DNA from: Oscillospiraceae bacterium | Lineage (GTDB): Bacteria > Bacillota > Clostridia > Oscillospirales > Oscillospiraceae | NCBI GenBank assembly: GCA_017415425.1 | Contig: JAFQGT010000020.1 | Location: forward strand, 18,128 to 82,127 | Length of the DNA: 64,000 nucleotides | Direction: 5' to 3' | In this document: positions 1 through 64,000 of the stretch, in pieces | Position numbering within the stretch: position 1 is the stretch's first letter | How the letters are laid out: each line of letters begins with the position of its first letter | Made by a program: the position numbers and the translations under genes | Notes under the pieces: generated by a model | The model's input: the letters and a program-made list of their open reading frames with translations, nothing else | Told to the model about the DNA's origin: nothing | The model's database searches: none

Positions 1-1692
1 TACTTGCAAACCGTGGCCGCCAAATATGGCGTATACTTCTCCCGTCCCGGTAACGGCATTTGCCACCAGGTCCATCTGGAACGGTTTGGAAAGCCCGGCA
101 AGACCCTCATCGGTTCTGACAGCCACACCCCCACCGGCGGCGGCATCGGTATGCTGGCCTTTGGCGCCGGCGGCCTGGATGTGGCGGTTGCGATGGGCGG
201 CGGCGCATACTACATCAATATGCCTAAGATGTTCAAGGTGGAGTTGACCGGTAAGCTCAATCCCTATGTGACTGCCAAAGATGTGAGCCTGGAGCTGCTG
301 CGGATCCTGTCCGTAAAGGGCGGTGTGGGCGCCATCATCGAATGGGGCGGCGAGGGTGTAAATACACTGTCCGTTCCTGAGCGCGCCACCATTACCAATA
401 TGGGTACGGAGCTGGGCGCTACTACTTCCATCTTCCCCTCGGACGAGACCACCCGGGCATTTTTGAAGGCTCAGGGCAGGGAACAGGACTACCGTCCTTT
501 GAGCAGCGACCCGGATGCAGAATATGACCGGATCATCCCCATCGACCTGTCCGCGCTGAAGCCTATGATCGCCTGTCCTCACAGCCCCGACAATGTTGTG
601 TCTGTAGAGAGTCTGAAGGGCACAAAGGTGGATCAGGTCTGCATCGGCTCCTGTACAAACTCTTCCTTGCAGGATATGCTGAAGGTGGCTGCGATGCTGA
701 AGGGCAAGACTGTCCACCCCTCTGTGAGCTTATCCGTATCTCCCGGCTCCAAGCAGGTGCTGCGGATGCTGGCTGATTGCGGCGCGTTGAGCCATATTCT
801 GGCCAGCGGCGCAAGAGTACTGGAGTGTGCCTGCGGTCCTTGTATCGGTATGGGTTTCTCTCCCAATTCCGGCGGTGTGAGCCTGCGTACCTTTAACCGG
901 AACTTCCTGGGTCGCAGCGGCACGAAGGACGGACAGGTTTACCTGGTCTCCCCGGAGACTGCCGTGGCGGCAGCCCTCACCGGCTACATAACTGACCCCA
1001 CCACCTTCCAGCCGATGGAACCTGTGGAAATGCCCACAGAGTTTACCATTGACGATTCCGCGGTACTGGCACCTCTGCCTGCAGAAGAAGCATCGGATGC
1101 CCAGGTGCTTCGCGGACCCAATATCAAGGAATTTCCCAAGAGCAAGCCTTTTGAAGATACCTTATCTGCCCAGCTGGTGCTGAAGGTGGGCGATAATATT
1201 ACCACAGACCATATTATGCCTGCCGGCGCCAAGATCCTGCCTTACCGCTCCAATATTCCGTTTTTGTCCCAGTTCTGTTTCCAGGTGTGCGATACCACCT
1301 TTGCTGAGCGGGCAAAGGCTGCCGGAGACGGCGTGATCATCGGCGGCAGCAACTATGGACAGGGCTCTTCCCGGGAGCACGCGGCATTGGTGCCGATGTA
1401 TCTGGGTGTCCGCTGTGTGATTGCCAAGAGCTTTGCCCGTATCCACGTGGCCAATCTGATCAACGCAGGCATTCTGCCGCTGACCTTTGCAGATCCCGCG
1501 GATTATGATGCGCTGGAACAGGGCAGCAAGCTGGTGTTCAATCATCTGAAGGCCGGTATGCAGAGCGGTAACTTTGTTATGACCGATGAGACCACCGGCA
1601 AGACCTATGCTCTCAAGGGCGAATTTACCCAGCGCCAGCAGCAGATCCTGCTGTGCGGGGGACTTCTCAATTACACGAAGGAGAATAGCTAA
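1..1692 (+). CDS. acn: Aconitate hydratase (5'-truncated by window edge)
   Basis: Cytoplasmic [4Fe-4S] enzyme that interconverts citrate and isocitrate in the TCA cycle. The reading frame is open from base 1 with no credible start, so the N-terminal part (roughly 80 residues by family length) lies outside the window. About 563 residues are visible. The substrate loop SDSHTPTGGGIG is near the beginning. The cluster-ligand cysteines are in CIGSCTNSS and ACGPCIGMG, and the swivel-domain signature GQGSSREHAAL is near the C-terminus. The stop codon directly abuts the ATG of the isocitrate dehydrogenase gene, whose ribosome site AAGGAG lies inside the end of this gene. The two are therefore co-transcribed and probably translationally coupled. 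Confidence 0.95.
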   Translation, partial: YLQTVAAKYGVYFSRPGNGICHQVHLERFGKPGKTLIGSDSHTPTGGGIGMLAFGAGGLDVAVAMGGGAYYINMPKMFKVELTGKLNPYVTAKDVSLELLRILSVKGGVGAIIEWGGEGVNTLSVPERATITNMGTELGATTSIFPSDETTRAFLKAQGREQDYRPLSSDPDAEYDRIIPIDLSALKPMIACPHSPDNVVSVESLKGTKVDQVCIGSCTNSSLQDMLKVAAMLKGKTVHPSVSLSVSPGSKQVLRMLADCGALSHILASGARVLECACGPCIGMGFSPNSGGVSLRTFNRNFLGRSGTKDGQVYLVSPETAVAAALTGYITDPTTFQPMEPVEMPTEFTIDDSAVLAPLPAEEASDAQVLRGPNIKEFPKSKPFEDTLSAQLVLKVGDNITTDHIMPAGAKILPYRSNIPFLSQFCFQVCDTTFAERAKAAGDGVIIGGSNYGQGSSREHAALVPMYLGVRCVIAKSFARIHVANLINAGILPLTFADPADYDALEQGSKLVFNHLKAGMQSGNFVMTDETTGKTYALKGEFTQRQQQILLCGGLLNYTKENS

Positions 1693-2805
1693 ATGGAACA
1701 GTTGGAACAGGCGTTGGCTCATTTCAAAACCTTGCTGGAGGATCAGTTCCGGCGTTTGGAAACGATGGATAAGCCCAAGAAGGACTTTGCCTCAATGGAT
1801 ACCATCACCATCGGCATTGCCCCCGGTGACGGCATCGGCCCCATCATTACCGGTCAGGCTGCCCGGATTCTGGAGCATCTGCTATCGAAAGAGATCGCCT
1901 CCGGCAAGGTGGTGATCAAGCATATCGAGGGACTGACCATCGAAAACCGCATCGCATTGAATCAGGCTGTGCCTACAGATGTGCTGGAACAAATCAAGAC
2001 CTGCGATGTGCTGCTGAAAGGCCCTACCACCACCCCCAACGGCGGCAATATGGAAAGCGCCAATGTGACGCTGCGCCGGGAGCTGGATTTGTACGCCAAT
2101 GTGCGTCCGGTATCCATTCCGGAGGAGGGTATCGACTGGATGTTCTATCGGGAGAATACCGAGGGCGAGTATGTGCTGGGAAGCAAGGGCATTGATCTGC
2201 CCGGTATGGCGGTGGATTTTAAGGTGACTACCGATGCAGGCACCCGCCGGATCATCAAGGCTGCTTTTGACTATGCCCAACAGAACGGCAAGACCAAGGT
2301 AACTGTGGTTACCAAGGCCAACATTATGAAGAAGACCGACGGCAAATTCTCCGCCATCTTCCAGCAGATCGCCGCTGAATACCCGGAGATCACCACCGAT
2401 GAGTACTACATTGATATTATGACAGCCAAGCTGCTGGACACCCGGGTGCGTAATCAGTTCCAGGTGTTTGTGATGCCCAACCTGTACGGTGATATCATCA
2501 CCGATGAAGCCGCTCAGATCCAGGGTGGTATCGGCACTGCCGGCAGCGCCAATATCGGTGATCAGTACGCAATGTTTGAAGCCATCCACGGCTCAGCTCC
2601 CAGAATGCTGGAGCGGGGAATGGGCGATTATGCCAATCCCTCCAGTGTGATCAAGGCGGCAGCGATGCTGCTGCGGCATATCTGTATGCCGGAGAAAGCA
2701 CAGAAGCTGGAGACGGCGCTGGAGACCTGTCCCATTGCGGTCACCGGAACTACCGACGGCCCTACCGCCGCGGAGTATACCGATACACTGCTGAAGTTGA
2801 TGTAA
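1693..2805 (+). CDS. icd: Isocitrate dehydrogenase (isocitrate/isopropylmalate dehydrogenase family)
   Basis: Oxidatively decarboxylates isocitrate to 2-oxoglutarate, the step after aconitase. The 370-residue protein has the family nucleotide/substrate start GIAPGDGIGP at about residue 38, the substrate Ser-x-Asn motif in MESANVTLRRELDLYANVRP, ENTEGEYVLG, the metal-binding Asp region NLYGDIITDEAAQ, and IHGSAPRM in the coenzyme loop. The Ser-x-Asn motif and the aconitase neighbour favour isocitrate over isopropylmalate. The coenzyme loop looks NAD-type, but this is an inference. The first 35 or so residues form a charged, probably helical extension not found in typical family members. Start: ATG immediately after the acn stop, with AAGGAG nine bases upstream. 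A strong terminator follows. Confidence 0.88.
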   Translation: MEQLEQALAHFKTLLEDQFRRLETMDKPKKDFASMDTITIGIAPGDGIGPIITGQAARILEHLLSKEIASGKVVIKHIEGLTIENRIALNQAVPTDVLEQIKTCDVLLKGPTTTPNGGNMESANVTLRRELDLYANVRPVSIPEEGIDWMFYRENTEGEYVLGSKGIDLPGMAVDFKVTTDAGTRRIIKAAFDYAQQNGKTKVTVVTKANIMKKTDGKFSAIFQQIAAEYPEITTDEYYIDIMTAKLLDTRVRNQFQVFVMPNLYGDIITDEAAQIQGGIGTAGSANIGDQYAMFEAIHGSAPRMLERGMGDYANPSSVIKAAAMLLRHICMPEKAQKLETALETCPIAVTGTTDGPTAAEYTDTLLKLM

Positions 2806-2810
2806 AACAA

Positions 2811-2842
2811 ACAGGGGCACGCTTGCTGCGTGCCCCTGTTAC
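2811..2842 (+). terminator. Rho-independent terminator of acn-icd
   Basis: Perfect 12-bp inverted repeat (2811-2822 / 2828-2839) around a 5-nt loop, six bases after the icd stop. The trailing T-run is short. Confidence 0.8.
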
Positions 2843-2855
2843 TGTAGATTGAGCC

Positions 2856-2912
2856 AAAAGAAATAGCCCTTAACTGATTCCTAAGTCTCATCAGTTAAGG
2901 GCTATTTCTTTT
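2856..2912 (-). terminator. Terminator with perfect 22-bp stem
   Basis: The arms 2856-2877 and 2891-2912 are exact reverse complements over 22 bp with a 13-nt loop. Read on the minus strand the stem is followed directly by T-rich sequence. It lies just downstream of the small degenerate gene at 2931-3100, and probably also insulates the icd unit from the opposite side. Confidence 0.7.
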
Positions 2913-2930
2913 CGATCTTAGTATCTAACA

Positions 2931-3100
2931 TCATTGGTTAACCTCTCTTTCTACAGGCTCGACGTACTTTCCGTCTTTAACGAAATCCATTCCGAAACAT
3001 CATTTCTTTTCTGACTCTTCCATCATACTCCAAGTGAGTGTACTTATATGTTGGAACATTTCCCGGACGAAAAGTTAGTCTTGAAGGTTTCTTAGTACAT
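2931..3100 (-). pseudogene. Small (about 56-codon) frameshifted gene of unknown function
   Basis: The minus strand has a ribosome site (AGAAAGGG), an ATG at 3100 seven bases further on, and coding-like sequence that needs two +1 frame changes to be read through. After codon 2, frame 2 gives a Lys/Arg-rich run ending in RVRKEMMF. Near the end, frame 3 gives DFVKDGKYVEPVEREVNQ and a TGA at 2931. A strong terminator follows. A translation signal at one end, a terminator at the other and coding-like sequence between them suggest a decayed small protein. I do not recognise the family. It could instead be a structured RNA, or the protein reading could be coincidental. Confidence 0.35.
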
Positions 3101-3226
3101 TGGTATCACCCTTTCTGACTGTAATATATCATAAGGAAGCGGTGTTTTCAAGAGGGAAAGATGTACAAAATAAATGAAAAGAACTTGTGAAATGTGCAGA
3201 AATTGTGCAAAGTGCCACAAAAGGAA

Positions 3227-3256
3227 TTGACAGAACACAGACAGAAGTGATACAAT
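3227..3256 (+). promoter_or_regulatory. Candidate promoter facing the mntP terminator
   Basis: TTGACA, 18 bp, TACAAT on the plus strand. Directly downstream is the GC-rich hairpin 3264-3284 and then the 3' end of mntP on the opposite strand, so no plus-strand gene is served. It could be fortuitous or make a very short or antisense RNA. The rest of 3101-3304 shows no gene. Confidence 0.3.
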
Positions 3257-3263
3257 AAATATG

Positions 3264-3284
3264 TTGGGCGGCCTTTTTGGCCGC
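3264..3284 (-). terminator. mntP terminator
   Basis: An 8-bp all-GC stem (GGGCGGCC / GGCCGCCC) around TTTTT, about 20 bases past the mntP stop on the minus strand, followed by an A/T-rich stretch. Confidence 0.6.
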
Positions 3285-3304
3285 CCATTGTTATGCATTT
3301 ATTT

Positions 3305-3877
3305 TCACAGAATACCCAGATGCTCCAGCAGGATCTTCACACCCAGAAAAATCAGGATCACACCGCCAGCTACCTGCGCCTTTTTCTCGAACTTGTCCCC
3401 GAATACGCTGCCGATTTTTACACCGGCGGCAGACAGGGAGAAGGTGACCAATGCGATCAGGCCAACAGCTACCCAGATGTTTACATTACCGGCCATCGCC
3501 AGGGAAATACCTACTGCCAGCGCATCAATGGAAGTAGCCACCGCCATTGTAAACATCATTTTGAAAGACAGATTGCAGTCGCATTCGCAACTGTTTTTTT
3601 CTTCTTTGCTGCAGGCTTCCTTCAGCATATTGATGCCGATGATCGCCAGTAGCCCAAAGGCGACCCAATGGTCGATATTTTGAATAGCAGCAGCAAACAG
3701 GCTGCCCAACAGAAAGCCAATTAGGGGCATCAGCCCCTGAAACCCGCCAAACCAGCTGCCGCAGGTGACCATAGCCTTGCCGCTTGCTTTTTTCATACAC
3801 AGACCCTTACAGACAGAGACGGCAAAGGCATCCATACTCAGACCGATCGCCAGAATAAACAGTTCTCCAAAACCCAT
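3305..3877 (-). CDS. mntP: Manganese efflux pump MntP
   Basis: Small integral-membrane exporter that relieves Mn(II) toxicity. The 190-residue, strongly hydrophobic protein has about six transmembrane segments and the family's two internally related halves, each with an acidic motif in a membrane helix (GLSMDAFAVSVCKG near the N-terminus, TSIDALAVGISLAM in the middle). I start it at the ATG at 3877 because GGAGG sits five bases upstream. A TTG four codons earlier overlaps that ribosome site. The Mn-sensing yybP-ykoY riboswitch that often precedes mntP is not evident in the short upstream gap. The gene lies 24 bases downstream of the small gene at 3902-4138 and probably shares its promoter. 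Confidence 0.92.
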   Translation of the reverse strand: MGFGELFILAIGLSMDAFAVSVCKGLCMKKASGKAMVTCGSWFGGFQGLMPLIGFLLGSLFAAAIQNIDHWVAFGLLAIIGINMLKEACSKEEKNSCECDCNLSFKMMFTMAVATSIDALAVGISLAMAGNVNIWVAVGLIALVTFSLSAAGVKIGSVFGDKFEKKAQVAGGVILIFLGVKILLEHLGIL

Positions 3878-3901
3878 AAAAACCTCCAAGTCGTTTGTAG
3901 A

Positions 3902-4138
3902 TTAAAACCAGCTTTCCAGAATGGACAAGATCTGGGTTTCATAATCACCCTCAAATTCCTCTTGACGGCCGGCTGTACGAACATTGCTTTCCGCGCCTCG
4001 TTCCGGTTCTGGGTATTCCCAGATATGATAAGAAAGACCTCGGTGGATAAAGTCGATGGTGCCGCAATCGACTTCCTCCTGATAGGTATAGGCGATGTGA
4101 TGGCGGCGCAAAAAATCCTGAATACACTTTAAGCGCAT
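3902..4138 (-). CDS. Small hypothetical protein (78 aa)
   Basis: Soluble, acidic 78-residue protein with no signal peptide or membrane segment, rich in aromatic residues and Glu (GTIDFIHRGLSYHIWEYPE). The compact alpha/beta look resembles the small 'kinase'-labelled clostridial proteins, but I cannot assign a family. ATG at 4138 has GGGAGGG seven bases upstream and a good promoter (4185-4212) in front. It is the first gene of a two-gene unit with mntP, so a role in metal or stress response is possible but speculative. Confidence 0.75.
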   Translation of the reverse strand: MRLKCIQDFLRRHHIAYTYQEEVDCGTIDFIHRGLSYHIWEYPEPERGAESNVRTAGRQEEFEGDYETQILSILESWF

Positions 4139-4163
4139 ACCGGGCCCTCCCTTGTGATCAGTA

Positions 4164-4212
4164 TTGTGTTTCTAACCAATTTTTATTATAATGGGCATAG
4201 TGAAAAGTGCAA
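4164..4212. promoter_or_regulatory. Overlapping divergent promoters sharing one -10 region
   Basis: Plus strand: TTGTGT (4164-4169), 17 bp, TATAAT (4187-4192), driving the DUF1893 gene. Minus strand: TTGCAC (complement of 4207-4212), 16 bp, TATAAT (complement of 4185-4190), driving the 78-aa gene and mntP. The self-complementary ATTATAAT core at 4185-4192 serves both. Confidence 0.75.
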
Positions 4213-4246
4213 GCCTTAATTTACAATAAAAAGCGGGAGTGAGCTT

Positions 4247-4681
4247 ATGACAAAGCAGACAATACAGATGGCATTACGACAGATTGAAGCGGGAAGTATC
4301 GTCTGTGCGGCTATCCGGGAGGGAGAGATCATTGCTTTCCATACCGGCAGAGGCGTTGCTCCGGTGCTGCAAATGTACCAACAGGGACAACTGGCCGGTA
4401 GTATTCTGGTGGATAAGGTAGTAGGCAAAGCGGCTGCAATGGTGATGACCCGGGGCGGTGTTGTGGGCTGCCACGCTGTGACGATGAGCAAGGCTGCGCT
4501 GCAATGGTTTCAGCAGCAGAGAATACAGATAACCTATGACTATTTGACAGAATATATCGTCAACCGAACCGGTGACGGAATGTGTCCAATGGAACAGACA
4601 GTGCTGAACCTGCAGGATGACAGCCGGATCGTCTCGGTTTTGGAAGAAAAACTTTCTCAGTTAAGAGACTCAAAACAGTAA
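4247..4681 (+). CDS. DUF1893 domain protein
   Basis: 144-residue cytoplasmic protein of the DUF1893 family, which is related in fold to cytidine deaminases but has no established reaction. The family-like features are the Gly-rich TGRGVAPVL at about residue 38, VDKVVGKAAAMV, and ITYDYLTEYIVNRTGDGMCP, with the single conserved Cys near residue 115. ATG at 4247 follows GGGAGTGA. It is a single-gene unit with its own promoter and a strong terminator. Family assignment is from memory of the motif pattern. Confidence 0.8.
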   Translation: MTKQTIQMALRQIEAGSIVCAAIREGEIIAFHTGRGVAPVLQMYQQGQLAGSILVDKVVGKAAAMVMTRGGVVGCHAVTMSKAALQWFQQQRIQITYDYLTEYIVNRTGDGMCPMEQTVLNLQDDSRIVSVLEEKLSQLRDSKQ

Positions 4682-4695
4682 AATGATCCTATAAG

Positions 4696-4730
4696 AAAAG
4701 CCGAAGAAGCAGTTGCTTCTTCGGCTTTTT
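4696..4730. terminator. Bidirectional terminator between DUF1893 gene and ileS
   Basis: Perfect 16-bp stem (4696-4711 / 4714-4729) with A-runs on the left and T-runs on the right, so it can serve the plus-strand gene and the converging ileS. Confidence 0.85.
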
Positions 4731-4737
4731 GGCTATT

Positions 4738-7530
4738 TTACAGTTCAATGTCCATTTGACAGATCACGGCAGCACAGCGCTTGCACAGGCCGTTTTCGTC
4801 TGCCTCGGTAGAGTGCATCCAGCAGCGGGGACACTTCTCACCACGTGCCTCGGTGACACCGATAGTGAGCTCGGGCAGATTCGTACCGGTACCAACGGTA
4901 GCGCCCTCCTGAGCGGCCTCCCAATCGCAGGAGGAGACGATGAAGATCTCAGCCAGGTTCACACCGCAGCAGGCTGCCTTCAGGTCGGCATCCTGAGTGT
5001 CCAGGCTCACGTGAGCTTCCAGAGCCTTACCGATCCGCTTGTCAGCACGGGCAACCTCCAAAACGCCGTTGACATCCTGGCGCAGCTTCATAATAGTGGC
5101 CCACTTATTCATAGCGGCCTCATCCAGCGCATAGGCGTCAAAACTCTCAGGCATCTGGTTCAGCAGGACATTCCGGACGTCGTCACCCTCGCGGTGGGGC
5201 ATTGCCTGCCAGATTTCGTCACAGGTGAAGGCCAGAATGGGTGCAAACAGCTTTGCCATCGCATCCAGGATCAAGAACAAGGCTGTCTGTGCGGAGCGGC
5301 GGCGAAGGCCGTCCTTAGCCTCACAGTACAGGCGGTCCTTCAGAATATCCAGATAGAAGGAACTCAGCTCCACCACGCAGAAATCGTTGATGGCGTGAGA
5401 AACCACGTGGAACTCATAGCTGTTGTAGGCCTTGCGGCAGATTTGCACCAGCTGATCCAGCTTGGTCATTGCCCATTTGTCCAGTTCTTCCATCTGCTGA
5501 GCGGGAACCAGATTGTTGGGATCGAATTCATCCAGGTTACCCAGGCAGTAACGGGCGGTGTTCCGGAACTTCAGATAGTTCTGAGCGATCTGCTTGAAAA
5601 TCTCCTTGGAGCAGCGCACATCCACGTGATAATCGGTGGAGGCGGACCACAGACGGACAATATCCGCGCCGAAGTCCTTAATGAGGTCGGCAGGATCTAC
5701 GCCGTTGCCCAGGGACTTGTGCATAGCGCGGCCCTGGCCGTCTACCACCCAGCCGTGGGTCAGCACCTGACGGAAGGGAGCACCCTTGTCCAGCGCGCCC
5801 ACAGAGGTCAGCAGACTGGACTGGAACCAACCGCGGTACTGGTCGGCACCCTCCAGATATACATCTGCAGGCCACAGTTCGGGGGTGTCCTTCATTAAGG
5901 ATGCAAAGTGGGTGGAACCGGAGTCGAACCAGCAGTCCAGCGTATCGGTTTCCTTCTGGAAGGTCTTGCCGCCGCAATGGGGGCAGGTAAAATTCTCGGG
6001 AACCAGCTCCATAGCGTCCTTCTCGAACCAAATGTTGGAGCCGTGCTCATCGAACAGCGCAGAGATCTTGGCGATAGAGTCGGGGGTAGAGACCGGCTTG
6101 CCGCAATCCTGGCAGTAGAACACAGGAATGGGCAGACCCCAACGGCGCTGACGGGAGATACACCAGTCGGCCCGCTCACGGATCATAGAAACCATTCGCT
6201 CGCCGCCCCAGCCGGGGAACCACTGAACATTCTCGATAGCTTCAATGGCCTGATCCTTGAAGGATTCTACAGAGCAGAACCACTGAGGTGTGGCTCTGAA
6301 AATGACCGGCTTCTTGCAGCGGTCGTGGTGGGGATAGGAGTGGACGATCTGCTCGGAAGCGAACAGCATACCGCTTTCCTTCATATCCGCCAGGATCACA
6401 GGGTTGGACTCTTCGGTCTTCAATCCAGCGTATTTACCGGCATAATCGGTGTGACGGCCGTAGTCGTCTACAGGTACTACCAGCTCCATACCGTAACGCA
6501 TACAGGTTTGGTAGTCATCGGCACCAAAGCCGGGAGCTGTGTGGACACAGCCGGTACCGCTGTCCATAGTAACATACTCCGCATTCACCAGACGGGAGGT
6601 CTTGTCCAGGAAGGGGTGCTTAGCCAGCATATTCTCAAAGAACTGACCGGGGAAGGTTGCCAGGATCTGGTAGCTGGTGTAGCAGCCCATACCCATAACT
6701 TTCTCGCACAAAGCCTCTGCCACAATGAAGGTCTCATCACTGTAGTCGGGCTTTACCAGCACATAGTTATCTCTGGGGTGCAGGCAGATGGCCATATTAC
6801 CGGGGAGCGTCCAGATGGTAGTGGTCCAGATGACGAAGAAGGTCTTGGACAGATCAAAATCAGACAGCTTACCCAGATCGTCCACCACAGGGAACTTTAC
6901 ATACACAGAGGTACAAGGATCGTTCTGATACTCAATGTCAGCCTCTGCAACAGCGGTGGCACAGAAGGGACACCAGGTCACAGGCTTCAGACCCTTGTAG
7001 ATATAGCCCTTGTCAAACATCCGGCCAAAAACCTTGACCTCCTGGGCCTCAAAATGCTTATCCATTGTGCGATATGGATGTTCCCAATCGCCCACCACGC
7101 CCAGGCGGCGGAAACCGGCCATCTGCTTCTGGATAAAGTCCTCAGCAAATTCCTCACAGGCCTTCCGGAATTCGGGTACAGTCATATCCTTGTTGAGTTT
7201 CCGCTTGGAGTTTTCGATGGCTCTTTCAATAGGCAGACCGTGATTGTCCCAGCCGGGCACATAGGGGGTATAGTGACCCATCATAGCCTGGCTGCGGACG
7301 ATAAAGTCCTTCAAAGTCTTATTCAGTGCGTGACCCATATGGATATAGCCGTTGGAGAAGGGAGGGCCGTCGTGGAGAACAAAGGGGGGCAGATCCTTGT
7401 TCTTTTCCAGCAGCAGGTTGTAAAGATCCTGCTGATTCCAGCGCTCCAGCATACCCGGCTCCCGGGCAGGCAGACCGGCCTTCATAGGGAAGTCGGTCTT
7501 GGGGGTGATAATGGTGTTTTTAAATTCCAT
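4738..7530 (-). CDS. ileS: Isoleucine-tRNA ligase
   Basis: Charges tRNA-Ile and edits misactivated valine. The 930-residue class I synthetase has the HIGH-type motif as HMGH inside SNGYIHMGHALNK (about residue 66), the KMSKS-loop equivalent as AMHKSLGNG (about residue 597), the connective-peptide editing domain with SGTGCVHTAPGFGADD, and a C-terminal zinc finger (CPRCW then CKRC) about 30 residues before the end. MHKS in place of MSKS is a variant I associate with clostridial IleRS and is not a sign of decay. ATG at 7530 follows GGAGG. Expression is controlled by the T-box leader immediately upstream. Confidence 0.97.
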   Translation of the reverse strand: MEFKNTIITPKTDFPMKAGLPAREPGMLERWNQQDLYNLLLEKNKDLPPFVLHDGPPFSNGYIHMGHALNKTLKDFIVRSQAMMGHYTPYVPGWDNHGLPIERAIENSKRKLNKDMTVPEFRKACEEFAEDFIQKQMAGFRRLGVVGDWEHPYRTMDKHFEAQEVKVFGRMFDKGYIYKGLKPVTWCPFCATAVAEADIEYQNDPCTSVYVKFPVVDDLGKLSDFDLSKTFFVIWTTTIWTLPGNMAICLHPRDNYVLVKPDYSDETFIVAEALCEKVMGMGCYTSYQILATFPGQFFENMLAKHPFLDKTSRLVNAEYVTMDSGTGCVHTAPGFGADDYQTCMRYGMELVVPVDDYGRHTDYAGKYAGLKTEESNPVILADMKESGMLFASEQIVHSYPHHDRCKKPVIFRATPQWFCSVESFKDQAIEAIENVQWFPGWGGERMVSMIRERADWCISRQRRWGLPIPVFYCQDCGKPVSTPDSIAKISALFDEHGSNIWFEKDAMELVPENFTCPHCGGKTFQKETDTLDCWFDSGSTHFASLMKDTPELWPADVYLEGADQYRGWFQSSLLTSVGALDKGAPFRQVLTHGWVVDGQGRAMHKSLGNGVDPADLIKDFGADIVRLWSASTDYHVDVRCSKEIFKQIAQNYLKFRNTARYCLGNLDEFDPNNLVPAQQMEELDKWAMTKLDQLVQICRKAYNSYEFHVVSHAINDFCVVELSSFYLDILKDRLYCEAKDGLRRRSAQTALFLILDAMAKLFAPILAFTCDEIWQAMPHREGDDVRNVLLNQMPESFDAYALDEAAMNKWATIMKLRQDVNGVLEVARADKRIGKALEAHVSLDTQDADLKAACCGVNLAEIFIVSSCDWEAAQEGATVGTGTNLPELTIGVTEARGEKCPRCWMHSTEADENGLCKRCAAVICQMDIEL

Positions 7531-7544
7531 TGGATTGTAACCTC

Positions 7545-7800
7545 CATATAATATTCAAAAAAAGATGCCTTTGTCCCTTATAATAAGAGACAAAGGCATA
7601 TAACCTCTGCGGTACCACTCTTGTTCCGGCAAGAAACCGGCACTTGATCGCGCTGTATCGGGCGCACCCGGCGCAGCCTACTGTGGTTCGGTGCGCCGCT
7701 CCGAGGGGATATGAATACCTGCGCCTGCTGCTTCGCACCAAATAGCAGCTCTCTGAAAGGCGGGGAGGGATTCACCTGTCCTCATCTACGCGTTGGGATA
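7545..7800 (-). promoter_or_regulatory. T-box riboswitch (Ile) upstream of ileS
   Basis: The minus strand contains the antiterminator T-box GTGGTACCGCAG (complement of 7600-7616) and then a terminator stem (ATGCCTTTGTC pairing with GACAAAGGCAT, complement of about 7565-7600) followed by T7. Stem I holds an AGAGAG-like element, a GGTGCGAAGC apical segment and, 3' of these, the codon ATC (complement of 7708-7710) before CCCTCGGAGC, the usual place for a specifier. ATC reads isoleucine and matches the gene. Uncharged tRNA-Ile should stabilise the antiterminator and turn ileS on. The promoter is probably at or just inside the 3' end of divIVA. Confidence 0.93.
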
Positions 7801-7805
7801 TAAAT

Positions 7806-8486
7806 TTAGCGGTTGTTGGGGTCGTAATTGCGACCGAATTGCAGATTGGAGAATTTGCTGGTGGTAGTATCTGTGACGGGGTGTTTGGGATCAGCGGTGG
7901 GGATGGACTCGTCGGCAGTGCCAACCAAAGTCTGCAGATTCGCGGAGATCTCCTCTGCCACAGCCTGGGTCTCGGCATCCTGCGTGCCCTCTACCCGATC
8001 AAAATCAAAGGCACCGGAGGGTACGGTCAAAGGCAGGTTGGCGTTTTTGATCCGGTCCAGCGCATTGAGGCAGGAGTGGATCTGTTCTTTCAGCTCGTCA
8101 ATCTTCTTGCAGGCCAGTCGCTTGGCATCCTCCACCCGTGCATTTTCCACGGCGATCAGAGAGTCTGCGTTTTTGGCGTTTTCAATGGCTGCGGAATTGG
8201 CATCGGTAAGCATTTGAGTGCACTTGGCTTCTGCTTCCTTCACCATCAGATCACAGGTTTTCTGTGCGTTCACAATGGCATCCTTTATGCTGGCTTCGTT
8301 GCTGCGGTATTCTTCCAATTTGCTGACCAGAACCTTCATCTTGCTTTTTAGCAAAGCGTTTTCCTTATACAAGGTGACATAGTCCTCGGTCAGAGGTTCC
8401 AGGAATTCATCCACAGACTGCATATCGTAGCCGCCAAAGGTAGCGCGGCTGAAAGAGATCTGATCAATCTGTTGAGGTGTAAACAT
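7806..8486 (-). CDS. divIVA: Cell-division/polarity protein DivIVA
   Basis: Coiled-coil protein that recognises negatively curved membrane at the septum and poles. The 226-residue protein opens with the DivIVA lipid-binding domain (ISFSRATFGGYDMQSVDEFL, with the conserved Phe/Arg/Gly pattern at residues 10-29), followed by a long Ala/Glu/Lys-rich coiled coil to about residue 160 and a low-complexity tail. ATG at 8486 follows GAGAGG. It lies 21 bases downstream of sepF, which is a typical Firmicutes division cluster order. Confidence 0.93.
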   Translation of the reverse strand: MFTPQQIDQISFSRATFGGYDMQSVDEFLEPLTEDYVTLYKENALLKSKMKVLVSKLEEYRSNEASIKDAIVNAQKTCDLMVKEAEAKCTQMLTDANSAAIENAKNADSLIAVENARVEDAKRLACKKIDELKEQIHSCLNALDRIKNANLPLTVPSGAFDFDRVEGTQDAETQAVAEEISANLQTLVGTADESIPTADPKHPVTDTTTSKFSNLQFGRNYDPNNR

Positions 8487-8507
8487 AGTGTGTCCTCTCT
8501 TTGTGAA

Positions 8508-9020
8508 TTAGAAATGACTGTCAGCGTCTGCCTGAATATTTTCCAAATCCCCGGTGACATCCATATTGTGGGGGCAGAACAGGTAAGTGGACTGTGCGAT
8601 TTTTTTCACACGGCCATCCAGGGCATATACGCTGCCGGACAGGAAGTCAACAACCCGGCGGGTCAGAGACTTGTCCACATTTTCCATATTCAAAATGACA
8701 GCTTTTCTTCTGCGAAGCTCGTCGGCAGCTTTGGCTGCGTCATCAAAAGTTTTGGCGTGGAACAGGACGACCTCCTGCTTACCGGAACTCATATTCAGCA
8801 CCTGACCGTTGAAGCCGGTAGATGCGGTAGCGGTAGCGGTGGTAGCGGTATAGGCACTCTCAGTTTCCTGTGCAACTGCAGCGAAAGGAGAGGTACGGCG
8901 TGCACGGGGAGCAGCTTCTTGGGCGTCCTCTTCGTACTCTTCCATTTCCTCTTCGTAATCGTCGTAATCCTCATCGGAATAGGGCTGGGCAAACTTTTTT
9001 ACATTATCCCAAAAACTCAT
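8508..9020 (-). CDS. sepF: Cell-division protein SepF
   Basis: FtsZ-binding, membrane-associated division protein. It has an N-terminal amphipathic start (MSFWDNVKKFAQPY), a 50-residue acidic/Ala linker, and the SepF/YlmF core from about residue 80 (VVLFHAKTFDDAAKAADELR, VILNMENVD, RRVVDFLSGSVYALDG) to the end. I use the ATG at 9020 because AGGAGG lies nine bases upstream. An upstream in-frame ATG would overlap that site. It sits between yggS and divIVA, consistent with co-expression. Confidence 0.94.
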   Translation of the reverse strand: MSFWDNVKKFAQPYSDEDYDDYEEEMEEYEEDAQEAAPRARRTSPFAAVAQETESAYTATTATATASTGFNGQVLNMSSGKQEVVLFHAKTFDDAAKAADELRRRKAVILNMENVDKSLTRRVVDFLSGSVYALDGRVKKIAQSTYLFCPHNMDVTGDLENIQADADSHF

Positions 9021-9065
9021 CTTTCTGTTTCCTCCTAATATGTTCACATCTGTCCCAGGATGAGA

Positions 9066-9761
9066 TTATGAATACCTGCGGGCACCAAAGATAGCAGTTC
9101 CTACCCGGATCATAGTACTGCCACAGGCAATCGCATCCGCATAATCATCGGACATTCCCATAGACAAAATATCGACAGATACATTATCGTATTTTTTTGC
9201 CGTTATGTCAACAGCAAGGTGGTATATTTCTTGAAAAAATTTGTGATTATCCGTCGAATTTTGGCAAATCGGAGGGATTGCCATCAGCCCGCGGACACAA
9301 ATGTTGGAAAAGTTTTCCATTTGGCTAAGGATCTGGTGGATCTGCTCAGTGGAGAAACCGGACTTACTTTCCTCGTTGCCTACATTGATCTCCAGCAAAA
9401 TATCCTGGCAAATACCCTGCCGGGCGGCCTCTTTGTCCACAGCTTCCAAAAGATGCATAGAATCAATGCTCTGAATCAGACTGACCTTTCCCACCACCTG
9501 CTTGACTTTGTTGGTCTGCAGATGGCCGATGAAATGCACAGGTACACCGTCATAGGCGTTCTGTGCCTGCTTTGCGGTCAGTTCCTGGGCCCGATTTTCT
9601 CCGCAGCAGTCCACACCGGCCCGAATGGCTTCCCGGACGGCATCCGCATCGTTCATTTTGGTGGCGGCGCATAGAAGAATTTCACTGGGATCTCTGCCCG
9701 CAGCCAAGGCGGCTTTTGCTATATCCTCTTTGATGCGGGCAACGTTTTCTGCGATGGACAT
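9066..9761 (-). CDS. yggS: PLP homeostasis protein (YggS/PLPBP family)
   Basis: Binds pyridoxal 5'-phosphate and buffers its level. No catalytic reaction is known. The 231-residue TIM-barrel protein has the PLP lysine in AATKMND (about residue 35), GENRAQEL, the conserved HFIGHLQTNKVK, and the phosphate-binding end SMGMSDDYADAI...GSTMIRVGTAIFG. It heads the yggS-sepF-divIVA cluster. ATG at 9761 follows AGAAGG. The hfq terminator lies just upstream, so the cluster needs its own promoter or read-through. Confidence 0.93.
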   Translation of the reverse strand: MSIAENVARIKEDIAKAALAAGRDPSEILLCAATKMNDADAVREAIRAGVDCCGENRAQELTAKQAQNAYDGVPVHFIGHLQTNKVKQVVGKVSLIQSIDSMHLLEAVDKEAARQGICQDILLEINVGNEESKSGFSTEQIHQILSQMENFSNICVRGLMAIPPICQNSTDNHKFFQEIYHLAVDITAKKYDNVSVDILSMGMSDDYADAIACGSTMIRVGTAIFGARRYS

Positions 9762-9785
9762 ACAATACCTTCTTTCTGTATCGGC

Positions 9786-9823
9786 ACAAAAAGGCGGCGA
9801 AGCATAGCTCCGCCGCCTTTTTG
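9786..9823 (-). terminator. Terminator of the miaB-to-hfq operon
   Basis: Perfect 12-bp stem (9788-9799 / 9811-9822) with T5 at its 3' side, starting right after the hfq stop. Confidence 0.85.
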
Positions 9824-10042
9824 CTACACTGCTTTTACCGGCTTCATAGGGGCCAGGGTCGAGATGGCGTGCTTGTAGATCATCTGCTGTTTGCCATCGC
9901 TGACCAAAACCACCACAAAGTTGTCATACCCTGTAATGGTGCCCCGGAGCTGAAAGCCGTTCATAAGAAACAGTGTGACGGGAATCTTATCCCGGCGCAC
10001 TTCGCTGAGAATGGCTTCCTGTAGATTGATAGAGTCAGACAT
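9824..10042 (-). CDS. hfq: RNA chaperone Hfq
   Basis: Hexameric Sm-like RNA-binding protein. The 72-residue protein has N-terminal [20 protein letters not shown], the Sm1 motif [19 protein letters not shown] and the Sm2 core YKHAISTL with its Lys-His pair. ATG at 10042 follows GAAGGAA. An upstream in-frame start would add a basic 16-residue stretch that does not look like Hfq. It lies 44 bases behind miaA, the conserved miaA-hfq order, and is the last gene of its operon. Confidence 0.95.
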
Positions 10043-10086
10043 ATGTATTCCTTCTTTCTTTTGGGATACACAAATCTTACCATTTT

Positions 10087-11022
10087 TCACTTGTCGGATG
10101 TTGCCAAGACCTGTCGGGCTCGGGCAAGAATTTCAATGTTTGTTTGACCTTGTTCCCGGAGCAGCCAATGGATTGCAGGATTTCTGCGGAACCAGGTCAG
10201 TTGCCGCTTGGCGTATTTTCGGGAGGATTGTTGAACCAGCGCGGTGGCTGTTTCAATGGAGCTGCGTCCGGACAACGCGTCTACAAATTCCTTGTATCCG
10301 ATGGCCTGCATAGCGGTGCATTTTTCGGGGATACCCCGTGCCAAAAGACTGCGGATCTCATCCAAAAGACCGGCTTCCAGCATAGTCTCCACCCGTCGGT
10401 CGATCCGGTCGTATAGGTCCTGCCGGTCTGCGTCCTCCAAAGCGAACCAGACGGGGTCATATCGGGAAGGCAGCAGCTGGGTTCTTTTGTTGTGCTGGGT
10501 GATGGTCTGGCCGGTCTCCAGATATACTTCCATTGCCCGAATGATCCGCTTTCGGTCGGAAGGATGCAGCCGATCGGCTGATTCCGGATCTACCTGCCGC
10601 AGCTGGGCAATAATGGCTTCAATTCCTTCTGTCTCGGCCTGCGCTTCCAGCCGCTCCCGGCAGCCGGTGGCAGGGCAGGGGGCAAAGTCATTGCCCCGGA
10701 TCAAGGCGTCCATATATAGGCCTGTGCCGCCTGTAATGATAGCGGTTTTACCCCGTGCCACAATATCGTCCACAATGGGCGTGGCCATTTGACAGTATTT
10801 GCCTACGGAAAAATCCTCCTGAGGTTCTGCCACCGACAGCATATGGTGGGGGATGCCATCCATTTCTTGGGTTGTGGGTTTGGCGGTTCCGATATCCATA
10901 TATTTGTAGATTTGCATAGAATCGCAGGATACCACTTCACCATCCAGCTCCTTCGCCAACGCGATGGACAGGGCGGTTTTGCCGGAGGCGGTAGGACCGG
11001 CAATACAGATGATTTGATTCAT
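10087..11022 (-). CDS. miaA: tRNA dimethylallyltransferase MiaA
   Basis: Transfers a dimethylallyl group to N6 of A37 in tRNAs reading UNN codons. The 311-residue protein has the P-loop [11 protein letters not shown] at residues 8-18, the tRNA/substrate signature [28 protein letters not shown], and [13 protein letters not shown]. MiaB, which acts on its product, is the first gene of the same operon. The gene is flanked by the small zinc-ribbon membrane protein and hfq. Confidence 0.96.
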
Positions 11023-11040
11023 AGGGAGAGAGACCTCCTG

Positions 11041-11295
11041 TTAGTCGTCCAGTTCCTTCTTGCAGTTGGGGCAGTGCCGGGGCAGGGTGCGATTGCCGGC
11101 CATCGTGTCACCGCAGTAGGGACACTTGACAAAAATCACCCGGTACACAAGACCGCAAAATGCCACAGCAAGACCCACCCACAGCATCCAGAGGACAGCA
11201 GGCTTCATAAGGGCACCCAGTACGGCAATGGCCAGCCCACTCCACATAAGCAATTGGTGGATGAGAAAGTGTTGTTTTAACTTGCGAGTATCCAT
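11041..11295 (-). CDS. Small membrane protein with C-terminal zinc ribbon
   Basis: 84 residues: a basic start, two predicted membrane segments (about residues 14-30 and 33-52), then a four-cysteine ribbon formed by CPYCG and CPNC near the C-terminus. No function is known to me. It lies between mutL and miaA in the repair and tRNA-modification operon, 18 bases from miaA. The 88-base gap toward mutL contains two short hairpins but no convincing terminator. Confidence 0.8.
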   Translation of the reverse strand: MDTRKLKQHFLIHQLLMWSGLAIAVLGALMKPAVLWMLWVGLAVAFCGLVYRVIFVKCPYCGDTMAGNRTLPRHCPNCKKELDD

Positions 11296-11383
11296 AGTGT
11301 TCTCCTTAGCCTGAGCAATATAATCCGAACACGCCTGAGTGGGCGTCTGATTGGCTCAGACTTGCTTTTATTCAGTGATGGGC

Positions 11384-13255
11384 TTAACAGCGCTTAAATT
11401 GCTTTTCCAGCTGCTTCTTGCTTAGGCTGATGCAAATGGGACGGCCGTGGGGGCAGTGCTTCAAATCCTCCCGGGCCATCACCTGTTCTGCCAGCACCAT
11501 CAGCTCCGCAGTGCTTGTCTTCCAGCCGGCCTTGATGGCGGCCTTGCAGGCGACAGTGTGGAGCAGTTCATCCCGAACGGTATCGATCCGCTCTGCACGG
11601 CCCTTCAGCAGATCACTTGCCAGCAGCTCCAGCGCTTCTTCTGCCTGTGTCACATCCAGATCCATCGGGATCTGTCTGACCAGCAGCGTATTCTCTCCGA
11701 ATTCCTCAATTTCAAAACCCAGTTCTTCCAGTAGCATCCGGTTATCCAGCAAAATGGCAGCGCCCTCGGCGCTGAGCCGGCAGGAAACCGGCATAAGAAG
11801 ACTTTGGGAGGAAAGGGGTTCTTGATTGGCTTTTAGTTTTTCAAACAGAATCCGCTCGTGGGCGGCGTGCTTGTCGATCAGATAGGCTTCCTCATCCCGC
11901 TGAATAAGAATGTAGCTGTTGTACAGCTCTCCCACAAACTGCCAGGGGGTATCCTGAGGGATAGCTTCCATAACCACCTGCTCCGGAATTTCTTCCACAG
12001 GCTGCGAAGAGGGAATAGGCACTACGGCAGGCAGGATGACAGACTCCCGGATGACCGGATTTATGGTCTGCTCCACAGCTTTGACCGTCACCGCAGCGGC
12101 AAGGGGATCAGGCGTTGGTCCGTCGCTGACCGCTTGTGTGAATACTTTGTATTCCTGGGCGCTCATTGTACGGAAGAAGCTCTCTTGCTTTTGAGATGCC
12201 GTAGCCGGTGCAGCCTTGTGAGGCTGAGAGACCGCAGGAGCAGGCTTAAACTGCATAGAAGGACGGTCCGGGGTCTTGTTCAGCGCGCCCAGAACGCCAT
12301 AATGGATGCAGTCAAAAACTGCTTTCTCGTTTAAGAATTTCACTTCGGTCTTGGCAGGATGCACATTCACATCCAGCGCATTGGCAGGAAGGCGCAAATG
12401 CAGCACACAGGCAGGGAATTTGCCCACCATCATCTGATTTCGGTAAGCCTCTTCCAGCGCAGCCACCAACAGCCGGGATTTTACCGGCCGGTCATTGACA
12501 AAGAAGGTTTGCAGGGCTCTGCTGGGGCGGGCATCGGTAGGCTTGGAAATGTAGCCGGTGAGGGTATACTGTTCCCATTTGCTCTCCAGCTCTATCATCT
12601 TGCCGCATTCTCTGCCGTAGACGCAGTACACAGCAGCTTCCAAAGAGCCTGTTCCGGGGGTAGAGAGGACTTCTTTGCCGTCCCGCAGGAACCGGAAAGC
12701 TACCTCCGGGTGTGCCAGAGCTTGCATCTGGACGGCGGCAGAAACCTTGCTGCCCTCCACGGTGTCGGATTTCATAAACTTCATCCGGGCGGGGGTGTTG
12801 TAGAACAGATCCCGGACAATGATGGTAGTGCCGTCGGGACAGCCTGCTTCGCTCTCTTCTGTAATGATACCGGCTTCCAAATGGATGGAAGTACCTGCAA
12901 TTGCGCCCGGTGTTTTGGTCAAAAGATCGATCCGGCTGACGGATGCGATGGCAGCCAGCGCTTCACCCCGGAAACCCATCGTAACAATGGCAGACAGATC
13001 CTCCGCCGTTTTCAGCTTGGAGGTGGCGTGACGCAAAAATGCGGTCCGGGCGTCCTCCGGACTCATACCGCATCCGTTGTCGGTGACCCGTAAAAAGGTC
13101 ATACCGCCGTCCCGGATCTCCAGAGTTACCTGGGAAGCACCGGCATCCACGGCGTTTTCCAGCAGCTCCTTTACCACAGAGGCAGGGCGTTCCACCACCT
13201 CTCCTGCGGCAATCAAATTGGCAATATGAGGGGAAAGTTGAATGATTTTTGGCAT
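11384..13255 (-). CDS. mutL: DNA mismatch repair protein MutL (endonuclease type)
   Basis: The 623-residue GHKL ATPase links MutS mismatch recognition to strand processing. The N-terminal ATPase has GEVVERPASVVKELLENAVD, DNGCGM and GFRGEALAAI. The middle region is Pro/Ala-rich linker. The C-terminal domain has the endonuclease motif DKHAAHERILFE, a DQHA(x)2E(x)4E variant, and the late CPHGRP motif, so it should nick DNA itself as in organisms without MutH. I start at ATG 13255, six bases after GAGGTGA. It lies downstream of mutS and the CPBP gene in one operon. Confidence 0.96.
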   Translation of the reverse strand: MPKIIQLSPHIANLIAAGEVVERPASVVKELLENAVDAGASQVTLEIRDGGMTFLRVTDNGCGMSPEDARTAFLRHATSKLKTAEDLSAIVTMGFRGEALAAIASVSRIDLLTKTPGAIAGTSIHLEAGIITEESEAGCPDGTTIIVRDLFYNTPARMKFMKSDTVEGSKVSAAVQMQALAHPEVAFRFLRDGKEVLSTPGTGSLEAAVYCVYGRECGKMIELESKWEQYTLTGYISKPTDARPSRALQTFFVNDRPVKSRLLVAALEEAYRNQMMVGKFPACVLHLRLPANALDVNVHPAKTEVKFLNEKAVFDCIHYGVLGALNKTPDRPSMQFKPAPAVSQPHKAAPATASQKQESFFRTMSAQEYKVFTQAVSDGPTPDPLAAAVTVKAVEQTINPVIRESVILPAVVPIPSSQPVEEIPEQVVMEAIPQDTPWQFVGELYNSYILIQRDEEAYLIDKHAAHERILFEKLKANQEPLSSQSLLMPVSCRLSAEGAAILLDNRMLLEELGFEIEEFGENTLLVRQIPMDLDVTQAEEALELLASDLLKGRAERIDTVRDELLHTVACKAAIKAGWKTSTAELMVLAEQVMAREDLKHCPHGRPICISLSKKQLEKQFKRC

Positions 13256-13260
13256 ATAAG

Positions 13261-13947
13261 TCACCTCATAGCAGAGATACTGATCTGATTGACGGTCATA
13301 TGGATCAGCATAGGGGAAAGAATAGTATCGGATTTTTCATAGGCCCAGGCAAGGGCAACAGAAGCGGGAACGTACTGCACAAAGCACAGCAGCAGGGTAA
13401 ATCCATCCTGCCTGCCGACATAGCCTGTTACGTGGATGAGGCTAAATACCAGCGTAGATGCCGCATATGCCAGAAACCGGCTCCTTTTATGAAGTCCCTG
13501 AAACAGCAGTCCCCGAAACAGAACTTCCTCGGTGATGGGCACCAGAAATACCGTTGCAATGGACATAAGGGTAAACTGCTCTTGGGTCATATCCATAACG
13601 GCAGCGTCGTTAACATTGACAAAATCCGGCTTCAGGTAGGTAATGCCGTGGGAAACCGCAATCATAGCCAGATAGTACAGAATAAATCCCAGCACGGCAA
13701 ACCGCAGGCACTGCCAGGGGGCGCGGATTGCCTGCCGCAGAGAATTACTTAGAAACTTCCGGAAAATGATCAGGATCATAAGAAAGTTTACAAAGAAGTA
13801 AACCAGATTCAGCTCGGTTTCCGAAAGGGGCCTGAGCAGCTGCTGATTGCCTGCGTTCAGCAAAAGAGGTAACGCAAACAGATCGATCAGCAGATAGGCC
13901 CAACCCAGGAGAAACTCCCGGCGGGTCATAGAAATGGATAGTTTCAT
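13261..13947 (-). CDS. CPBP-family intramembrane metalloprotease
   Basis: 228-residue polytopic membrane protein of the CPBP (Abi/Rce1-like) family. The conserved motifs are EEVLFRGLLFQ (paired glutamates plus Arg) and the later FSLIHVTGY (metal-binding His), with a third loop near LLCFVQYVPASVALAWAYE. About seven hydrophobic segments are visible. Substrate unknown. It is inserted between mutS (2-base gap) and mutL (5-base gap), so it is co-expressed with mismatch repair. I see no functional reason for that in the sequence. Confidence 0.88.
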   Translation of the reverse strand: MKLSISMTRREFLLGWAYLLIDLFALPLLLNAGNQQLLRPLSETELNLVYFFVNFLMILIIFRKFLSNSLRQAIRAPWQCLRFAVLGFILYYLAMIAVSHGITYLKPDFVNVNDAAVMDMTQEQFTLMSIATVFLVPITEEVLFRGLLFQGLHKRSRFLAYAASTLVFSLIHVTGYVGRQDGFTLLLCFVQYVPASVALAWAYEKSDTILSPMLIHMTVNQISISAMR

Positions 13948-13948
13948 A

Positions 13949-16555
13949 TTACTCCAACATTTTCTTCAGCTTAAACAGTTCATTCATAGCTTCAATTGGG
14001 GTCAGCGTTTCTACGCTGATGGAACTGAGCGCCTGACAGACCTGCTGGGAACGCAGATCCAGCAAACTGATCTGGTCGTCCTGGGGTTCTTCCCGGATAA
14101 GAACAGGTCCGCGGCCTTCTGCGTTTTCCAGTTCTTGGAGAATTTCTCTTGCCCGGTTTATCACACTGTTGGGCAGACCTGCCAGCTTGGCTACCTCTAC
14201 GCCGAAGCTGTCATCGGTAGCGCCGGGGACGATCTTCCGCAGGAAAATCATCTTGTCGCCCCGTTTCTTCACGGCGATATTATAGTTTTTAATATTGGGA
14301 AGTTCCTTTTCAATTACGCTCAGCTCGTGATAGTGGGTGGCAAACAGGGTCTTTGCACCCAGATGCCGAGAGCTGGCGGCGTATTCCAGAACCGCTCGGG
14401 CGATGGCCATACCGTCGTAAGTGGATGTGCCCCGTCCAATCTCGTCCAGAATCAGCAAGCTTTTGGTGGTGGCGTATTTCAAGATGGATGCCACCTCTGC
14501 CATCTCCACCATAAAGGTGGATTGACCGGAGGCCAGATCGTCGCTGGCACCGATCCGGGTAAATACCCGATCTACAAGACCGATCCGTGCGGAACGGGCA
14601 GGGACGAAAGATCCCATTTGCGCCATCAGCACGATCAGTGCCACTTGACGCATATAGGTAGACTTACCGGCCATATTGGGGCCTGTAATAATGGAAACTT
14701 GGTTATCCTGTGCCCCCAGATAGGTGTCATTGGGAACGAACAGGGTATCCTTGAGCATCTGCTCCACCACAGGGTGGCGGCCATCGGTAATAGAGATCTC
14801 GCTATCCAGACAGATCTCCGGACGGCAGTAGTTGTTTTTGACCGCCACGGTTGCCAAAGAGCACAGAGCATCGGCGGCGGCCACGGCGGCGGCAGAGGTC
14901 TGTACCCGGGCGGCCTGCAGAGCTAGATGCTCTCGCAGGCGGGAGAAGATCTGGTATTCCAGTGCGGTGAGTCGCTCCTTGGCGGTGAGCACCTGCTCCT
15001 CCAATTCCTTCAGCTCGGGGGTAATGTAGCGCTCATTGTTGGCAAGGGTCTGCTTGCGGATATAGTGGGCCGGTACTTGGTCAATGAAGGACTTTGATAC
15101 CTCGATGTAATAGCCAAACACTCGGTTATAGCTGACCCGCAGGGTACGGATGCCGGTCTTTTCCCGTTCCGCCGCCTCAATGGCCAAAATCGTGCCTGCG
15201 CCGCCGTTCATAATATCCCGCAGATGGTCGGCTTCCGGGTCTGCGCCCTTACGGATGATACCGCCCTCCCGGACAGTCAGGGGCGGCTCATCCACGATGG
15301 TGCTTTCAATCAGATCCGCACAGTCGGTGAGGGGATCAATGGCCTCTTCCAGCTTTCGCAGCAGGGAACTTTCTGTCTGCTGCAGCTGATGCTTCACTGC
15401 TGGCAGCGCCCGTAATCCCCGGGCAAGACCGAGCAGATCCCGGCAATTGACGGTGCCGGTGACAATGCGGGTCATTACCCGCTCCAGATCGGATACGTCC
15501 TTTAAGGCTTCCTCCAATTCGCCCCGGCAGACGGTGGACTGCACCAGTTCTTCCACGGCGCTCTGACGGCGGCTGATCTCCGCCGCATCCAGCAAAGGTT
15601 TTTCCAGCCAGCTGCGGAGCATTCGCCCGCCCATTGCGGTATGGGTCTTGTCCAGCACCCACAGCAGAGTGCCTTTTTTCTCTTTGGAACGGAGGGTCTC
15701 TGTCAATTCCAGATTCCGGCGTGCATCCATATCCAGCTCCATAAAGCGGCCGGTGGTGTAGTACTGCAGCTGACGAATGTGGGCCAGATCGTTCTTCTGT
15801 ACACTCAGCAGATACCGCAGCAGGCTGCCTGCTGCCAGGATTGCTTCCGGCAGACCGGTAAGTCCCAGCTGGGACAGGGGAAGACCAAAATGCTGCTCCA
15901 GCACATCTGCGGCCTCTTGCTCCAAAAACTGCTCCGGCTTTCCCTCGTTGACACAGCAATTCAGCCGCTGGAACAGGGCAGTGCAGATGCTTTCTGCTTG
16001 GGAGGCTGCACCAAAACGCAGCACCTCCGAGGGGGAGAACCGACCCAGTTCCGACGCAGCGGAAGGACCGTCAGCGCACATAGTCACAAAGAATGCGCCG
16101 GTAGAAATATCGCAGAAAGCAAGACCCAGCCGAGTATCCTGTCCGCACAGACAGCCGATGTAGTTATTCCGGCTCTCATCCAGCATACAGCTTTCCGTGA
16201 CTGTGCCGGGGGTGACGATACGGGTAATATCCCGCTCCACGATGCCTTTGGCCTGGGCAGGATCTTCCATCTGCTCACAAATGGCGACTCTATAACCCTT
16301 TTGGACCAGCCGGGCGATGTAAGCATCCACACTGTGGTAGGGGACGCCGCACATAGGGGTCTGCTCCTCCTTGGGCTTGTTCCGATCCCGGGTGGTCAGA
16401 GTCAGATCCAGCTCTCTTGCAGCCAGTTTGGCGTCATCGTCAAACATCTCATAGAAGTCGCCCAGACGGAAAAACAGGATGCAATCCTGGTTCTGTTCTT
16501 TGATTTCAAAATATTGACGCCGCATAGGGGTCAATTCAGCCGTTTTCTCAGCCAT
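13949..16555 (-). CDS. mutS: DNA mismatch repair protein MutS
   Basis: Recognises mismatches and small loops. The 868-residue MutS1 protein has the mismatch-wedge Phe-x-Glu in GDFYEMF (about residues 32-38), the connector and clamp domains, the Walker A GPNMAGKSTYMRQ at about residue 605, Walker B LLILDEIGRGTSTYDG, and ATHYHEL. I start at ATG 16555 because AAAGGA lies eight bases upstream. An in-frame ATG nine codons earlier overlaps the miaB end. It lies five bases from the miaB stop and is co-transcribed with it. Confidence 0.97.
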   Translation of the reverse strand: MAEKTAELTPMRRQYFEIKEQNQDCILFFRLGDFYEMFDDDAKLAARELDLTLTTRDRNKPKEEQTPMCGVPYHSVDAYIARLVQKGYRVAICEQMEDPAQAKGIVERDITRIVTPGTVTESCMLDESRNNYIGCLCGQDTRLGLAFCDISTGAFFVTMCADGPSAASELGRFSPSEVLRFGAASQAESICTALFQRLNCCVNEGKPEQFLEQEAADVLEQHFGLPLSQLGLTGLPEAILAAGSLLRYLLSVQKNDLAHIRQLQYYTTGRFMELDMDARRNLELTETLRSKEKKGTLLWVLDKTHTAMGGRMLRSWLEKPLLDAAEISRRQSAVEELVQSTVCRGELEEALKDVSDLERVMTRIVTGTVNCRDLLGLARGLRALPAVKHQLQQTESSLLRKLEEAIDPLTDCADLIESTIVDEPPLTVREGGIIRKGADPEADHLRDIMNGGAGTILAIEAAEREKTGIRTLRVSYNRVFGYYIEVSKSFIDQVPAHYIRKQTLANNERYITPELKELEEQVLTAKERLTALEYQIFSRLREHLALQAARVQTSAAAVAAADALCSLATVAVKNNYCRPEICLDSEISITDGRHPVVEQMLKDTLFVPNDTYLGAQDNQVSIITGPNMAGKSTYMRQVALIVLMAQMGSFVPARSARIGLVDRVFTRIGASDDLASGQSTFMVEMAEVASILKYATTKSLLILDEIGRGTSTYDGMAIARAVLEYAASSRHLGAKTLFATHYHELSVIEKELPNIKNYNIAVKKRGDKMIFLRKIVPGATDDSFGVEVAKLAGLPNSVINRAREILQELENAEGRGPVLIREEPQDDQISLLDLRSQQVCQALSSISVETLTPIEAMNELFKLKKMLE

Positions 16556-16559
16556 ATTC

Positions 16560-17969
16560 TCAGTCCTTTTCTGCAAATTCACCGGTCAGACTCCAGGTTG
16601 TAGCGCCTGTGATGGTGATGTTGGCAAAGTTTCCGATATGGGATTCATCTCCCAAAAGCCGCACCAGACGGCCACCCTCGGTTCGGGCGGTAAGGAATTC
16701 CTTATCCGTACCGTCGATCAGGCAGCGCAGGGTCTTGCCGATATATTCGTTGTGCAGTTGCCCGGAAATGTTGTTTTGTACCGCGCAAAGTCTGTCAAAG
16801 CGACGGTTTTTCTCCTCTTTGGGAGTGGGGTCATCCATCGAGGCGGCAGGTGTGCCGGCTCTGGGGGAGAAAATAAAGGTAAACAAAGAGTCGTACCGCA
16901 CCTCTTTGATCAGAGAGATGGTCTCCTCAAATTCTTCTTCCGTTTCTCCGGGGAAACCTACGATCACATCGGAGGTCAGAACCAGATCGGGCATAACGGA
17001 TTTTGCGTAATTGACCGCGTCCAGATACTTTTGCCGGTCGTAATGGCGGTTCATAGCCTTCAGCACCCGAGAAGAACCGGACTGGAAGGGTAGGTGAAGC
17101 TGCTTGGCAATTTTGGGGTAGGCAGCCATTGTATCAAAGAGCTTTTTGGACGCGTCTCTGGGGTGGCTGGTCATAAACCGAATCAGAAAATCCCCGGGAA
17201 TTTGAGCGATCTCTGCCAAAAGATCGGCAAAATCCATACCCTCATCCAAATCTTTTCCGTAGGAGTTTACATTCTGACCCAGCAAGGTGATATCTTTGAT
17301 GCCGCTGTCGATCAGCTGGCGGCACTCAGCAAGGATATCGGCAGCCTTCCGGCTCCGCTCCCGACCCCGCACATAGGGTACGATGCAATAGGTGCAGAAG
17401 TTGTTGCAGCCATACATAATGGATACCCAAGCTTTCAGTCCGCTGTCCCGCTGCTGGGGAAGACCCTCTACGATGGAGCCTGCTTCGTCGGCGGTGAAGA
17501 AGGTACGCTTACCGGTAAACAGCACTCGGCTTAAAACCTCCGGGAACTGCCACAGGTGGTGGGTGGAAAAGACACCGTCCACGTGGGGATAGCTGGTCTT
17601 TACGCGATTGACCACTTGCTCCTGACCAGCCATACAGCCGCACAGGAAGATCTTTTGCCGGGGGTGGCGGCGCTTGGTATGGGTCAGCGCGCCCAGATTA
17701 CCGAAGACTCGCTGTTCCGCGTGCTCCCGGATGGCACAGGTGTTCATCACCACCACATCCGCACCTTCACTCTTGTCGGTAATGGCGTAGCCGCTTTCGA
17801 TCAGCAAACCGCGAATCCGCTCAGAGTCCGCCTCGTTCTGCTGACAGCCGTAGGTCTCCACGTAGGCAAGGGGAGTGATGGTCTGGCTGTGCCAGAATTC
17901 TTTTATTTTATGACAGAAAGCCAGCTGGGCGTCCAACTGTTCCTGAGAAATAACGGTGGTTTGTTTCAT
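16560..17969 (-). CDS. miaB: tRNA-2-methylthio-N6-dimethylallyladenosine synthase MiaB
   Basis: Radical-SAM methylthiotransferase that adds the 2-methylthio group to the base made by MiaA. The 469-residue protein has the UPF0004 domain with Cys ligands in ETYGCQQNEAD, MNTCAIRE and FLCGCMAG, the radical-SAM CxxxCxxC in CNNFCTYCIVPYVRG, and a C-terminal TRAM domain. ATG at 17969 follows AAGGAG by nine bases. It is the first gene of a seven-gene operon (miaB-mutS-CPBP-mutL-zinc ribbon-miaA-hfq). Confidence 0.96.
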   Translation of the reverse strand: MKQTTVISQEQLDAQLAFCHKIKEFWHSQTITPLAYVETYGCQQNEADSERIRGLLIESGYAITDKSEGADVVVMNTCAIREHAEQRVFGNLGALTHTKRRHPRQKIFLCGCMAGQEQVVNRVKTSYPHVDGVFSTHHLWQFPEVLSRVLFTGKRTFFTADEAGSIVEGLPQQRDSGLKAWVSIMYGCNNFCTYCIVPYVRGRERSRKAADILAECRQLIDSGIKDITLLGQNVNSYGKDLDEGMDFADLLAEIAQIPGDFLIRFMTSHPRDASKKLFDTMAAYPKIAKQLHLPFQSGSSRVLKAMNRHYDRQKYLDAVNYAKSVMPDLVLTSDVIVGFPGETEEEFEETISLIKEVRYDSLFTFIFSPRAGTPAASMDDPTPKEEKNRRFDRLCAVQNNISGQLHNEYIGKTLRCLIDGTDKEFLTARTEGGRLVRLLGDESHIGNFANITITGATTWSLTGEFAEKD

Positions 17970-18010
17970 CGGGGAATGACTCCTTCGAAAATATACTGAT
18001 TCAATATAAA

Positions 18011-18039
18011 ATAATACCATTTTGGAGGCTTAATTGCAA
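18011..18039 (-). promoter_or_regulatory. Promoter of the miaB-mutS-mutL-miaA-hfq operon
   Basis: Minus strand: TTGCAA (complement of 18034-18039), 17 bp, TATTAT (complement of 18011-18016). Confidence 0.7.
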
Positions 18040-18082
18040 GAGGAATTGAAAAATTCCAGATTGTGAACTTTTTGCAAATTGC

Positions 18083-18111
18083 TTGCAATTATACTATTTG
18101 CGTGATAAACT
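18083..18111 (+). promoter_or_regulatory. Promoter of the parvulin gene
   Basis: TTGCAA (18083-18088), 17 bp, TAAACT (18106-18111), 41 bases before the start codon. It is divergent from the miaB promoter. Confidence 0.65.
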
Positions 18112-18151
18112 AAGGTATCATTGTCCCCCATAGGGAGAAAAGAGGAATTTG

Positions 18152-19552
18152 ATGAAGTGTAATCACTGCGATGCTGAACTTTTTGAAAAGTTCGCTTTTT
18201 GCCCCCATTGCGGCGCGCAGCTGCCGGAAGAAGAGACTGTGCCTCTGGAAGTGCCGGAGGAACCGGAAACCGAGATCGTTGAAACGGTCGACGGCTACGA
18301 AGATATTTTGCCGGAAGAAAAACCTGCCAAGAAAAAGATCAAGACCTGGAAGATTATTTTGGCCTGTGTCGGCGGCGTTTTGTTGCTGCTGGCTTTGGCG
18401 GTAGGTGTTGCTTATCACTTTTTCAGTGTAGATTTTGGCATCAACGATGCCCCTGTTATGAAAAGGGATTCTTATTCTGTGGAAGATGCTGTGGCGCTGG
18501 AAAAAGGCGATGTGGTGATCGCTACCGTAGGAAACAGAGAACTGACCAACGGTCAACTGCAGATTTACTACTGGAGCGGTGTTTCCGATTTTCTCAATTA
18601 TTACAGCAGCTATCTGACTGCCTTGGGAATTGATTATACCAAGCCCTTTGATGAGCAGATATTCAATCCCGATACCGGTATGACCTACCAGCAGATGTTC
18701 CTGGAGAACGCGCTGGATAGCTGGCGCCGATATGCCACACTGATGATGCTGGCAGAAGAGGCAGACTTCAAGCTTTCCGATGAGGAGCAGAAAACCGTGG
18801 ACGGATTTGCCAATCAGGTGACTGCGATGGCAGAATACTACGGTTATGATGATGTGGCACAGTTTTTGCAGGAGCAAATGGCTCCCGGAACCACACTGGA
18901 TGGCTATCTGGCCTATTTGCACGAAAATTATGTAGGTATGGCCTACTATGACACTCTGTTTGAGGCAATGATGCCCAGTGACACAGAGGTGGAAGCCTAC
19001 TTTGAGGAACACAAAGCAGAGTTTGAAGAAAACGATATTACTAAGGAAAGCGGTCTTTACTACGATGTCCGCCACATTCTGATCCCCATTGAGGGTGGTA
19101 CAAAGGACGAAAATGGCACTACCATCTACTCCGATCAGGACTGGACCGACTGCCAGAAGAAAGCCCAGGATTTGCTGGACGAATTCCTGGCAGGCGATGC
19201 CACCGAAGAGGTTTTTGGGGAACTGGCAGCAGAGTATTCTACCGATGGCGGTTCCAGCAGCAATGGTGGCCTGTATACCCAGCTGACCAAGGACACCAAT
19301 TTTGTGGAAGGCTTCAAAAACTGGTATCTGGAAGAGGGTCGGAAACCCGGCGACACCGGTCTGGTGCAGAGCCTCTATGGCTATCACATTATGTACTTTA
19401 GCCAGAGTTACGAGATCTGGAAGTATGAGGCACAGAGTATGCTTCTTTCCGATATGACCTCCAAAATGCTGGAGGATGCTATGGAGAAGTGGCCTATGGA
19501 TGTGAATTACAAGAAGATCGTTCTGGGTATGGCAACTCCCTCTGCGTCTTAA
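18152..19552 (+). CDS. Membrane-anchored parvulin-type peptidyl-prolyl isomerase with N-terminal zinc ribbon
   Basis: 466 residues. Residues 1-25 form a cytoplasmic zinc ribbon (CNHCDAE ... CPHCG). An acidic linker, a KKKIK stop-transfer flank and one membrane segment at about 72-92 follow, so the rest faces the outside. The extracellular part has a SurA/PrsA-like helical region (about 110-290) and a PpiC rotamase-like domain (about 300-420) with YYDVRHILI, EYSTDGGSSSNGGLY and GYHIMYF. The expected role is folding of secreted proteins, as for PrsA, but this one is an inverted (N-in) membrane protein and not a lipoprotein. ATG at 18152 follows AGAGGA. Single-gene unit with promoter and terminator. 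Confidence 0.85.
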   Translation: MKCNHCDAELFEKFAFCPHCGAQLPEEETVPLEVPEEPETEIVETVDGYEDILPEEKPAKKKIKTWKIILACVGGVLLLLALAVGVAYHFFSVDFGINDAPVMKRDSYSVEDAVALEKGDVVIATVGNRELTNGQLQIYYWSGVSDFLNYYSSYLTALGIDYTKPFDEQIFNPDTGMTYQQMFLENALDSWRRYATLMMLAEEADFKLSDEEQKTVDGFANQVTAMAEYYGYDDVAQFLQEQMAPGTTLDGYLAYLHENYVGMAYYDTLFEAMMPSDTEVEAYFEEHKAEFEENDITKESGLYYDVRHILIPIEGGTKDENGTTIYSDQDWTDCQKKAQDLLDEFLAGDATEEVFGELAAEYSTDGGSSSNGGLYTQLTKDTNFVEGFKNWYLEEGRKPGDTGLVQSLYGYHIMYFSQSYEIWKYEAQSMLLSDMTSKMLEDAMEKWPMDVNYKKIVLGMATPSAS

Positions 19553-19560
19553 AAACAAAC

Positions 19561-19596
19561 AAAAAAGAACAGCACCATCGGTGCTGTTCTTTTTTA
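19561..19596. terminator. Bidirectional terminator between parvulin gene and dus
   Basis: Perfect 16-bp stem (19561-19576 / 19580-19595) with A6 on the left and T6 on the right. Confidence 0.9.
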
Positions 19597-20541
19597 GTCC
19601 CAATCCGGCAGGGTTTCCGACCGCAGGGGCAGGGTGCGGAAGATCTCTTCGGAAATGGCGCGGTATTCATCTACATCGGTGGTTTTTCGCAATCGCTTGC
19701 CCAAGTGTTCGCTGCCCTGGAATTTGCACAACCAATGACGCCAGTTCTCCTTTAACCGGAACATAGCATTTCTACTGCCGCCGAATTCTTGTATGTAGGT
19801 TTCCAAAAGGGTATCGTGAAAAGCTTTTAGGGTGTCTGGGGTTGTGCCGCCCGGGGTGAGCAGACCCGGATCTGCGATCAGTCCTCTGCCGATCATTACT
19901 GCATTGATAGCAGGAAATTCAGCCTGCAGTTCCGCTATCTGTCGGAGGGTGCAAAGGTTGCCGTTATAGCACAGGGGCATTTTGGCGGTTTCCGCCGCGT
20001 AACGGAAGGCGCTCATATCCACACTGCCTTTATAAAATGCGGTGCGTACCCGGGGGTGAATGGTCAGTTCCCGAATAGGATAGCGGTTGAAGACCTCCAG
20101 AATTTTGGGAAATTCCTCCGAATCGGCAAAACCGATTCGTGTTTTTACAGAAATCGGCAGGGGCGCGTGAGAGAACACATTATCCAGGAAGGCATCCAGC
20201 GTGTTTAGATCCCGGAGCATACCGGAACCCTTGCCTTTGGCGGTGACCGTGCCGGAGGGACAGCCTGTGTTCAGGTTTACCTCTGTGTAGCCCAGATCCT
20301 TGCAAACGCCAGCCATAAACAGGAAATCCTCCGGCACTTTGGTCAGCAGCTGTGGGATTACGGAGCAGCCGATGGCATCTGCCGGCGGAAGCTCCCGCGC
20401 CTCCCGGGGTGTCAGTGACCGGTGGACAGTGGGAGAAAAAAAGGGAGTATAGTACCGGTCTGCGCCCGGGAAAAACTGCCGGTGCAGCCGGCGGTAAATG
20501 CTGTCTGTCAGCCCTTCCAGAGGGGCGAAATAATATTGCAT
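19594..20541 (-). CDS. dus: tRNA-dihydrouridine synthase family protein
   Basis: FMN-dependent reduction of uridine in tRNA. The 315-residue TIM-barrel protein has the N-terminal substrate strand FAPLEGLTDSIYRR, the catalytic-Cys motif VNLNTGCPSGTVTAKGKGSG (Cys at about residue 94), KTRIGF, the His motif LTIHPR, and FMN-phosphate motifs NGNLCT and VMIGRGLIADP. ATG at 20541 has AGGAGA five bases upstream. It sits behind rnj but is separated from it by a terminator hairpin. Confidence 0.93.
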   Translation of the reverse strand: MQYYFAPLEGLTDSIYRRLHRQFFPGADRYYTPFFSPTVHRSLTPREARELPPADAIGCSVIPQLLTKVPEDFLFMAGVCKDLGYTEVNLNTGCPSGTVTAKGKGSGMLRDLNTLDAFLDNVFSHAPLPISVKTRIGFADSEEFPKILEVFNRYPIRELTIHPRVRTAFYKGSVDMSAFRYAAETAKMPLCYNGNLCTLRQIAELQAEFPAINAVMIGRGLIADPGLLTPGGTTPDTLKAFHDTLLETYIQEFGGSRNAMFRLKENWRHWLCKFQGSEHLGKRLRKTTDVDEYRAISEEIFRTLPLRSETLPDWD

Positions 20542-20559
20542 AGAATTCTCCTGAAAAAT

Positions 20560-20583
20560 AGGGTGCGCTGAAAAGCGCACCCT
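20560..20583 (-). terminator. rnj terminator
   Basis: 10-bp perfect stem (20560-20569 / 20574-20583) capped by a GNRA-like GAAA/TTTC loop. On the minus strand it is followed by A then T5. Confidence 0.75.
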
Positions 20584-20587
20584 AAAA

Positions 20588-22243
20588 TTATACTTCCATA
20601 ATAACGGGCAGAATCATAGGATTGCGTTTGGTGGATTTAAACAGATAGCCGCTCAGATCGTTCTTGATGGCGGACTTCATAGCAGCCCAGTCCCGAACGT
20701 GCTTACGATTGCAGCGATCGATTGCTTCCAGAGCCACACACCGCAGCTCTTCCATCAAATCCTCGGACTCTTTCACATAGACAAATCCACGGGTGATGAT
20801 ATCCGGACCGGAGATGAGACTGCCGTCCTGACTGCTGATATTTACGCAGACAACGATCATACCGTCCTGAGCCAGATGCTTCCGGTCCCGGAGCACCACA
20901 CTTCCTACATCGCCTACGCCGGTGCCGTCCACAAAGACCTTGCCGGCAGGCACAAAGCCGTTGATCTTGCACTGTTTGGCAGTGAATTCAATCACATTGC
21001 CAATCTCGGCAATCCGAACATTTTTTGGAGAGAGCCCCATAGTCACGGCCAGCTTTCCGTGGATCTGCAAATGGCGCTGCTCACCGTGAACAGGAATAAA
21101 AAATTTGGGGCGCACGAGAGCGTGGATGATCTTCAGCTCTTCCTGACAGGCGTGACCGGAGACGTGAAGGCCCTCGCTCTTCTCATAAACTACTTCTGCA
21201 CCTTTCCGGTACAATTCGTTGATGATCCGGGAGATAGCTTTTTCGTTACCGGGAATGGCGGAGGCGGAGATGATGATCCGGTCACCGGTTTGGATCTCCA
21301 CCTGCCGGTGGGTAGAGAAGGCCATCCGATGCAGAGCGGACATATTTTCGCCCTGAGAACCGGTGGACACGATGACCACCTTGTTTTTCGGCAGGCTCTT
21401 GATGGCGGAAAGGTCTACCAGAGCGCCGGCGGGGATCTTGATATAGCCCAACTCCTGCGCTACTTTTAGCATATTTTCCATACTGCGTCCGGTGACGGCC
21501 ACTTTTCTGCCGTAGCGATGGGCAGTAGCGAGAACCGCCTGAAGCCGGTGCATATTGGAAGCAAAGGTGGTGACGATGATCCGACTGTCACAGTTCTTAA
21601 ACTGCCTGTCCAGACCCTCGGCAACGGTGTTTTCGCTGGGTGTGTAGCCGGGGCGTTCCACATTGGTGGAATCGGCAAGCAGCGCCAGCACGCCCTCATT
21701 ACCCAGCTGACCAAACCGGGTCAGATCGATCATACCGTCTTTGGCGGCGGGGTCAATCTTAAAGTCACCGGTCATCACGATGGTACCCACGGGTGTTTTG
21801 ATAGCAAAGGCTACCGCGTCGGCGATGGAGTGGTTCACGTGGATAAATTCCACGCTGAAGCAGCCGGCTTTCACCACATCGCCGGGTTTGTGGGTGATGA
21901 GCTTAACAGTATCTGCCAGCTTGTGCTCTTCCAGTTTCAGCTTGATAAGGCCGTTGGTCATAGCGGTGCCGTGGATGGGACATACTACCTGCTGCATACA
22001 GTAGGGAATAGAGCCGATATGGTCTTCGTGTCCGTGGGTGATAAACATACCCCGCAGCTTTTTGGCATTTTGTACCAGATAGGAAAAGTCGGGGATCACA
22101 AGGTCCACGCCGTACATCTCTTCATCGGGGAAACCCACGCCGCAGTCCACAGCGATCATATCTTTTCCGTATTCAAACAAGGTGATGTTCTTGCCGATCT
22201 CATCCAGACCGCCCAAGGGGATAATTTTCAATTTTTCAGCCAA
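20588..22243 (-). CDS. rnj: Ribonuclease J
   Basis: Metallo-beta-lactamase/beta-CASP ribonuclease (5'-3' exo and endo) central to mRNA turnover in Firmicutes. It has the start IIPLGGLDEIGKN, the zinc motif THGHEDHIG (about residues 69-77), GDFKID, the beta-CASP motif with HVSGHACQEE, and the dimer-domain VHGEQRH. The start is ambiguous. I use the TTG at 22243 because GGAG lies about 13 bases upstream and the protein then begins close to the family's usual N-terminus. A GTG at 22276 is the alternative. A roughly 190-nt structured leader precedes it. Confidence 0.93.
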   Translation of the reverse strand: MAEKLKIIPLGGLDEIGKNITLFEYGKDMIAVDCGVGFPDEEMYGVDLVIPDFSYLVQNAKKLRGMFITHGHEDHIGSIPYCMQQVVCPIHGTAMTNGLIKLKLEEHKLADTVKLITHKPGDVVKAGCFSVEFIHVNHSIADAVAFAIKTPVGTIVMTGDFKIDPAAKDGMIDLTRFGQLGNEGVLALLADSTNVERPGYTPSENTVAEGLDRQFKNCDSRIIVTTFASNMHRLQAVLATAHRYGRKVAVTGRSMENMLKVAQELGYIKIPAGALVDLSAIKSLPKNKVVIVSTGSQGENMSALHRMAFSTHRQVEIQTGDRIIISASAIPGNEKAISRIINELYRKGAEVVYEKSEGLHVSGHACQEELKIIHALVRPKFFIPVHGEQRHLQIHGKLAVTMGLSPKNVRIAEIGNVIEFTAKQCKINGFVPAGKVFVDGTGVGDVGSVVLRDRKHLAQDGMIVVCVNISSQDGSLISGPDIITRGFVYVKESEDLMEELRCVALEAIDRCNRKHVRDWAAMKSAIKNDLSGYLFKSTKRNPMILPVIMEV

Positions 22244-22460
22244 TTTAGAATCGAAACTCCTTTCAAATTTAGACACAACAAACAGGCAGCCGCCTCGGTA
22301 TTTGATACGACCCTGAACCGTCGTCAAACGCCAAAACGCCTGCAGCATTTATGTAAATTAACAGATGTCCCTCATCCTCCCGGATGCGCGGGACGGTTGC
22401 ACGGGTCTGCCTACCCGGTGCTGATGAATACAGTATAACACAAAAACACCAGGTTGTATA
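22244..22460 (-). promoter_or_regulatory. Structured 5' leader and promoter of rnj
   Basis: On the minus strand a weak -35 (TATACA), 17 bp and TATACT (complement of about 22435-22440) start an unusually long leader. It can fold into consecutive hairpins: GCAC(C)GGGT with ACCCGTGC, CGTCCC..CATCC with GGATG..GGGAC, TTTGACGAC with GTCGTATCAAA, and an outer CAGGC/GCCTG pair. No riboswitch class that I recognise fits. RNase autoregulation through its own leader is a reasonable hypothesis. Confidence 0.5.
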
Positions 22461-22523
22461 CCTTTATTTTCAAAACGTCTCCCATTTGCCAGAGAAAAGC
22501 TACTCCAGAGTCAAAAATATAGG

Positions 22524-22552
22524 TTGCATGCGTTGCTGAAATTTGCTATAAT
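22524..22552 (+). promoter_or_regulatory. Promoter of the gdpP-rplI-dnaB-tilS-hpt-ftsH operon
   Basis: TTGCAT (22524-22529), 17 bp, TATAAT (22547-22552). Confidence 0.75.
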
Positions 22553-22608
22553 AACCAAATAATAGATTAATATGGGCAGTAGGCCGATTTTTAGGGAGGG
22601 GGATGACT

Positions 22609-24585
22609 ATGAACAAGAAAATCAGACGACTCCTGCAGCCTGGAATGGGACTGTATTTTGCGATTTTATTCCTGTTTGTTTTGGCAACCGGATTGACCCA
22701 GGCGTACGTGCTGGCAGTGGTGGAACTGGTTGTGGGTGCTTTGATGCTAACGGTTTATCTGATATCCCGAGCCCACCGTAAAAAGCAGTTGAAAGTATTC
22801 GTCGCTAAAACTCTGGATCAGCAGAGCGGTGTACAGGGTCAGCGGACGCCTTTCCCCTTGGTGGTAGTACGTTTGGCAGACGGCGGGATCGTTTACACCA
22901 ACTCTTTGTTTGTGAATTTGATAAGCTACAGCGATGCCTTTTCCGAACGCAATATTACGGAGCTTCTCCCTGGTTTTGATACCCAGTGGCTGCTCTCCGG
23001 CAAGTTGGAGTATCCATACGATGTGACACTGCAGCAACGCCGCTATCGGGTGTACGGCGCAATGGTGCGTACCGATGACCCTGAGGACATCCCTCTGGGC
23101 ATCCTGTATTTTACAGATCTGACAGAGTTATATCAGGTGCGGGACGAATATATCCGCTCCCGTCCTGTGGTATCTATTATTTTGGTGGATAACTATGAGG
23201 AATTGACCAAGAATCTGACGGAGAGTGCAGTTTCTACCCTCAACGCCCGGATCAACGATGCCATCACCCAGTGGACAGAAGGCTATGGCGGCCTGCTCCG
23301 CCGTTTGGAACGAAATCGGTATCTGCTGATTTTTGAAAAACGGGATCTGAAGCGAGCGGTGGAAAACAAATTCTCCATACTGGAGGATGTTCACGATATT
23401 ACCAGTCCCTCCGGCCTTGCTGCTTCCATTTCCTTTGGATTGGGCGTGGACGGTGAGAACTTTGATGAAGGATATGCCTTTGCTGCTCTTGCCATCGAAA
23501 TGGCCCTCAGCCGTGGCGGTGATCAGGCAGTGGTGAAGGATCGGGTGAACTTCCATTTTTACGGCGGCCGCAATAAGGAAGCGGAGCAGCGCAGCAAGGT
23601 GCGTTCCCGTGTCACCGCCAACTCGATGATGGAACTGATCGCCCAGAGCAGCCAAGTGTTTATTATGGGTCATAAAAATGCTGATCTGGACTCCATTGGC
23701 GCGGCAGCAGGTATTTATGCTATGTGCCGCAAAAAGGGAAAAGATGCCCACATCGTGCTGGATCTTGAGAATAATATGGCACCTGATCTGCTAGAGGAAA
23801 TGCAGACGGTGCCTGAGTACAAAAATGTCTTTATCTCTGGACAGGAGGCGCTGCTGCTCAGCGATAACCACTCCACGCTGGTGGTGGTGGATACCAATCG
23901 CCCCGATCAGGTGGAATGCAGGCACTTGCTGGAAGCCGTGCCGAAAATCTGCGTAGTGGATCATCACCGCCGCGCAGCGGATTATATTAAGCCGGTGGTG
24001 GTCAATCTTCACGAGCCCTATTCTTCCTCCGCATCGGAGCTGGTAACTGAGCTGCTGCAGTATGCGGTAGAGAAGAAGGATGTGCTGCCCATTGAAGCCA
24101 AGGCTCTGATGGCAGGTATTTTCCTGGACACCAAGAATTTCAATGTCCGTACCGGTGAGCGTACTTTTGAGGCTGCTGCTTACCTCAGACAGCTGGGCGC
24201 TGAAACAGTGGAAGTGAAGATGTTGCTGCAAACCGACTTCCAGGAAACAATGGAAAAGTACCAGATCATCAAATCTGCAAGACTTTACCGCCACGAGATC
24301 GCCATCGCTGCTCTCAATGCTGCCACAACCCGGGCACTGGCCTCCAAGGCGGCAGACGAATTACTGAACATCTCCGGTATTACAGCATCCTTTGTGTTGT
24401 ACCCGGATGGAGAGCAGGTTATCGTGTCTGCCCGATCCATTGGTGAGACCAATGTGCAGGTAATCCTGGAACCGTTGGGCGGCGGCGGCAATACTGCCAC
24501 AGCAGGCGCGCAGATCCCGGATACCACTGTGAAAGAGGTGCTGGATAAACTGGTCATCTCGATCGATGCATTTTTTGAAGACTAA
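22609..24585 (+). CDS. gdpP: Cyclic-di-AMP phosphodiesterase GdpP (YybT type)
   Basis: Degrades c-di-AMP, which controls wall and osmotic homeostasis. The 659-residue protein has two N-terminal membrane segments (about 12-47), a degenerate PAS domain (about 65-165), a degenerate GGDEF domain (about 175-300), and a DHH/DHHA1 phosphodiesterase (about 340-655) with GHKNADLDSIGAA near 353, VVDTN, VVDHHRRA near 449 and the late GGGGNTATAGAQ. I use the ATG at 22609, because the upstream ATG at 22603 abuts the GGGAGGGGG site. The order gdpP-rplI-dnaB is a conserved Firmicutes arrangement. Confidence 0.95.
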   Translation: MNKKIRRLLQPGMGLYFAILFLFVLATGLTQAYVLAVVELVVGALMLTVYLISRAHRKKQLKVFVAKTLDQQSGVQGQRTPFPLVVVRLADGGIVYTNSLFVNLISYSDAFSERNITELLPGFDTQWLLSGKLEYPYDVTLQQRRYRVYGAMVRTDDPEDIPLGILYFTDLTELYQVRDEYIRSRPVVSIILVDNYEELTKNLTESAVSTLNARINDAITQWTEGYGGLLRRLERNRYLLIFEKRDLKRAVENKFSILEDVHDITSPSGLAASISFGLGVDGENFDEGYAFAALAIEMALSRGGDQAVVKDRVNFHFYGGRNKEAEQRSKVRSRVTANSMMELIAQSSQVFIMGHKNADLDSIGAAAGIYAMCRKKGKDAHIVLDLENNMAPDLLEEMQTVPEYKNVFISGQEALLLSDNHSTLVVVDTNRPDQVECRHLLEAVPKICVVDHHRRAADYIKPVVVNLHEPYSSSASELVTELLQYAVEKKDVLPIEAKALMAGIFLDTKNFNVRTGERTFEAAAYLRQLGAETVEVKMLLQTDFQETMEKYQIIKSARLYRHEIAIAALNAATTRALASKAADELLNISGITASFVLYPDGEQVIVSARSIGETNVQVILEPLGGGGNTATAGAQIPDTTVKEVLDKLVISIDAFFED

Positions 24586-24597
24586 GGAGAAGAAACA

Positions 24598-25044
24598 ATG
24601 AAAGTTATTTTATTGCAGGATGTGAAAGGAAAGGGCAAGAAGGGTCAGATGCTGGAGGTTTCCGACGGCTACGCAAGAAATTTTATGCTGCCCAAGAAAC
24701 TGGCAATTGAGGCCACAGCCGATGCCATCAACACGATGCGTATGAACGATAAGGCAGCGGCAGAAAAGGCCGCTAAGGAACGGGCAGAGGCTTTGGAGAT
24801 TTCCAAGCAGTTGCGGGCGATGACTCTGGTAGTTACCGCCAAAGGCGGCGGCGCAGGCAGACTGTTCGGCTCCGTTACCAACCAGGAAATCGCCGATGCG
24901 CTGAAGGCCAAGTCCGGCATCAACCTGGACAAGCGGAAGATCGTCATTGCAGACCCCATCAAGAGCGTGGGCACTTACACCGTCCAGTGCAAGCTGGGTT
25001 ATGAGATCACAGCGCCTCTGACCGTAAAGATCGAAGAGCTTTAA
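24598..25044 (+). CDS. rplI: 50S ribosomal protein L9
   Basis: 148 residues, the usual length. The N-terminal domain has the L9 signature ([20 protein letters not shown], residues 10-29) and [10 protein letters not shown], followed by the long central helix and a C-terminal RNA-binding domain with [19 protein letters not shown] at 24598 follows AAGGAG. It lies 12 bases behind gdpP. Confidence 0.97.
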
Positions 25045-25080
25045 GTTTTTGGGAAATTCCCAACGAAAGGAGAAGGCAAT

Positions 25081-26418
25081 ATGGATGAAGAACTGTTGGC
25101 GCGACAGTTGCCTCAGTCGTTGGAGGCAGAGCAGGCGGTGCTGGGTTCCATTCTCATTGACAGCCGGTGCCTGACGGAAGTGATCGGTCTTTTACGGCCG
25201 GAGGATTTTAGCCTGCAGCAGAACCGGGAGATCTATGAGACCATCTATACTATGTTCAATTTCTCCCAGACGATTGACCCGGTCACTGTGCTGGATAAAA
25301 TGCGGGAACTGGGCGTTCACCACGACAATTCCCGGGACTATGTGCAACAGCTGATGGAGATCACTCCCACTGCGGCCAATGCTGTGCGGTATGCCAATAT
25401 CGTGCGGGATAAGGCAATGCTGCGGGGGCTGGCAGATGCTTCCACGGAGATTTCTCAGATGGTCTACGCTCAGGTGGGTACACCGGCTGAGATTCTGGAG
25501 AGCGCGGAAAAGAAGATCTATGCATTGCGGAAGGGTGAACATAACGAATCCCTTGAGCACATTGGTGTGACTTTGCACAAGGTCTTCGACCATTTGACGG
25601 AACTGAGTCAATCGGACTCTGCCATTCCCGGTATGTCCACAGGTATGCGGGATCTGGACAGGAAGATCAACGGCCTCAATAAGTCCGATCTGCTGCTGGT
25701 GGCTGCAAGACCTGCTATGGGCAAGTCGGCCTTTGCGCTGAATCTGGCGCTGAATGTAGCGAAAAAATACAATAAGACCGTAGCCATCTTCAATCTGGAA
25801 ATGTCCAGGGAGCAGCTGGCTATGCGTTTGCTTGCTATCGAGAGCTTTGTGGACGGTCAGAAAATGGCAACCGGTAAGCTGACGGAAGAGGAATGGAGCA
25901 AGCTGTGTATGGCCTCCGCGTCCTTAAGTCAGACGGATATTCGCATTGACGACAATCCTACGATCACCGTGGCAGAAATGAATGCCAAGTGCCGTCGGTT
26001 GGATAATTTGGGTATGGTGGTCATTGACTATTTGCAGCTGATGAATGGTTCCGGCTACGGAAAGGGCGGCGACAGCCGTGTGAATGTGGTCAGCGAGATT
26101 TCCCGTTCTTTGAAGATTATGGCTAAGGAACTGAATGTTCCGGTCATCTGTCTGAGTCAGCTGTCCCGCGGACCGGAAAGCCGAACCGACAAGCGGCCTA
26201 TGCTGTCGGATCTGCGGGAATCCGGCGCTATCGAGCAGGATGCAGACGAAGTGCTGTTCCTGTATCGGGATGAGTACTACAACGAAAACACCGAGGAAAA
26301 GGGCGTAGCCGAGTGTATCGTGTCCAAGAACCGCCACGGCGAGGTGGGCACTGTGAAGCTGCAATGGATTCCTCAGTATCAGACGTTTGCGGACCGGGAG
26401 TGGAAGCATGCTGAATAA
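25081..26418 (+). CDS. dnaB: Replicative DNA helicase DnaB
   Basis: Hexameric replication-fork helicase (called DnaC in Bacillus). The 445-residue protein has the N-terminal primase-interaction domain starting LPQSLEAEQAVLGSILID, Walker A AARPAMGKSAFAL at about residue 207, the H3/Walker B region MVVIDYLQLM, and late motifs SQLSRGPESR and DLRESGAIEQDAD. ATG at 25081 follows AAAGGAG. Its last 11 bases overlap tilS. Confidence 0.97.
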   Translation: MDEELLARQLPQSLEAEQAVLGSILIDSRCLTEVIGLLRPEDFSLQQNREIYETIYTMFNFSQTIDPVTVLDKMRELGVHHDNSRDYVQQLMEITPTAANAVRYANIVRDKAMLRGLADASTEISQMVYAQVGTPAEILESAEKKIYALRKGEHNESLEHIGVTLHKVFDHLTELSQSDSAIPGMSTGMRDLDRKINGLNKSDLLLVAARPAMGKSAFALNLALNVAKKYNKTVAIFNLEMSREQLAMRLLAIESFVDGQKMATGKLTEEEWSKLCMASASLSQTDIRIDDNPTITVAEMNAKCRRLDNLGMVVIDYLQLMNGSGYGKGGDSRVNVVSEISRSLKIMAKELNVPVICLSQLSRGPESRTDKRPMLSDLRESGAIEQDADEVLFLYRDEYYNENTEEKGVAECIVSKNRHGEVGTVKLQWIPQYQTFADREWKHAE

Positions 26419-27730
26419 GCTGGAGGCCTTTGCCCGGCAGCAGGGGATGCTTGTCAGAGGTGACAGGATCACCTGTGCCGTGTCCGGCGGTGCCGACTCT
26501 ATGGCGCTGCTGTGGGCGATGTATTTGCTGAAGGATAAGTGGCAGTTTTGCTTGTCTGCGGCCCACTTTAACCATCACCTGCGGGGTGAAGAATCCCAGC
26601 GGGATGCGGAGTTTGTGGAGCGGTTCTGCCGGGATTACAACATTGATTTTGTCTGCGGGCAGGACTATGTGAAGTCGGGACCGAAAGGTTTGGAAGCAGC
26701 TGCCCGGGAGGCAAGGTATGCTTTCTTTTCCACCTTGCCCGGCAAGGTCGCCACGGCACACACTGCCGATGATAATGCGGAGACCGTGTTGATGCATCTG
26801 GTAAGAGGCACCGGACTGAAGGGCCTCGGGGGTATTTGCCCCGTGCGGGAAAATCTAATCCGGCCTATGCTGACAGTGACCCGACAGGAAGTGCTGGCTT
26901 TTTTGGAAGAATACAGCATTCCCTATGTTGAGGACAGCTCCAACAGGGAGGACGTGTTTCTGCGAAATCGGCTCAGGCATCACGTTATGCCTCTTTTGCA
27001 GAGGGAAAACACCTGCCTGTCCGAGAATCTTTCCGCAATGGCTATGCGATTGCGGCAGGATGCCCAGGCGCTGGATTGGGCGGCTGCGGAGCAGTATACC
27101 GATTCCGTGGAGGCGCTGAAAACGATGGAGCCTGCCATCCGAAATCGGGTGCTGATCACCATTTTGACGCAAGCCGGTGTGCGGGAACCGGAGGCATCTC
27201 ATATTGCCGCGGTAAATGCTCTGCTGGAGTCGGACAATCCCTCTGCCCGGGCGGCTTTTCCCGGCGGGATCTCCGTCAGTCGCCGATACGATAGACTTTG
27301 CTGGGAAACCATTCCGGAGGAACTGTCTGCAACACCGCTGACCTGTCCCGGCGCAGTGGAATTGCCGAACCTGCGGATCCTATGCCTAAGTGCGGAAACC
27401 GCGACCGGTGAAGCCGGTTTTACAGTAGCGCCCTGTGGTGAAATGGTGGTTCGCGCTCGTCAAACGGGCGATACCATACGACTGCCTGGTGGCAGCAAGA
27501 GCCTGAAAAAACTCTTTATTGACCGAAAAATCCCCGCCGCGCTCCGACAGACGATCCCTGTGATCGCGGATGAGAAAGGCGTATTGGCGGTTTATGGCAT
27601 CGGAGTCAATCTGGATCGTGTATCCGAAACCGGTGTCCGTATCCACTTTGTGAACAAATCATCCGACAGCGATGTCGGCGACAGAAAACCTACAGAACTG
27701 AGGGGAAAACAAAATGGAGAAGAATATTGA
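26408..27730 (+). CDS. tilS: tRNA(Ile)-lysidine synthase TilS
   Basis: Converts C34 of tRNA-Ile(CAU) to lysidine so that it reads AUA. The 440-residue protein has the PP-loop SGGADSMAL at about residue 24, AHFNHHLRGEES, AREARYAFF, ATAHTADDNAETVLMHLVRGTGLKGLGG, and a C-terminal TilS_C-like domain (LPGGSKSLKKLFIDRKIP). ATG at 26408 lies inside the dnaB end, seven bases after GGGAG. The hpt gene overlaps its 3' end by 17 bases, so coupling is likely on both sides. Confidence 0.95.
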   Translation: MLNKLEAFARQQGMLVRGDRITCAVSGGADSMALLWAMYLLKDKWQFCLSAAHFNHHLRGEESQRDAEFVERFCRDYNIDFVCGQDYVKSGPKGLEAAAREARYAFFSTLPGKVATAHTADDNAETVLMHLVRGTGLKGLGGICPVRENLIRPMLTVTRQEVLAFLEEYSIPYVEDSSNREDVFLRNRLRHHVMPLLQRENTCLSENLSAMAMRLRQDAQALDWAAAEQYTDSVEALKTMEPAIRNRVLITILTQAGVREPEASHIAAVNALLESDNPSARAAFPGGISVSRRYDRLCWETIPEELSATPLTCPGAVELPNLRILCLSAETATGEAGFTVAPCGEMVVRARQTGDTIRLPGGSKSLKKLFIDRKIPAALRQTIPVIADEKGVLAVYGIGVNLDRVSETGVRIHFVNKSSDSDVGDRKPTELRGKQNGEEY

Positions 27731-28256
27731 GAAAGTCCTGCTGAGCCGGGAGCAAATTCAAGCGAAGGTTTTGGAACTGGCAGCCACACTGTCTGAAGAA
27801 TACGCAGACAAAGACCCTGTTTTTGTGGGTGTTTTGAAGGGCGTTGTGATTTTCTTTGCGGATATGGTTCGTGAGATCAACATCCCCTGTGAGATCGACT
27901 TTATGTGCGTTTCCTCCTACGGCGGAACCAGTTCCACCGGCAATGTTATGATAAAGAAGGATCTGTCTGTGGACATCAAAGATCGCCACGTAGTGATTCT
28001 GGAGGATATCTACGATACCGGCCGGTCTTTGGATGCTACTTACCGGTATCTTCTGAGCAAAGAACCGGCATCTCTGGAGATCTGCACCCTGCTGGATAAG
28101 CCGGAGCGCCGGGTGGATGGAATTACCCTAAAGCCAAAATATGTGGGCTTTACCATTCCTAATGAGTTTGTGGTGGGTTACGGTCTGGACTTTAATGAAC
28201 ACTACCGGAATCTGCCGTACATCGGCGTGCTGAAGCCGGAAGCTTATCAAAACTAA
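27714..28256 (+). CDS. hpt: Hypoxanthine phosphoribosyltransferase
   Basis: Purine salvage: hypoxanthine or guanine plus PRPP gives IMP or GMP. The 180-residue type I PRTase has FVGVLKGVVIFFADMVREI, the flexible-loop region SSYGGTSSTG, the PRPP motif VVILEDIYDTGRSLDAT, and FTIPNEFVVGYGLDFNE near the end. ATG at 27714 follows GAGGGG and overlaps tilS. tilS-hpt-ftsH is a widely conserved block. Confidence 0.96.
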   Translation: MEKNIEKVLLSREQIQAKVLELAATLSEEYADKDPVFVGVLKGVVIFFADMVREINIPCEIDFMCVSSYGGTSSTGNVMIKKDLSVDIKDRHVVILEDIYDTGRSLDATYRYLLSKEPASLEICTLLDKPERRVDGITLKPKYVGFTIPNEFVVGYGLDFNEHYRNLPYIGVLKPEAYQN

Positions 28257-28270
28257 GGAGAATATCCAAT

Positions 28271-30142
28271 TTGAAGAAACGTAAACCTTTTTCTATTATT
28301 CTGTATGTGCTAATCCTGATAGTGGCATTTTCCTGGATCCTAGGTCTTTTTGATACCCGCGCCGATAAGATTCCCTATTCTGAAGTGGTTGCACTTTTCC
28401 GAAATGAGCAAGTCAGTACTTTCGTAGTGGAAGGAAATTATATCCAACTGCAACTGCATACACCCTACAACGGAAAGGATGTTCTGCTGACCACATTGGC
28501 AGATCCCGACGGTTTCCGGGAGCAGATGTGGGATCTGCTGCAGGAGCAATCGGAATCCGGCGTGCTGGAAAGCTACAATTTCCTGCCGGAAGACAAGCTT
28601 TCACCCTACGATTTTATCCTGCCCATCATTCTGGCGGGATTGGTAATTGTGGTAGTGTGGATTCTGCTGGCCGGCCGCGCCAATCATAACAACCCGATGG
28701 CCAATTTCGGCAAGGCCCGCACCGGTCACGGTCAGCCCGGCGATAAGAAGATCACCTTTGATGATGTTGCCGGTGTGGACGAAGAGAAGGCCGAGTTACA
28801 GGAGGTGGTGGATTTCCTCCGGAATCCTCAGAAGTTCACCGATATTGGCGCCAAGATCCCCCACGGCATTCTGCTGGCCGGTGCGCCCGGTACCGGTAAG
28901 ACCCTGCTTGCCAAGGCAGTGGCAGGGGAGGCAGGCGTGCAGTTTCTGTCCATCTCCGGTTCTGATTTTATGGAGATGTATGTGGGCGTGGGCGCCAGCC
29001 GTGTGCGGGATCTGTTTGACCAGGCCAAGCGAATCGCTCCGGCCATCATCTTTATCGACGAGATCGACGCGGTGGGTCGCAAGCGCGGCTCCGGATTGGG
29101 CGGCGGTCACGATGAACGGGAGCAGACGCTGAACCAGCTGCTGGTGGAAATGGACGGATTCGGCAGGACCGAGGGCGTGATCGTTCTGGCTGCCACCAAC
29201 CGCCCCGATATTCTGGACCCGGCGTTGCTGCGTCCCGGTCGGTTTGATCGTCAGATTTATGTAAACTCACCGGATGCCAAAGGCCGTGAGGATATTCTAA
29301 AAGTCCACGCCAAGGGTAAGCGGCTGGATGACTCTGTATCTCTGAAGACCGTGGCGCTGGCTACTTCCGGTTTCACCGGAGCAGATCTTGCAAACCTGCT
29401 GAATGAAGCTGCTATTTTGGCAGCCCGTGCGAACCGTCCGGTGCTAAATATGCAGGATATGAACGATGCTATGATGAAGATTCTGGCAGGCCCGGAGAAG
29501 CGCAGCCGCGTCCGCCTGCAGAAGGATCTGAAGCTGACCGCCATTCACGAGGCAGGTCACGCAGTGGCTATGTACAGCCTGCCCACCCACGATCCGGTGC
29601 ACCAGATCTCCATTATTCCCAGAGGCAGAGCGCTGGGTCTGACCTGGACGACTCCCAAAGAGGACAGCGACCATTTGACCCGTAACGAGATGTATGAACA
29701 GATCGTGGGATTGCTTGGCGGCCGGGTAGCGGAAGCCCTGTTTTTGAATGATATTTCCACCGGAGCATCCAACGATATCGATCGGGCATCTAAGCTCGCC
29801 CGGGATATGGTGGCCCGCTATGGTATGTGCGAATCTCTTGGTACGGTCTCCTATACCGGAGGCGATGAGCTGTTTATCGGTCGGGATTACGAAAAAGTCA
29901 AGAGCTATTCCGAAAAGGTGGCAGGCACCATTGATGACGAAGTCAAGGCCATCATTGACCGCGCCTATGACCAGTGCAGCCAGATCCTCACCCGGGATGC
30001 CAATAAGATGAAGCAGGTAGTGGAGTTCTTGTTGGAGCACGAAACTATGACAGGCACCCAGTTTGCTGACTGTATGGAAGGCAAGGAAATCCGGCAAAAC
30101 GGCGAGACGAATTTGTTTGACACCTTCACCACAGAAGAATAA
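28271..30142 (+). CDS. ftsH: ATP-dependent zinc metalloprotease FtsH
   Basis: Membrane-bound AAA+ protease for membrane and regulatory proteins. The 623-residue protein has membrane segments at about 9-27 and 115-136 flanking a small extracytoplasmic domain, Walker A GAPGTGKT near residue 205, Walker [12 protein letters not shown], second-region-of-homology [21 protein letters not shown], and the zinc site [10 protein letters not shown] near residue 426, with a later Asp ligand in the [12 protein letters not shown] region. It starts with TTG at 28271, ten bases after AAGGAG. Last gene of the gdpP operon. Confidence 0.97.
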
Positions 30143-30148
30143 ACGAAG

Positions 30149-30180
30149 CCCGCAGCAAAAGATCTTGCTGCGGGTTTTTT
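30149..30180 (+). terminator. Terminator of the gdpP-ftsH operon
   Basis: 10-bp stem (30149-30158 / 30165-30174) followed by T6. Confidence 0.9.
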
Positions 30181-30181
30181 C

Positions 30182-30856
30182 TTACAGAGTATACAGGTAA
30201 ATGGCAAGAAATTGCAGAATGCTGCCCAGCACCACAAAAATATGAAAAACAGAATGTATCCACCGCTTTTTCGCACCGATGCCATAGAGCACTGCACCGA
30301 TGGTGTAGGCGATTCCTCCTGACAGTAGCAGTAAAAATCCGTTTTTTTCCAGAACCTGTAAGGCCTGGGGCAGAAAGAAAATGATTCCCCATCCCATTGC
30401 GATGTAGCAGATCATAGAAAAGATGTTGTATTTCCGCAGATCGATGGCAGTAAGAGTGGCAGCCAGAATGGCAAGCGCCCACTGAGCAGCCAGCATCCCC
30501 CAGGCCAAAAACGGATACACCGGCTCAAATGCTGTCAGCAGGATCGGTGTGTAGGTGCCGCAAATCAGAAAATAAATGGCACAGTGGTCAATGACCTGCA
30601 TTACCTTTTTTCCGGTGCCCGGCAGAAGTCCGTGGTACACACTGGACATCGTGTACAGGACGATTATCGTCCCGCCGTAAACGGAGGAACCCACGACACC
30701 GAACACACTGCCGGCGGATGCCGTTTTCCACAGGCACAGAACCAGCGCCAGAATTCCGAAGCCTCCTCCTACAATATGGGTTACCATATTCATGATTTCC
30801 TCGCCTCGGGTGTAATCCGGCAAAAGCCGATCCCGAAGTTTTGTGCGTTTTCTCAT
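30182..30856 (-). CDS. trhA: TrhA/hemolysin III family membrane protein
   Basis: 224-residue, seven-helix membrane protein of the hemolysin III/PAQR family, involved in membrane-fluidity homeostasis in the characterised cases. The family motifs are EEIMNMVTHIVGGGFG near the N-terminus, TMSSVYHGLLPG, VIDHCAIYFLICGTYTPI, and the C-terminal WIHSVFHIFVVLGSI with the metal-binding histidines. ATG at 30856 follows AGGTGG by seven bases. It converges on ftsH and shares the terminator region. A TATACT -10-like element lies about 30 bases upstream. Confidence 0.93.
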   Translation of the reverse strand: MRKRTKLRDRLLPDYTRGEEIMNMVTHIVGGGFGILALVLCLWKTASAGSVFGVVGSSVYGGTIIVLYTMSSVYHGLLPGTGKKVMQVIDHCAIYFLICGTYTPILLTAFEPVYPFLAWGMLAAQWALAILAATLTAIDLRKYNIFSMICYIAMGWGIIFFLPQALQVLEKNGFLLLLSGGIAYTIGAVLYGIGAKKRWIHSVFHIFVVLGSILQFLAIYLYTL

Positions 30857-30947
30857 CACTCATACCACCTTTCTGTAAACAGTATATCGGATGCTCTGAC
30901 GGTTTGCACCCTATAGGTACTGTTAGACCTCTCTCCGGGAGGGAAAT

Positions 30948-30974
30948 GGTCGTTCTACTATGGGTAGAACGACC
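30948..30974. other. Perfect 11-bp hairpin in the trhA/CBS intergenic region
   Basis: GGTCGTTCTAC at 30948-30958 and its exact complement at 30964-30974 around TATGG, with no T-run on either side. It could be an operator or an RNA hairpin. The rest of 30857-31136 shows only the divergent promoters' AT-rich elements, including TATAAT at 31082-31087 ahead of the CBS gene. Confidence 0.45.
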
Positions 30975-31136
30975 TGCCTCAATAATAGAATTGTGCAATA
31001 TACACAAAACTAGCATCAAAATTTCGGCGTGCTTCAAAGATATTTACAGAAAATTTATATGCTTATTTGGAAGATATGTGTTATAATGTTAGTGGCGGCA
31101 GGTGAGCCGCTATAATAGCGAGGCAAAGGAGCCATT

Positions 31137-31550
31137 ATGAATAACATCCTGTTCTTTTTAACACCGAAAGCGATGTGTGCTTTCTTAAATGATGAGTATA
31201 CTGTCAGGCAAGCGTTGGAGAAAATGGAATCCGCAGGATTCTCTGCACTGCCGATTTTGAACAAACGGGGCGAGTATCGGGGAACACTGACCGAGGGTGA
31301 TCTGCTGTGGGCGCTGAAAAATATGTGCTATATGGATATGCGCCAGGCAGAAGCACGGCGGATTATGGAGATCACCCACCGCAAGGACAATGTGCCCGTC
31401 CGGGTAAATACCGATATGTATGATCTGGTCCAGCGGGCCAGCTCCCAGAATTTCGTTCCCGTGGTGGATGATAAGAATGCCTTTATCGGCATTGTCACCC
31501 GCAGCGCCATTATCAAGTACTGTTCCCAGCAGCTGTACCCGGAAGATTAA
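31137..31550 (+). CDS. CBS-domain-pair protein
   Basis: 137-residue stand-alone Bateman module of two CBS domains (about 18-70 and 78-130), with GFSALPILNKRGEYRGTLTEGDLLWAL in the first and NFVPVVDDKNAFIGIVTRSAIIKY in the second. Such proteins usually bind adenine nucleotides, but the ligand cannot be told here. ATG at 31137 follows AAAGGAG. Own promoter region and terminator. Confidence 0.9.
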   Translation: MNNILFFLTPKAMCAFLNDEYTVRQALEKMESAGFSALPILNKRGEYRGTLTEGDLLWALKNMCYMDMRQAEARRIMEITHRKDNVPVRVNTDMYDLVQRASSQNFVPVVDDKNAFIGIVTRSAIIKYCSQQLYPED

Positions 31551-31557
31551 GCTACAT

Positions 31558-31599
31558 AAACGCCGCCCTTTGGTATACCGCCAGAGGGCGGCGTTTTTT
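31558..31599 (+). terminator. Terminator of the CBS gene
   Basis: 12-bp stem (31558-31569 / 31585-31596) with a 15-nt loop and T6. Confidence 0.85.
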
Positions 31600-31602
31600 A
31601 AG

Positions 31603-31631
31603 TTGAAAATATATCGGTTTTCTGATAAAAT
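31603..31631 (+). promoter_or_regulatory. Promoter of the XRE-FCL-DUF1643 gene run
   Basis: TTGAAA (31603-31608), 17 bp, TAAAAT (31626-31631), 28 bases before the start codon. Confidence 0.7.
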
Positions 31632-31659
31632 AAATAAAACTGTGTCCTGGAGGCAAACA

Positions 31660-32307
31660 ATGAACGATGAGAAACTAAAACTGCAGTTAGGTGCCAATAT
31701 CGCATCCTACCGCAAGCGGATGGGACTGACCCAGATGGGTCTGGCGGAAAAACTGAATTATTCCGACAAGGCCGTTTCCAAGTGGGAGCGGGGAGAGTCT
31801 ATGCCGGATGTGCTGACTCTTGTGCAGCTGGCGGAGCTTTTTGACATTACGGTCAATGACCTGTTGATCGACCCGAGAGCACTACCGGAGAATCACGGCA
31901 TCGTGGTTGAGAAAATGGAAAAGGCTGTGGAAAAGACTTTGAAGCGGAAGGCGGATAAGTATAGCATCCTGGGCCTAAGCTCCCTGCTGGTGTGGTTTGT
32001 GGCATTGCTGCTGTTTGTGGTGTTGTCATCTGTAGGCATCGAGAAAAGCTGGATGGCGTTCTTCTATGCCATTCCCATCACAGCTGTTGTTATGCTGAGT
32101 CTGCGCTCTGCGTGGCACGATTTCCGGTGGAACAAGACCTTGATTTCTGTGATTATGTGGGGTGCTTTGCTGAGCATTTATGTGTCGCTGCTGGTCTTTG
32201 TCGGCGTCAATATCTGGAAGATATTTTTGCTGGGAATCCCGGGCCAGCTGGCCATTTTCCTGTGGTTCCGGATGCTTCGCAGACCTAAGGAGGAACACAA
32301 TGGATAA
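31660..32307 (+). CDS. XRE-family transcriptional regulator with membrane domain
   Basis: 215 residues. A canonical helix-turn-helix occupies about residues 8-62 (ANIASYRKRMGLTQMGLAEK, YSDKAVSKWERGESMPD). A helical linker follows, and then about four hydrophobic segments from residue 104 to 205. It is a membrane-tethered one-component regulator, though its signal is unknown. ATG at 31660 follows TGGAGG. Its stop overlaps the start of the 5-FCL gene by eight bases. Confidence 0.9.
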   Translation: MNDEKLKLQLGANIASYRKRMGLTQMGLAEKLNYSDKAVSKWERGESMPDVLTLVQLAELFDITVNDLLIDPRALPENHGIVVEKMEKAVEKTLKRKADKYSILGLSSLLVWFVALLLFVVLSSVGIEKSWMAFFYAIPITAVVMLSLRSAWHDFRWNKTLISVIMWGALLSIYVSLLVFVGVNIWKIFLLGIPGQLAIFLWFRMLRRPKEEHNG

Positions 32308-32833
32308 AACCGCGTTGCGCCGTCAGATCCGCGAGAAAAAGCGGGCGATGACCGAGGAAATGATCACACAGAAAAGTCGGCGCTTGGGAGAATTGTTTGC
32401 GGCATCGGAGTGCTATCAAAATGCAAAAACCATCTATTTTTACCTGCCTTACAACCAGGAAGTCCGCACGATCCCGATGTTGGAGCGGGCGCTGCAGGAG
32501 GGGAAACGGGTGGCTGTTCCCAAGGTCTATGGGGACACGATGCGCTTTATTTATCTGGAGAATTTGGACCAGATCGCTGCGGGCTATGCGGGGATTCCCG
32601 AACCTGTCTGTGACGAGCCGGTGGCGGAGGATAAAACGGCTCTGGTGCTGATGCCTGGTCTGGCATTTGACCGGGAGGGTCACCGAATCGGCTACGGTGG
32701 CGGCTTCTATGACCGTTTTCTGGCAGATGAGCCGGATCACCCGACCTTGGCTTTGTGTTATGATTTTCAGATACTGGAAAAATTGGAAACGGAAGCGTTT
32801 GATATTCCCGTGGACTGTGTTCTGTGGGCATAA
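32300..32833 (+). CDS. 5-formyltetrahydrofolate cyclo-ligase
   Basis: Converts 5-formyl-THF to 5,10-methenyl-THF with ATP. The 177-residue protein has the N-terminal basic helix MDKTALRRQIREKKRAM, FYLPYNQEVRT, VAVPKVYG and the signature LMPGLAFDREGHRIGYGGGFYDRFL with the phosphate-binding Gly-rich loop. ATG at 32300 follows AAGGAGG and overlaps the regulator gene. It is second in a run of closely spaced plus-strand genes to 35996. Confidence 0.95.
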   Translation: MDKTALRRQIREKKRAMTEEMITQKSRRLGELFAASECYQNAKTIYFYLPYNQEVRTIPMLERALQEGKRVAVPKVYGDTMRFIYLENLDQIAAGYAGIPEPVCDEPVAEDKTALVLMPGLAFDREGHRIGYGGGFYDRFLADEPDHPTLALCYDFQILEKLETEAFDIPVDCVLWA

Positions 32834-32842
32834 GAGGTAATT

Positions 32843-33418
32843 ATGGATATACTTGCAGTAGTGATCATTGCAGCGGTGGTGTTTGGCCTTTGCTACTTGA
32901 TAGACAAAGGATTCACCAAACTCTTCCGTTCTCAGGCACAGCATATGAGCGGACTGTCTGTGCGGCTGAATAAGCGCTATGGCTCTATCGGTCTGATCCT
33001 GGCGGCGGTGGGCATTGCCGCCATCTTTGCCGGTATGAATCGGGAAGGGGAGTGGGCGCTGATTGCTGGTGGCGGACTTGTGTTGCTGGTGGGCATCGGC
33101 CTTGTGGTGTACTATATGACCTTCGGTCTGTTTTACGATCAGGACGGATTCGTTCTCAGCACCTTTGGCAGAAAGCGCAAAACATATCTCTACAAGGATA
33201 TCAAAGCCCAACAACTGTATAATAACCAGGGGCATATTCTCATTGAACTGCACCTGGCTGACGGCAATACCGTGCAGCTGCAATCTACGATGACCGGCGC
33301 ATATGATTTTTTGGAGTATGCCTTTGACCTGTGGCTGCACCAAACAGGCAAACGGAAAGAAGATTGCCCGTTCCACGATCCTGAGAACAGCTGCTTTTTT
33401 CCGCCGGTGGAGGGTTAG
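32843..33418 (+). CDS. Membrane protein of unknown function with C-terminal PH-like region
   Basis: 191 residues. Hydrophobic segments lie at about 3-20, 50-65 and 72-93, followed by a soluble domain (about 95-175) of alternating beta strands (FGLFYDQDGFVLSTFGRKR, YLYKDIKAQQLYNNQGHILI, GNTVQLQSTMTGAYDFLEYA) that resembles bacterial PH-like domains. The Cys/His-containing tail (DCPFHDPENSCFFPP) is unusual. The function is unknown to me. It lies nine bases from the 5-FCL stop and three bases before the DUF1643 gene. Confidence 0.8.
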   Translation: MDILAVVIIAAVVFGLCYLIDKGFTKLFRSQAQHMSGLSVRLNKRYGSIGLILAAVGIAAIFAGMNREGEWALIAGGGLVLLVGIGLVVYYMTFGLFYDQDGFVLSTFGRKRKTYLYKDIKAQQLYNNQGHILIELHLADGNTVQLQSTMTGAYDFLEYAFDLWLHQTGKRKEDCPFHDPENSCFFPPVEG

Positions 33419-33421
33419 GCT

Positions 33422-34039
33422 ATGCATACACCGTCTGTAACAACCGACCAGCTGAAGATTATGCCGTTCCGGCAGGCGCTGGAGAACGCCCACACCCCCA
33501 ATCGGGAGTATGATGTTGCCACCTGGCTGTACGTCCCCAATACATACACCGAGTACCGGTATATTCTTGGCACCCGGGGCAAGAACCCGCTTATCTGCAT
33601 CGGCATCAACCCCTCCACTGCCCGGCCGGGGGATCTGGACAATACCTTAAAATCTGTGGAGCGGATCGCCTTGGGAAACGACTTCGATAGCTTTATAATG
33701 TTTAATGTATACGCCCAGCGGGCAACCGACCCGGACACAATGGAGCAAACCTGCAACAGCCTGCTCCATAGGGAGAATCTGGAGGCCTTCCGCTATGTGC
33801 TGTCCATTTCGGATCAGCCGGCGGTCTGGGCGGCCTGGGGAACGATCATTGAAAAGCGGTCTTACTTGCCGGCCTGCCTGCAGGATATGCTGGCGGTGGG
33901 CAGGGAATACGGAGCTGCCTGGTACTGTGCCGGCAAGGTCAGTAAAAAGGGGCATCCCCACCATCCGCTGTACTTGCGTAAGGACGAGATGCTCCGCCCC
34001 TTTGATGTGGATGCCTATCTGCAGACACTGGAGGAATGA
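33422..34039 (+). CDS. DUF1643 domain protein
   Basis: 205-residue cytoplasmic protein of the DUF1643 family, with NPLICIGINPSTARPGDLDNTLKSV at about residues 57-81, FIMFNVYAQRATDPD, VWAAWGTIIEKRSYLP, and the C-terminal GHPHHPLYLRKDEMLRPFD. The biochemical role is not established. Reactions have been guessed from the Asn-Pro-Ser-Thr loop only. ATG at 33422 lies three bases after the upstream stop. Confidence 0.9.
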   Translation: MHTPSVTTDQLKIMPFRQALENAHTPNREYDVATWLYVPNTYTEYRYILGTRGKNPLICIGINPSTARPGDLDNTLKSVERIALGNDFDSFIMFNVYAQRATDPDTMEQTCNSLLHRENLEAFRYVLSISDQPAVWAAWGTIIEKRSYLPACLQDMLAVGREYGAAWYCAGKVSKKGHPHHPLYLRKDEMLRPFDVDAYLQTLEE

Positions 34040-34041
34040 CA

Positions 34042-34215
34042 ATGGGAAACGAATGTGAAACCTGTTGGTACTATGATTATGACGAGGAGTATGACGAATA
34101 CTTCTGTATGATGGACTTGGACGAGGACGAGGTGTACCGCTTGCATACGAATCCCAGTCCCCATTGTCCCTACTACCGGCAGGGCGATGATTATACGCTG
34201 GCAAGGAGACAATAA
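34042..34215 (+). CDS. DUF6472-type small Cys-rich protein (57 aa)
   Basis: 57 residues with four cysteines arranged CETC ... FCMMDLDEDE ... HCPYY and a strongly acidic, Tyr-rich middle. The pattern matches the small clostridial DUF6472 proteins, which probably bind zinc or an Fe-S cluster through the four Cys, though I know of no proven function. ATG at 34042 lies two bases after the DUF1643 stop, with GAGGAA before it. It ends two bases before the lipoprotein start. Confidence 0.85.
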   Translation: MGNECETCWYYDYDEEYDEYFCMMDLDEDEVYRLHTNPSPHCPYYRQGDDYTLARRQ

Positions 34216-34217
34216 CG

Positions 34218-35996
34218 ATGAAACGAATTCTCATATGGGTGCTGGTTTTGCTGCTGCTGACAGGCTGTGGCGGGAAGAAACTGCAGACGCCTACCGTGCC
34301 TACGGAGCTGACCGAGCCGCCTGTCACCCTGTATGAACCGGACAGCCTTGCAGAAAGGTCCACCGGCGGTGCGGTGAGAGCCTACCCTCTGGAGGGCACA
34401 TATCTGGGTCTGGAAGTAATGGGCAGCAAGCTGCTACTGTTTTCTCAGGAGGAGCTGACCGTTCTGATGGGGGAGAACTGCCAGATCGCGGCAACGATGC
34501 TCCCGCTATACAATATATATAATGTATTGGCAGATGTGTCTGCCACCGGAATTGCCTACGTTGATTCCGCCGCAAGCCAGCTGGTGGTCCGCAATTCCCA
34601 GCTGCAGGAGACCCAGCGGGTAGACTTACCCCAGGATATGGAAGGCGCTCCTTTGGTCAGTTTGCAAAGGGGAGAGATATTCTATGTATCCGGCGCGGAG
34701 CTCCGGTCTATGGATATGGAAACGGGGATCTCCCGCCTTGTCAAATCCCAAAGCTGCGAAAGCCAGACACTGACCGGCATCTGGTTTAATGGCGGAATGG
34801 TCACCTGCCGTGTCAAAGAGGAATCCGGCAAAGAGCACACCGTCTATATCTGCACCGAGACCGGTCGAACCTTAAGCGAGGACCAGACCGCCTACGGTCT
34901 GCAGACCTTGGGGGATCGGTATCTGGTTCACCGGCAGGACGGGCAGGTGGCCCAGCTGATCGCAGGCATCCGGGAGGGAGATTTGCAAAGCTTCCAACCC
35001 GCCGAGGAAAATGAAATACTGACGCTGAGCCTATCCGGAATTGTGTCCTACGTAGCCCAACCCAATGGCTTGCGCCTATCCTATTATGATCTTGCCACCG
35101 GCAAGCGGGCAGCCCAGGTGCAGATACTCAATGCCAAAGCGCCCATCGCAATGGTTTCAGACAGCCAATATGTGTGGCTTATGGCGGAGAATTTGAATGG
35201 CGCCGGCCAGACCCTGTACCGGTGGGATGTGAAGCGATCTCCCATTGCAGACGACAGGATCTACACAGGCCCGCTCTATACCGCAGAAAATCCCGATACC
35301 GAGGGCCTTGCCCAGTGCCAGACTTTGGCACAGGCACTGCTGGACACCTATGGTGTCCGCGTCCGTCTGTGGCAGGACGCGGTGGAGCAGGCAGGGGAGT
35401 GGTCTGTGACCGGGGAGCACCAAGTCAGTGTGATTTCCGCAATGCTGGAGGAGATGGAAGCCGTTCTGTCTTTGTTCCCAGGGAAGTTCCTGTCTACCAC
35501 TGTCAACGGTGGAAAAATTTGCGTTAACATTATGCGTCAGTTGCCGGAGGGCAGTTGGGCACAGACTTGGCAGGAGGGGGATTGCTGCATATACCTGACA
35601 CCGGAGGCGGATATCCCCGCAGCGCTGCTGCAGGGTATCGGTTACGCAGTGGATGCCTTTGTGCTGGGCAACAGCCGGGACTACGATGACTGGAATGACC
35701 TAAACCCTGTTGACTTCTCCTACACTGGTGCAGCCCAGCCGGAGATCCCTTACCTGGAGGGGGAAGACCGTTACTTTGTGGACGGAGCATCTGCTGCATA
35801 TCCCCATACCGACCGCAGCAGCATCTTCGCGCAAGCATTGCTGCCGGATAACAGTGCGACCTTCCAGTCGGCGGCGATGCAGGCAAAGCTCCTGCGGCTG
35901 TGCCAGGCGATCCGGGAGTCCTATGAACTGGAGAAGAGTCCCGACACCTACCCCTGGGAGCAGTACCTGCAGACCTCCCTGGCATATACGAAATAA
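34218..35996 (+). CDS. Lipoprotein with propeller-like N-terminal part and degenerate metallopeptidase-like C-terminal domain
   Basis: 592 residues. A lipoprotein signal with lipobox LLTGC puts the lipidated Cys at residue 17. Residues 75-360 are repeated beta-rich blades (KLLLFSQEELTVLM, GIAYVDSAASQLVVR, GEIFYVSGAELRSMD, QYVWLMAENLNG). Residues 365-592 resemble a clostridial putative metallopeptidase domain: the WNDLNPVDFSY motif, then EDRYFVDGASAAYPHTDRSSIFAQA and a long C-terminal helix. Where those proteins have HExxH, this one reads LLQGIGYAVDAF, with no His or Glu. I infer a non-catalytic surface protein. ATG at 34218 follows AAGGAG. Confidence 0.75.
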   Translation: MKRILIWVLVLLLLTGCGGKKLQTPTVPTELTEPPVTLYEPDSLAERSTGGAVRAYPLEGTYLGLEVMGSKLLLFSQEELTVLMGENCQIAATMLPLYNIYNVLADVSATGIAYVDSAASQLVVRNSQLQETQRVDLPQDMEGAPLVSLQRGEIFYVSGAELRSMDMETGISRLVKSQSCESQTLTGIWFNGGMVTCRVKEESGKEHTVYICTETGRTLSEDQTAYGLQTLGDRYLVHRQDGQVAQLIAGIREGDLQSFQPAEENEILTLSLSGIVSYVAQPNGLRLSYYDLATGKRAAQVQILNAKAPIAMVSDSQYVWLMAENLNGAGQTLYRWDVKRSPIADDRIYTGPLYTAENPDTEGLAQCQTLAQALLDTYGVRVRLWQDAVEQAGEWSVTGEHQVSVISAMLEEMEAVLSLFPGKFLSTTVNGGKICVNIMRQLPEGSWAQTWQEGDCCIYLTPEADIPAALLQGIGYAVDAFVLGNSRDYDDWNDLNPVDFSYTGAAQPEIPYLEGEDRYFVDGASAAYPHTDRSSIFAQALLPDNSATFQSAAMQAKLLRLCQAIRESYELEKSPDTYPWEQYLQTSLAYTK

Positions 35997-36383
35997 TGGA
36001 CAAGTGGGCGGCCATTGGCTGCCTACTTGTCGTTTCTGTAGGGTTGCCCCAAAAGGAAAGCCGGGATAGGGTGTTCCGGGCCTGTAATTTGGTCAAAGTG
36101 ATAATTTTACCAAAAAACAAAAAATTACTATTGCAAAATTATTGAATTAGAGGTACAATGTGTGTATTCGTAGAATTGCATAGTAATACCCTTGTTCTAC
36201 GTGGGTTATTTGTGTTTTTTACTAAACTGGAATGGCTGATTTTGTACATACTGCTGAAAATTTGAAAATTGGAACTTTCCATCTGACAAATCGTGCATTT
36301 TCCCTTCTTTTTCTGTCAATTCGTATTTTATGAGCACGGATGCTCTAAAAATAATAAATACTATTTAGGAAAGGAACAAAATC
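35997..36383. other. 387-bp intergenic region: weak hairpin, promoter and long leader of the cohesin/dockerin operon
   Basis: The region starts with an imperfect stem (36000-36037) that probably ends the upstream gene run. A clear promoter follows (separate entry), then a roughly 220-nt AT-rich leader. The leader contains a short hairpin at about 36186-36212 (AATACCC with GGGTTATT) followed by a T-rich stretch, which looks like an attenuator. No ORF of substance. Confidence 0.55.
36131..36159 (+). promoter_or_regulatory. Promoter of surface-complex operon 1
   Basis: TTGCAA (36131-36136), 17 bp, TACAAT (36154-36159), about 225 bases before the first start codon. Confidence 0.65.
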
Positions 36384-39300
36384 ATGAAAAACGCAAAAAG
36401 ACTTGCAAGTCTGCTGTTGGCCGTTGCTATGATGTTCACTCTGGTGTTCGCAAATGGCAATATCTTCAGCGTATTTGCGGAAACCACCACCGTTACGAAG
36501 ACCCTGGTCAATATGGACTTCAATAGCGGCGACCTCTCCGGCTGGGTTGACAACACAGAAGTTGTAAAGCCCGTAGTAGAAGGCACCAGATTTGAACCCG
36601 ACGGCGGTATGCTGTGGGTTCGAAACAATTCTAGCCAAACCTGGCTGAAGAAGTATGATTTCGGTGACGGCGTTACCAATGCTGTCCTGGAGTATGAATT
36701 CAGTGTGTCTCAAATGTCCGGCACTCCTAATACAGACACGTCTGTTTTCCTGCCCACTCTGCTGTACGAAGGTGCAGTAGATGAGCAGCAGAACACGAAC
36801 ACCACTCCCTTTGGCCTGTACATCAATGGTATGGAATTGCAGTATAACTATGGCCGCGGTATCGGAAGAGGCAAGGCGACCATTGATGTGAATCCTGCAG
36901 AAGAAGGCGTACAAAAGCTGGAATACAGTACATCTTATACTCTGCGTATTGAGTACGATCTGCCCAACGAATCTGTGAAGGTGTATCTAAACGATACTGA
37001 GCTGACTCTGCCCACGGAAGAGCTGGAAGAAGGGGCTTACAACACTCACATTGATGAGAATGCCAAGCTGGACACAATTTCTGTCGGTGTCAATGCTGCG
37101 CCCAACTCCGATATCAAATTTGATAACCTGAAGGTTACCTCCCAGGTTACCGTGGAGGAAGAGACCCTGGTCAATATGAACTTTGCGGTAGAAGAAGGCG
37201 AAGATCCTGCTACCGTTCTGGCTGGCCTGGGCTGGACAGACAACACCGCAGCTCCGATTCCTGAATCTGAAGATGTCCAGTGGCTCATCGAGAATGACAC
37301 CCTCGGCTTGAAGAGCAATGCTCTGAAGATTACAAATAAGACCAGTAGCTACTGGCACAAAGAACTTACTCTTAGCAAAGCTGTTGACAATGCAGTTCTG
37401 GAGTATAACTTCTCCCTTGCCCAGGTAAGCGGCGATAATCAGAAAGTTTACCTGCCCACTCTGCTGTACCAGGGTGCAACACCTACCGAGAATAACGTTG
37501 ACTCCGCTCCTTTCGGTCTGTATATTCGGGATGGTTATGATGCCGAAGGTAATTATCTCCTAGGCCGCGTCCTGCAATATAACTATGGCCGCGCCATCTC
37601 TGGAAATGGCTTAGGCACAACCGGTAAAGTACTGGAGTTTGACAGATCCTACACCGTACGTATCGAGTACGACCTGCCCGCTAAGTCTGTGAAGGTATAC
37701 CTGCGGGATAATTCCGTTGACAATGCTCAGCTGGAGCTGCTGACTCTGCACGCATTTGCGGCTGATGCAGGCTATAACACCAGCGACAACATTAACGCTG
37801 CAGGCAAGCTGGACAGAATTACTGTCGGTGCTGGCGATGCTACTTCTGCTCTTACCCGTTTCTATGTTGATGACCTGAAGGTCACCACTCTGTCTGTTGT
37901 GGAGCCTGAGACTCCCGATCCCTCCGAAGATCCCTCTGAAGAGCCCGATCCCTCCGAAGAGCCCTCTGAAGAGCCCACCGAGACTCCTGATCCCGAGGCT
38001 GGCTATCAGGCTAACCTGAGTGTCGTCGGCTCTACTACCACCAACGAAGAAAAGAGCATCACCCTTAAGGTGGACGTTACTCACACCTCCGAGTCCGAGT
38101 ACGCTGCCGGCCAGTTCAAGGTCACTTACGATGCAAGCAAGGTTTCCTTCGTTTCTGTCGAAAACACTGCTACCTCCGACGACGAGGCCGGTATCAAGGT
38201 AGACCAAGGCGTCGGCTACATCATCGTCAAGGACTTTGGTGTAAGCAAGACTCTGGGCGGTTCCTACGTTCTGAACTTCACTGCTACCAATGCAGGTTCT
38301 GCAACCTTCACTCTGAGCAACGCTGCATTCTCCGCTCAGGAAGATGCTGCTACTGAGAATCTGGAACCCATCAAGAACACCCCCGCCGCAGTGGTAATGA
38401 CCATCAACCGCGCCCGTCTGAATGTCACCCTGAATGATACAAATAGTTGGTTGACCGGTGATTCTCAGGTTGCTTACGATGGAACCTACACCTTCACCGC
38501 TGCTGATGCTGACAAGTACACCTACACCGTCACCGCTACTATGGGCGGTCAGAATGTTGCTGTCGGTGGCACAAACGGTTCCTACAGCATCGCCAATGTT
38601 ACCGATGATCTGGTGATCAATGTTAGCCGTGTCGCTACTGTGTTTACAGTAACTTACAATGGCGAGGTCGGCGAAAATAGCGGACCGAACGCTACCTGCG
38701 AAAATGACTACACCTTTACTCTGCCTGACGACGTTAACCCGAGCGCTGTGTCTGGTGCCCGTTACACTCTGGGATCTATCACCATCGGTGGTAATAATTA
38801 CACTGATTACGACGTTAATGATAGAACTTACACCATCCACAAAGAAGACATCAGAGGCAACATCGTGATCGTCATTGACAAAGAAACTCTTAACCCCACT
38901 ATGTTTACCGTTGATGTTACCGGTAACGGCGCTGGCATCGCTGCCGGTTTTGCTACTTCTGGCGAGTTGACCCATCAATACACTCTGACTGTCAGTCCCG
39001 TTGCTGGTTATAGCTATACCTACACCGTTACTATGGGCGGCGAAACGCTGGAAATTTCCCCCGTTAATAATGTTTTCACCATCCCCAGTGTTACCGGCAA
39101 TCTGGTATTTAACATTGACCGCGCTGTGATTACTGCCGACGTATCTGTTCAGCATTATGTCACTCTGCAGGGCACCAATATGTGGCTGGTTCTGCAGCCT
39201 CAGACGCTGGACGCAGGCTACCACGCTACCTACAACGGTCAGCCTATGCTCTTCTCCGCCAAGTACAACGCATACGCATACCTGGTAGTTGCTGAAAATC

Positions 39301-39563
39301 AGCCTGATGAGAATGAAGTTAAGGCTGCGATCAATATTGCTACCGGCGATAGAACTGAGATTACTTACGACAACGATATCAATGGCACCGGCGATCAGGA
39401 TACCAACGACGCACAGTTCATCTACAATATGTACAACGCCTACTATGCTGGCATCACGACTGATGTCTCTATGGTCAAGTACCTGAAGGCTGACGTCAAT
39501 GGCACCCGTGAGATCACTGTTGCTGACGCAGTTGCTGTTGTGAAGGCTGTTACTGTTGGCTAA
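36384..39563 (+). CDS. Secreted scaffold-like protein A: two concanavalin-like domains, cohesin-like domain, Ig-like modules, dockerin
   Basis: 1,059 residues. Signal peptide 1-32 (ends SVFA). Concanavalin/LamG-like jelly rolls span about 38-250 and 260-502, each with FLPTLLY/YLPTLLY, QYNYGRG/QYNYGRA and FDNLKVT/VDDLKVT landmarks. A Pro/Ser/Glu linker covers about 507-539. A cohesin-like domain covers 540-675, with GQFKVTYDASKVSFVSV and YVLNFTATNAGSATFTLS. Three Ig-like modules cover 676-917 and a conserved pre-dockerin module (TLQGTNMWLVLQ) about 921-990. The C-terminal dockerin has two Ca-loop segments, DINGTGDQDTND and DVNGTREITVAD. There is no catalytic domain and no membrane anchor. It can both offer and receive cohesin-dockerin contacts. 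ATG follows GGAAAGGA. First gene of the unit. Confidence 0.82.
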   Translation: MKNAKRLASLLLAVAMMFTLVFANGNIFSVFAETTTVTKTLVNMDFNSGDLSGWVDNTEVVKPVVEGTRFEPDGGMLWVRNNSSQTWLKKYDFGDGVTNAVLEYEFSVSQMSGTPNTDTSVFLPTLLYEGAVDEQQNTNTTPFGLYINGMELQYNYGRGIGRGKATIDVNPAEEGVQKLEYSTSYTLRIEYDLPNESVKVYLNDTELTLPTEELEEGAYNTHIDENAKLDTISVGVNAAPNSDIKFDNLKVTSQVTVEEETLVNMNFAVEEGEDPATVLAGLGWTDNTAAPIPESEDVQWLIENDTLGLKSNALKITNKTSSYWHKELTLSKAVDNAVLEYNFSLAQVSGDNQKVYLPTLLYQGATPTENNVDSAPFGLYIRDGYDAEGNYLLGRVLQYNYGRAISGNGLGTTGKVLEFDRSYTVRIEYDLPAKSVKVYLRDNSVDNAQLELLTLHAFAADAGYNTSDNINAAGKLDRITVGAGDATSALTRFYVDDLKVTTLSVVEPETPDPSEDPSEEPDPSEEPSEEPTETPDPEAGYQANLSVVGSTTTNEEKSITLKVDVTHTSESEYAAGQFKVTYDASKVSFVSVENTATSDDEAGIKVDQGVGYIIVKDFGVSKTLGGSYVLNFTATNAGSATFTLSNAAFSAQEDAATENLEPIKNTPAAVVMTINRARLNVTLNDTNSWLTGDSQVAYDGTYTFTAADADKYTYTVTATMGGQNVAVGGTNGSYSIANVTDDLVINVSRVATVFTVTYNGEVGENSGPNATCENDYTFTLPDDVNPSAVSGARYTLGSITIGGNNYTDYDVNDRTYTIHKEDIRGNIVIVIDKETLNPTMFTVDVTGNGAGIAAGFATSGELTHQYTLTVSPVAGYSYTYTVTMGGETLEISPVNNVFTIPSVTGNLVFNIDRAVITADVSVQHYVTLQGTNMWLVLQPQTLDAGYHATYNGQPMLFSAKYNAYAYLVVAENQPDENEVKAAINIATGDRTEITYDNDINGTGDQDTNDAQFIYNMYNAYYAGITTDVSMVKYLKADVNGTREITVADAVAVVKAVTVG

Positions 39564-39586
39564 TTTCCCCGCGATTATCTAAATCT

Positions 39587-39610
39587 CCCACCCCTGTTTT
39601 CAGGGGTGGG
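39587..39610 (+). other. Intercistronic hairpin without T-run
   Basis: Perfect 10-bp stem CCCACCCCTG/CAGGGGTGGG with a TTTT loop between scaffold A and the first anchor gene. It is followed by sequence leading to AAAGGAG and not by T residues, so an RNA stability or processing element is more likely than a terminator. Confidence 0.65.
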
Positions 39611-39635
39611 GATTCCCCTAACTAAAGGAGCATTT

Positions 39636-40580
39636 ATGTTGAAAAGAATTCTCTCCGGCGTGCTGATAGCTGTTCTTTTGCTGTTGAGCCTGCCCTGTGC
39701 GGCATCTGCGGATACGGAGCCACAATTTGAGTTGGAACTGTATATGGACGGCCAGAAGGAATCCCGTGCGGAACCCGGCGATGTGATTACTATTGCTTTG
39801 TATTTACACCGCACCGACAGCCAGGAACGCTACAATATGTATGGTATGCAGGCTGAAATACGGTATAATACAGACTTCTTCCGCTTGGTGGGAGATAGCT
39901 ATATCCATAGCCCGGGTATTGTATGCCAGAACGTCAGCGGTGTCGGCCAGCACGACGAGGTGTATATGAACTTCCTGTCTATAACAGGAGAGGATATGTG
40001 GGAGGCTAAGAAATTTATCGGCAGCTTCCAGCTGGAAGTCATCTCCGATTCAGGTGTTTCAAAAATCACCCTTGAGGACTCTTTAATAGCGCAGCAAGAT
40101 GGCGCTGGTGTCTATGACTGTACAGAAGTGGAACACACTGTGATCGTTTCCACCGATTGTACGATTATCTTTGAATCCAACGGTGGCTCCCCTGTGCAGG
40201 ATATGATCGTGGTTTATGGCGAAAAAATGCCTAAGCCGCAGGATCCCGTGCGGGAAGGCTATATCTTCGCCGGCTGGTACAAGGACATTCATTTACAAGA
40301 CCCCTGGAATTTTGAAACAGATATCGTGGAAGGCAGTGTGGCGCTATATGCCAAGTGGATTGTTGACGAGAATTATCCCGGTGAAACAACCCAACCCACA
40401 GATATCACAGATACCACCGAACCGTCGGTGAACAAACCAATCCTTGAAAATAATACAGTTGTCTTCTGGGGCTTGATGGCTCTGGTCTTACTGGCTGCTG
40501 TATGCATCATACTTATGCTGATCTACCGCAAAAAGAGTGAGGATAAACCCGATCAGCAAGAAGAAAATGAACCCCAATAA
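39636..40580 (+). CDS. Membrane-anchored cohesin-like protein with InlB repeat (anchor 1)
   Basis: 314 residues. Signal peptide 1-25 (ends CAASA). A cohesin-like domain covers about 28-170, with strands DVITIALYLHRTD, GMQAEIRYNTDFFRLVGDSY and FIGSFQLEVISDSGVSKITL. An InlB/Listeria-Bacteroides repeat covers about 175-243, with the hallmark FESNGGSPVQDM, PVREGYIFAGWYKD and ALYAKW. A Thr-rich stalk, one membrane segment (about 267-290) and an acidic cytoplasmic tail complete it. It should display a cohesin at the cell surface, probably to dock the dockerin proteins encoded beside it. ATG at 39636 has AAAGGAG seven bases upstream. An upstream in-frame start would spoil the signal peptide. Confidence 0.78.
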   Translation: MLKRILSGVLIAVLLLLSLPCAASADTEPQFELELYMDGQKESRAEPGDVITIALYLHRTDSQERYNMYGMQAEIRYNTDFFRLVGDSYIHSPGIVCQNVSGVGQHDEVYMNFLSITGEDMWEAKKFIGSFQLEVISDSGVSKITLEDSLIAQQDGAGVYDCTEVEHTVIVSTDCTIIFESNGGSPVQDMIVVYGEKMPKPQDPVREGYIFAGWYKDIHLQDPWNFETDIVEGSVALYAKWIVDENYPGETTQPTDITDTTEPSVNKPILENNTVVFWGLMALVLLAAVCIILMLIYRKKSEDKPDQQEENEPQ

Positions 40581-40676
40581 TGTATCCGTTTTTTCTGGAA
40601 ATACTAAATTTGTAAGTGATCTGACCGTGTAGTATGTGGTCAGAACTGAAATAAATTTTAAGGAAGGAAAAAGATT

Positions 40677-43600
40677 ATGAAAAACGCAAAAAGACTTGCA
40701 AGTCTGCTGTTGGCCGTTGCTATGATGTTCACCCTGGTGTTCGCAAATGGCAATATCTTCAGCGCATTTGCGGAAACCACCACCATTGAGAAGGCTCTGG
40801 TCATGCTGGACTTTGAGTCCGGTGATCTCTCTGGTTGGGAAGCAAACGAAGCAGCCCAGCGGGATACCACCGCAAATCAACGCTGGCAAACTGCTAACAG
40901 CTCTGTCTTGGGCGGAAACGCTCTGGAAGTCAGAAGAGGCGATGGCCCCAACTGGCTGTATGAGTATCCTATTGGCACAGCTGTTAACAAGGCATCTCTG
41001 GAGTATAAGTTCTCTATTACTCAGATGTCCAACCCTGCCTATTCTGATCAGGATATCTATCTGCCCACTCTGCTGTACGCAGGCGCTCCCGATGAAGCGC
41101 TGAATGAGAATTCCGCTCCTCTCGGCCTGTATATTGAGAGTATGGATCTGTACTATAACTATGGCCGCGGCATTGGTAAAGGCAAGCAGGTAATTGTTGA
41201 CCAACTGGAATACGAAACAGCCTACACCCTGCGTGTTGAGTATGATCTGCCCAACGACTCTGTGAAGGTATACCTGAACGGCTCTGAGCTGGCTCTGCCC
41301 ACCACTGATCTGGAAGTAGGCTTTGACAACACCTATATTGACCATGAAGCCAAGCTGGACAGAATTTCTGTCGGTGTTTATAATGCTTTGAATTCCCATG
41401 CCTTTATCGATGACCTGAAGGTCACCACCGAGGTTCCCGTAGAGGAAGAGACCCTGGTCAATATGAACTTTACGGTAGAAGAAGGCGAAGATCCTGCTAC
41501 CGTTCTGGCTGGCCTGGGCTGGACTGACAACACCGCAGCCCCCAAGCCTGACAGTGAAGAAACCCAGTGGATCATTGAAAATAGCGTAGAAAGCGGCTTA
41601 AGCAGCAATGCGCTGAAGGTTACCAATAAGCTCAACCAGCACTGGTATAAGGAACTTAACATCGGCAAGGCTGTTGACAATGCAGTTCTGGAGTATAATT
41701 TCTCCTTTGTCCAGATAAGCCCGTCCCTCACAGATCAGCGCGTATATCTGCCCACTCTGATGTACGAGGGTGCAACACCTAACGCTGAGAACCTTGACGC
41801 CGCTCCTCTCGGCCTGTATGTTCGTGACGGCGGTATCCTGTACTACAACTATGGTCGCGCCATCGCCGGATATGGCGTATCATCTACCGGCAAAACATTG
41901 GAGTTCGGCAAATCCTACACCGTACGTATTGAGTACAATCTGCCCACTAAGTCTGTGAAGGTATTCCTGCGGGATAATACCGTTGCGAATGCTCAGCTGG
42001 AGCAGCTGGATCTGTCCGCAACTCCGGAAGCTGGCTACGGCAGCGGCAGCATTGATGCTGCTGGCAAGCTGGACAGAATTACTGTCGGTGCTGGCTTAAG
42101 CGGTGGTGCTATGCCCACCCGTTTCTATGTTGATGACATAAAGGTCACCACTCTGTCTGTTGTGGAGCCTGAGACTCCCACTCCCTCCGAAGATCCCTCC
42201 GAAGATCCCTCCGAAGAGCCCTCCGAAGAGCCCTCCGAAGAGCCCACTGAAGCTCCCGAGCCCTCTGAGCCTCAGCCCTCTGAGCCTCAGCCCTCTGAGC
42301 CTCAGCCCTCTGAGCCTGCAACCAATGGCTACCAGGCTAACCTGAATGTCGCCAACACTGCTACCGTTGGTGAAGATATCGCCGTTAACGTAGTTGTGAA
42401 CCACAGCTCTGAGACTGTGTTCGCTGCCGGCGAATTCAAGGTCACTTACGATGCAAGCAAGGTTTCCTTCGTTTCTGTGAACAATGCCACCACCGGCAGC
42501 ACTGCTGGTATCAAGGTTAAGGCACAGAATGGTGTCATTACCGTGGAAGACTTCGGTAACGACAAGAACCTGCCCGCTACTTACACCCTGAACTTCACCG
42601 CTTCCGCTGAGGGCGATGCAACATTCACTCTGAGTGGTGCTGCATTCTCCGCTAAGGAAGATGCTATCGACGAAGATCTGGAAGCAATCGTCAACACCCC
42701 CGCAGCAGCAACCGTTACTGTTGAGCCTGCTACCTTCTCCGTCACCCTGCCTGAGAACGTAACCGGTAATTCCGATGTTGTTCCCGGCGGCACCTACACC
42801 TTCACCGTTGCTGACTACGACAAGTACGACTACACCATCACCGCTACTATGGGCGGCGTAGCTGCTACTGTTGTTCCCGGCGAAAACGGTTCTTACAGCA
42901 TTGCCGATGTTACCGGTGATCTGGTGATTACCGCTACCCGTACTCCGAAGGTGTTCAACGTGACCATCGACGGCGAGACCGCTGATAACGACGGCACTAC
43001 CGCTACCTACGGTGTTGATTACTCCTTCACTCTGCCCGAGAACATTGCTGCAGGTTCCGAGGCTGGCACCAACTACGCTGTTGAGTCTATCACCATCGGC
43101 GGCGTTGCTTACACCGGCTTCTCCAGTGCTGACAGAGTTTACACCATCCCCGGCACTGACATCCTCGGTGATATCGAGATCACAATTTCTGCAACAACCG
43201 TTGCTCCCAATGAGTTTGCGGTTAGTGTTGTAGGCAACGGCGCTGGTATCGCTACCGGCTATGCTACTAAGGGCACCATCGGCCAGAACTACGTTCTGAC
43301 TGTGTCTCCTCTTGCTGGCTACAACTACACCGTCTCCGTTACTATGGGCGGCGTGGCTGCTCAGTATTCTCAGGTTGGCAACACCTACACCGTAGCAGCT
43401 GTTTCCGGCCATCTGGTATTTACCATTACCGCTACCGCTAAGACTGACAATGTGTCTGTTCACGAGTATGTCACTCTGCAGGGCACCAATATGTGGCTGG
43501 TTCTGCAGGCTGAGGATCTGGGTGCGAACAGCTATGCTACCTACAACGGTCAGGCTATGTTCTACTCCGATAAGTACGAGGCATACGCTTACTTGGTAAC

Positions 43601-43862
43601 TGCTGAAACTCTGACTGAAGACGATGCCAAGGCTTTGATCGGCGTTGCTTCCGGTTCTGCTACCGAGATCGCATACAGCTATAACGTGAACGGTTCTGCA
43701 AAGATCGACGCTAACGATGCACAGCTGGTTCACAACATCTACAATACCATTGGTATTGATGAAGTTTCTACTAACCAGTTCTTCCTGGCTGACGTCAATG
43801 GCGACAAGCAGGTCAACATTGCTGACGCAGTTGCAGTCGTTACCTACGTTCTGGAACAGTAA
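40677..43862 (+). CDS. Secreted scaffold-like protein B (paralogue of A)
   Basis: 1,061 residues with the same order of modules as protein A. Signal peptide 1-32 is almost identical to that of A. Concanavalin-like domains cover about 37-250 and 256-497. The linker at 497-548 is built of SEDP, SEEP and SEPQP repeats. The cohesin-like domain covers 549-681 (GEFKVTYDASKVSFVSV). Ig-like modules cover 682-921 and the pre-dockerin module 924-995 (TLQGTNMWLVLQAEDL). The dockerin at 1000-1061 has loops NVNGSAKIDAND and DVNGDKQVNIAD, closer to the canonical dockerin than that of A. Stretches of DNA are nearly identical to gene A, so the duplication is recent or maintained by gene conversion. ATG follows AAGGAAGG. 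Confidence 0.82.
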   Translation: MKNAKRLASLLLAVAMMFTLVFANGNIFSAFAETTTIEKALVMLDFESGDLSGWEANEAAQRDTTANQRWQTANSSVLGGNALEVRRGDGPNWLYEYPIGTAVNKASLEYKFSITQMSNPAYSDQDIYLPTLLYAGAPDEALNENSAPLGLYIESMDLYYNYGRGIGKGKQVIVDQLEYETAYTLRVEYDLPNDSVKVYLNGSELALPTTDLEVGFDNTYIDHEAKLDRISVGVYNALNSHAFIDDLKVTTEVPVEEETLVNMNFTVEEGEDPATVLAGLGWTDNTAAPKPDSEETQWIIENSVESGLSSNALKVTNKLNQHWYKELNIGKAVDNAVLEYNFSFVQISPSLTDQRVYLPTLMYEGATPNAENLDAAPLGLYVRDGGILYYNYGRAIAGYGVSSTGKTLEFGKSYTVRIEYNLPTKSVKVFLRDNTVANAQLEQLDLSATPEAGYGSGSIDAAGKLDRITVGAGLSGGAMPTRFYVDDIKVTTLSVVEPETPTPSEDPSEDPSEEPSEEPSEEPTEAPEPSEPQPSEPQPSEPQPSEPATNGYQANLNVANTATVGEDIAVNVVVNHSSETVFAAGEFKVTYDASKVSFVSVNNATTGSTAGIKVKAQNGVITVEDFGNDKNLPATYTLNFTASAEGDATFTLSGAAFSAKEDAIDEDLEAIVNTPAAATVTVEPATFSVTLPENVTGNSDVVPGGTYTFTVADYDKYDYTITATMGGVAATVVPGENGSYSIADVTGDLVITATRTPKVFNVTIDGETADNDGTTATYGVDYSFTLPENIAAGSEAGTNYAVESITIGGVAYTGFSSADRVYTIPGTDILGDIEITISATTVAPNEFAVSVVGNGAGIATGYATKGTIGQNYVLTVSPLAGYNYTVSVTMGGVAAQYSQVGNTYTVAAVSGHLVFTITATAKTDNVSVHEYVTLQGTNMWLVLQAEDLGANSYATYNGQAMFYSDKYEAYAYLVTAETLTEDDAKALIGVASGSATEIAYSYNVNGSAKIDANDAQLVHNIYNTIGIDEVSTNQFFLADVNGDKQVNIADAVAVVTYVLEQ

Positions 43863-43882
43863 TATCTAAGCAATAAATAAAT

Positions 43883-43911
43883 CTCCCATCCCTGCCAAGC
43901 AGGGATGGGAG
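43883..43911 (+). other. Intercistronic hairpin without T-run
   Basis: Perfect 13-bp stem (43883-43895 / 43899-43911) with a CAA loop between scaffold B and the short dockerin gene. It closely resembles the hairpin at 39587-39610 in position and sequence and again leads into AAAGGAGCA-ATG. Confidence 0.65.
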
Positions 43912-43935
43912 ACCCCCAGAGTCAAAGGAGCAAGT

Positions 43936-44940
43936 ATGTGCAAAAGATTTTTTTCCGCAGTGCTAATAGTTGTTTTTATATTGTCAACAGTGCCCTGTGT
44001 GGCTTTTGCAGTTGAGGGTGATGCCTTTCAGGTGACTGTCACAGGCAGTGGCGCCGCTCAGGTGCTGGACGCTGCCGGTACAGCTATTCAAGGAACGGAT
44101 TATACCTTCACAAAGCCGTATGTGCCCGGTTATAGCTATAGTGTTTCTATTTTCATAGACGGCGTTGCATATACGGATTATGCAGTAACTGCATTGGGTG
44201 TTTATACAATTTTCGGCGCTGACATCACCGGAGATATTGAGATCTTTGTTGCTCGGGAGCAGGTGGATTGCGCTGTTTCTGTAACAGGTTTCGCAGCTGG
44301 TGTTGCCGACGGTTATGCGTCCGGTGTTGCATATGGTAATGACTATACACTGACAATTGCTCCGAAGCCTGAGAATAACTACCTGATCTCAGCCACCATC
44401 GATACACCGGAAGGAAAGATCGATGCTGTTATAAACAACAATGGCAACAATACCTATACGGTTACGAACGTTACCGGTTACTTAACTTTTACCATTGAAA
44501 TAGGAGAAGATATCTCGGCTGATGATATTGAAATCAGTGAATATCTGCAAATGAATAACAGCAAGGTGTGGCTTGTAAAAGCCTCTCTTGAAACCCCGGA
44601 AGGTTGGGTTCTTACCTATGATGATAACCCGATGTACTGGGCAGAAGAACATAATGCTTATTGCTATCTTGTGATGGCGAATGAGCAGCCCAAGAATGTA
44701 AAGGACTTGATCGGCATTGCTGCCGGCGATGCTGTTACCATTACTTATGATGGTGATGTCAACTCTACCAGCATCACAGATATGAATGACGCACAGATGG
44801 TATATAATATCTACAATATCTTATATACGGATGATTTTCTGGAAATTGATATGAATAAAATGCTTTCTGTAGATATGAACAAGGATGGTTGTGTGGATAT
44901 TCGGGATGCCGTCGCAATTGTAAGTGTCATTCTGCAATGA
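43936..44940 (+). CDS. Short secreted dockerin protein with Ig-like modules
   Basis: 334 residues. Signal peptide 1-25 (ends VAFA). Two Ig-like modules (about 27-105 and 110-190) are related to the modules near the C-terminus of scaffolds A and B. The pre-dockerin module covers about 195-265 (YLQMNNSKVWLVKASL, NPMYWAEEHNAYCYLVMA). The dockerin at 268-334 has loops DVNSTSITDMND and DMNKDGCVDIRD. It equals the C-terminal third of the scaffolds without concanavalin or cohesin domains. It could cap or compete for cohesins. ATG at 43936 follows AAAGGAG. Confidence 0.8.
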   Translation: MCKRFFSAVLIVVFILSTVPCVAFAVEGDAFQVTVTGSGAAQVLDAAGTAIQGTDYTFTKPYVPGYSYSVSIFIDGVAYTDYAVTALGVYTIFGADITGDIEIFVAREQVDCAVSVTGFAAGVADGYASGVAYGNDYTLTIAPKPENNYLISATIDTPEGKIDAVINNNGNNTYTVTNVTGYLTFTIEIGEDISADDIEISEYLQMNNSKVWLVKASLETPEGWVLTYDDNPMYWAEEHNAYCYLVMANEQPKNVKDLIGIAAGDAVTITYDGDVNSTSITDMNDAQMVYNIYNILYTDDFLEIDMNKMLSVDMNKDGCVDIRDAVAIVSVILQ

Positions 44941-45005
44941 TTCAAACAAGGGACTTTTCCTCCGGCAATAGCAGGTGAGGAAGACCCGAAGCTAAAGGAG
45001 CAAAT

Positions 45006-45950
45006 ATGCATAGAAGAATTCTCTCTGTTGTGCTGATTGCTATCTTCTTGTTGTTGGCTTTGCCATGTAAGGCTTCTGCTACAAGTCAAGAACCCCAATA
45101 TATATACGAACTGCATGTGGACGGAAATGCGGAGTCCCGTCAGGAAAAAGGTAACATTGTTACATTTTCCGTGTACCTGCACCGTACTGACAACCAGGAA
45201 ACCTTCAATATGCGCGGTATGCAGACCGAGGTCCGTTATGATACGTCTTTCTTTCGTTTGATTGAAGACAGTTATGTGACTGCACCCGGAATTGTTGCCA
45301 AGCACGTGAATGGTGTTGGCCAGTTCGATGAAATGTACTTTAACTTCCTGTCCTATACGGGTTCTGATATTTGGGAAGCAGAGAAGTTTATCGGTAGTTT
45401 CCGACTGGAAGTTCTTTCTGGATCCGGTGTTTCCAAGGTCACATTGGAGGACTCTATGGTGGCTCATCCGGACGGATTGGGCGATAGCTTTGAATATGAA
45501 GAGGTAGAACATACCGTCATTGTCACCACCGAGTGTACAGTAAAATTTGTAACCAACGGCGGTTCCGTTGTGCAGGATATGATTGTGATCTATGGCGAGA
45601 AGATCCCAAAGCCGCAAAATCCTGTGCGCGAAGGCTACACCTTTGCCGGATGGTATAAGGATATCCACCTGCAGGAGCAGTGGGATTTCGATAAGGATGT
45701 TGTTGAAAGCAGTATGTATCTGTATGCCAAGTGGACACCTGATCCCACCCAGCCTACAGAAACAACGGAGCCTACAGATCCTACTCAAGATCCGGGTAAT
45801 AATCAGACCTGTGACGGAAATAGACTAATTCTGATCATCCTGCTGATCGTGGTTATTTTGGCCTCGGCCTTTATCATCTTCCTGTTGTTGTTCCGTAGGA
45901 AGAAAAATGATGAAGAAGATTGTACGCAAGAAGATAATACGCAAATTTAA
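45006..45950 (+). CDS. Membrane-anchored cohesin-like protein with InlB repeat (anchor 2)
   Basis: 314 residues, the same length and design as anchor 1. Signal peptide 1-25 (ends CKASA). The cohesin-like domain covers about 28-170 (NIVTFSVYLHRTDN, MQTEVRYDTSFFRLIEDSY, FIGSFRLEVLSGSGVSKVTL). The InlB repeat covers about 175-240 (FVTNGGSVVQDM, PVREGYTFAGWYKD, YLYAKW). A Thr/Pro stalk, one membrane segment (about 273-298) and an acidic tail follow. ATG follows AAAGGAG. It is the last gene of operon 1, right before a strong terminator. A weak stem (44957-44962 / 44977-44982) lies in the gap in front. Confidence 0.78.
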   Translation: MHRRILSVVLIAIFLLLALPCKASATSQEPQYIYELHVDGNAESRQEKGNIVTFSVYLHRTDNQETFNMRGMQTEVRYDTSFFRLIEDSYVTAPGIVAKHVNGVGQFDEMYFNFLSYTGSDIWEAEKFIGSFRLEVLSGSGVSKVTLEDSMVAHPDGLGDSFEYEEVEHTVIVTTECTVKFVTNGGSVVQDMIVIYGEKIPKPQNPVREGYTFAGWYKDIHLQEQWDFDKDVVESSMYLYAKWTPDPTQPTETTEPTDPTQDPGNNQTCDGNRLILIILLIVVILASAFIIFLLLFRRKKNDEEDCTQEDNTQI

Positions 45951-45955
45951 TATCT

Positions 45956-45987
45956 AAAGCTGCTCAGTTAACTGAGCAGCTTTTTTA
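45956..45987 (+). terminator. Terminator of surface-complex operon 1
   Basis: Perfect 14-bp inverted repeat (45956-45969 / 45970-45983; the central TTAA must form the loop) followed by a T-run. Confidence 0.9.
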
Positions 45988-46145
45988 TGTATGTATCCTG
46001 CGTTTTTCACCAGTAGCAAATAGGCTTGCTTTGGCAATGTGCATAAATACAAGACTATACTGCAGGTAATTTCCCACGAATTTCAAATAGTGGTTGTTAA
46101 ATCTGCACAAAAAAAGAAACACGACAACGAAAGTGGGTTTATGAC

Positions 46146-46174
46146 TTGAAATTTTGGAAGATTTGAGTTAAAAT
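46146..46174 (+). promoter_or_regulatory. Promoter of surface-complex operon 2
   Basis: TTGAAA (46146-46151), 17 bp, TAAAAT (46169-46174), followed by a roughly 120-nt leader. The rest of the 348-bp gap 45951-46298 holds the upstream terminator and no gene. Confidence 0.7.
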
Positions 46175-46298
46175 GTTTTTAGTTACCATAGCGCGAGTGT
46201 GCTTTCTACTCACCTCTTTATTGAGTCTTTCAAAACACAACCAGTATTTTGTCGTGAGCATAAGCGCGTAAGAATCTATTGCGAAGGGAAAGAATTGT

Positions 46299-48953
46299 AT
46301 GAAAGATGCAAAGAAACTTGCTTGTATGTTGCTGGCTATTTGTATGATGTTTACGCTGTTGTTTGCAAACGCTAACATCTTCAATGTACAAGCAAACCCC
46401 ACTATTCGAACTCTTATCAATCTGGACTTTGAGTCCGGCGATCTGTCTGCCTGGGAAGCAAACGAAGAAGCCCAGCGAGATACCACCGCAAATCAACGCT
46501 GGCAAATTGCTGACAGCGCTGTTTTGGGCAGCAAGGCGCTGGAGGTCAGAAGAGGCGATGGCCCCAACTGGCATCAAGAGTTTCCTCTTGGTGAAGCTGT
46601 TAACAATGCAGTTCTTGAGTATCGTTTCTCTATAACACAGATGTCCAACCCCCCTTACTCAGATCAGGATATCTACCTGCCCACTCTGCTGTACAGGGGT
46701 GCTGCAGATGAAGCACTGAACGTCAATTCCGCTCCTTTTGGCCTGTATATTGAGAGTATGGATCTGTACTATAACTATGGCCGCGGCATCGGAAATGGCA
46801 AGCAGGTTATTGTTGAGCAACTGGAATATGAAACAGCCTACACTCTGCGTATAGAGTACATGCTGCCCACCGAGTCTGTGAAGGTATTCCTGAACGGAAA
46901 TGAACTGGAACTTCCCACTACAGAATTGGAAGCAGCCGGCGATAGCTCCCTCATTAATGAGACAGGCAAGCTGGATAGAATTTCTGTCGGTGTTCATAAC
47001 CTTTTGAATTCCCATGCTTTTATTGACGATCTGAAGGTTACCACGGATGACTCCGTACCTGAGGCTACCGAGGCTACCGAAGCCACCGAGGCTACCGAAG
47101 CCACCGAGGCTACTGAAGCTACTGAAGCTACCGAAGCCACCGAGTCTACTGAGGCCACCGAGTCTACCGAAGCCACCGAGGCTACTGAAGCTACTGAAGC
47201 TACTGAAGCTACCGAAGCTACCGAAGCTACCGAAGCTACCGAAGCCACCGAGTCTACTGAGGCCACCGAGTCTACCGAAGCCACCGAGTCTACCGAAGCT
47301 ACCGAAGGTGACGACGGTGTAGAGACCCTTGTCAATATGAACTTTGAGTCCGGCGATCTCACTGGCTGGGAAGCTAACACTGCAGCTCAGCAACAAGATG
47401 GCGCAAATTTCCGTTGGCAAATTGCTAACAGCACCGCTTTGGGCAGCAAGGCGCTGGAGGTCAGAAGAGGCGATGGCCCCAACTGGCATCAAGAGTTTCC
47501 TCTTGGTGAAGCTGTTAACAATGCAGTTCTGGAGTATCGGTTCTCTATAACGCAGATGTCCAACCCCCCTTACTCGGATCAGGATATCTATCTGCCCACT
47601 CTGCTGTACAGGGGTGCTGCAGATGAAGCACTGAACGTGAATTCCGCTCCTCTCGGTCTGTATGTGGAGGCTATGCAGTTGTACTATAACTATGGCCGCG
47701 GCATCGGAAATGGCAAGCAGGTTATTGTTGAGCAACTGGAATATGAAACAGCCTACACTCTGCGTATTGAGTACGACCTGCCCACCGAGTCTGTGAAGGT
47801 ATTCCTGAACGGAAACGAACTGGAACTGCCCACTACAGATCTTGAAGAAGATGGTGACAGCTCCCTCATTAATGAGACAGGTAAGCTGGACAGAATTTCT
47901 GTCGGTGTTCATAACCTTTTAAATTCCCATACCTTTATTGATGACCTGAAGGTTACCACCTTGGTATCTACCGAACCCGAGACCACCGAGCCTTCCACCG
48001 AGTCCACCGAGGCTACTGAAGGCACCGATGCTACCGAGGGCACCGATGCTACCGAGGGCACTGAGGGCACCGATGCTACCGAGGGCACTGAGGGCACCAA
48101 TGCTACCGAGGGCACTGAGGGCACCGATGCTACCGAGGGCACTGAGGCTACCGATCCTTCTGTCATTTTGAAGCTGGACTTCGAGAATGGTACGCTGGGT
48201 CAGCTGCCTGCAGGTTGGACTCAGAGTGTAGCAACGCCTCTGAACACCTCTGCTGACAGCACTTCGTATTTTACCAAGCTGGTTGAAAATCCTGAATCTG
48301 AAGTGGGCAAGAACACCTCCGCAAAGGTATTCCAGTTCTCCAACTACAAAAATGGCGACTATCTGCTGAACTACAAGTTGAAGGATTCTATGACAACTGC
48401 CGTCCTGGAATACAAGATCTATATGAAGCGGACCTCTACGATTTACAATGCAGTTTTGCCTACACTGTTTTATGAGGGCAAGAATGACAGCAATTCCGCT
48501 GGCAATCAGCCCACACCGTTGCTGCTTCTGGTTCAGCAGGTCGGCAATGATCCTGTTCTGACTTTCTCCTATGGCGCAGCCGCTTACGATACAGCTACAA
48601 TTTTGAAATGGGATACCTGGTATACCATTCGTATTGAGTACGATGCCAAGACCCATAAAGCAAATCTGTATGTAGACAATCAGAAGATTGCCTTGAAGGC
48701 CGACAACCCCTACAACAAGGATCCCTTTGCCGGTTCGCCTATGAAGTTGGACCGCATTGTGGCTGGTACTTATGACGCTGGCATTACACAAGTGTTTATT
48801 GATGATCTGACCATCACGAAACTCACCGGTTTGACTCCCAGCAATCCATCCACTGCTGATGAGTTCAATCCGATGGTTGCTGTTGTGACGTTGCTTACTG
48901 CTGTTGCAGCCGGTTTCGTTCTGATCAAGTCCCGCAGGAATTATCGCGCATAA
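46299..48953 (+). CDS. Surface protein with three concanavalin-like domains and long Thr-Glu-Ala linkers
   Basis: 884 residues. Signal peptide 1-32 (ends NVQA). Concanavalin-like domain 1 covers about 37-246, a low-complexity TEA linker 248-337, domain 2 covers 341-552 (nearly a copy of domain 1), and a second linker of TEGTDA/TEGTEG units covers 556-620. A more diverged domain 3 covers 621-845, followed by PSNPSTADEFNP, a hydrophobic segment (about 860-877) and the basic tail KSRRNYRA. The C-terminus has the layout of a sortase signal, but NPSTAD is not LPXTG. The Thr-rich linkers are likely O-glycosylated stalks. There is no catalytic, cohesin or dockerin domain. ATG follows GAAGGGAAAG. Confidence 0.8.
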   Translation: MKDAKKLACMLLAICMMFTLLFANANIFNVQANPTIRTLINLDFESGDLSAWEANEEAQRDTTANQRWQIADSAVLGSKALEVRRGDGPNWHQEFPLGEAVNNAVLEYRFSITQMSNPPYSDQDIYLPTLLYRGAADEALNVNSAPFGLYIESMDLYYNYGRGIGNGKQVIVEQLEYETAYTLRIEYMLPTESVKVFLNGNELELPTTELEAAGDSSLINETGKLDRISVGVHNLLNSHAFIDDLKVTTDDSVPEATEATEATEATEATEATEATEATEATESTEATESTEATEATEATEATEATEATEATEATEATESTEATESTEATESTEATEGDDGVETLVNMNFESGDLTGWEANTAAQQQDGANFRWQIANSTALGSKALEVRRGDGPNWHQEFPLGEAVNNAVLEYRFSITQMSNPPYSDQDIYLPTLLYRGAADEALNVNSAPLGLYVEAMQLYYNYGRGIGNGKQVIVEQLEYETAYTLRIEYDLPTESVKVFLNGNELELPTTDLEEDGDSSLINETGKLDRISVGVHNLLNSHTFIDDLKVTTLVSTEPETTEPSTESTEATEGTDATEGTDATEGTEGTDATEGTEGTNATEGTEGTDATEGTEATDPSVILKLDFENGTLGQLPAGWTQSVATPLNTSADSTSYFTKLVENPESEVGKNTSAKVFQFSNYKNGDYLLNYKLKDSMTTAVLEYKIYMKRTSTIYNAVLPTLFYEGKNDSNSAGNQPTPLLLLVQQVGNDPVLTFSYGAAAYDTATILKWDTWYTIRIEYDAKTHKANLYVDNQKIALKADNPYNKDPFAGSPMKLDRIVAGTYDAGITQVFIDDLTITKLTGLTPSNPSTADEFNPMVAVVTLLTAVAAGFVLIKSRRNYRA
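47062..47307 (+). repeat. Coding minisatellite: Thr-Glu-Ala (9-bp) tandem repeats
   Basis: About 25 in-frame 9-bp units of the ACCGAGGCT/ACTGAAGCT/ACCGAGTCT type, encoding T-E-A or T-E-S, inside the first linker of the three-domain surface protein. Blocks such as the TES-TEA order are themselves repeated. Length is expected to vary between strains by slippage. Confidence 0.9.
48000..48150 (+). repeat. Coding repeats: Thr-Glu-Gly-Thr-Asp-Ala units
   Basis: In-frame units of GAGGGCACTGAGGGCACC and GATGCTACC type, repeated about six times in the second linker of the same gene. Confidence 0.85.
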
Positions 48954-49026
48954 TTCCATTATCCTCTGTATTTTAGCGCACTGTGAGCGCCTAAAATTAA
49001 AATTTGTTTTGAAAGGAAAGAAAATT

Positions 49027-50022
49027 ATGAAAAACGCAATGAAATTGATCTGCGTGTTGCTGACTGTCTGTATGGTCTTTGGCCTTATGTTGGCAAACGG
49101 CGGTATCTTCACCGTAAAAGCAGCTACTGCAGAGACTCTCGTAAATCTGGACTTTGAGTCCGGTGATCTTGCTGGCTGGAAAGCTAACTCCGCAGCACAG
49201 CAACAGCAGGGCGCAAATTTCCGGTGGCAAATTGCTGACAGTGCCGTTTTGGGCAGCAAGGCGCTGGAAGTCAGAAGAGGCGATGGCCCCAACTGGCATC
49301 AGGAGTACCCTCTTGGCAAGACTGTTAACAATGCCGTTCTGGAGTATAAGTTCTCCATCACACAGATGTCCAATCCCGCCTATAGTGATGAGGATATTTA
49401 CCTGCCCACTCTGCTGTATGCTGGTGCTGCAGATGAAGCGCTGAACGTGAATTCCGCTCCTCTCGGTCTGTATGTTGAGGCTATGCAGCTGTACTATAAC
49501 TATGGTCGCGGCATCGGTAACGGCAAGCAGGTTATTGTTGAGCAGCTGGAGTACGAAACAGCCTACACACTGCGTATTGAGTACGATCTGCCTAGCCAGT
49601 CTGTGAAGGTGTTCCTGAACGGAAATCAGCTGATCCTGGACACCAGAGAGCTGGACTCCGGTGCTGACCATACCATCATTAATAAGGAAGGCAAGCTGGA
49701 CAGAATTTCTGTCGGTGTTCATAACCTTTTGAATACCCATGTCTTCTTTGATGACCTGAAGGTTACCGGTGTTCCCACCGGCGATACTCCGGCCACCCAG
49801 CCCACTCAGGCTACCCAGCCCACTCAGGCTACCCAGGCCACTCAGGCAACTCAGGCTACTCAGGCTACCCAGGGCGGCAGCGCCACCCAGGCTACTCAGG
49901 CTCCCGCTCCGAGCAACCCCAGCACAGCTGACGAGTTCAATCCTGTGACTGCTGCGGTGATTATGCTGGTTGCCGTTGCTGCTGCAGTGGTTCTTCTGAA
50001 GACTAAGAGCTCCCGCGCATAA
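49027..50022 (+). CDS. Surface protein with one concanavalin-like domain, Thr-Gln linker and C-terminal anchor
   Basis: 331 residues. Signal peptide 1-32 (ends TVKA). One concanavalin-like domain (about 36-250) is closely related to the domains of the neighbouring proteins (LDFESGDLAGW, YLPTLLYAGAADEAL, LYYNYGRGIGNGKQ, FFDDLKVTG). A linker of about 12 TQA/TQP units precedes SNPSTADEFNP, a hydrophobic segment (about 308-325) and the tail KTKSSRA. The anchor motif is shared with the preceding gene. I use the ATG at 49027 after GAAAGGAAAG. It is likely co-transcribed with the 884-aa gene. The 73-bp gap has a stem (TTTTAGCGC with GCGCCTAAAA) and no T-run. Confidence 0.82.
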   Translation: MKNAMKLICVLLTVCMVFGLMLANGGIFTVKAATAETLVNLDFESGDLAGWKANSAAQQQQGANFRWQIADSAVLGSKALEVRRGDGPNWHQEYPLGKTVNNAVLEYKFSITQMSNPAYSDEDIYLPTLLYAGAADEALNVNSAPLGLYVEAMQLYYNYGRGIGNGKQVIVEQLEYETAYTLRIEYDLPSQSVKVFLNGNQLILDTRELDSGADHTIINKEGKLDRISVGVHNLLNTHVFFDDLKVTGVPTGDTPATQPTQATQPTQATQATQATQATQATQGGSATQATQAPAPSNPSTADEFNPVTAAVIMLVAVAAAVVLLKTKSSRA

Positions 50023-50036
50023 TTTTCTGTAACTAT

Positions 50037-50068
50037 AAAGCCACCTGATTTTATCAGGTGGCTTTTTT
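50037..50068 (+). terminator. Terminator of surface-complex operon 2
   Basis: 13-bp stem (50037-50049 / 50053-50065) with T6 overlapping its end. Confidence 0.9.
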
Positions 50069-50077
50069 GTGTAAAAC

Positions 50078-50110
50078 GGCAGCCACACAAGAGTTTGTGT
50101 GGCTGTTTTT
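50078..50110. terminator. Second hairpin, shared with the blaI-like gene
   Basis: 11-bp perfect stem (50080-50090 / 50095-50105), with T5 on the plus strand side and a short T-run on the minus side just past the BlaI-type gene. Confidence 0.75.
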
Positions 50111-50121
50111 GTTATCTGTAA

Positions 50122-50490
50122 TTACTCCATTCGTGCATCCAGTAAATGTTTTATAGCTTTTAACTGTGCGCCGGTAATATCATCTCGCTCCAACAGTACT
50201 GCAAATAACTCTACGATCTGAGGCTTATAACGGTGAGAGAATATAGTTCTTGCAAAGTACTCTTCTCGGGTCATAGTGGGGACAAAGGTTCTTCCGTAGG
50301 TTTTACTCCGCTTCACAAATCCGGCCTCCCGGATCGCTTCTTTCTGGAGTAGACCGTTCAGCAGAATATGCACAGAACTGTCTTTCCAGGTTTTTTCGTC
50401 GGAACGGGCTAGCAAATCTGCTCTGGATAAAGGGGTATCTGCCTCCCACAGTACATCCATAATCTGCAGTTCGCTTTTTGTGAGCTCCAT
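50122..50490 (-). CDS. BlaI/MecI-family transcriptional repressor
   Basis: 122 residues. The winged helix (about 2-70) has the family pattern LTKSELQIMDVLWEADTPLSRADL, a WKDSSVHILLNGLLQKEAI recognition region and a short dimerisation tail. In characterised cases such repressors are released by proteolysis through a BlaR1/MecR1 sensor. No BlaR1-like gene or beta-lactamase lies nearby, so it is an orphan. ATG at 50490 follows GGAGG by seven bases. An excellent promoter with an internal dyad suggests autoregulation. Confidence 0.88.
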   Translation of the reverse strand: MELTKSELQIMDVLWEADTPLSRADLLARSDEKTWKDSSVHILLNGLLQKEAIREAGFVKRSKTYGRTFVPTMTREEYFARTIFSHRYKPQIVELFAVLLERDDITGAQLKAIKHLLDARME

Positions 50491-50529
50491 AGCAAAACCT
50501 CCATATAAATTGGTTAGGACCTTGTGATT

Positions 50530-50558
50530 ATTATACAATTATGCAAAATATTTGTCAA
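50530..50558 (-). promoter_or_regulatory. Consensus promoter with operator-like dyad, blaI-type gene
   Basis: Minus strand: TTGACA (complement of 50553-50558), 17 bp, TATAAT (complement of 50530-50535). Between and overlapping them, 50535-50555 is a near-perfect dyad ACAAATAT-N5-ATAATTGT, a likely repressor site. Confidence 0.8.
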
Positions 50559-50595
50559 TTGTTTTATTGAAATTGCTGATATAAAAATTTGTAAG

Positions 50596-50630
50596 AAAAC
50601 CGCCTGTTTTAGCAAAACAGGCGGTTTTTA
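50596..50630 (-). terminator. Terminator of the LCP gene
   Basis: Perfect 15-bp stem (50596-50610 / 50614-50628) with T-runs on both ends, about 70 bases after the LCP stop. Confidence 0.85.
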
Positions 50631-50699
50631 ATAGAAAATTAAAATTTTGACAGGAAGAAATTTCCAGTTGGTTAATAACACTGCAGAAGATTGATTATT

Positions 50700-51755
50700 T
50701 TATTCTTTCATACAGTCTTTCAACAAATTCCGGTTGGCTTCCAGATTCGGAAGGAGAACCTCCATACCTCGGATATTCGCAAACTGGTATGTGCCGTCTG
50801 CGGGGATGCGTTGGGTGTTGATTTTCAAATCGGACAGTATGGGTACCAGATCAAAAAGATACTGCATAATCTCCCCGTTAGACAGGTCTGTTGTCAACAT
50901 CGGCAGGACCTGTTCCAGAATATTTTTCAGTTGGGTAACATTCAGATCCTTGCACTTGTCGAACAGTGCGCTGATAACCTTCCTCTGGCGCTCAGTACGA
51001 TCAAAGTCAGCGTTACCTATATTTCGGGTGCGGGCGTATGCAAGAGCTTGAGAGCCGGTTAGGTGATTTACACCCTCCTTTAGATTCCAGGTATAAGCTT
51101 CGTTGGTAACTTCCCAGTTGCCCTTCTGATTCAAGTAATCGGCCTCTTTTTGTGTCAGATACATATCAACGCCGCCCATCAGGTCGATCAGATCCATAAA
51201 TCCAAAGAAATCTACTTCCACATTGCCATCTACTTTAATGCCAAAGTTTGTTTCCAGACAGGTATCCAGCAGGTTCATACCCCCCAACAGGTAACATACG
51301 TTTATCCGGTTATCCTGATAGCCGGGGATCTGCACATACATATCCCGCATAAAGGACGTCAAGGTGATTTCTTTGGTGGACTTATTGATGGTACATAGCA
51401 GCATCACGTCGGAGCGGGAGCGACCCCAGCCTTCCCGGCGATCCTGTCCAATCAGCATAATGTTGATGATATTTTCGCTTTTATTAAAGCTATTTTCTAT
51501 ATTGCCCCAATCCACGTCATCAGGGTCAATAATGGGAGCGGTGGAGGTGGGGTCAGTTTCATCCTCATCCTGCAAAAAATCTTCATATTCAGAAGGTGAG
51601 AGAGTGCTGTTGTCTACATCCTTGTTGATAAGGTTAAACAAACTTTCCATATAGGCCGTTCCCGCAATCAGGAGCACCAAAATCAGCGCGAGTACGACAC
51701 ATAGGGTGATCAATATGATACGTTTGTTTTTAGCAGATAATTTTATTCTTTTCAT
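50700..51755 (-). CDS. LytR-CpsA-Psr (LCP) family wall-polymer ligase
   Basis: Transfers lipid-linked anionic glycopolymers to peptidoglycan. The 351-residue protein has a short basic cytoplasmic tail, one membrane segment (about 13-35), an acidic stalk, and the LCP domain (about 95-345) with IMLIGQDRREGWGRSRSDVMLL, FMRDMYVQIPG, NRINVCYLLGG, and the late Arg cluster ALAYARTRNIGNADFDRTERQ. The conserved Arg/Asp set needed for pyrophosphate-lipid binding is visible. ATG at 51755 lies 13 bases after GGGAGG. A TATAAT -10 lies at the complement of 51805-51810. Confidence 0.93.
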   Translation of the reverse strand: MKRIKLSAKNKRIILITLCVVLALILVLLIAGTAYMESLFNLINKDVDNSTLSPSEYEDFLQDEDETDPTSTAPIIDPDDVDWGNIENSFNKSENIINIMLIGQDRREGWGRSRSDVMLLCTINKSTKEITLTSFMRDMYVQIPGYQDNRINVCYLLGGMNLLDTCLETNFGIKVDGNVEVDFFGFMDLIDLMGGVDMYLTQKEADYLNQKGNWEVTNEAYTWNLKEGVNHLTGSQALAYARTRNIGNADFDRTERQRKVISALFDKCKDLNVTQLKNILEQVLPMLTTDLSNGEIMQYLFDLVPILSDLKINTQRIPADGTYQFANIRGMEVLLPNLEANRNLLKDCMKE

Positions 51756-51901
51756 ATTACAGATGAATCCTCCCAACTGCATATCAATTATAAGCATAGC
51801 TCATATTATACTGCACAGAATACCAAAAATCTATGGTGATTCTATACAAATTGCAAACAACAGTTAGGCTTTTTTGCTTATTTTAATGAATTTTGGCTAT
51901 T

Positions 51902-53278
51902 TTAGGAGTTTGGGAAGAAGAAATTGAACCAATCGTCAAAATTGCCGCTGTCAGGAATATTAGGAGAATCCGGGGAGGGCTGTGCTTGTGTGGGCTCGGT
52001 CTGCTCCGCTTCGGTTTCCACAGGCTTTTCATCCAGAGTAATCTCTAAGAATACACGGCTTCCTTTGCGATACACAGTAACGGTGGTGGTTTCATTGGCA
52101 TCAAACCGACGCAAAGTCCGAGTTAGTTCCGTAACAGAAGCGACATCGTATCCACCCAGATTGATAATAATGTCACCTGCCTGAATGCCGGCTCTTTCCG
52201 CGGCCATACCGGTCATAGCCTCTTCTACATAAGCGCCTGCAGGAAGGCCGTAGGACTGTGCGGCGGTATCTACATCTCGCACATAAACACCCAGATAAGC
52301 ACCTGTGATATATCCGTATTCCATTAGGTCCTCAAACATACCAATGACATCATCCATAGGAATGGCGAAGCCCAAGCCCTCAATCGATGCACCGGAAGAA
52401 CTGTTTCCAGAGTACTTGGCAGTGGTAATGCCGATAACCTGACCCTTCATATTGAACAGAGGTCCGCCGGAGTTTCCGGAATTGATGGCTGCATCGGTCT
52501 GGAGCATATTGATAACCGATCCGTCGGTGTTTACCACACGGTCCTTGGCACTGATGTAGCCAACGGTTAGGGTGGAGGTCAATTCACCCAAAGGATTGCC
52601 GATAGCGGCTACTTGGTCGCCCACAGCCAGCGTATCGCTGCTGCCGATGGAAACGCAGGGGAGATCGGTTGCCTCCACTTTCAAAAGGGCAATGTCATTG
52701 GTAGAATCGGAACCTACCAACGCTGCCTGCATCGTTTCATTATTGTAGGTGATCACAGTGATTTGGGTAGCGCTGTCGATTACGTGATAGTTGGTGACTA
52801 CATAACCGTTTTCGGAGATGATAAAGCCGGAACCAAAGGATTCAGCATAACCGCCCTTGGTTTCGTAACGACTACTGACGGCTACAACGGCTTGTACATT
52901 GGATGCATATACCTGACCGGGAGTCATATCTGTGCTGGGAGTAGCGCCGTCATTGGGTGTCACAACGGTCTCTTTGTAGATTTGCGCCAGTGCTTGGAAT
53001 TTGTTGTCCATAGCTTTTTCCATAATAACCATTTGGTTCTGCCAGTATGCAGCCACACCCAATGCGGTTGCGCTGCAAGCCAAAATGACCATTACGACCA
53101 CCAGCAGCGGTTTCCAGCCGCCACCGCTTCTTTGCTTTTTGGCTTTTTTTGGTTTTGCGGGTTGCTCAGCTATGGGGACAGCACATTCATAAGGAGAGTC
53201 TGCAAAAGGAGATTCTTTTGTAGTATGCTCTTCCGGGTGTTGATCCTGATTCATATATTCGTTCTCATAAGTATCCAT
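51902..53278 (-). CDS. htrA: HtrA/DegP-like membrane-anchored serine protease
   Basis: Surface quality-control protease. The 458-residue protein has a cytoplasmic Asp/Pro/Lys-rich N-terminus, a membrane segment at about 52-72, a trypsin-like domain (about 125-325) with the catalytic triad in VVTNYHVID (His), STNDIALLKV (Asp) and NSGNSGGPLFN (Ser), and one PDZ domain (about 335-425) with AGIQAGDIIINLGG. An acidic tail closes it. ATG at 53278 follows AGGAG by nine bases. Its neighbour LCP is also a surface protein, but each has its own upstream region. Confidence 0.95.
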   Translation of the reverse strand: MDTYENEYMNQDQHPEEHTTKESPFADSPYECAVPIAEQPAKPKKAKKQRSGGGWKPLLVVVMVILACSATALGVAAYWQNQMVIMEKAMDNKFQALAQIYKETVVTPNDGATPSTDMTPGQVYASNVQAVVAVSSRYETKGGYAESFGSGFIISENGYVVTNYHVIDSATQITVITYNNETMQAALVGSDSTNDIALLKVEATDLPCVSIGSSDTLAVGDQVAAIGNPLGELTSTLTVGYISAKDRVVNTDGSVINMLQTDAAINSGNSGGPLFNMKGQVIGITTAKYSGNSSSGASIEGLGFAIPMDDVIGMFEDLMEYGYITGAYLGVYVRDVDTAAQSYGLPAGAYVEEAMTGMAAERAGIQAGDIIINLGGYDVASVTELTRTLRRFDANETTTVTVYRKGSRVFLEITLDEKPVETEAEQTEPTQAQPSPDSPNIPDSGNFDDWFNFFFPNS

Positions 53279-53403
53279 AAGAAACCGCTCCTATTCTTAA
53301 TATATGATATTGTAGTGTATATAGTATATATGAAAAAACTGTGTCTGGAAACTAAAAAATTCGTATTTTTACAGTATTTTCATAAATTTGAAAAATGTTT
53401 TTG

Positions 53404-53441
53404 AAAAAAAAGAGAAATGCGGCGGCATTTTGCCGCCGCAT
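53404..53441 (-). terminator. Terminator of the DUF1540 gene
   Basis: 11-bp GC-rich stem (53417-53427 / 53431-53441), followed on the minus strand by a long T-rich run. The same A/T tract lies in the htrA upstream region. Confidence 0.8.
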
Positions 53442-53453
53442 AGGGGAAGAAAT

Positions 53454-53618
53454 TTATTTCTTGCGGAAGGACTTGCAGTCGGTGCACTGATCCATAGTGG
53501 GATTTCCCTCGTGGGTACCTACCAGAATTCTATCCAGTGCGCAGTAGTTGCTGTCGGAGCAATGGTTGGCGCACTGCTGAACAGTGCACTCGATGCTCTT
53601 GTTTGCACGGCAATCCAT
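53454..53618 (-). CDS. DUF1540 small Cys-rich protein (54 aa)
   Basis: 54 residues with the DUF1540 pattern: an early CTVQQCANHCSDSNYCALDR block, ILVGTH in the middle, and the ending TDCKSFRKK. The Cys/His set suggests a small metal-binding protein. ATG at 53618 follows AGGAGGA. It is divergent from the IscU-like gene. I know of no established function. Confidence 0.88.
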   Translation of the reverse strand: MDCRANKSIECTVQQCANHCSDSNYCALDRILVGTHEGNPTMDQCTDCKSFRKK

Positions 53619-53698
53619 AGCGATTCCTCCTTTTGCTGTGATAGGGATAGTATGACCAGATTTTTCGGGAGCATACCTGCGGTTTTTGCTGTTCCTCA

Positions 53699-53727
53699 TT
53701 GACAATTTTATGGCAATCTTATATAAT
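53699..53727 (+). promoter_or_regulatory. Consensus promoter of the IscU-like/GGGtGRT pair
   Basis: Exact TTGACA (53699-53704), 17 bp, exact TATAAT (53722-53727). It has the best sigma-A match in the window, suggesting strong constitutive expression. Confidence 0.88.
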
Positions 53728-53803
53728 AGTCCCGGAAAATACATATTTTCAATAAGTATACTAAGAGACGAAAAACGTCTTTTGAAAAGAAAGGAAAATT
53801 GCC

Positions 53804-54496
53804 ATGATTTACAGTGCAGAAGTACAGCATATGTGCTCCGTGGGCAAGGGCGCTTACCACGGCCCCGCACCCATTCCCGAAGAGGGCAAGTGGGTACAGG
53901 CTAAGCAGATCTCCGACATCAGTGGTTTTACCCACGGTATCGGCTGGTGTGCCCCCCAGCAGGGTTGCTGCAAGCTGACCCTGAACGTTAAGGAAGGTAT
54001 CATCGAGGAAGCTCTTGTAGAGACCCTGGGCTGCTCCGGTATGACCCACTCCGCAGCAATGGCTTCCGAGATCTTGATCGGTAAGACCTTGCTGGAGGCT
54101 CTGAATACCGACCTGGTGTGTGATGCTATCAACACTGCTATGCGGGAATTGTTCCTGCAGATCGTTTACGGTCGTACCCAGTCCGCATTCTCTGAGGACG
54201 GTCTGGCAGTAGGCGCTTCTCTGGAAGACTTGGGTAAGGGCCTGCGCAGCCAGGTGGGTACTATGTTTGCTACTAAGGCAAAGGGACCCCGTTATCTGGA
54301 GATGGCTGAGGGTTACGTTACCCGCATCGCTCTGGACGAAGAGAATTTGATTACCGGTTATGAGTTCATCAACCTGGGTAAGATGATGGACTTCATCAAG
54401 AAGGGCGACGATGCCAACGAGGCGCTGAAGAAGGCTAAGGGTTCCTACGGCCGCTTTGCTGATGCCGCTAAGTACATCGACCCCCGTCACGAATAA
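53804..54496 (+). CDS. IscU/NifU-like iron-sulfur scaffold protein
   Basis: 230 residues. The IscU-type Cys landmarks are THGIGWCAPQQGCCKL (about residue 50) and ETLGCSGMTHSAA (about residue 80), followed by a conserved helical extension not found in IscU. Proteins of this type always come paired with a GGGtGRT protein, which is the next gene here (15-base gap). I infer a cluster-carrier or assembly function. The client is unknown. ATG follows AAAGGAAAA, and the consensus promoter lies 70 bases upstream. Confidence 0.88.
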   Translation: MIYSAEVQHMCSVGKGAYHGPAPIPEEGKWVQAKQISDISGFTHGIGWCAPQQGCCKLTLNVKEGIIEEALVETLGCSGMTHSAAMASEILIGKTLLEALNTDLVCDAINTAMRELFLQIVYGRTQSAFSEDGLAVGASLEDLGKGLRSQVGTMFATKAKGPRYLEMAEGYVTRIALDEENLITGYEFINLGKMMDFIKKGDDANEALKKAKGSYGRFADAAKYIDPRHE

Positions 54497-54511
54497 GAGG
54501 AGGACTGTACA

Positions 54512-55513
54512 ATGGCTCTGTTTGAAGGTTACGAAAGAAAAATTGATAAAATCAACGGTGTCCTGGCGCAGTATGGTCTGGAATCTGTTGAGCAGTGCCG
54601 CCAGCTGTGTCAAGCTGCCGGCTTTGATCCCTATGAGATTGTAAAGGGCATTCAGCCCATCGCTTTTGAGGACGCTGCCTGGTCTTACTGCGTTGGCGCT
54701 GCCATCGCTCTGAAGAAGGGCGTTAAGAATGCTGCTGAGGCAGCTGAGGCTATTGGCATCGGCCTGCAGGCATTCTGTATCCCCGGCTCCGTTGCGGAAG
54801 ACCGCAAGGTCGGTATTGGCCACGGCAACCTGGGCGCTATGCTGCTGCGGGATGAGACCAAGTGCTTCGCATTCCTGGCTGGCCACGAGTCCTTCGCCGC
54901 TGCTGAAGGCGCAATCGGTATTGCCCGTTCCGCCAACAAGGCTCGAAAAGAGCCCCTGCGTGTCATCCTGAACGGTCTGGGCAAGGATGCTGCACAGATC
55001 ATTTCCCGAATCAACGGCTTTACCTATGTAAAGACCCAGTTTGACTACTACACCGGCGAACTGAAGATCGTTGAGCGCATTCCTTACTCCAAGGGCGAGC
55101 GCGCTGCCGTTAACTGCTACGGCTGTGACGATGTCCGTGAAGGCGTTGCTGTTATGCGTTATGAGGGCGTTGACGTTTCCATCACCGGTAACTCCACCAA
55201 CCCCACCCGCTTCCAGCACCCCGTTGCCGGCACCTACAAGAAAGAATGTATGGAGACCGGTCGGAAGTACTTCTCCGTGGCTTCCGGCGGCGGCACGGGC
55301 CGTACTCTGCACCCCGATAATATGGCCGCAGGTCCCGCTTCCTACGGTATGACCGATACGATGGGCCGTATGCACGGTGATGCACAGTTCGCAGGCTCTT
55401 CCTCCGTTCCTGCTCACGTGGAAATGATGGGCTTCCTGGGCGCAGGCAACAACCCTATGGTCGGTATGACCGTTTCTGTGGCTGTCGCTGTTGAGGAGTC
55501 TCTTAAAAAGTAA
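54512..55513 (+). CDS. GGGtGRT protein
   Basis: 333-residue cytoplasmic protein, named for the motif GGGTGRTLHP at about residue 256. Other conserved parts are IGHGNLGAMLLRDETKCFAFL, NGLGKDAAQIISRINGFTYV, YGCDDVREGVAVMRYEGVD, and the Gly/Met-rich end ASYGMTDTMGRMHGDAQF. The protein is defined only by its conserved pairing with an IscU-like partner, and no reaction is known. The codon choice (Gly GGC/GGT, Ala GCT, Lys AAG) looks like that of a highly expressed gene. ATG follows GAGGAGG. Confidence 0.92.
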   Translation: MALFEGYERKIDKINGVLAQYGLESVEQCRQLCQAAGFDPYEIVKGIQPIAFEDAAWSYCVGAAIALKKGVKNAAEAAEAIGIGLQAFCIPGSVAEDRKVGIGHGNLGAMLLRDETKCFAFLAGHESFAAAEGAIGIARSANKARKEPLRVILNGLGKDAAQIISRINGFTYVKTQFDYYTGELKIVERIPYSKGERAAVNCYGCDDVREGVAVMRYEGVDVSITGNSTNPTRFQHPVAGTYKKECMETGRKYFSVASGGGTGRTLHPDNMAAGPASYGMTDTMGRMHGDAQFAGSSSVPAHVEMMGFLGAGNNPMVGMTVSVAVAVEESLKK

Positions 55514-55542
55514 TTTTCTTCAACAAGGAACAAAAATAATTT

Positions 55543-55578
55543 CCCCGGAACTCTGTTTTGCAGAGTTCCGGGGTTGTT
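55543..55578. terminator. Terminator between GGGtGRT gene and M28 peptidase gene
   Basis: Perfect 13-bp stem (55543-55555 / 55561-55573) followed by TTGTTTT. It serves the plus-strand unit and may also stop the converging M28 gene. Confidence 0.85.
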
Positions 55579-56808
55579 TTATGCATTCTTGGGGCGTTTG
55601 CGCAACAGGTATTCATCCAGCTTTTCCTTCATATTGTCGGGCATCTCCCGGGCAACGGGACACCGGACGGCATTCGCCATCCGTTCCAGAAAGCTCTGGA
55701 TCATATGGATATCCTCTGCCATCTGGCGGGGACTCATCACAGCTTTGGTGTCATAACTGTTGTGGATGGTAGCGGTGTTGGGCGGGGCGATCCGGGCGAA
55801 GGATACTGCAGGAATGCCCTTGTCGGCAAAGGGGGTGGAATCACTGGAATACACATCCTGGTAAGCCTTGCAGCCAAAGCCCACTTCGCTGGAGAAGTAC
55901 TGCAGGTAGCTTACCAGCTTTTCTTCGCTGGTGCAGCAGGCGATAAATTTGCCCATAATGCAGCCGATCATATCCAGATTGACATTCAGTACGATGTTGG
56001 CCAGCGCATCTTCGTGGGCTGCGCAATAGGCTTTCGCGCCCAGAAGACCCCGTTCCTCACTGCCGCACCAGATAAAGCGCAGACCGTACCGGTGAGGGAC
56101 TTTGGAAAAATGCTCTGCCATTGCCAGCAGACCCACAGAGCCGGACATATTGTCGTAAGCGCCCTGGGACAGGGAAGTGGTGTCGTAGTGAGCGGTCAAT
56201 ACAATGTACTGATCAATTTCACCGGGCAGATCCAGAACCACATTGTGGGAATCGGCGGTGTATTCCTCCTGCTCCAGGCAGATGGAGACGGTTTCCACGC
56301 CCTGTTCAATCATCCGGATGGCATCCTTGGCGTTGATATTCACACCGGGGATCAAATTGCCTTGAGACACATACTTCCGCAGCTCCCGCTGATCCATCTC
56401 GTGATCGGCGTAATTTGCATTGCCGTCATAGGTGATGAAACCTACCGCGCCGTTCTTAAAGATGTCCTGATACCGCCAGTAGCCCATATAGCCGTCAATC
56501 ATCACGACCTTGCCTTTGCACAATGACAGGGCATAGTCGGACGTGTCCGTCAGATAGTACAGGGGTGCTTCCACATTGCCGTTGCCGGCGCACAGATAGC
56601 CCTTGCAGAGGATCTCCTCACCGTCAGCGGTGAGAATTGCCTTGGCGATAGTGGACATATCCACCTGGAAGGGTTCAATGGTCGCTTCGCAGCCGAAAGC
56701 GGCGCACTGAGCGGCAAGATATTCTGCGCACTTTCGTTCTTCCGGGCTGCCGCCGGTGCGGATATAGGCGGTCTCGTCAAAAATTCGTTTGATGGTACAT
56801 AGATCCAT
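55579..56808 (-). CDS. M28-family zinc aminopeptidase
   Basis: 409 residues with no signal peptide, so probably cytoplasmic. A PA-like insert (about 85-180) is followed by the M28 di-zinc core with ligands in LTAHYDTTS (His, Asp), GAYDNMSGSVG (Asp), CGSEERGLLG (catalytic Glu pair), NVNLDMIGC (Asp) and TIHNSYDTK (His). All expected ligands are present. I use the ATG at 56808, as the ATG two codons earlier overlaps GGAGGA. It is a single-gene unit. Confidence 0.93.
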   Translation of the reverse strand: MDLCTIKRIFDETAYIRTGGSPEERKCAEYLAAQCAAFGCEATIEPFQVDMSTIAKAILTADGEEILCKGYLCAGNGNVEAPLYYLTDTSDYALSLCKGKVVMIDGYMGYWRYQDIFKNGAVGFITYDGNANYADHEMDQRELRKYVSQGNLIPGVNINAKDAIRMIEQGVETVSICLEQEEYTADSHNVVLDLPGEIDQYIVLTAHYDTTSLSQGAYDNMSGSVGLLAMAEHFSKVPHRYGLRFIWCGSEERGLLGAKAYCAAHEDALANIVLNVNLDMIGCIMGKFIACCTSEEKLVSYLQYFSSEVGFGCKAYQDVYSSDSTPFADKGIPAVSFARIAPPNTATIHNSYDTKAVMSPRQMAEDIHMIQSFLERMANAVRCPVAREMPDNMKEKLDEYLLRKRPKNA

Positions 56809-56870
56809 AGCCATTCCTCCGTTTTTGGGTTTGAGGATATTTTATCATAATCTGTAGAAAAAGGAAATAT

Positions 56871-56901
56871 AAAAAATCCCCTGTTCCCGCAGGAACAGGG
56901 G
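56871..56901 (-). terminator. yebC terminator
   Basis: 10-bp stem (56878-56887 / 56892-56901). On the minus strand it is followed by A then T6. Confidence 0.9.
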
Positions 56902-56910
56902 AGGGAATAT

Positions 56911-57639
56911 TTACTCTTCCCAGTTGTGCCAGACGTTCTGTACGTCGTCATCATCCTCCATAGCATCGATAAGCTTCTGCATCATCACAGCTTGCTCCTC
57001 GGTCTCCAGTTTCTGATAATTCTGGGGAACCATTTCGATCTGCGCGGAAACAAAAGTGTACTTGCTGAGGTTTGCAACCACATCGTTAAAGTCATCGGGA
57101 TTAGTGTAGATGGTGAAGCAGTCACCATCAGCCTCGAAATCGTCGGCACCGGCGTCCATTGCGTCCATCATAACAGCATCTTCTTCGTAGTCGCCGTCCT
57201 CGTTGTCGATGACCAGAACGCCCTTCTTGTCAAAGCTCCAGGCCACGCAGCCGGATGCGCCCAGATTGCCGCCAAACTTATCGAAGTGGTGGCGCATAGA
57301 ACCTGCGGTACGGTTGCGGTTATCGGTCATCGTCTCCACGATCACGGCAACGCCGCCGGGGCCGTAGCCTTCGTAGGTAATGGTGTCGTAGCTGTCACCG
57401 CTGCCGCCGCCTGCGGCCTTTTCCAAGCAGCGCTTGATGTTATCGTTGGGCATATTGGCAGCCTTAGCTTTGGTGATCACGGTAGCCAGACGGGAGTTGT
57501 TGGCAGGATCGGTGATACCGCCGCCTTCCTTAACTGCAACGATCAGCTCCTTTGCAATCTTGGTAAATGCGGCAGCGCGCTTTGCGTCCTGCGCACCCTT
57601 GGTCTTTTGAATGTTATGCCATTTGGAATGTCCGGACAT
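56911..57639 (-). CDS. yebC: YebC/PmpR-family regulatory protein
   Basis: 242 residues, usual length. It starts MSGHSKWHNIQKTKGAQDAKRA and contains NMPNDNIKRCLEKAAGG, YEGYGPGGVAVIVETMTDNRNRT and NLGASGCVAWSFDKKG. Members have been described as transcription regulators and more recently as ribosome-associated translation factors that help at polyproline stretches. The sequence does not decide between these. Own promoter (57692-57720) and terminator. Confidence 0.95.
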   Translation of the reverse strand: MSGHSKWHNIQKTKGAQDAKRAAAFTKIAKELIVAVKEGGGITDPANNSRLATVITKAKAANMPNDNIKRCLEKAAGGGSGDSYDTITYEGYGPGGVAVIVETMTDNRNRTAGSMRHHFDKFGGNLGASGCVAWSFDKKGVLVIDNEDGDYEEDAVMMDAMDAGADDFEADGDCFTIYTNPDDFNDVVANLSKYTFVSAQIEMVPQNYQKLETEEQAVMMQKLIDAMEDDDDVQNVWHNWEE

Positions 57640-57691
57640 AGTTTTTCTTCCCTTCTATCATAACGGCGAAATGCCTAAAAATTTCCCATAT

Positions 57692-57720
57692 ATTTTAGCA
57701 CGAGGAATAAACAAAATCAA
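57692..57720 (-). promoter_or_regulatory. yebC promoter
   Basis: Minus strand: TTGATT (complement of 57715-57720), 17 bp, TAAAAT (complement of 57692-57697). Confidence 0.65.
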
Positions 57721-57727
57721 CTGATTA

Positions 57728-58516
57728 TCAGAAGAAAGTTGCACAATCTGTGTGCGTTTGCGAAATATGCACCCGAATCTCCGGAAAAGCGGACTGAATC
57801 TGCTGTGCAAGATAGCCGGTGGCGGGGCATTCTGTATGGAAATGACCGGCATCGATCAGGTTGACTCCCAACGCCTGTGCGTCCCAGAATTGGTTGTACT
57901 TCACATCTGCGGTCACAAAGGTGTCGCAGCCGGCGCGGTAGGCATCCATCAGCACAGAAGCACAAGATCCGCCGCCTACAGCTACCCGGCAAACAGGTCT
58001 GCCGCCACTTACATATTTTAACCTCTGACAACCCAGCTGTTGCTTGACGGTAGCAAGGAACTGCTCCAGCGGCTGTTGCGGGACCTCGCCCTGCCGCAAA
58101 AGACCGTACTCTGCACCGTTGTCGTCTGTGCCTTTTGGGCAGATGACCCGGATATTATCAAGACCCAGCTTGCTTGCCAGCAGATCGTTGACGCCCCCGG
58201 GGGCGCAGTCCAAATTGGTGTGGGCATTGATATGGGCAACACCGTTTTCGATGAGGTAGAGGGCATTTTTGCCCTGTTGGGTCTCGTCAGTAATAAAACC
58301 GGGATCCCATAAAAGCGCGTGGTGGGTCACCAGAAGATCAGCTCCGATTTCCTTGGCTTCCCGGCAGACCGCGTCAAAGGGGTCCAACGCCACCAATACT
58401 GTGCGCACCTCTTTGTCCATATGTCCGCAATTCAGTCCTACGTTGTCCCACTCCTCTTTCATATAGGTAGGAGCGATGCGCTCAATTGCTTTTAGAATAT
58501 CAGCTACGGTTGTCAT
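57728..58516 (-). CDS. Nif3-like dinuclear metal-centre protein
   Basis: 262 residues of the NIF3/YqfO family, with MKEEWDNVGLNCG, the metal-ligand motifs LLVTHHALLWDP and INAHTNLD, and the C-terminal DAGHFHTECPATG. It lacks the extra middle domain of longer Bacillus homologues. The biochemical role is unsettled. The gene starts inside the trmK stop (ATGA overlap), the common trmK-nif3 pairing. Confidence 0.94.
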   Translation of the reverse strand: MTTVADILKAIERIAPTYMKEEWDNVGLNCGHMDKEVRTVLVALDPFDAVCREAKEIGADLLVTHHALLWDPGFITDETQQGKNALYLIENGVAHINAHTNLDCAPGGVNDLLASKLGLDNIRVICPKGTDDNGAEYGLLRQGEVPQQPLEQFLATVKQQLGCQRLKYVSGGRPVCRVAVGGGSCASVLMDAYRAGCDTFVTADVKYNQFWDAQALGVNLIDAGHFHTECPATGYLAQQIQSAFPEIRVHISQTHTDCATFF

Positions 58517-59208
58517 TTGTGTTCCTCCTTAAGCCAGTCAAATTCCGGCGGTAAATGGGTCAGTTCGTAAAGTGCCTGTACCGAAAAGGGGTCGGCGTTT
58601 TCTTTTTGATTGTCTACAATGGTCCTCAGACCGCTGATTATCCAGTTGTAGTATGCGGATAGGTGCGTAGACGGGTTTTTCAACAAGGCGGGAGAGAAGT
58701 AACACTGACCGGGAGACAGAGGGTCGCCGGGCTGCCAGGTCACTTCCATCACGGTGTAAAGGAATCTGCCGTCCTTTAGAGCGATTTCCTCAGAAATACA
58801 CCAACCCTGCTCAGCCAAATACTGCCGGAGCATCGGCGTTTTGGACTGGCATTGCAGGATCAGCCGGTACTGGGTGCTTTTCAGCCAGGGAGCAGCCTCC
58901 AAAATGGAGACCATTGTGTCGCCGCCCATACCGGCGCAGACCATCGTGTCAAAATCCCGGGGAATATTGCGGACACCGTCGGAAAGGCAAAAGGAAATCT
59001 TGTCCCGTACGCCGAATTTCTCACTGTTGCGGATGGCACTTTTGAGAGGACCTTCGTTGATGTCTGATGCAATTACTTTACTGGCGATGCCTTTGGATAG
59101 CAAGTAGATGCCTAAGTACCCGTGATCGCAGCCTACATCCGCCACTCGATCACCGGAGTGGACAAAATCACAGCAGGCAAGCAGACGGGGGGATAAGGGA
59201 ACTTTCAT
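58513..59208 (-). CDS. trmK: tRNA (adenine-22-N1)-methyltransferase TrmK
   Basis: 231-residue class I SAM methyltransferase. It starts KVPLSPRLLACCDFV, then has the SAM loop VADVGCDHGYLGIYL, ASDINEGPLKSA, DGVRNI, and the TrmK motif VCAGMGGDTMVSIL with LQCQSKTPMLRQYL. ATG at 59208 follows TGAGG by seven bases. Upstream in-frame starts would run through the preceding terminator. The preceding gene is a DUF1858 protein. Confidence 0.93.
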   Translation of the reverse strand: MKVPLSPRLLACCDFVHSGDRVADVGCDHGYLGIYLLSKGIASKVIASDINEGPLKSAIRNSEKFGVRDKISFCLSDGVRNIPRDFDTMVCAGMGGDTMVSILEAAPWLKSTQYRLILQCQSKTPMLRQYLAEQGWCISEEIALKDGRFLYTVMEVTWQPGDPLSPGQCYFSPALLKNPSTHLSAYYNWIISGLRTIVDNQKENADPFSVQALYELTHLPPEFDWLKEEHK

Positions 59209-59220
59209 ACAATACCTCAT

Positions 59221-59253
59221 AAAAATATGCCATCCCGGCGAACGGGATGGCAT
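59221..59253 (-). terminator. Terminator of the DUF1858 gene
   Basis: 11-bp stem (59227-59237 / 59243-59253) followed on the minus strand by AT5, directly ahead of the trmK ribosome site. Confidence 0.8.
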
Positions 59254-59263
59254 AGCCGGTTTG

Positions 59264-59497
59264 TTACTGTGCCTTCTCAGCCTGGTCAGCCTCATAGGCA
59301 TCCAGGAAGTGGTTCAGCTGAGCCAGAAAAGCGTCGGCGTCGATGCCGTGCACCTGACAGGCTTCCTCAACGGTCTCGCCCCGGGCAGAGGGACAGCCCA
59401 GACAGTGCATACCGATGGCGAAGAATAGGGGGGCAGCGTGGGGTGCGATATCCAGCACATCACCGATAATGGTTTCTTTTTCAATTCTAACAGCCAT
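59264..59497 (-). CDS. DUF1858 (hydrid-cluster-like) domain protein
   Basis: 77 residues. A DUF1858 domain fills the protein, with ETIIGDVLDIAPHAAPLFFAIG and the conserved MHCLGCPSARGETVEEACQ, where the Cys-x-x-Cys pair may bind a metal or act in redox. It is found as a small stand-alone protein in many anaerobes, with no defined role. ATG at 59497 follows AGGAGG by seven bases. Confidence 0.9.
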   Translation of the reverse strand: MAVRIEKETIIGDVLDIAPHAAPLFFAIGMHCLGCPSARGETVEEACQVHGIDADAFLAQLNHFLDAYEADQAEKAQ

Positions 59498-59527
59498 AAT
59501 ATGACCTCCTAATACATTTCTCAAAGT

Positions 59528-59556
59528 ATTATAACCTTGTAGCGCGAAAAAAACAA
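59528..59556 (-). promoter_or_regulatory. Promoter of the DUF1858 gene
   Basis: Minus strand: TTGTTT (complement of 59551-59556), 17 bp, TATAAT (complement of 59528-59533). Confidence 0.7.
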
Positions 59557-59596
59557 GAGGGAAAAAGCAAAAATCCTGAATACTCTTGTGTTAGGA

Positions 59597-59727
59597 TTTT
59601 TGGCACACCGAAAGGGACTCGTTTGCATTTTCGCCCTTGGCGAAAATTAAGGTTCGGCTCGGTCTAGCCCTCGCCGGCGGCGCTCATCCGCGCCGCATTT
59701 AATCATTCGAGTCCCTCGGTGTATAAA
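59597..59727. repeat. Structured palindromic intergenic element (about 130 bp)
   Basis: The ends ACACCGAAAGGGACTCG and CGAGTCCCTCGGTGT form a long imperfect stem. Inside are further hairpins, TTTTCGCC/GGCGAAAA (with CTT loop) and GGCGGCGC/GCGCCGC. There is no ORF. The layout is that of a folded, mobile intergenic repeat (MITE- or REP-like). Confidence 0.6.
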
Positions 59728-59734
59728 AAATTCC

Positions 59735-60033
59735 AGACACCCGAATGGGTATCTGGAATTTTTGGTACGATCGTTCTTATAGGATTTGGAAGAAAAGCCT
59801 TGAAAATCAACAGTTTTTGCAGTTGATAAACATTAGATTCCTTACTTATAAGGTACGTCGCACCTTAAGATTCACATACTTAAGTAAAAATTCTTTATTA
59901 TTAGTATCCGCGAAGCGGATCCCTCAACTTCTTCACTATTCACTATTACCTATTACTTCAAAGCCCTAAAGGCGATTTTAGTGAAAAGTGAAGAGTGAAT
60001 AGTGAATAAGTAAAGCCCCAAAGGCTTTCGCCT
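59735..60033. repeat. Repeat-rich non-coding stretch next to the serine recombinase
   Basis: It contains a hairpin of the CCAGAcaCCC/GGGtatCTGG type at about 59733-59758, AAGGTACGTCGCACCTT at about 59850, ATCCGC-GAA-GCGGAT, and two sets of inverted repeats. One set is built of TTCACTATTCACTATTA against TAGTGAATAGTGAATAAG. In the other, AAAGCCCTAAAGGCG at 59960-59974 is complemented exactly by 60029-60043 inside the recombinase 3' end. I see no gene here. Confidence 0.65.
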
Positions 60034-61497
60034 TTAGGGCTTTGGTACACCAGCACATTCTATAATCGAACCGTTTACCTCTTTTAGGCTTACGATTTTA
60101 GTTGCTTCCTTATAATTGAACGTTATGACTAATTTGTCGTCATAAAGATATACGGCGTTTACAAAAATGTCAATCAGTCTTTGTTTGTGTTCCTTCGTTT
60201 CTAACCTCATGGTCTGAATTTGCTTCAACCATAGTACTAAGCCCTCTTTTGTCATTTTGGGCTTCTTCATTTCGTCCTTGATGAGCTTCAAATTTATCTC
60301 ATCTCTTGTCTGCTCCAATTCGAGCAATCTCTGTTTCGTTGTTGAAGTAATAATTCCTTCTTCTATTGCCTTGAGTAGATTGTTCAGTGCGGTTTCCGTT
60401 TCGCTGAGCCGTTGCTTCAGCAGTTGAATAGCGGGATTCTCTTTTTGAAAGTTCCGAAATACAATGCCAGCGATATCCTCAATCATATTGTCTTTCATCA
60501 TCATTTCGCGAGTGTACTTGATAACGAGATTTTCAATCCAGTCTTTCTTGACCGTCTTTTTATCGCAGGTGTGCTTGTACTTGACAGTGTTGCACTTGTA
60601 GTAACGATGTACCTCTCCGTTTCGCCCTGTACCGCTTTCGCCGACCATATAAGCACCGCATTTACCGCAGAACAGCTTGGTGGTCAGCAAGTAATCATCC
60701 TTGGCCTTGTGCCTTGCAGCGGCTTTGGTGTTTTTCTTCAGCCGGTCTTGTACCTTGTTAAACAAGTCCGTTGGCACGATTTGTGGAATGCCATTCTCGC
60801 ATATCACATCACCGAATCGGTATTCTCCAATATAGCGACGGTTCTTCAAAAGGTTCGTTACGATGTTGATTGTCAGCTTGCTGCCTTTAGAAGTAGTAAC
60901 GCCTTTTAGATTCAGTAGTGTTACAATTTCCTTTATGGTCTTGCCATTGCTGTATAATTTGAATGCTTCCAAAACCCAGGGGGCTTTGACGGGATCAATT
61001 TCGTAAAACTGGTCTTTGTTGACAGTGAATCCTATTGGGACTGTGCCACCGTTAAACTTGCATTTCAGAGCATTCTCTGTCATACCTCTGCTGACCTTTT
61101 CTGCCAGTTCCGCAGAGAAGTACTCTGCCATACCTTCCAATACCGATTCCAAAAGGATACCCTCAGAATTATTCGAGATATTCTCAGTAGCCGATATGAC
61201 TTTGACATTGTTCTTTTTCAGTATCGCCTTGTAGTTGGCTGAGTCGTACCTGTTTCTTGCAAACCGATCCAGTTTCCATACGATGACCACATCAAATTTC
61301 CGCTTAACGCTGTCCTTAATCATCTTTTGGAATTGTGGTCGATTATCCGTCTTAGCCGATAACGCCCTGTCAATGTAAGTGTCCAGTATGGTGATGCCCT
61401 GTCTTTCCGCAAATGCCATACATTCCCGGAGCTGACCGTCAATACTCTCATCCCGCTGGCTTTCCGAGGAATACCGTGCGTAGATGACTCCAATCAT
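60034..61497 (-). CDS. Large serine recombinase
   Basis: 487 residues. The resolvase-type catalytic domain (about 1-145) has the nucleophile Ser in YARYSSESQRDESIDGQ, the Arg motif KLDRFARNRYDS, and VLEGMAEYFSAELAEKVSRG. A recombinase domain (about 155-260) is followed by a zinc ribbon (CGKCG ... CNTVKYKHTC) and a long coiled coil. Such enzymes integrate and excise mobile elements. The last codons and the stop lie inside an inverted-repeat block, as often seen where the gene abuts its attachment site. Its ATG overlaps the stop of the XRE gene by four bases. Confidence 0.94.
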   Translation of the reverse strand: MIGVIYARYSSESQRDESIDGQLRECMAFAERQGITILDTYIDRALSAKTDNRPQFQKMIKDSVKRKFDVVIVWKLDRFARNRYDSANYKAILKKNNVKVISATENISNNSEGILLESVLEGMAEYFSAELAEKVSRGMTENALKCKFNGGTVPIGFTVNKDQFYEIDPVKAPWVLEAFKLYSNGKTIKEIVTLLNLKGVTTSKGSKLTINIVTNLLKNRRYIGEYRFGDVICENGIPQIVPTDLFNKVQDRLKKNTKAAARHKAKDDYLLTTKLFCGKCGAYMVGESGTGRNGEVHRYYKCNTVKYKHTCDKKTVKKDWIENLVIKYTREMMMKDNMIEDIAGIVFRNFQKENPAIQLLKQRLSETETALNNLLKAIEEGIITSTTKQRLLELEQTRDEINLKLIKDEMKKPKMTKEGLVLWLKQIQTMRLETKEHKQRLIDIFVNAVYLYDDKLVITFNYKEATKIVSLKEVNGSIIECAGVPKP

Positions 61498-61856
61498 TCG
61501 CTCTTCACCTCCTGAAGAACCTGAGCGATGGTTTCCTTCAGTCGGTCATTGAATGCCGTTCCGGGGGTAAAGCACATTTCCAATAGTGCTTCCAGACCGC
61601 CATCTTTCGAAAGGACTGCTTTGACTGCCGGGTATTTTTGCATACCTTGTGGATTGTCCGTTCTTCCGAAGATGTAGTCAAGGGACACATCGAAGAAATC
61701 TGCATACCACAAGAGTTTTTGCAGCGGTGGCTCCGCAAGTCCTGTTTCATACCGACCAATAGATGCCTGGGTGGTTTCACACAGATCGGCCAGTTGCTTT
61801 TGCGAGTAACGGGCGTTTACACGCAGTTCTTTCATACGTTCTCCTACTATGTTCAT
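61494..61856 (-). CDS. XRE-family transcriptional regulator
   Basis: 120 residues. The HTH (about 6-60) has MKELRVNARYSQKQLADLCETT, SIGRYETG and DFFDVSLDYIFGR. The short C-terminal region (to about 120) has no recognisable domain. It probably controls the recombinase, with which it overlaps by four bases. Three in-frame ATGs compete for one GGAGGTG site. I prefer 61856 on spacing. Promoter directly upstream. Confidence 0.88.
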   Translation of the reverse strand: MNIVGERMKELRVNARYSQKQLADLCETTQASIGRYETGLAEPPLQKLLWYADFFDVSLDYIFGRTDNPQGMQKYPAVKAVLSKDGGLEALLEMCFTPGTAFNDRLKETIAQVLQEVKSE

Positions 61857-61887
61857 GTTCAACATCACCTCCATATGAACTATCTAT

Positions 61888-61916
61888 ATTATAACACGAA
61901 TATAGAATTTAGTCAA
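61888..61916 (-). promoter_or_regulatory. Promoter of the XRE-recombinase unit
   Basis: Minus strand: TTGACT (complement of 61911-61916), 17 bp, TATAAT (complement of 61888-61893). The inverted half-sites TATATT and AATATA flank the -10 (within 61886-61905), so self-repression by the XRE protein is plausible. Confidence 0.75.
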
Positions 61917-61996
61917 TCTTAATTGCGTTTTATAATAAAACGAATTAAGAATATATCAAAATTATTTTTCCAGCAATTTTGCTGACGAAAATTTTT

Positions 61997-62028
61997 AGGC
62001 AGTACCGACAGTAACATCGGTACTGCCT
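61997..62028 (-). terminator. Hairpin after the 56-codon ORF
   Basis: Perfect 12-bp stem (61997-62008 / 62017-62028) with an 8-nt loop. On the minus strand the T-run comes only after five A residues, so termination efficiency is uncertain. Confidence 0.55.
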
Positions 62029-62034
62029 GCAGCA

Positions 62035-62205
62035 CTACTCTTTATTATCAGGATGTTCCTTCATAAACTTCTCAAACTCGGCTTTGCCTTCTTCGGTTTC
62101 CAACATCTTTTCGATCTGTTCAATAAACACATTGGCAAGAGAGTTGAGAGCTTCTTCGGGAACGTCCGACTTAAAAACAATTTTCGGATTGTTGATAAGT
62201 GACAC
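62035..62205 (-). CDS. Small acidic protein (about 56 aa) with unclear start codon
   Basis: The minus-strand frame encodes INNPKIVFKSDVPEEALNSL, then FIEQIEKMLETEEGKAEFEK and a short acidic tail, ending TAG at 62035. This is clearly coding-like amphipathic helix sequence. A full AGGAGG lies at 62205-62210, but there is no ATG at normal distance. A GTG overlaps the ribosome site, and an ATC falls about eight bases after it. It could be a non-AUG start, coupled translation from the 17-codon ORF just upstream, or a mutated start. Likely a mobile-element accessory protein. Function unknown. Confidence 0.55.
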   Translation of the reverse strand: MSLINNPKIVFKSDVPEEALNSLANVFIEQIEKMLETEEGKAEFEKFMKEHPDNKE

Positions 62206-62208
62206 CTC

Positions 62209-62262
62209 CTAAATTCTCCTACCTCCGTTTCTGCCGGAGGCGGGCAAATAATAATACATCAT
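62209..62262 (-). CDS. Possible 17-residue leader peptide
   Basis: AAGGAG, six bases, ATG ATG at 62262, then 15 further codons (YYYLPASGRNGGRRI) and a TAG that overlaps the next ribosome site (TAGGAGG). The arrangement fits translational coupling to the 56-codon ORF. It is too short to judge as a protein. Confidence 0.35.
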   Translation of the reverse strand: MMYYYLPASGRNGGRRI

Positions 62263-62277
62263 AATTTTCTCCTTACA

Positions 62278-62304
62278 GGCGGTGGCGTTTGCCACCGCCC
62301 TTGT
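62278..62304 (-). terminator. Hairpin between the tyrosine recombinase and the small ORFs
   Basis: 9-bp GC-rich perfect stem (62278-62286 / 62291-62299) with a GTTT loop. The plus strand has CTTGTTTT after it, and the minus strand leads straight to AAGGAG of the leader ORF. It may stop read-through in either direction or be a stability element. The rest of 62300-62394 shows no gene. Confidence 0.5.
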
Positions 62305-62394
62305 TTTAGTCCCTGGTTTCCTTATATATCAGTTCCTAACGGAACATAAGTTTCAATTTGAAAAACACCTTCATAAATATAAAATGCTGGGGGA

Positions 62395-63423
62395 TTACTT
62401 GGCTTTCTTGGTCTTTGCTTCTGCCAAGTAGATTCTCGTCACCTTTGTTCTGTGGTGTCCGAGATTTTCGCTAACGATCTTTTCAGCTTGCCTGGGTTTT
62501 ACTCTCAATGCCTCTGCATAGGTCTTCTGTGCGTAGCTGTGGCGAAGTCCGTGCCAGGAGATGGTAGCATGTCTTTTCTTCTTGCCAACTTCGACAATCT
62601 TCTCACGGTCCTTGACCATAAACTTCTCTCTATTGTGGCTCATCCAGTTTTGCAGAGATTTGATCTCATGCTTCACGCCGTGCTTTTCGCTGCCGGAAAT
62701 CAGATAATCACCGGGCTGTAAACCCATGGCCTTGGCATAATCCAAATACCTGCCCACCAGCGCCCTTTGAGACGGATTGAGCAGAATAGCGCGTCTTTGT
62801 CCGCCCTTGCCTTTAGGAACGACAAACTGGCCTGTTTTCAGTGCCGACATCAGATATTCAACCCTCGTCGTGCACAATTCTTCCAGTCTCAACCCGAAGG
62901 CATCAACGAGGTCGATGGCAGTCACAACATCGTTACGTCCCATTCTTTCAGCAATCGCTTTTGCCTTTTCCTTTTCTTCGGGAAGCCATGCGCGATTCTC
63001 TGAGCCAGCTTCTCTCCTAGGCAAATCCATGCGTTTGTTGATCGATACTTCGTTTTTGCTTCCGGACAGCCTGATGAAAAAGCGGATACCGGACAGATCC
63101 GATTGGATGGTATTGGGCGAGTAACCGGATTCCTTCAGACACTTAACATAGGCTCGGAAATGCCGATCTTCCACATTCCTGAATTTCTCAAGACGATAAT
63201 TGTCAGCTAAGAACCTACAGAATCTCTTTGTGGCTTCATAGTTCCGCTTTCTCGAAGCATGGCTCTTCTCATTACAGTGCTTGTAAATGGACGTAACCTG
63301 CTGGCACAGGTTCTTGTAGAGTCCTGGATTCCTTACCCCAGGCTGGGGCAGATTCTCCGGAATTGTAGTGTTTGCACCGGGTGGTGCGTAGACCCTTACC
63401 GGGTCTGTGCGCTTATATTCCAT
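62395..63423 (-). CDS. Tyrosine recombinase/integrase
   Basis: 342 residues. A SAM-like core-binding domain (about 38-135) has RNYEATKRFCRFLADNY and GYSPNTIQSDLSGIRFFIRL. The catalytic domain (about 145-335) has the first Arg in DAFGLRLEELCTTR, the His-x-x-Arg box in SWHGLRHSYAQKTY, and the final His and Tyr in NLGHHRTKVTRIYLAE. All the catalytic residues I can place are present. ATG at 63423 follows AGGAGG by seven bases. It is the second recombinase of the element. It may be the integrase of a different nested element. Confidence 0.92.
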   Translation of the reverse strand: MEYKRTDPVRVYAPPGANTTIPENLPQPGVRNPGLYKNLCQQVTSIYKHCNEKSHASRKRNYEATKRFCRFLADNYRLEKFRNVEDRHFRAYVKCLKESGYSPNTIQSDLSGIRFFIRLSGSKNEVSINKRMDLPRREAGSENRAWLPEEKEKAKAIAERMGRNDVVTAIDLVDAFGLRLEELCTTRVEYLMSALKTGQFVVPKGKGGQRRAILLNPSQRALVGRYLDYAKAMGLQPGDYLISGSEKHGVKHEIKSLQNWMSHNREKFMVKDREKIVEVGKKKRHATISWHGLRHSYAQKTYAEALRVKPRQAEKIVSENLGHHRTKVTRIYLAEAKTKKAK

Positions 63424-63596
63424 AAGCGTACCTCCTGTTTCTATTATTTTTTTATTTTCACGCAGCCCAAGCCAGGGTCAAGTGCTGCGAAAAAAATCTC
63501 TGTACGAAAATTGAGATTTTTGGGGGATTTTCGTCACGAAGATTTCACACCAAACTGTTGACGAAAATAATTTTGTGTACGAAAATTTTACGCGGT

Positions 63597-63826
63597 CATT
63601 TCGAAATGACAGTCATATATCATATCGAAATGGAAACAGAACTGCATTGCTCATTTTGAAAAGATAGTCATTTGTCATTTCAAAGTGATAGTGCATATAT
63701 CATTTCAAAAGGATTGAGGGCGCTGTCGCTTATTTCGAAGAGACAGTCATATATCATTTCAAAGAGAGCATCATTTCAAAATTACTCATTCCGAAGGGAT
63801 AATCATTTATCATTTTTAAAGGATTG
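63597..63826. repeat. Imperfect tandem/iteron-like repeats upstream of the integrase
   Basis: A cassette of the form CATTTCGAAATG / GACAGTCATATATCAT recurs about four times with substitutions (63597, 63652, 63731 and 63785 regions). The first copy contains the perfect 12-bp palindrome CATTTCGAAATG. No ORF. The region 63424-63596 between it and the integrase start is AT-rich and holds nothing else I can identify. Confidence 0.6.
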
Positions 63827-63829
63827 TCC

Positions 63830-63917
63830 GCAGGGCATAATTCACCCACTGTCAAAAGGGGTAGATCTACTCTCGTTTCTTACTGATTCTATTTTGACGC
63901 GGGGAATTATGCCCTGC
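63830..63917. repeat. Large nested inverted repeat
   Basis: Outer arms GCAGGGCATAATTC (63830-63843) and its exact complement (63904-63917), inner arms GTCAAAA (63851-63857) and TTTTGAC (63892-63898), with the palindrome GTAGATCTAC (63861-63870) inside. The whole 88 nt can form a cruciform or hairpin. Confidence 0.7.
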
Positions 63918-63942
63918 TAATCACGGCTCTCCGACCTCGTCT

Positions 63943-63986
63943 CCGAGCCGTTTCTATCTGACTGCCGTCCGATAGAAACGGCTCGG
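63943..63986. repeat. 16-bp perfect inverted repeat at the right window edge
   Basis: CCGAGCCGTTTCTATC (63943-63958) is exactly complemented by 63971-63986 around a 12-nt loop. A further CGGCTC copy at 63924-63929 can pair with 63945-63950. It may be a terminator or an element-processing site. The flanking context lies outside the window. Confidence 0.65.
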
Positions 63987-64000
63987 CTCTCGAAAAGAGA

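Follow-up and report, generated by a model that had tools for sequence, protein, structure and literature searches.

What does a locus build that encodes cohesins and dockerins with no recognisable enzyme among them? Such a locus lies in the window analysed here, a stretch of 64,000 nucleotides from the Oscillospiraceae contig JAFQGT010000020.1. Its seven genes, P1 to P7, are all present with intact reading frames and are laid out as follows (ConA-like, concanavalin-like; XDoc, X-module plus dockerin dyad, C-terminal in P1, P3 and P4).

36131–36159, plus strand: promoter-like site TTGCAA-17-TACAAT ahead of the putative five-gene unit P1–P5 (consensus match alone, 9/12)
36384–39563, plus strand: P1, 1,059 aa, secreted; ConA-like modules (36495–37154 and 37158–37901), PSEEP-type linker, internal cohesin (37995–38417), beta modules and XDoc (39129–39560)
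39636–40580, plus strand: P2, anchor (profile and hydropathy); cohesin (39714–40151), Flg_new/InlB B-repeat (about 40161–40355; PF09479, 67.4 bits) and C-terminal membrane segment (about 40458–40514)
40677–43862, plus strand: P3, 1,061 aa, secreted (PF00404, 28.0 bits, over the cut-off); ConA-like modules (40788–41441 and 41445–42164), linker, internal cohesin (42321–42734), beta modules and XDoc (43440–43859)
43879–43915, no strand assigned: 17-pair hairpin in the P3–P4 gap, scored as terminator-like on the minus strand
43936–44940, plus strand: P4, 334 aa, secreted; beta modules and XDoc (44515–44937), no cohesin found by profile search
45006–45950, plus strand: P5, anchor (profile and hydropathy); cohesin (45087–45527), Flg_new repeat (about 45537–45731; PF09479, 73.4 bits) and C-terminal membrane segment (about 45825–45881)
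45956–45983, plus strand: terminator-like hairpin (12 pairs, 6 GC) and T run, putative end of the unit P1–P5
46146–46174, plus strand: promoter-like site TTGAAA-17-TAAAAT ahead of P6 (consensus match alone, 10/12)
46299–48953, plus strand: P6, 884 aa (profile and hydropathy; sorting-type motif by eye); ConA-like modules (46404–47057, 47319–47972 and 48156–48833) amid TEA/TEG-rich linkers, NPSTAD-type motif, membrane segment and basic tail
49027–50022, plus strand: P7, 331 aa (profile and hydropathy); one ConA-like module (49129–49782), TQA-rich linker, NPSTAD-type motif, membrane segment and basic tail
50037–50065, plus strand: terminator-like hairpin 3' of P7 (13 pairs, 6 GC)

An earlier note on this DNA had described one locus of seven genes. 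All seven are there, but the set looks like two transcription units, P1–P5 and P6–P7, given the terminator-like hairpin after P5, the promoter-like site before P6 and the hairpin after P7; consensus matches numbered 32 promoter-like sites against 17.2 expected and 15 terminator-like sites against 10.8. Cohesin and dockerin parts are confined to P1–P5 (36384–45950), and P6 and P7 (46299–50022) have neither. A hydropathy scan found an N-terminal signal-type segment in all seven proteins and a C-terminal membrane segment in P2, P5, P6 and P7, with none in P1, P3 and P4.

The cohesins and dockerins claimed in that note were recovered by the profile searches it had proposed as a check. In the whole-protein scan, the dockerin profile PF00404 (cut-off 22.9 bits) placed P3 over the cut-off, matched P4 at 10.7 bits and left P1 unlisted at E ≤ 1; the whole-genome scan gave 32.7, 17.5 and 13.9 bits for P3, P4 and P1. 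Weak PF00404 matches mean little alone, since nine of 14 control genomes also matched at E ≤ 1, two over the cut-off. The cohesin profile PF00963 (cut-off 24.1 bits) gave 22.9, 16.8 and 15.1 bits for P3, P1 and P2 in the whole-protein scan, none over the cut-off, and 27.8 (over the cut-off), 21.3 and 16.9 bits in the genome scan, with P5 unlisted in both; two of 14 controls matched, one over the cut-off. The XDoc modules of P1 and P4, below the cut-off on their own, align with that of P3 at 37%–52% identity. Profiles built from relatives matched solved structures: the anchor-cohesin profile (A6) matched 3l8q at 3.1e-6 and NagJ cohesins at 4e-5 to 7e-5, the internal-cohesin profile (A7) matched 3l8q at 5.4e-12 and NagJ at 5e-8, and the XDoc profile (A9, 25 rows) matched the dockerin 4uyq at 5.1e-8, as well as other dockerins. 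The convincing A9 matches were confined to the dockerin half, and no solved X-module matched the X part at E ≤ 10 among the best 60 of 61 PDB matches in this sequence comparison.

The XDoc and the anchor occur together in relatives. The window-only XDoc profile (A1) matched 18 of 300 family genomes and the window-only anchor profile (A10) matched 14, all inside those 18 and none among the other 282 (Fisher P = 7.6e-21, with the own genome counted and phylogeny uncorrected); without the own genome, the figures for A10 are 13 of 17 XDoc genomes versus 0 of 282. The same 18 genomes, and no others, were matched by the wider anchor profile A6, whose seeds came in part from neighbours of XDoc genes; these genomes span 14 of 106 genera. 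None of the five other congeners matched A1, A6 or A10. The wider XDoc profile A9 matched 46 of 300 genomes, and in seven anchor-less ones (G001, G042, G102, G107, G153, G208 and G238) the match spanned most of the X part (E from 2e-9 to 6e-6), so distant XDoc-like proteins exist without a P2/P5-type anchor. Around the XDoc matches, a same-strand anchor frame lay within 350 bp in 11 of 20 regions, at 690 bp in two and at about 5 kb in two, and was absent from five, in one of which (L177) the anchor sits about 2 kb beyond the fetched stretch; the count uses stop-to-stop frames, and several of the regions share a genome or derive from nearly identical ones. A scan of named genomes with whole anchor proteins was swamped by the Flg_new repeat, and only three of its 79 loci (L051, L052 and L053) had XDoc or anchor-cohesin matches. 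The XDoc and anchor pair is distributed patchily, the two genes often being neighbours.

The cohesins themselves form two clades. In a tree of all 47 cohesin rows, labelled by the presence of an XDoc in the same reading frame, one branch (100/99) splits 20 rows from 27, although the tree carries a warning of long branches meeting. No row of the 20-row clade lies in an XDoc-bearing frame, compared with 23 rows of the 27-row clade, where four do not. The division into anchor and internal cohesins is unchanged from an earlier tree of 19 of 22 anchor rows, 19 of 24 internal rows and three others, labelled by finding profile, which had dropped rows from L161, L168 and L175, ambiguous ones among them. 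Placement of anchor and internal cohesins in separate clades suggests that they have different partners.

We lean towards reading P1–P5 as a miniature non-enzymatic surface-display system, in which the XDoc plugs into P2 and P5 and the ConA-like heads act as adhesins. By sequence, P2 and P5, which are 59% identical, sit in the membrane and each present one cohesin on an InlB-B-repeat stalk. Gene adjacency and co-occurrence point to these cohesins as the likely receptors for the XDoc of P1, P3 and P4. Docking would display the ConA-like modules of P1 and P3 on long linkers as glycan-binding adhesins, while the internal cohesin of the second clade would recruit a different, plain dockerin. P6 and P7, with the same ConA-like module, are probably tethered directly, via sortase.

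Alternatively, the XDoc of P1 or P3 could bind the next internal cohesin, giving a self-assembling ConA-like fibre with P2 or P5 as its base and P4 as its terminator. P4 is indeed built like a cap, having an XDoc and no cohesin found, hardly any other dockerin for the internal cohesin was seen in the own genome, and a cohesin lies on the same chain in 21 of 30 XDoc or dockerin frames of relatives (19 through our own profiles and two, L164 and L169, through Pfam; L158 and L166, being repeated regions, are not counted). The separation of internal and anchor cohesins in the tree argues against such a chain. So do eight of the 17 other XDoc genomes: some of their A9 matches cover the dockerin half alone (start position at least 49, from our own reading of the rows), which gives the internal cohesins of these genomes further possible partners. 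We regard the fibre as quite improbable.

Surface display itself, as the earlier note had supposed, gained support from relatives: 11 of 12 scanned anchors carry three SLH stretches each, namely all ten of one set, a non-random draw in which seven lack a clear membrane segment, and one of two in another. At their C-termini, P2 and P5 have a membrane segment followed by charged residues, with no LPXTG or sortase-type motif seen by eye.

The statement that the seven proteins have no recognisable catalytic domain also stood: Pfam and NCBIfam scans of P1–P7 found none, although Pfam-based scans could miss catalytic domains that are not in Pfam. Nor was a multi-cohesin scaffoldin found; the profile search detected one cohesin each in P1, P2, P3 and P5. 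The suggestion that the locus waits for dockerin enzymes encoded elsewhere fared less well. The genome-wide search proposed for such enzymes (PF00404 at E ≤ 1, XDoc profile at E ≤ 10) found no dockerin-bearing enzyme in the own genome, which at 97.4% completeness could lack one. The dockerin matches were the window genes, the C25 allele and C3:77952 only. The last is a sub-cut-off match (13.6 bits) in a protein of 1,715 aa with LRR and Flg_new but no enzyme domain, and this protein would be the only own-genome candidate for binding the internal cohesin. C25 was rejected as a second copy of the locus, since 8,674 aligned bases contain no substitutions and 42 gap bases, as for an allele or assembly variant; its copies of the proteins exceed those of the window by 10 and 4 residues, which lie within PSEEP-type linkers. 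Contig C34 is likewise an allele or assembly variant of contig C19 (3,108 bases, no substitutions, 18 gap bases), where the own genome encodes a further anchor.

Enzymes supplied by other cells may still reach the internal cohesins. In its stronger form, this would make the locus an incomplete or opportunistic cellulosome that takes dockerin enzymes from unbinned parts of the genome or from neighbouring species. The enzyme-free character is not absolute across the wider family, as in L052 a chain of this kind includes a GH10 domain, and scavenging of foreign dockerin proteins has been proposed for Paenibacillus guangzhouensis in the accessible part of PMC11557425. However, the other 23 of the 24 XDoc proteins scanned from relatives have no recognised catalytic domain, and the nearly complete genome offers no dockerin enzyme; we consider this explanation unlikely.

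The label "concanavalin-like" received indirect backing. The profile of the module (A8) had no PDB match better than 0.22, and its members matched Pfam weakly (CBM_4_9 in two of 14; CBM_56, Laminin_G_3 and others in one). On the other side, A8 matches residues 1435–1605 of L216 at 5.8e-11, overlapping a Laminin_G_3 domain over the cut-off (41.0 versus 27.6 bits) at residues 1525–1626. In the own genome, two GH141-related proteins outside the locus bear the module too, which fits glycan binding. The ConA-like modules of P1 and P3 would probably bind glycans, perhaps, as the earlier note inferred, of host or dietary origin. In the profile search of 300 family genomes, the own genome was the sole match, and with no match in the 299 others the module lies outside the conserved cassette. 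Among 391 class genomes, six matched, including the own genome, the other five at 6e-9 to 2e-6; the profile search found none in viral contigs.

The patchy distribution of the locus might also fit a decaying acquisition, a remnant whose domains are kept and whose binding is lost. Only one of six sampled congeners, the own genome included, has the locus, and the P1 dockerin shows partial degeneration in its second loop when the alignment is read by eye. In the same alignment, P3 and P4 retain most of what we take to be the calcium-ligand positions of dockerins; the seven reading frames are intact, and paralogues at 59%–61% identity are kept at full length, which together make decay highly improbable. 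The LytR gene adjoining the locus was located in all five other congeners, and tblastn found no match to P1, P2, P4 or P7 around it. In G049 the order HtrA-LytR-BlaI is kept, but the other flank of the locus was not found there, so an insertion at the LytR-adjacent point is no more than a possibility.

Read as a display system, the locus appears by its architecture to resemble most the CttA–ScaE pair and the monovalent adaptors of P. guangzhouensis. In Ruminococcus flavefaciens, the non-catalytic binding protein CttA is held by its C-terminal dockerin on the surface-anchored single cohesin of ScaE (PMC2930009, as far as its available text goes), and a substrate-anchoring complex of this species withstands 600–750 pN (PMC4266597, available text). 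P2 and P5 as anchored single cohesins, with non-catalytic proteins bearing C-terminal dockerins, match this plan by sequence. However, ScaE is LPXTG-anchored and belongs to a large many-enzyme cellulosome, whereas here the anchors are transmembrane, those of many relatives having SLH domains, the genome search yielded no dockerin enzyme, P1 and P3 have a cohesin of their own, and the X-module, compared by sequence rather than fold, matches no solved one. The candidate polysaccharide-binding heads here are the ConA-like modules, with their weak Pfam matches and one indirect chain of similarity. P. guangzhouensis shares one-cohesin one-dockerin adaptors, SLH anchoring cohesins and a single dockerin outside scaffoldins, but many of its adaptors carry glycoside hydrolases (PMC11557425, accessible part), and no head here is recognisably catalytic. 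The Limousia mucinolysome, also of a gut Firmicute, has an anchored single cohesin, cSca5, predicted to receive dockerins, but with 12 to 21 dockerin-bearing CAZymes and multi-cohesin scaffoldins (PMC12997984, accessible part). NagJ-type (X82) cohesins of Clostridium perfringens are non-cellulosomal and rank with the best-matching solved structures for both cohesin classes here, but they are attached to glycoside hydrolases (same source). Of the features that characterise cellulosomes, amylosomes and mucinolysomes, the genome search found no dockerin enzymes, and the locus showed single cohesins in place of a multi-cohesin scaffoldin.

No description of an XDoc cassette with a transmembrane or SLH anchor was found in the openly licensed literature, subscription papers being mostly outside the scope of that search. 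New here are the co-occurrence of XDoc and anchor in 300 family genomes, the SLH domains in relatives' anchors and the two cohesin clades. It is possible, though we hold this more tentatively than the reading of the locus itself, that the family has a dedicated non-enzymatic cohesin–dockerin display system beside cellulosomes, combining an XDoc and a transmembrane or SLH cohesin, as a conserved pair inherited patchily, with adhesive heads that differ between lineages (ConA-like, LRR, Big_2, FIVAR) and a second, orthogonal cohesin class for further cargo. The XDoc with a transmembrane or triple-SLH cohesin would be an anchor pair usable for surface display. The locus also offers a test case for the suggestion, made in 2010 for group 4 dockerins of R. 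flavefaciens, that some dockerins have tasks outside the cellulosome, for example in organising the cell surface (PMC2930009). According to the accessible part of PMC12997984, 4,333 of 289,232 UHGG genomes (1.5%) have both cohesin and dockerin. Their joint presence in a genome is taken to indicate a cellulosome-like complex. If many such genomes encode enzyme-free display, these counts would overstate degradative capacity and mask a class of surface adhesins.

All seven ORFs of the locus (P1–P7, window positions 36384–50022, plus strand), which the earlier note had described as a compact enzyme-free cohesin/dockerin surface locus, were present with intact reading frames. Their products had the following architecture:

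P1 and P3, plus strand: secreted proteins in which two concanavalin-like (ConA-like) modules are followed by a linker rich in P, S and E, a single cohesin, beta modules and, at the C-terminus, an X-module with a dockerin (XDoc).
P2 and P5, plus strand: anchors with a signal peptide, cohesin, Flg_new/InlB B-repeat, membrane segment and charged tail.
P4, plus strand: XDoc protein, shorter than P1 and P3.
P6 and P7, plus strand: ConA-like modules (three in P6, one in P7) and Thr-rich linkers.

P1 and P3 were 61% identical, and P2 and P5 59%; the Flg_new/InlB B-repeats of the latter two scored 67.4 and 73.4 bits, respectively. The module profile search found neither a cohesin nor a ConA-like module in P4. 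An NPSTAD-like motif, recognized by eye, preceded the C-terminal membrane segment of P6 and P7, and the genome contained five sortase matches, four of them over the cut-off. Intergenic gaps were 65–96 bases from P1 to P5, 348 bases between P5 and P6, and 73 bases between P6 and P7. Two transcription units, P1–P5 and P6–P7, would fit the hairpins and the promoter-like site in the locus, all of them consensus matches only. A strong 17-pair hairpin lies at 43879–43915 between P3 and P4, within the presumed five-gene unit. Elsewhere in the window, a T-box leader (7583–7797, minus strand; score 93.3 vs the gathering score of 93) sits upstream of gene 4738–7530, which is isoleucyl-tRNA synthetase-like by eye.

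By Pfam alone, the case for cohesins and dockerins was uneven: P3 exceeded the dockerin cut-off in the protein scan and the cohesin cut-off in the genome scan only, and P5 had no Pfam cohesin match in either scan. Profiles built from relatives made a good case for the domain identities claimed earlier, since they matched solved cohesins and dockerins. The anchor-cohesin profile matched the ScaB cohesin 3l8q (3.1e-6) and NagJ cohesins (4e-5 to 7e-5), the profile of internal cohesins, carried on XDoc-bearing chains, matched 3l8q at 5.4e-12, and the XDoc profile matched solved dockerins (from 5.1e-8) within its dockerin half. The label "ConA-like" is indirect: the best match of the module to solved structures was 0.22, its Pfam matches were weak, and a distant relative reached with its profile overlapped a Laminin_G_3 match above the cut-off.

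In the cohesin tree of all 47 rows, labeled by presence or absence of XDoc in the same ORF and with long branches flagged, one branch (100/99) separated 20 rows, including P2 and P5, from 27 rows, including P1 and P3. None of the 20 was in an XDoc ORF, vs 23 of the 27, the other four being in other ORFs. Most simply, XDoc would pair with anchor cohesins and a plain dockerin with internal ones, in the manner of the two-level code of known cellulosomes.

Among 20 regions around XDoc genes, a same-strand anchor ORF lay within 350 bp in 11, at 690 bp in two and at about 5 kb in two, and none was seen in five; L158 and L166 duplicate L051 and L053, two of the named loci, and within each of the pairs L156/L159 and L170/L171 the two regions are almost identical. 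Among the later-fetched regions, the anchor adjoined XDoc in L178 and L179, and no anchor was found next to XDoc in L180 and L182. SLH domains were found in 11 of 12 scanned anchors, out of 21 distinct anchors of relatives; eight of the other nine had a hydrophobic C-terminal segment (borderline in L174), and the L173 anchor reaches the contig end. Representative loci were:

L051, Oscillospiraceae RGIG7427, water buffalo colon (contig G149 of the family sample): in a row, dockerin protein, XDoc scaffold, transmembrane (TM) anchor and SLH anchor.
L052, Lachnospiraceae SIG295: GH10-cohesin-beta-XDoc protein, then TM anchor.
L053, UBA1728: dockerin protein (profile match 1.8e-8), XDoc scaffold and two anchors.

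Since the L051 contig is part of the family sample, RGIG7427 and the window fall in one family. At L053 11542–20526, a 2,994-aa ORF resembling a nonribosomal peptide synthetase by eye adjoins an anchor-cohesin gene.

The window-only XDoc profile matched 18 of 300 family genomes (14 of 106 genera) and none of five other congeners, and the window-only anchor profile matched 14 of 300, all among those 18. With the window's own genome excluded, the anchor profile matched 13/17 XDoc genomes vs 0/282 others, related genomes being taken as independent; a wider anchor profile recovered the same 18 genomes. The wider XDoc profile matched 46 of 300 genomes, most extra matches covering the dockerin half, and gave a weak match in congener G195 (7e-6). 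Because it also matched most of the X part in seven anchor-negative genomes (2e-9 to 6e-6), the tight XDoc–anchor pairing, as judged from profile matches, holds for close XDoc relatives and fails for some distant ones.

As the earlier note stated, no catalytic domain was recognized in P1–P7 by Pfam and NCBIfam scans. Across the 1.73 Mb genome (97.4% complete, 4.5% contamination), dockerin matches at E ≤ 1, a threshold also passed in 9 of 14 control genomes, occurred in three window genes, twice on the allelic contig C25 and once, below the cut-off, on contig C3; the XDoc profile (E ≤ 10) found the same six places. C25 (L041) had no substitution and 42 gap bases vs window 35336–43967, and its translated copies differed in repeat-linker length; contig C34 (L029) had no substitution and 18 gap bases vs contig C19 (L042). 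These gaps could be either population linker-length variation or repeat assembly error. The 1,715-aa C3 protein had an N-terminal cohesin match (29.1 bits, genome scan) and, by eye, a dockerin-like double repeat; its whole-protein scan at E ≤ 0.1 returned Flg_new and LRR_5 only. It adjoins (L044 7462–16015) a 1,128-aa collagen-repeat protein with a C-terminus judged cohesin-like solely by eye and from its position in the tree. One more anchor-type cohesin gene, the third, stands alone at C19:113357 (L176 8848–9885), without an XDoc neighbor. C19 also encodes two surface-type proteins headed by the ConA-like module seen in the window:

L042 4427–10582, minus strand: protein with GH141 insertion domain.
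L042 10876–14502, minus strand: protein with GH141 insertion domain.

The domains scored 55.2 and 48.2 bits (cut-off 27), and no dockerin was found in either protein; these two may be enzymatic partners of the display layer, bound to the cell without dockerins.

In relatives, one of 24 scanned XDoc proteins carried a catalytic domain (GH10, L052; E ≤ 0.01), near-identical pairs leaving fewer independent cases and the proteins of L157 and L178–L182 falling outside the scan. Others had LRR_5, Big_2, FIVAR, PKD, fn3 or Flg_new, or lacked a named head, and the L172 protein matched the N-terminal region model of M26 peptidases.

The predicted proteins comprise secreted XDoc proteins and membrane cohesins, with no recognized enzymes, and genetic grounds support XDoc and anchor as partners. 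XDoc would dock onto the cohesin in a calcium-dependent manner, the ConA-like modules may bind glycan, the C3 protein could be cargo, and the display would serve adhesion. The principle of display by cohesin-dockerin is already known. In Ruminococcus flavefaciens, CttA is held on ScaE, and a surface-structuring role was suggested for group 4 dockerins (PMC2930009). Further cases are Paenibacillus guangzhouensis, which has SLH anchors with monovalent Coh-Doc adaptors, Lachnoclostridium MSJ-17, which has single cohesins of the TM type (PMC11557425), and Clostridium perfringens, with cohesins outside cellulosomes (PMC12997984). No description of the XDoc plus TM/SLH-anchor cassette was found in a search of openly licensed papers. 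The feature that appears novel is a cassette that is autonomous and mostly enzyme-free, brings both plug and socket, is distributed patchily across one family and has the same anchor in TM and SLH forms.
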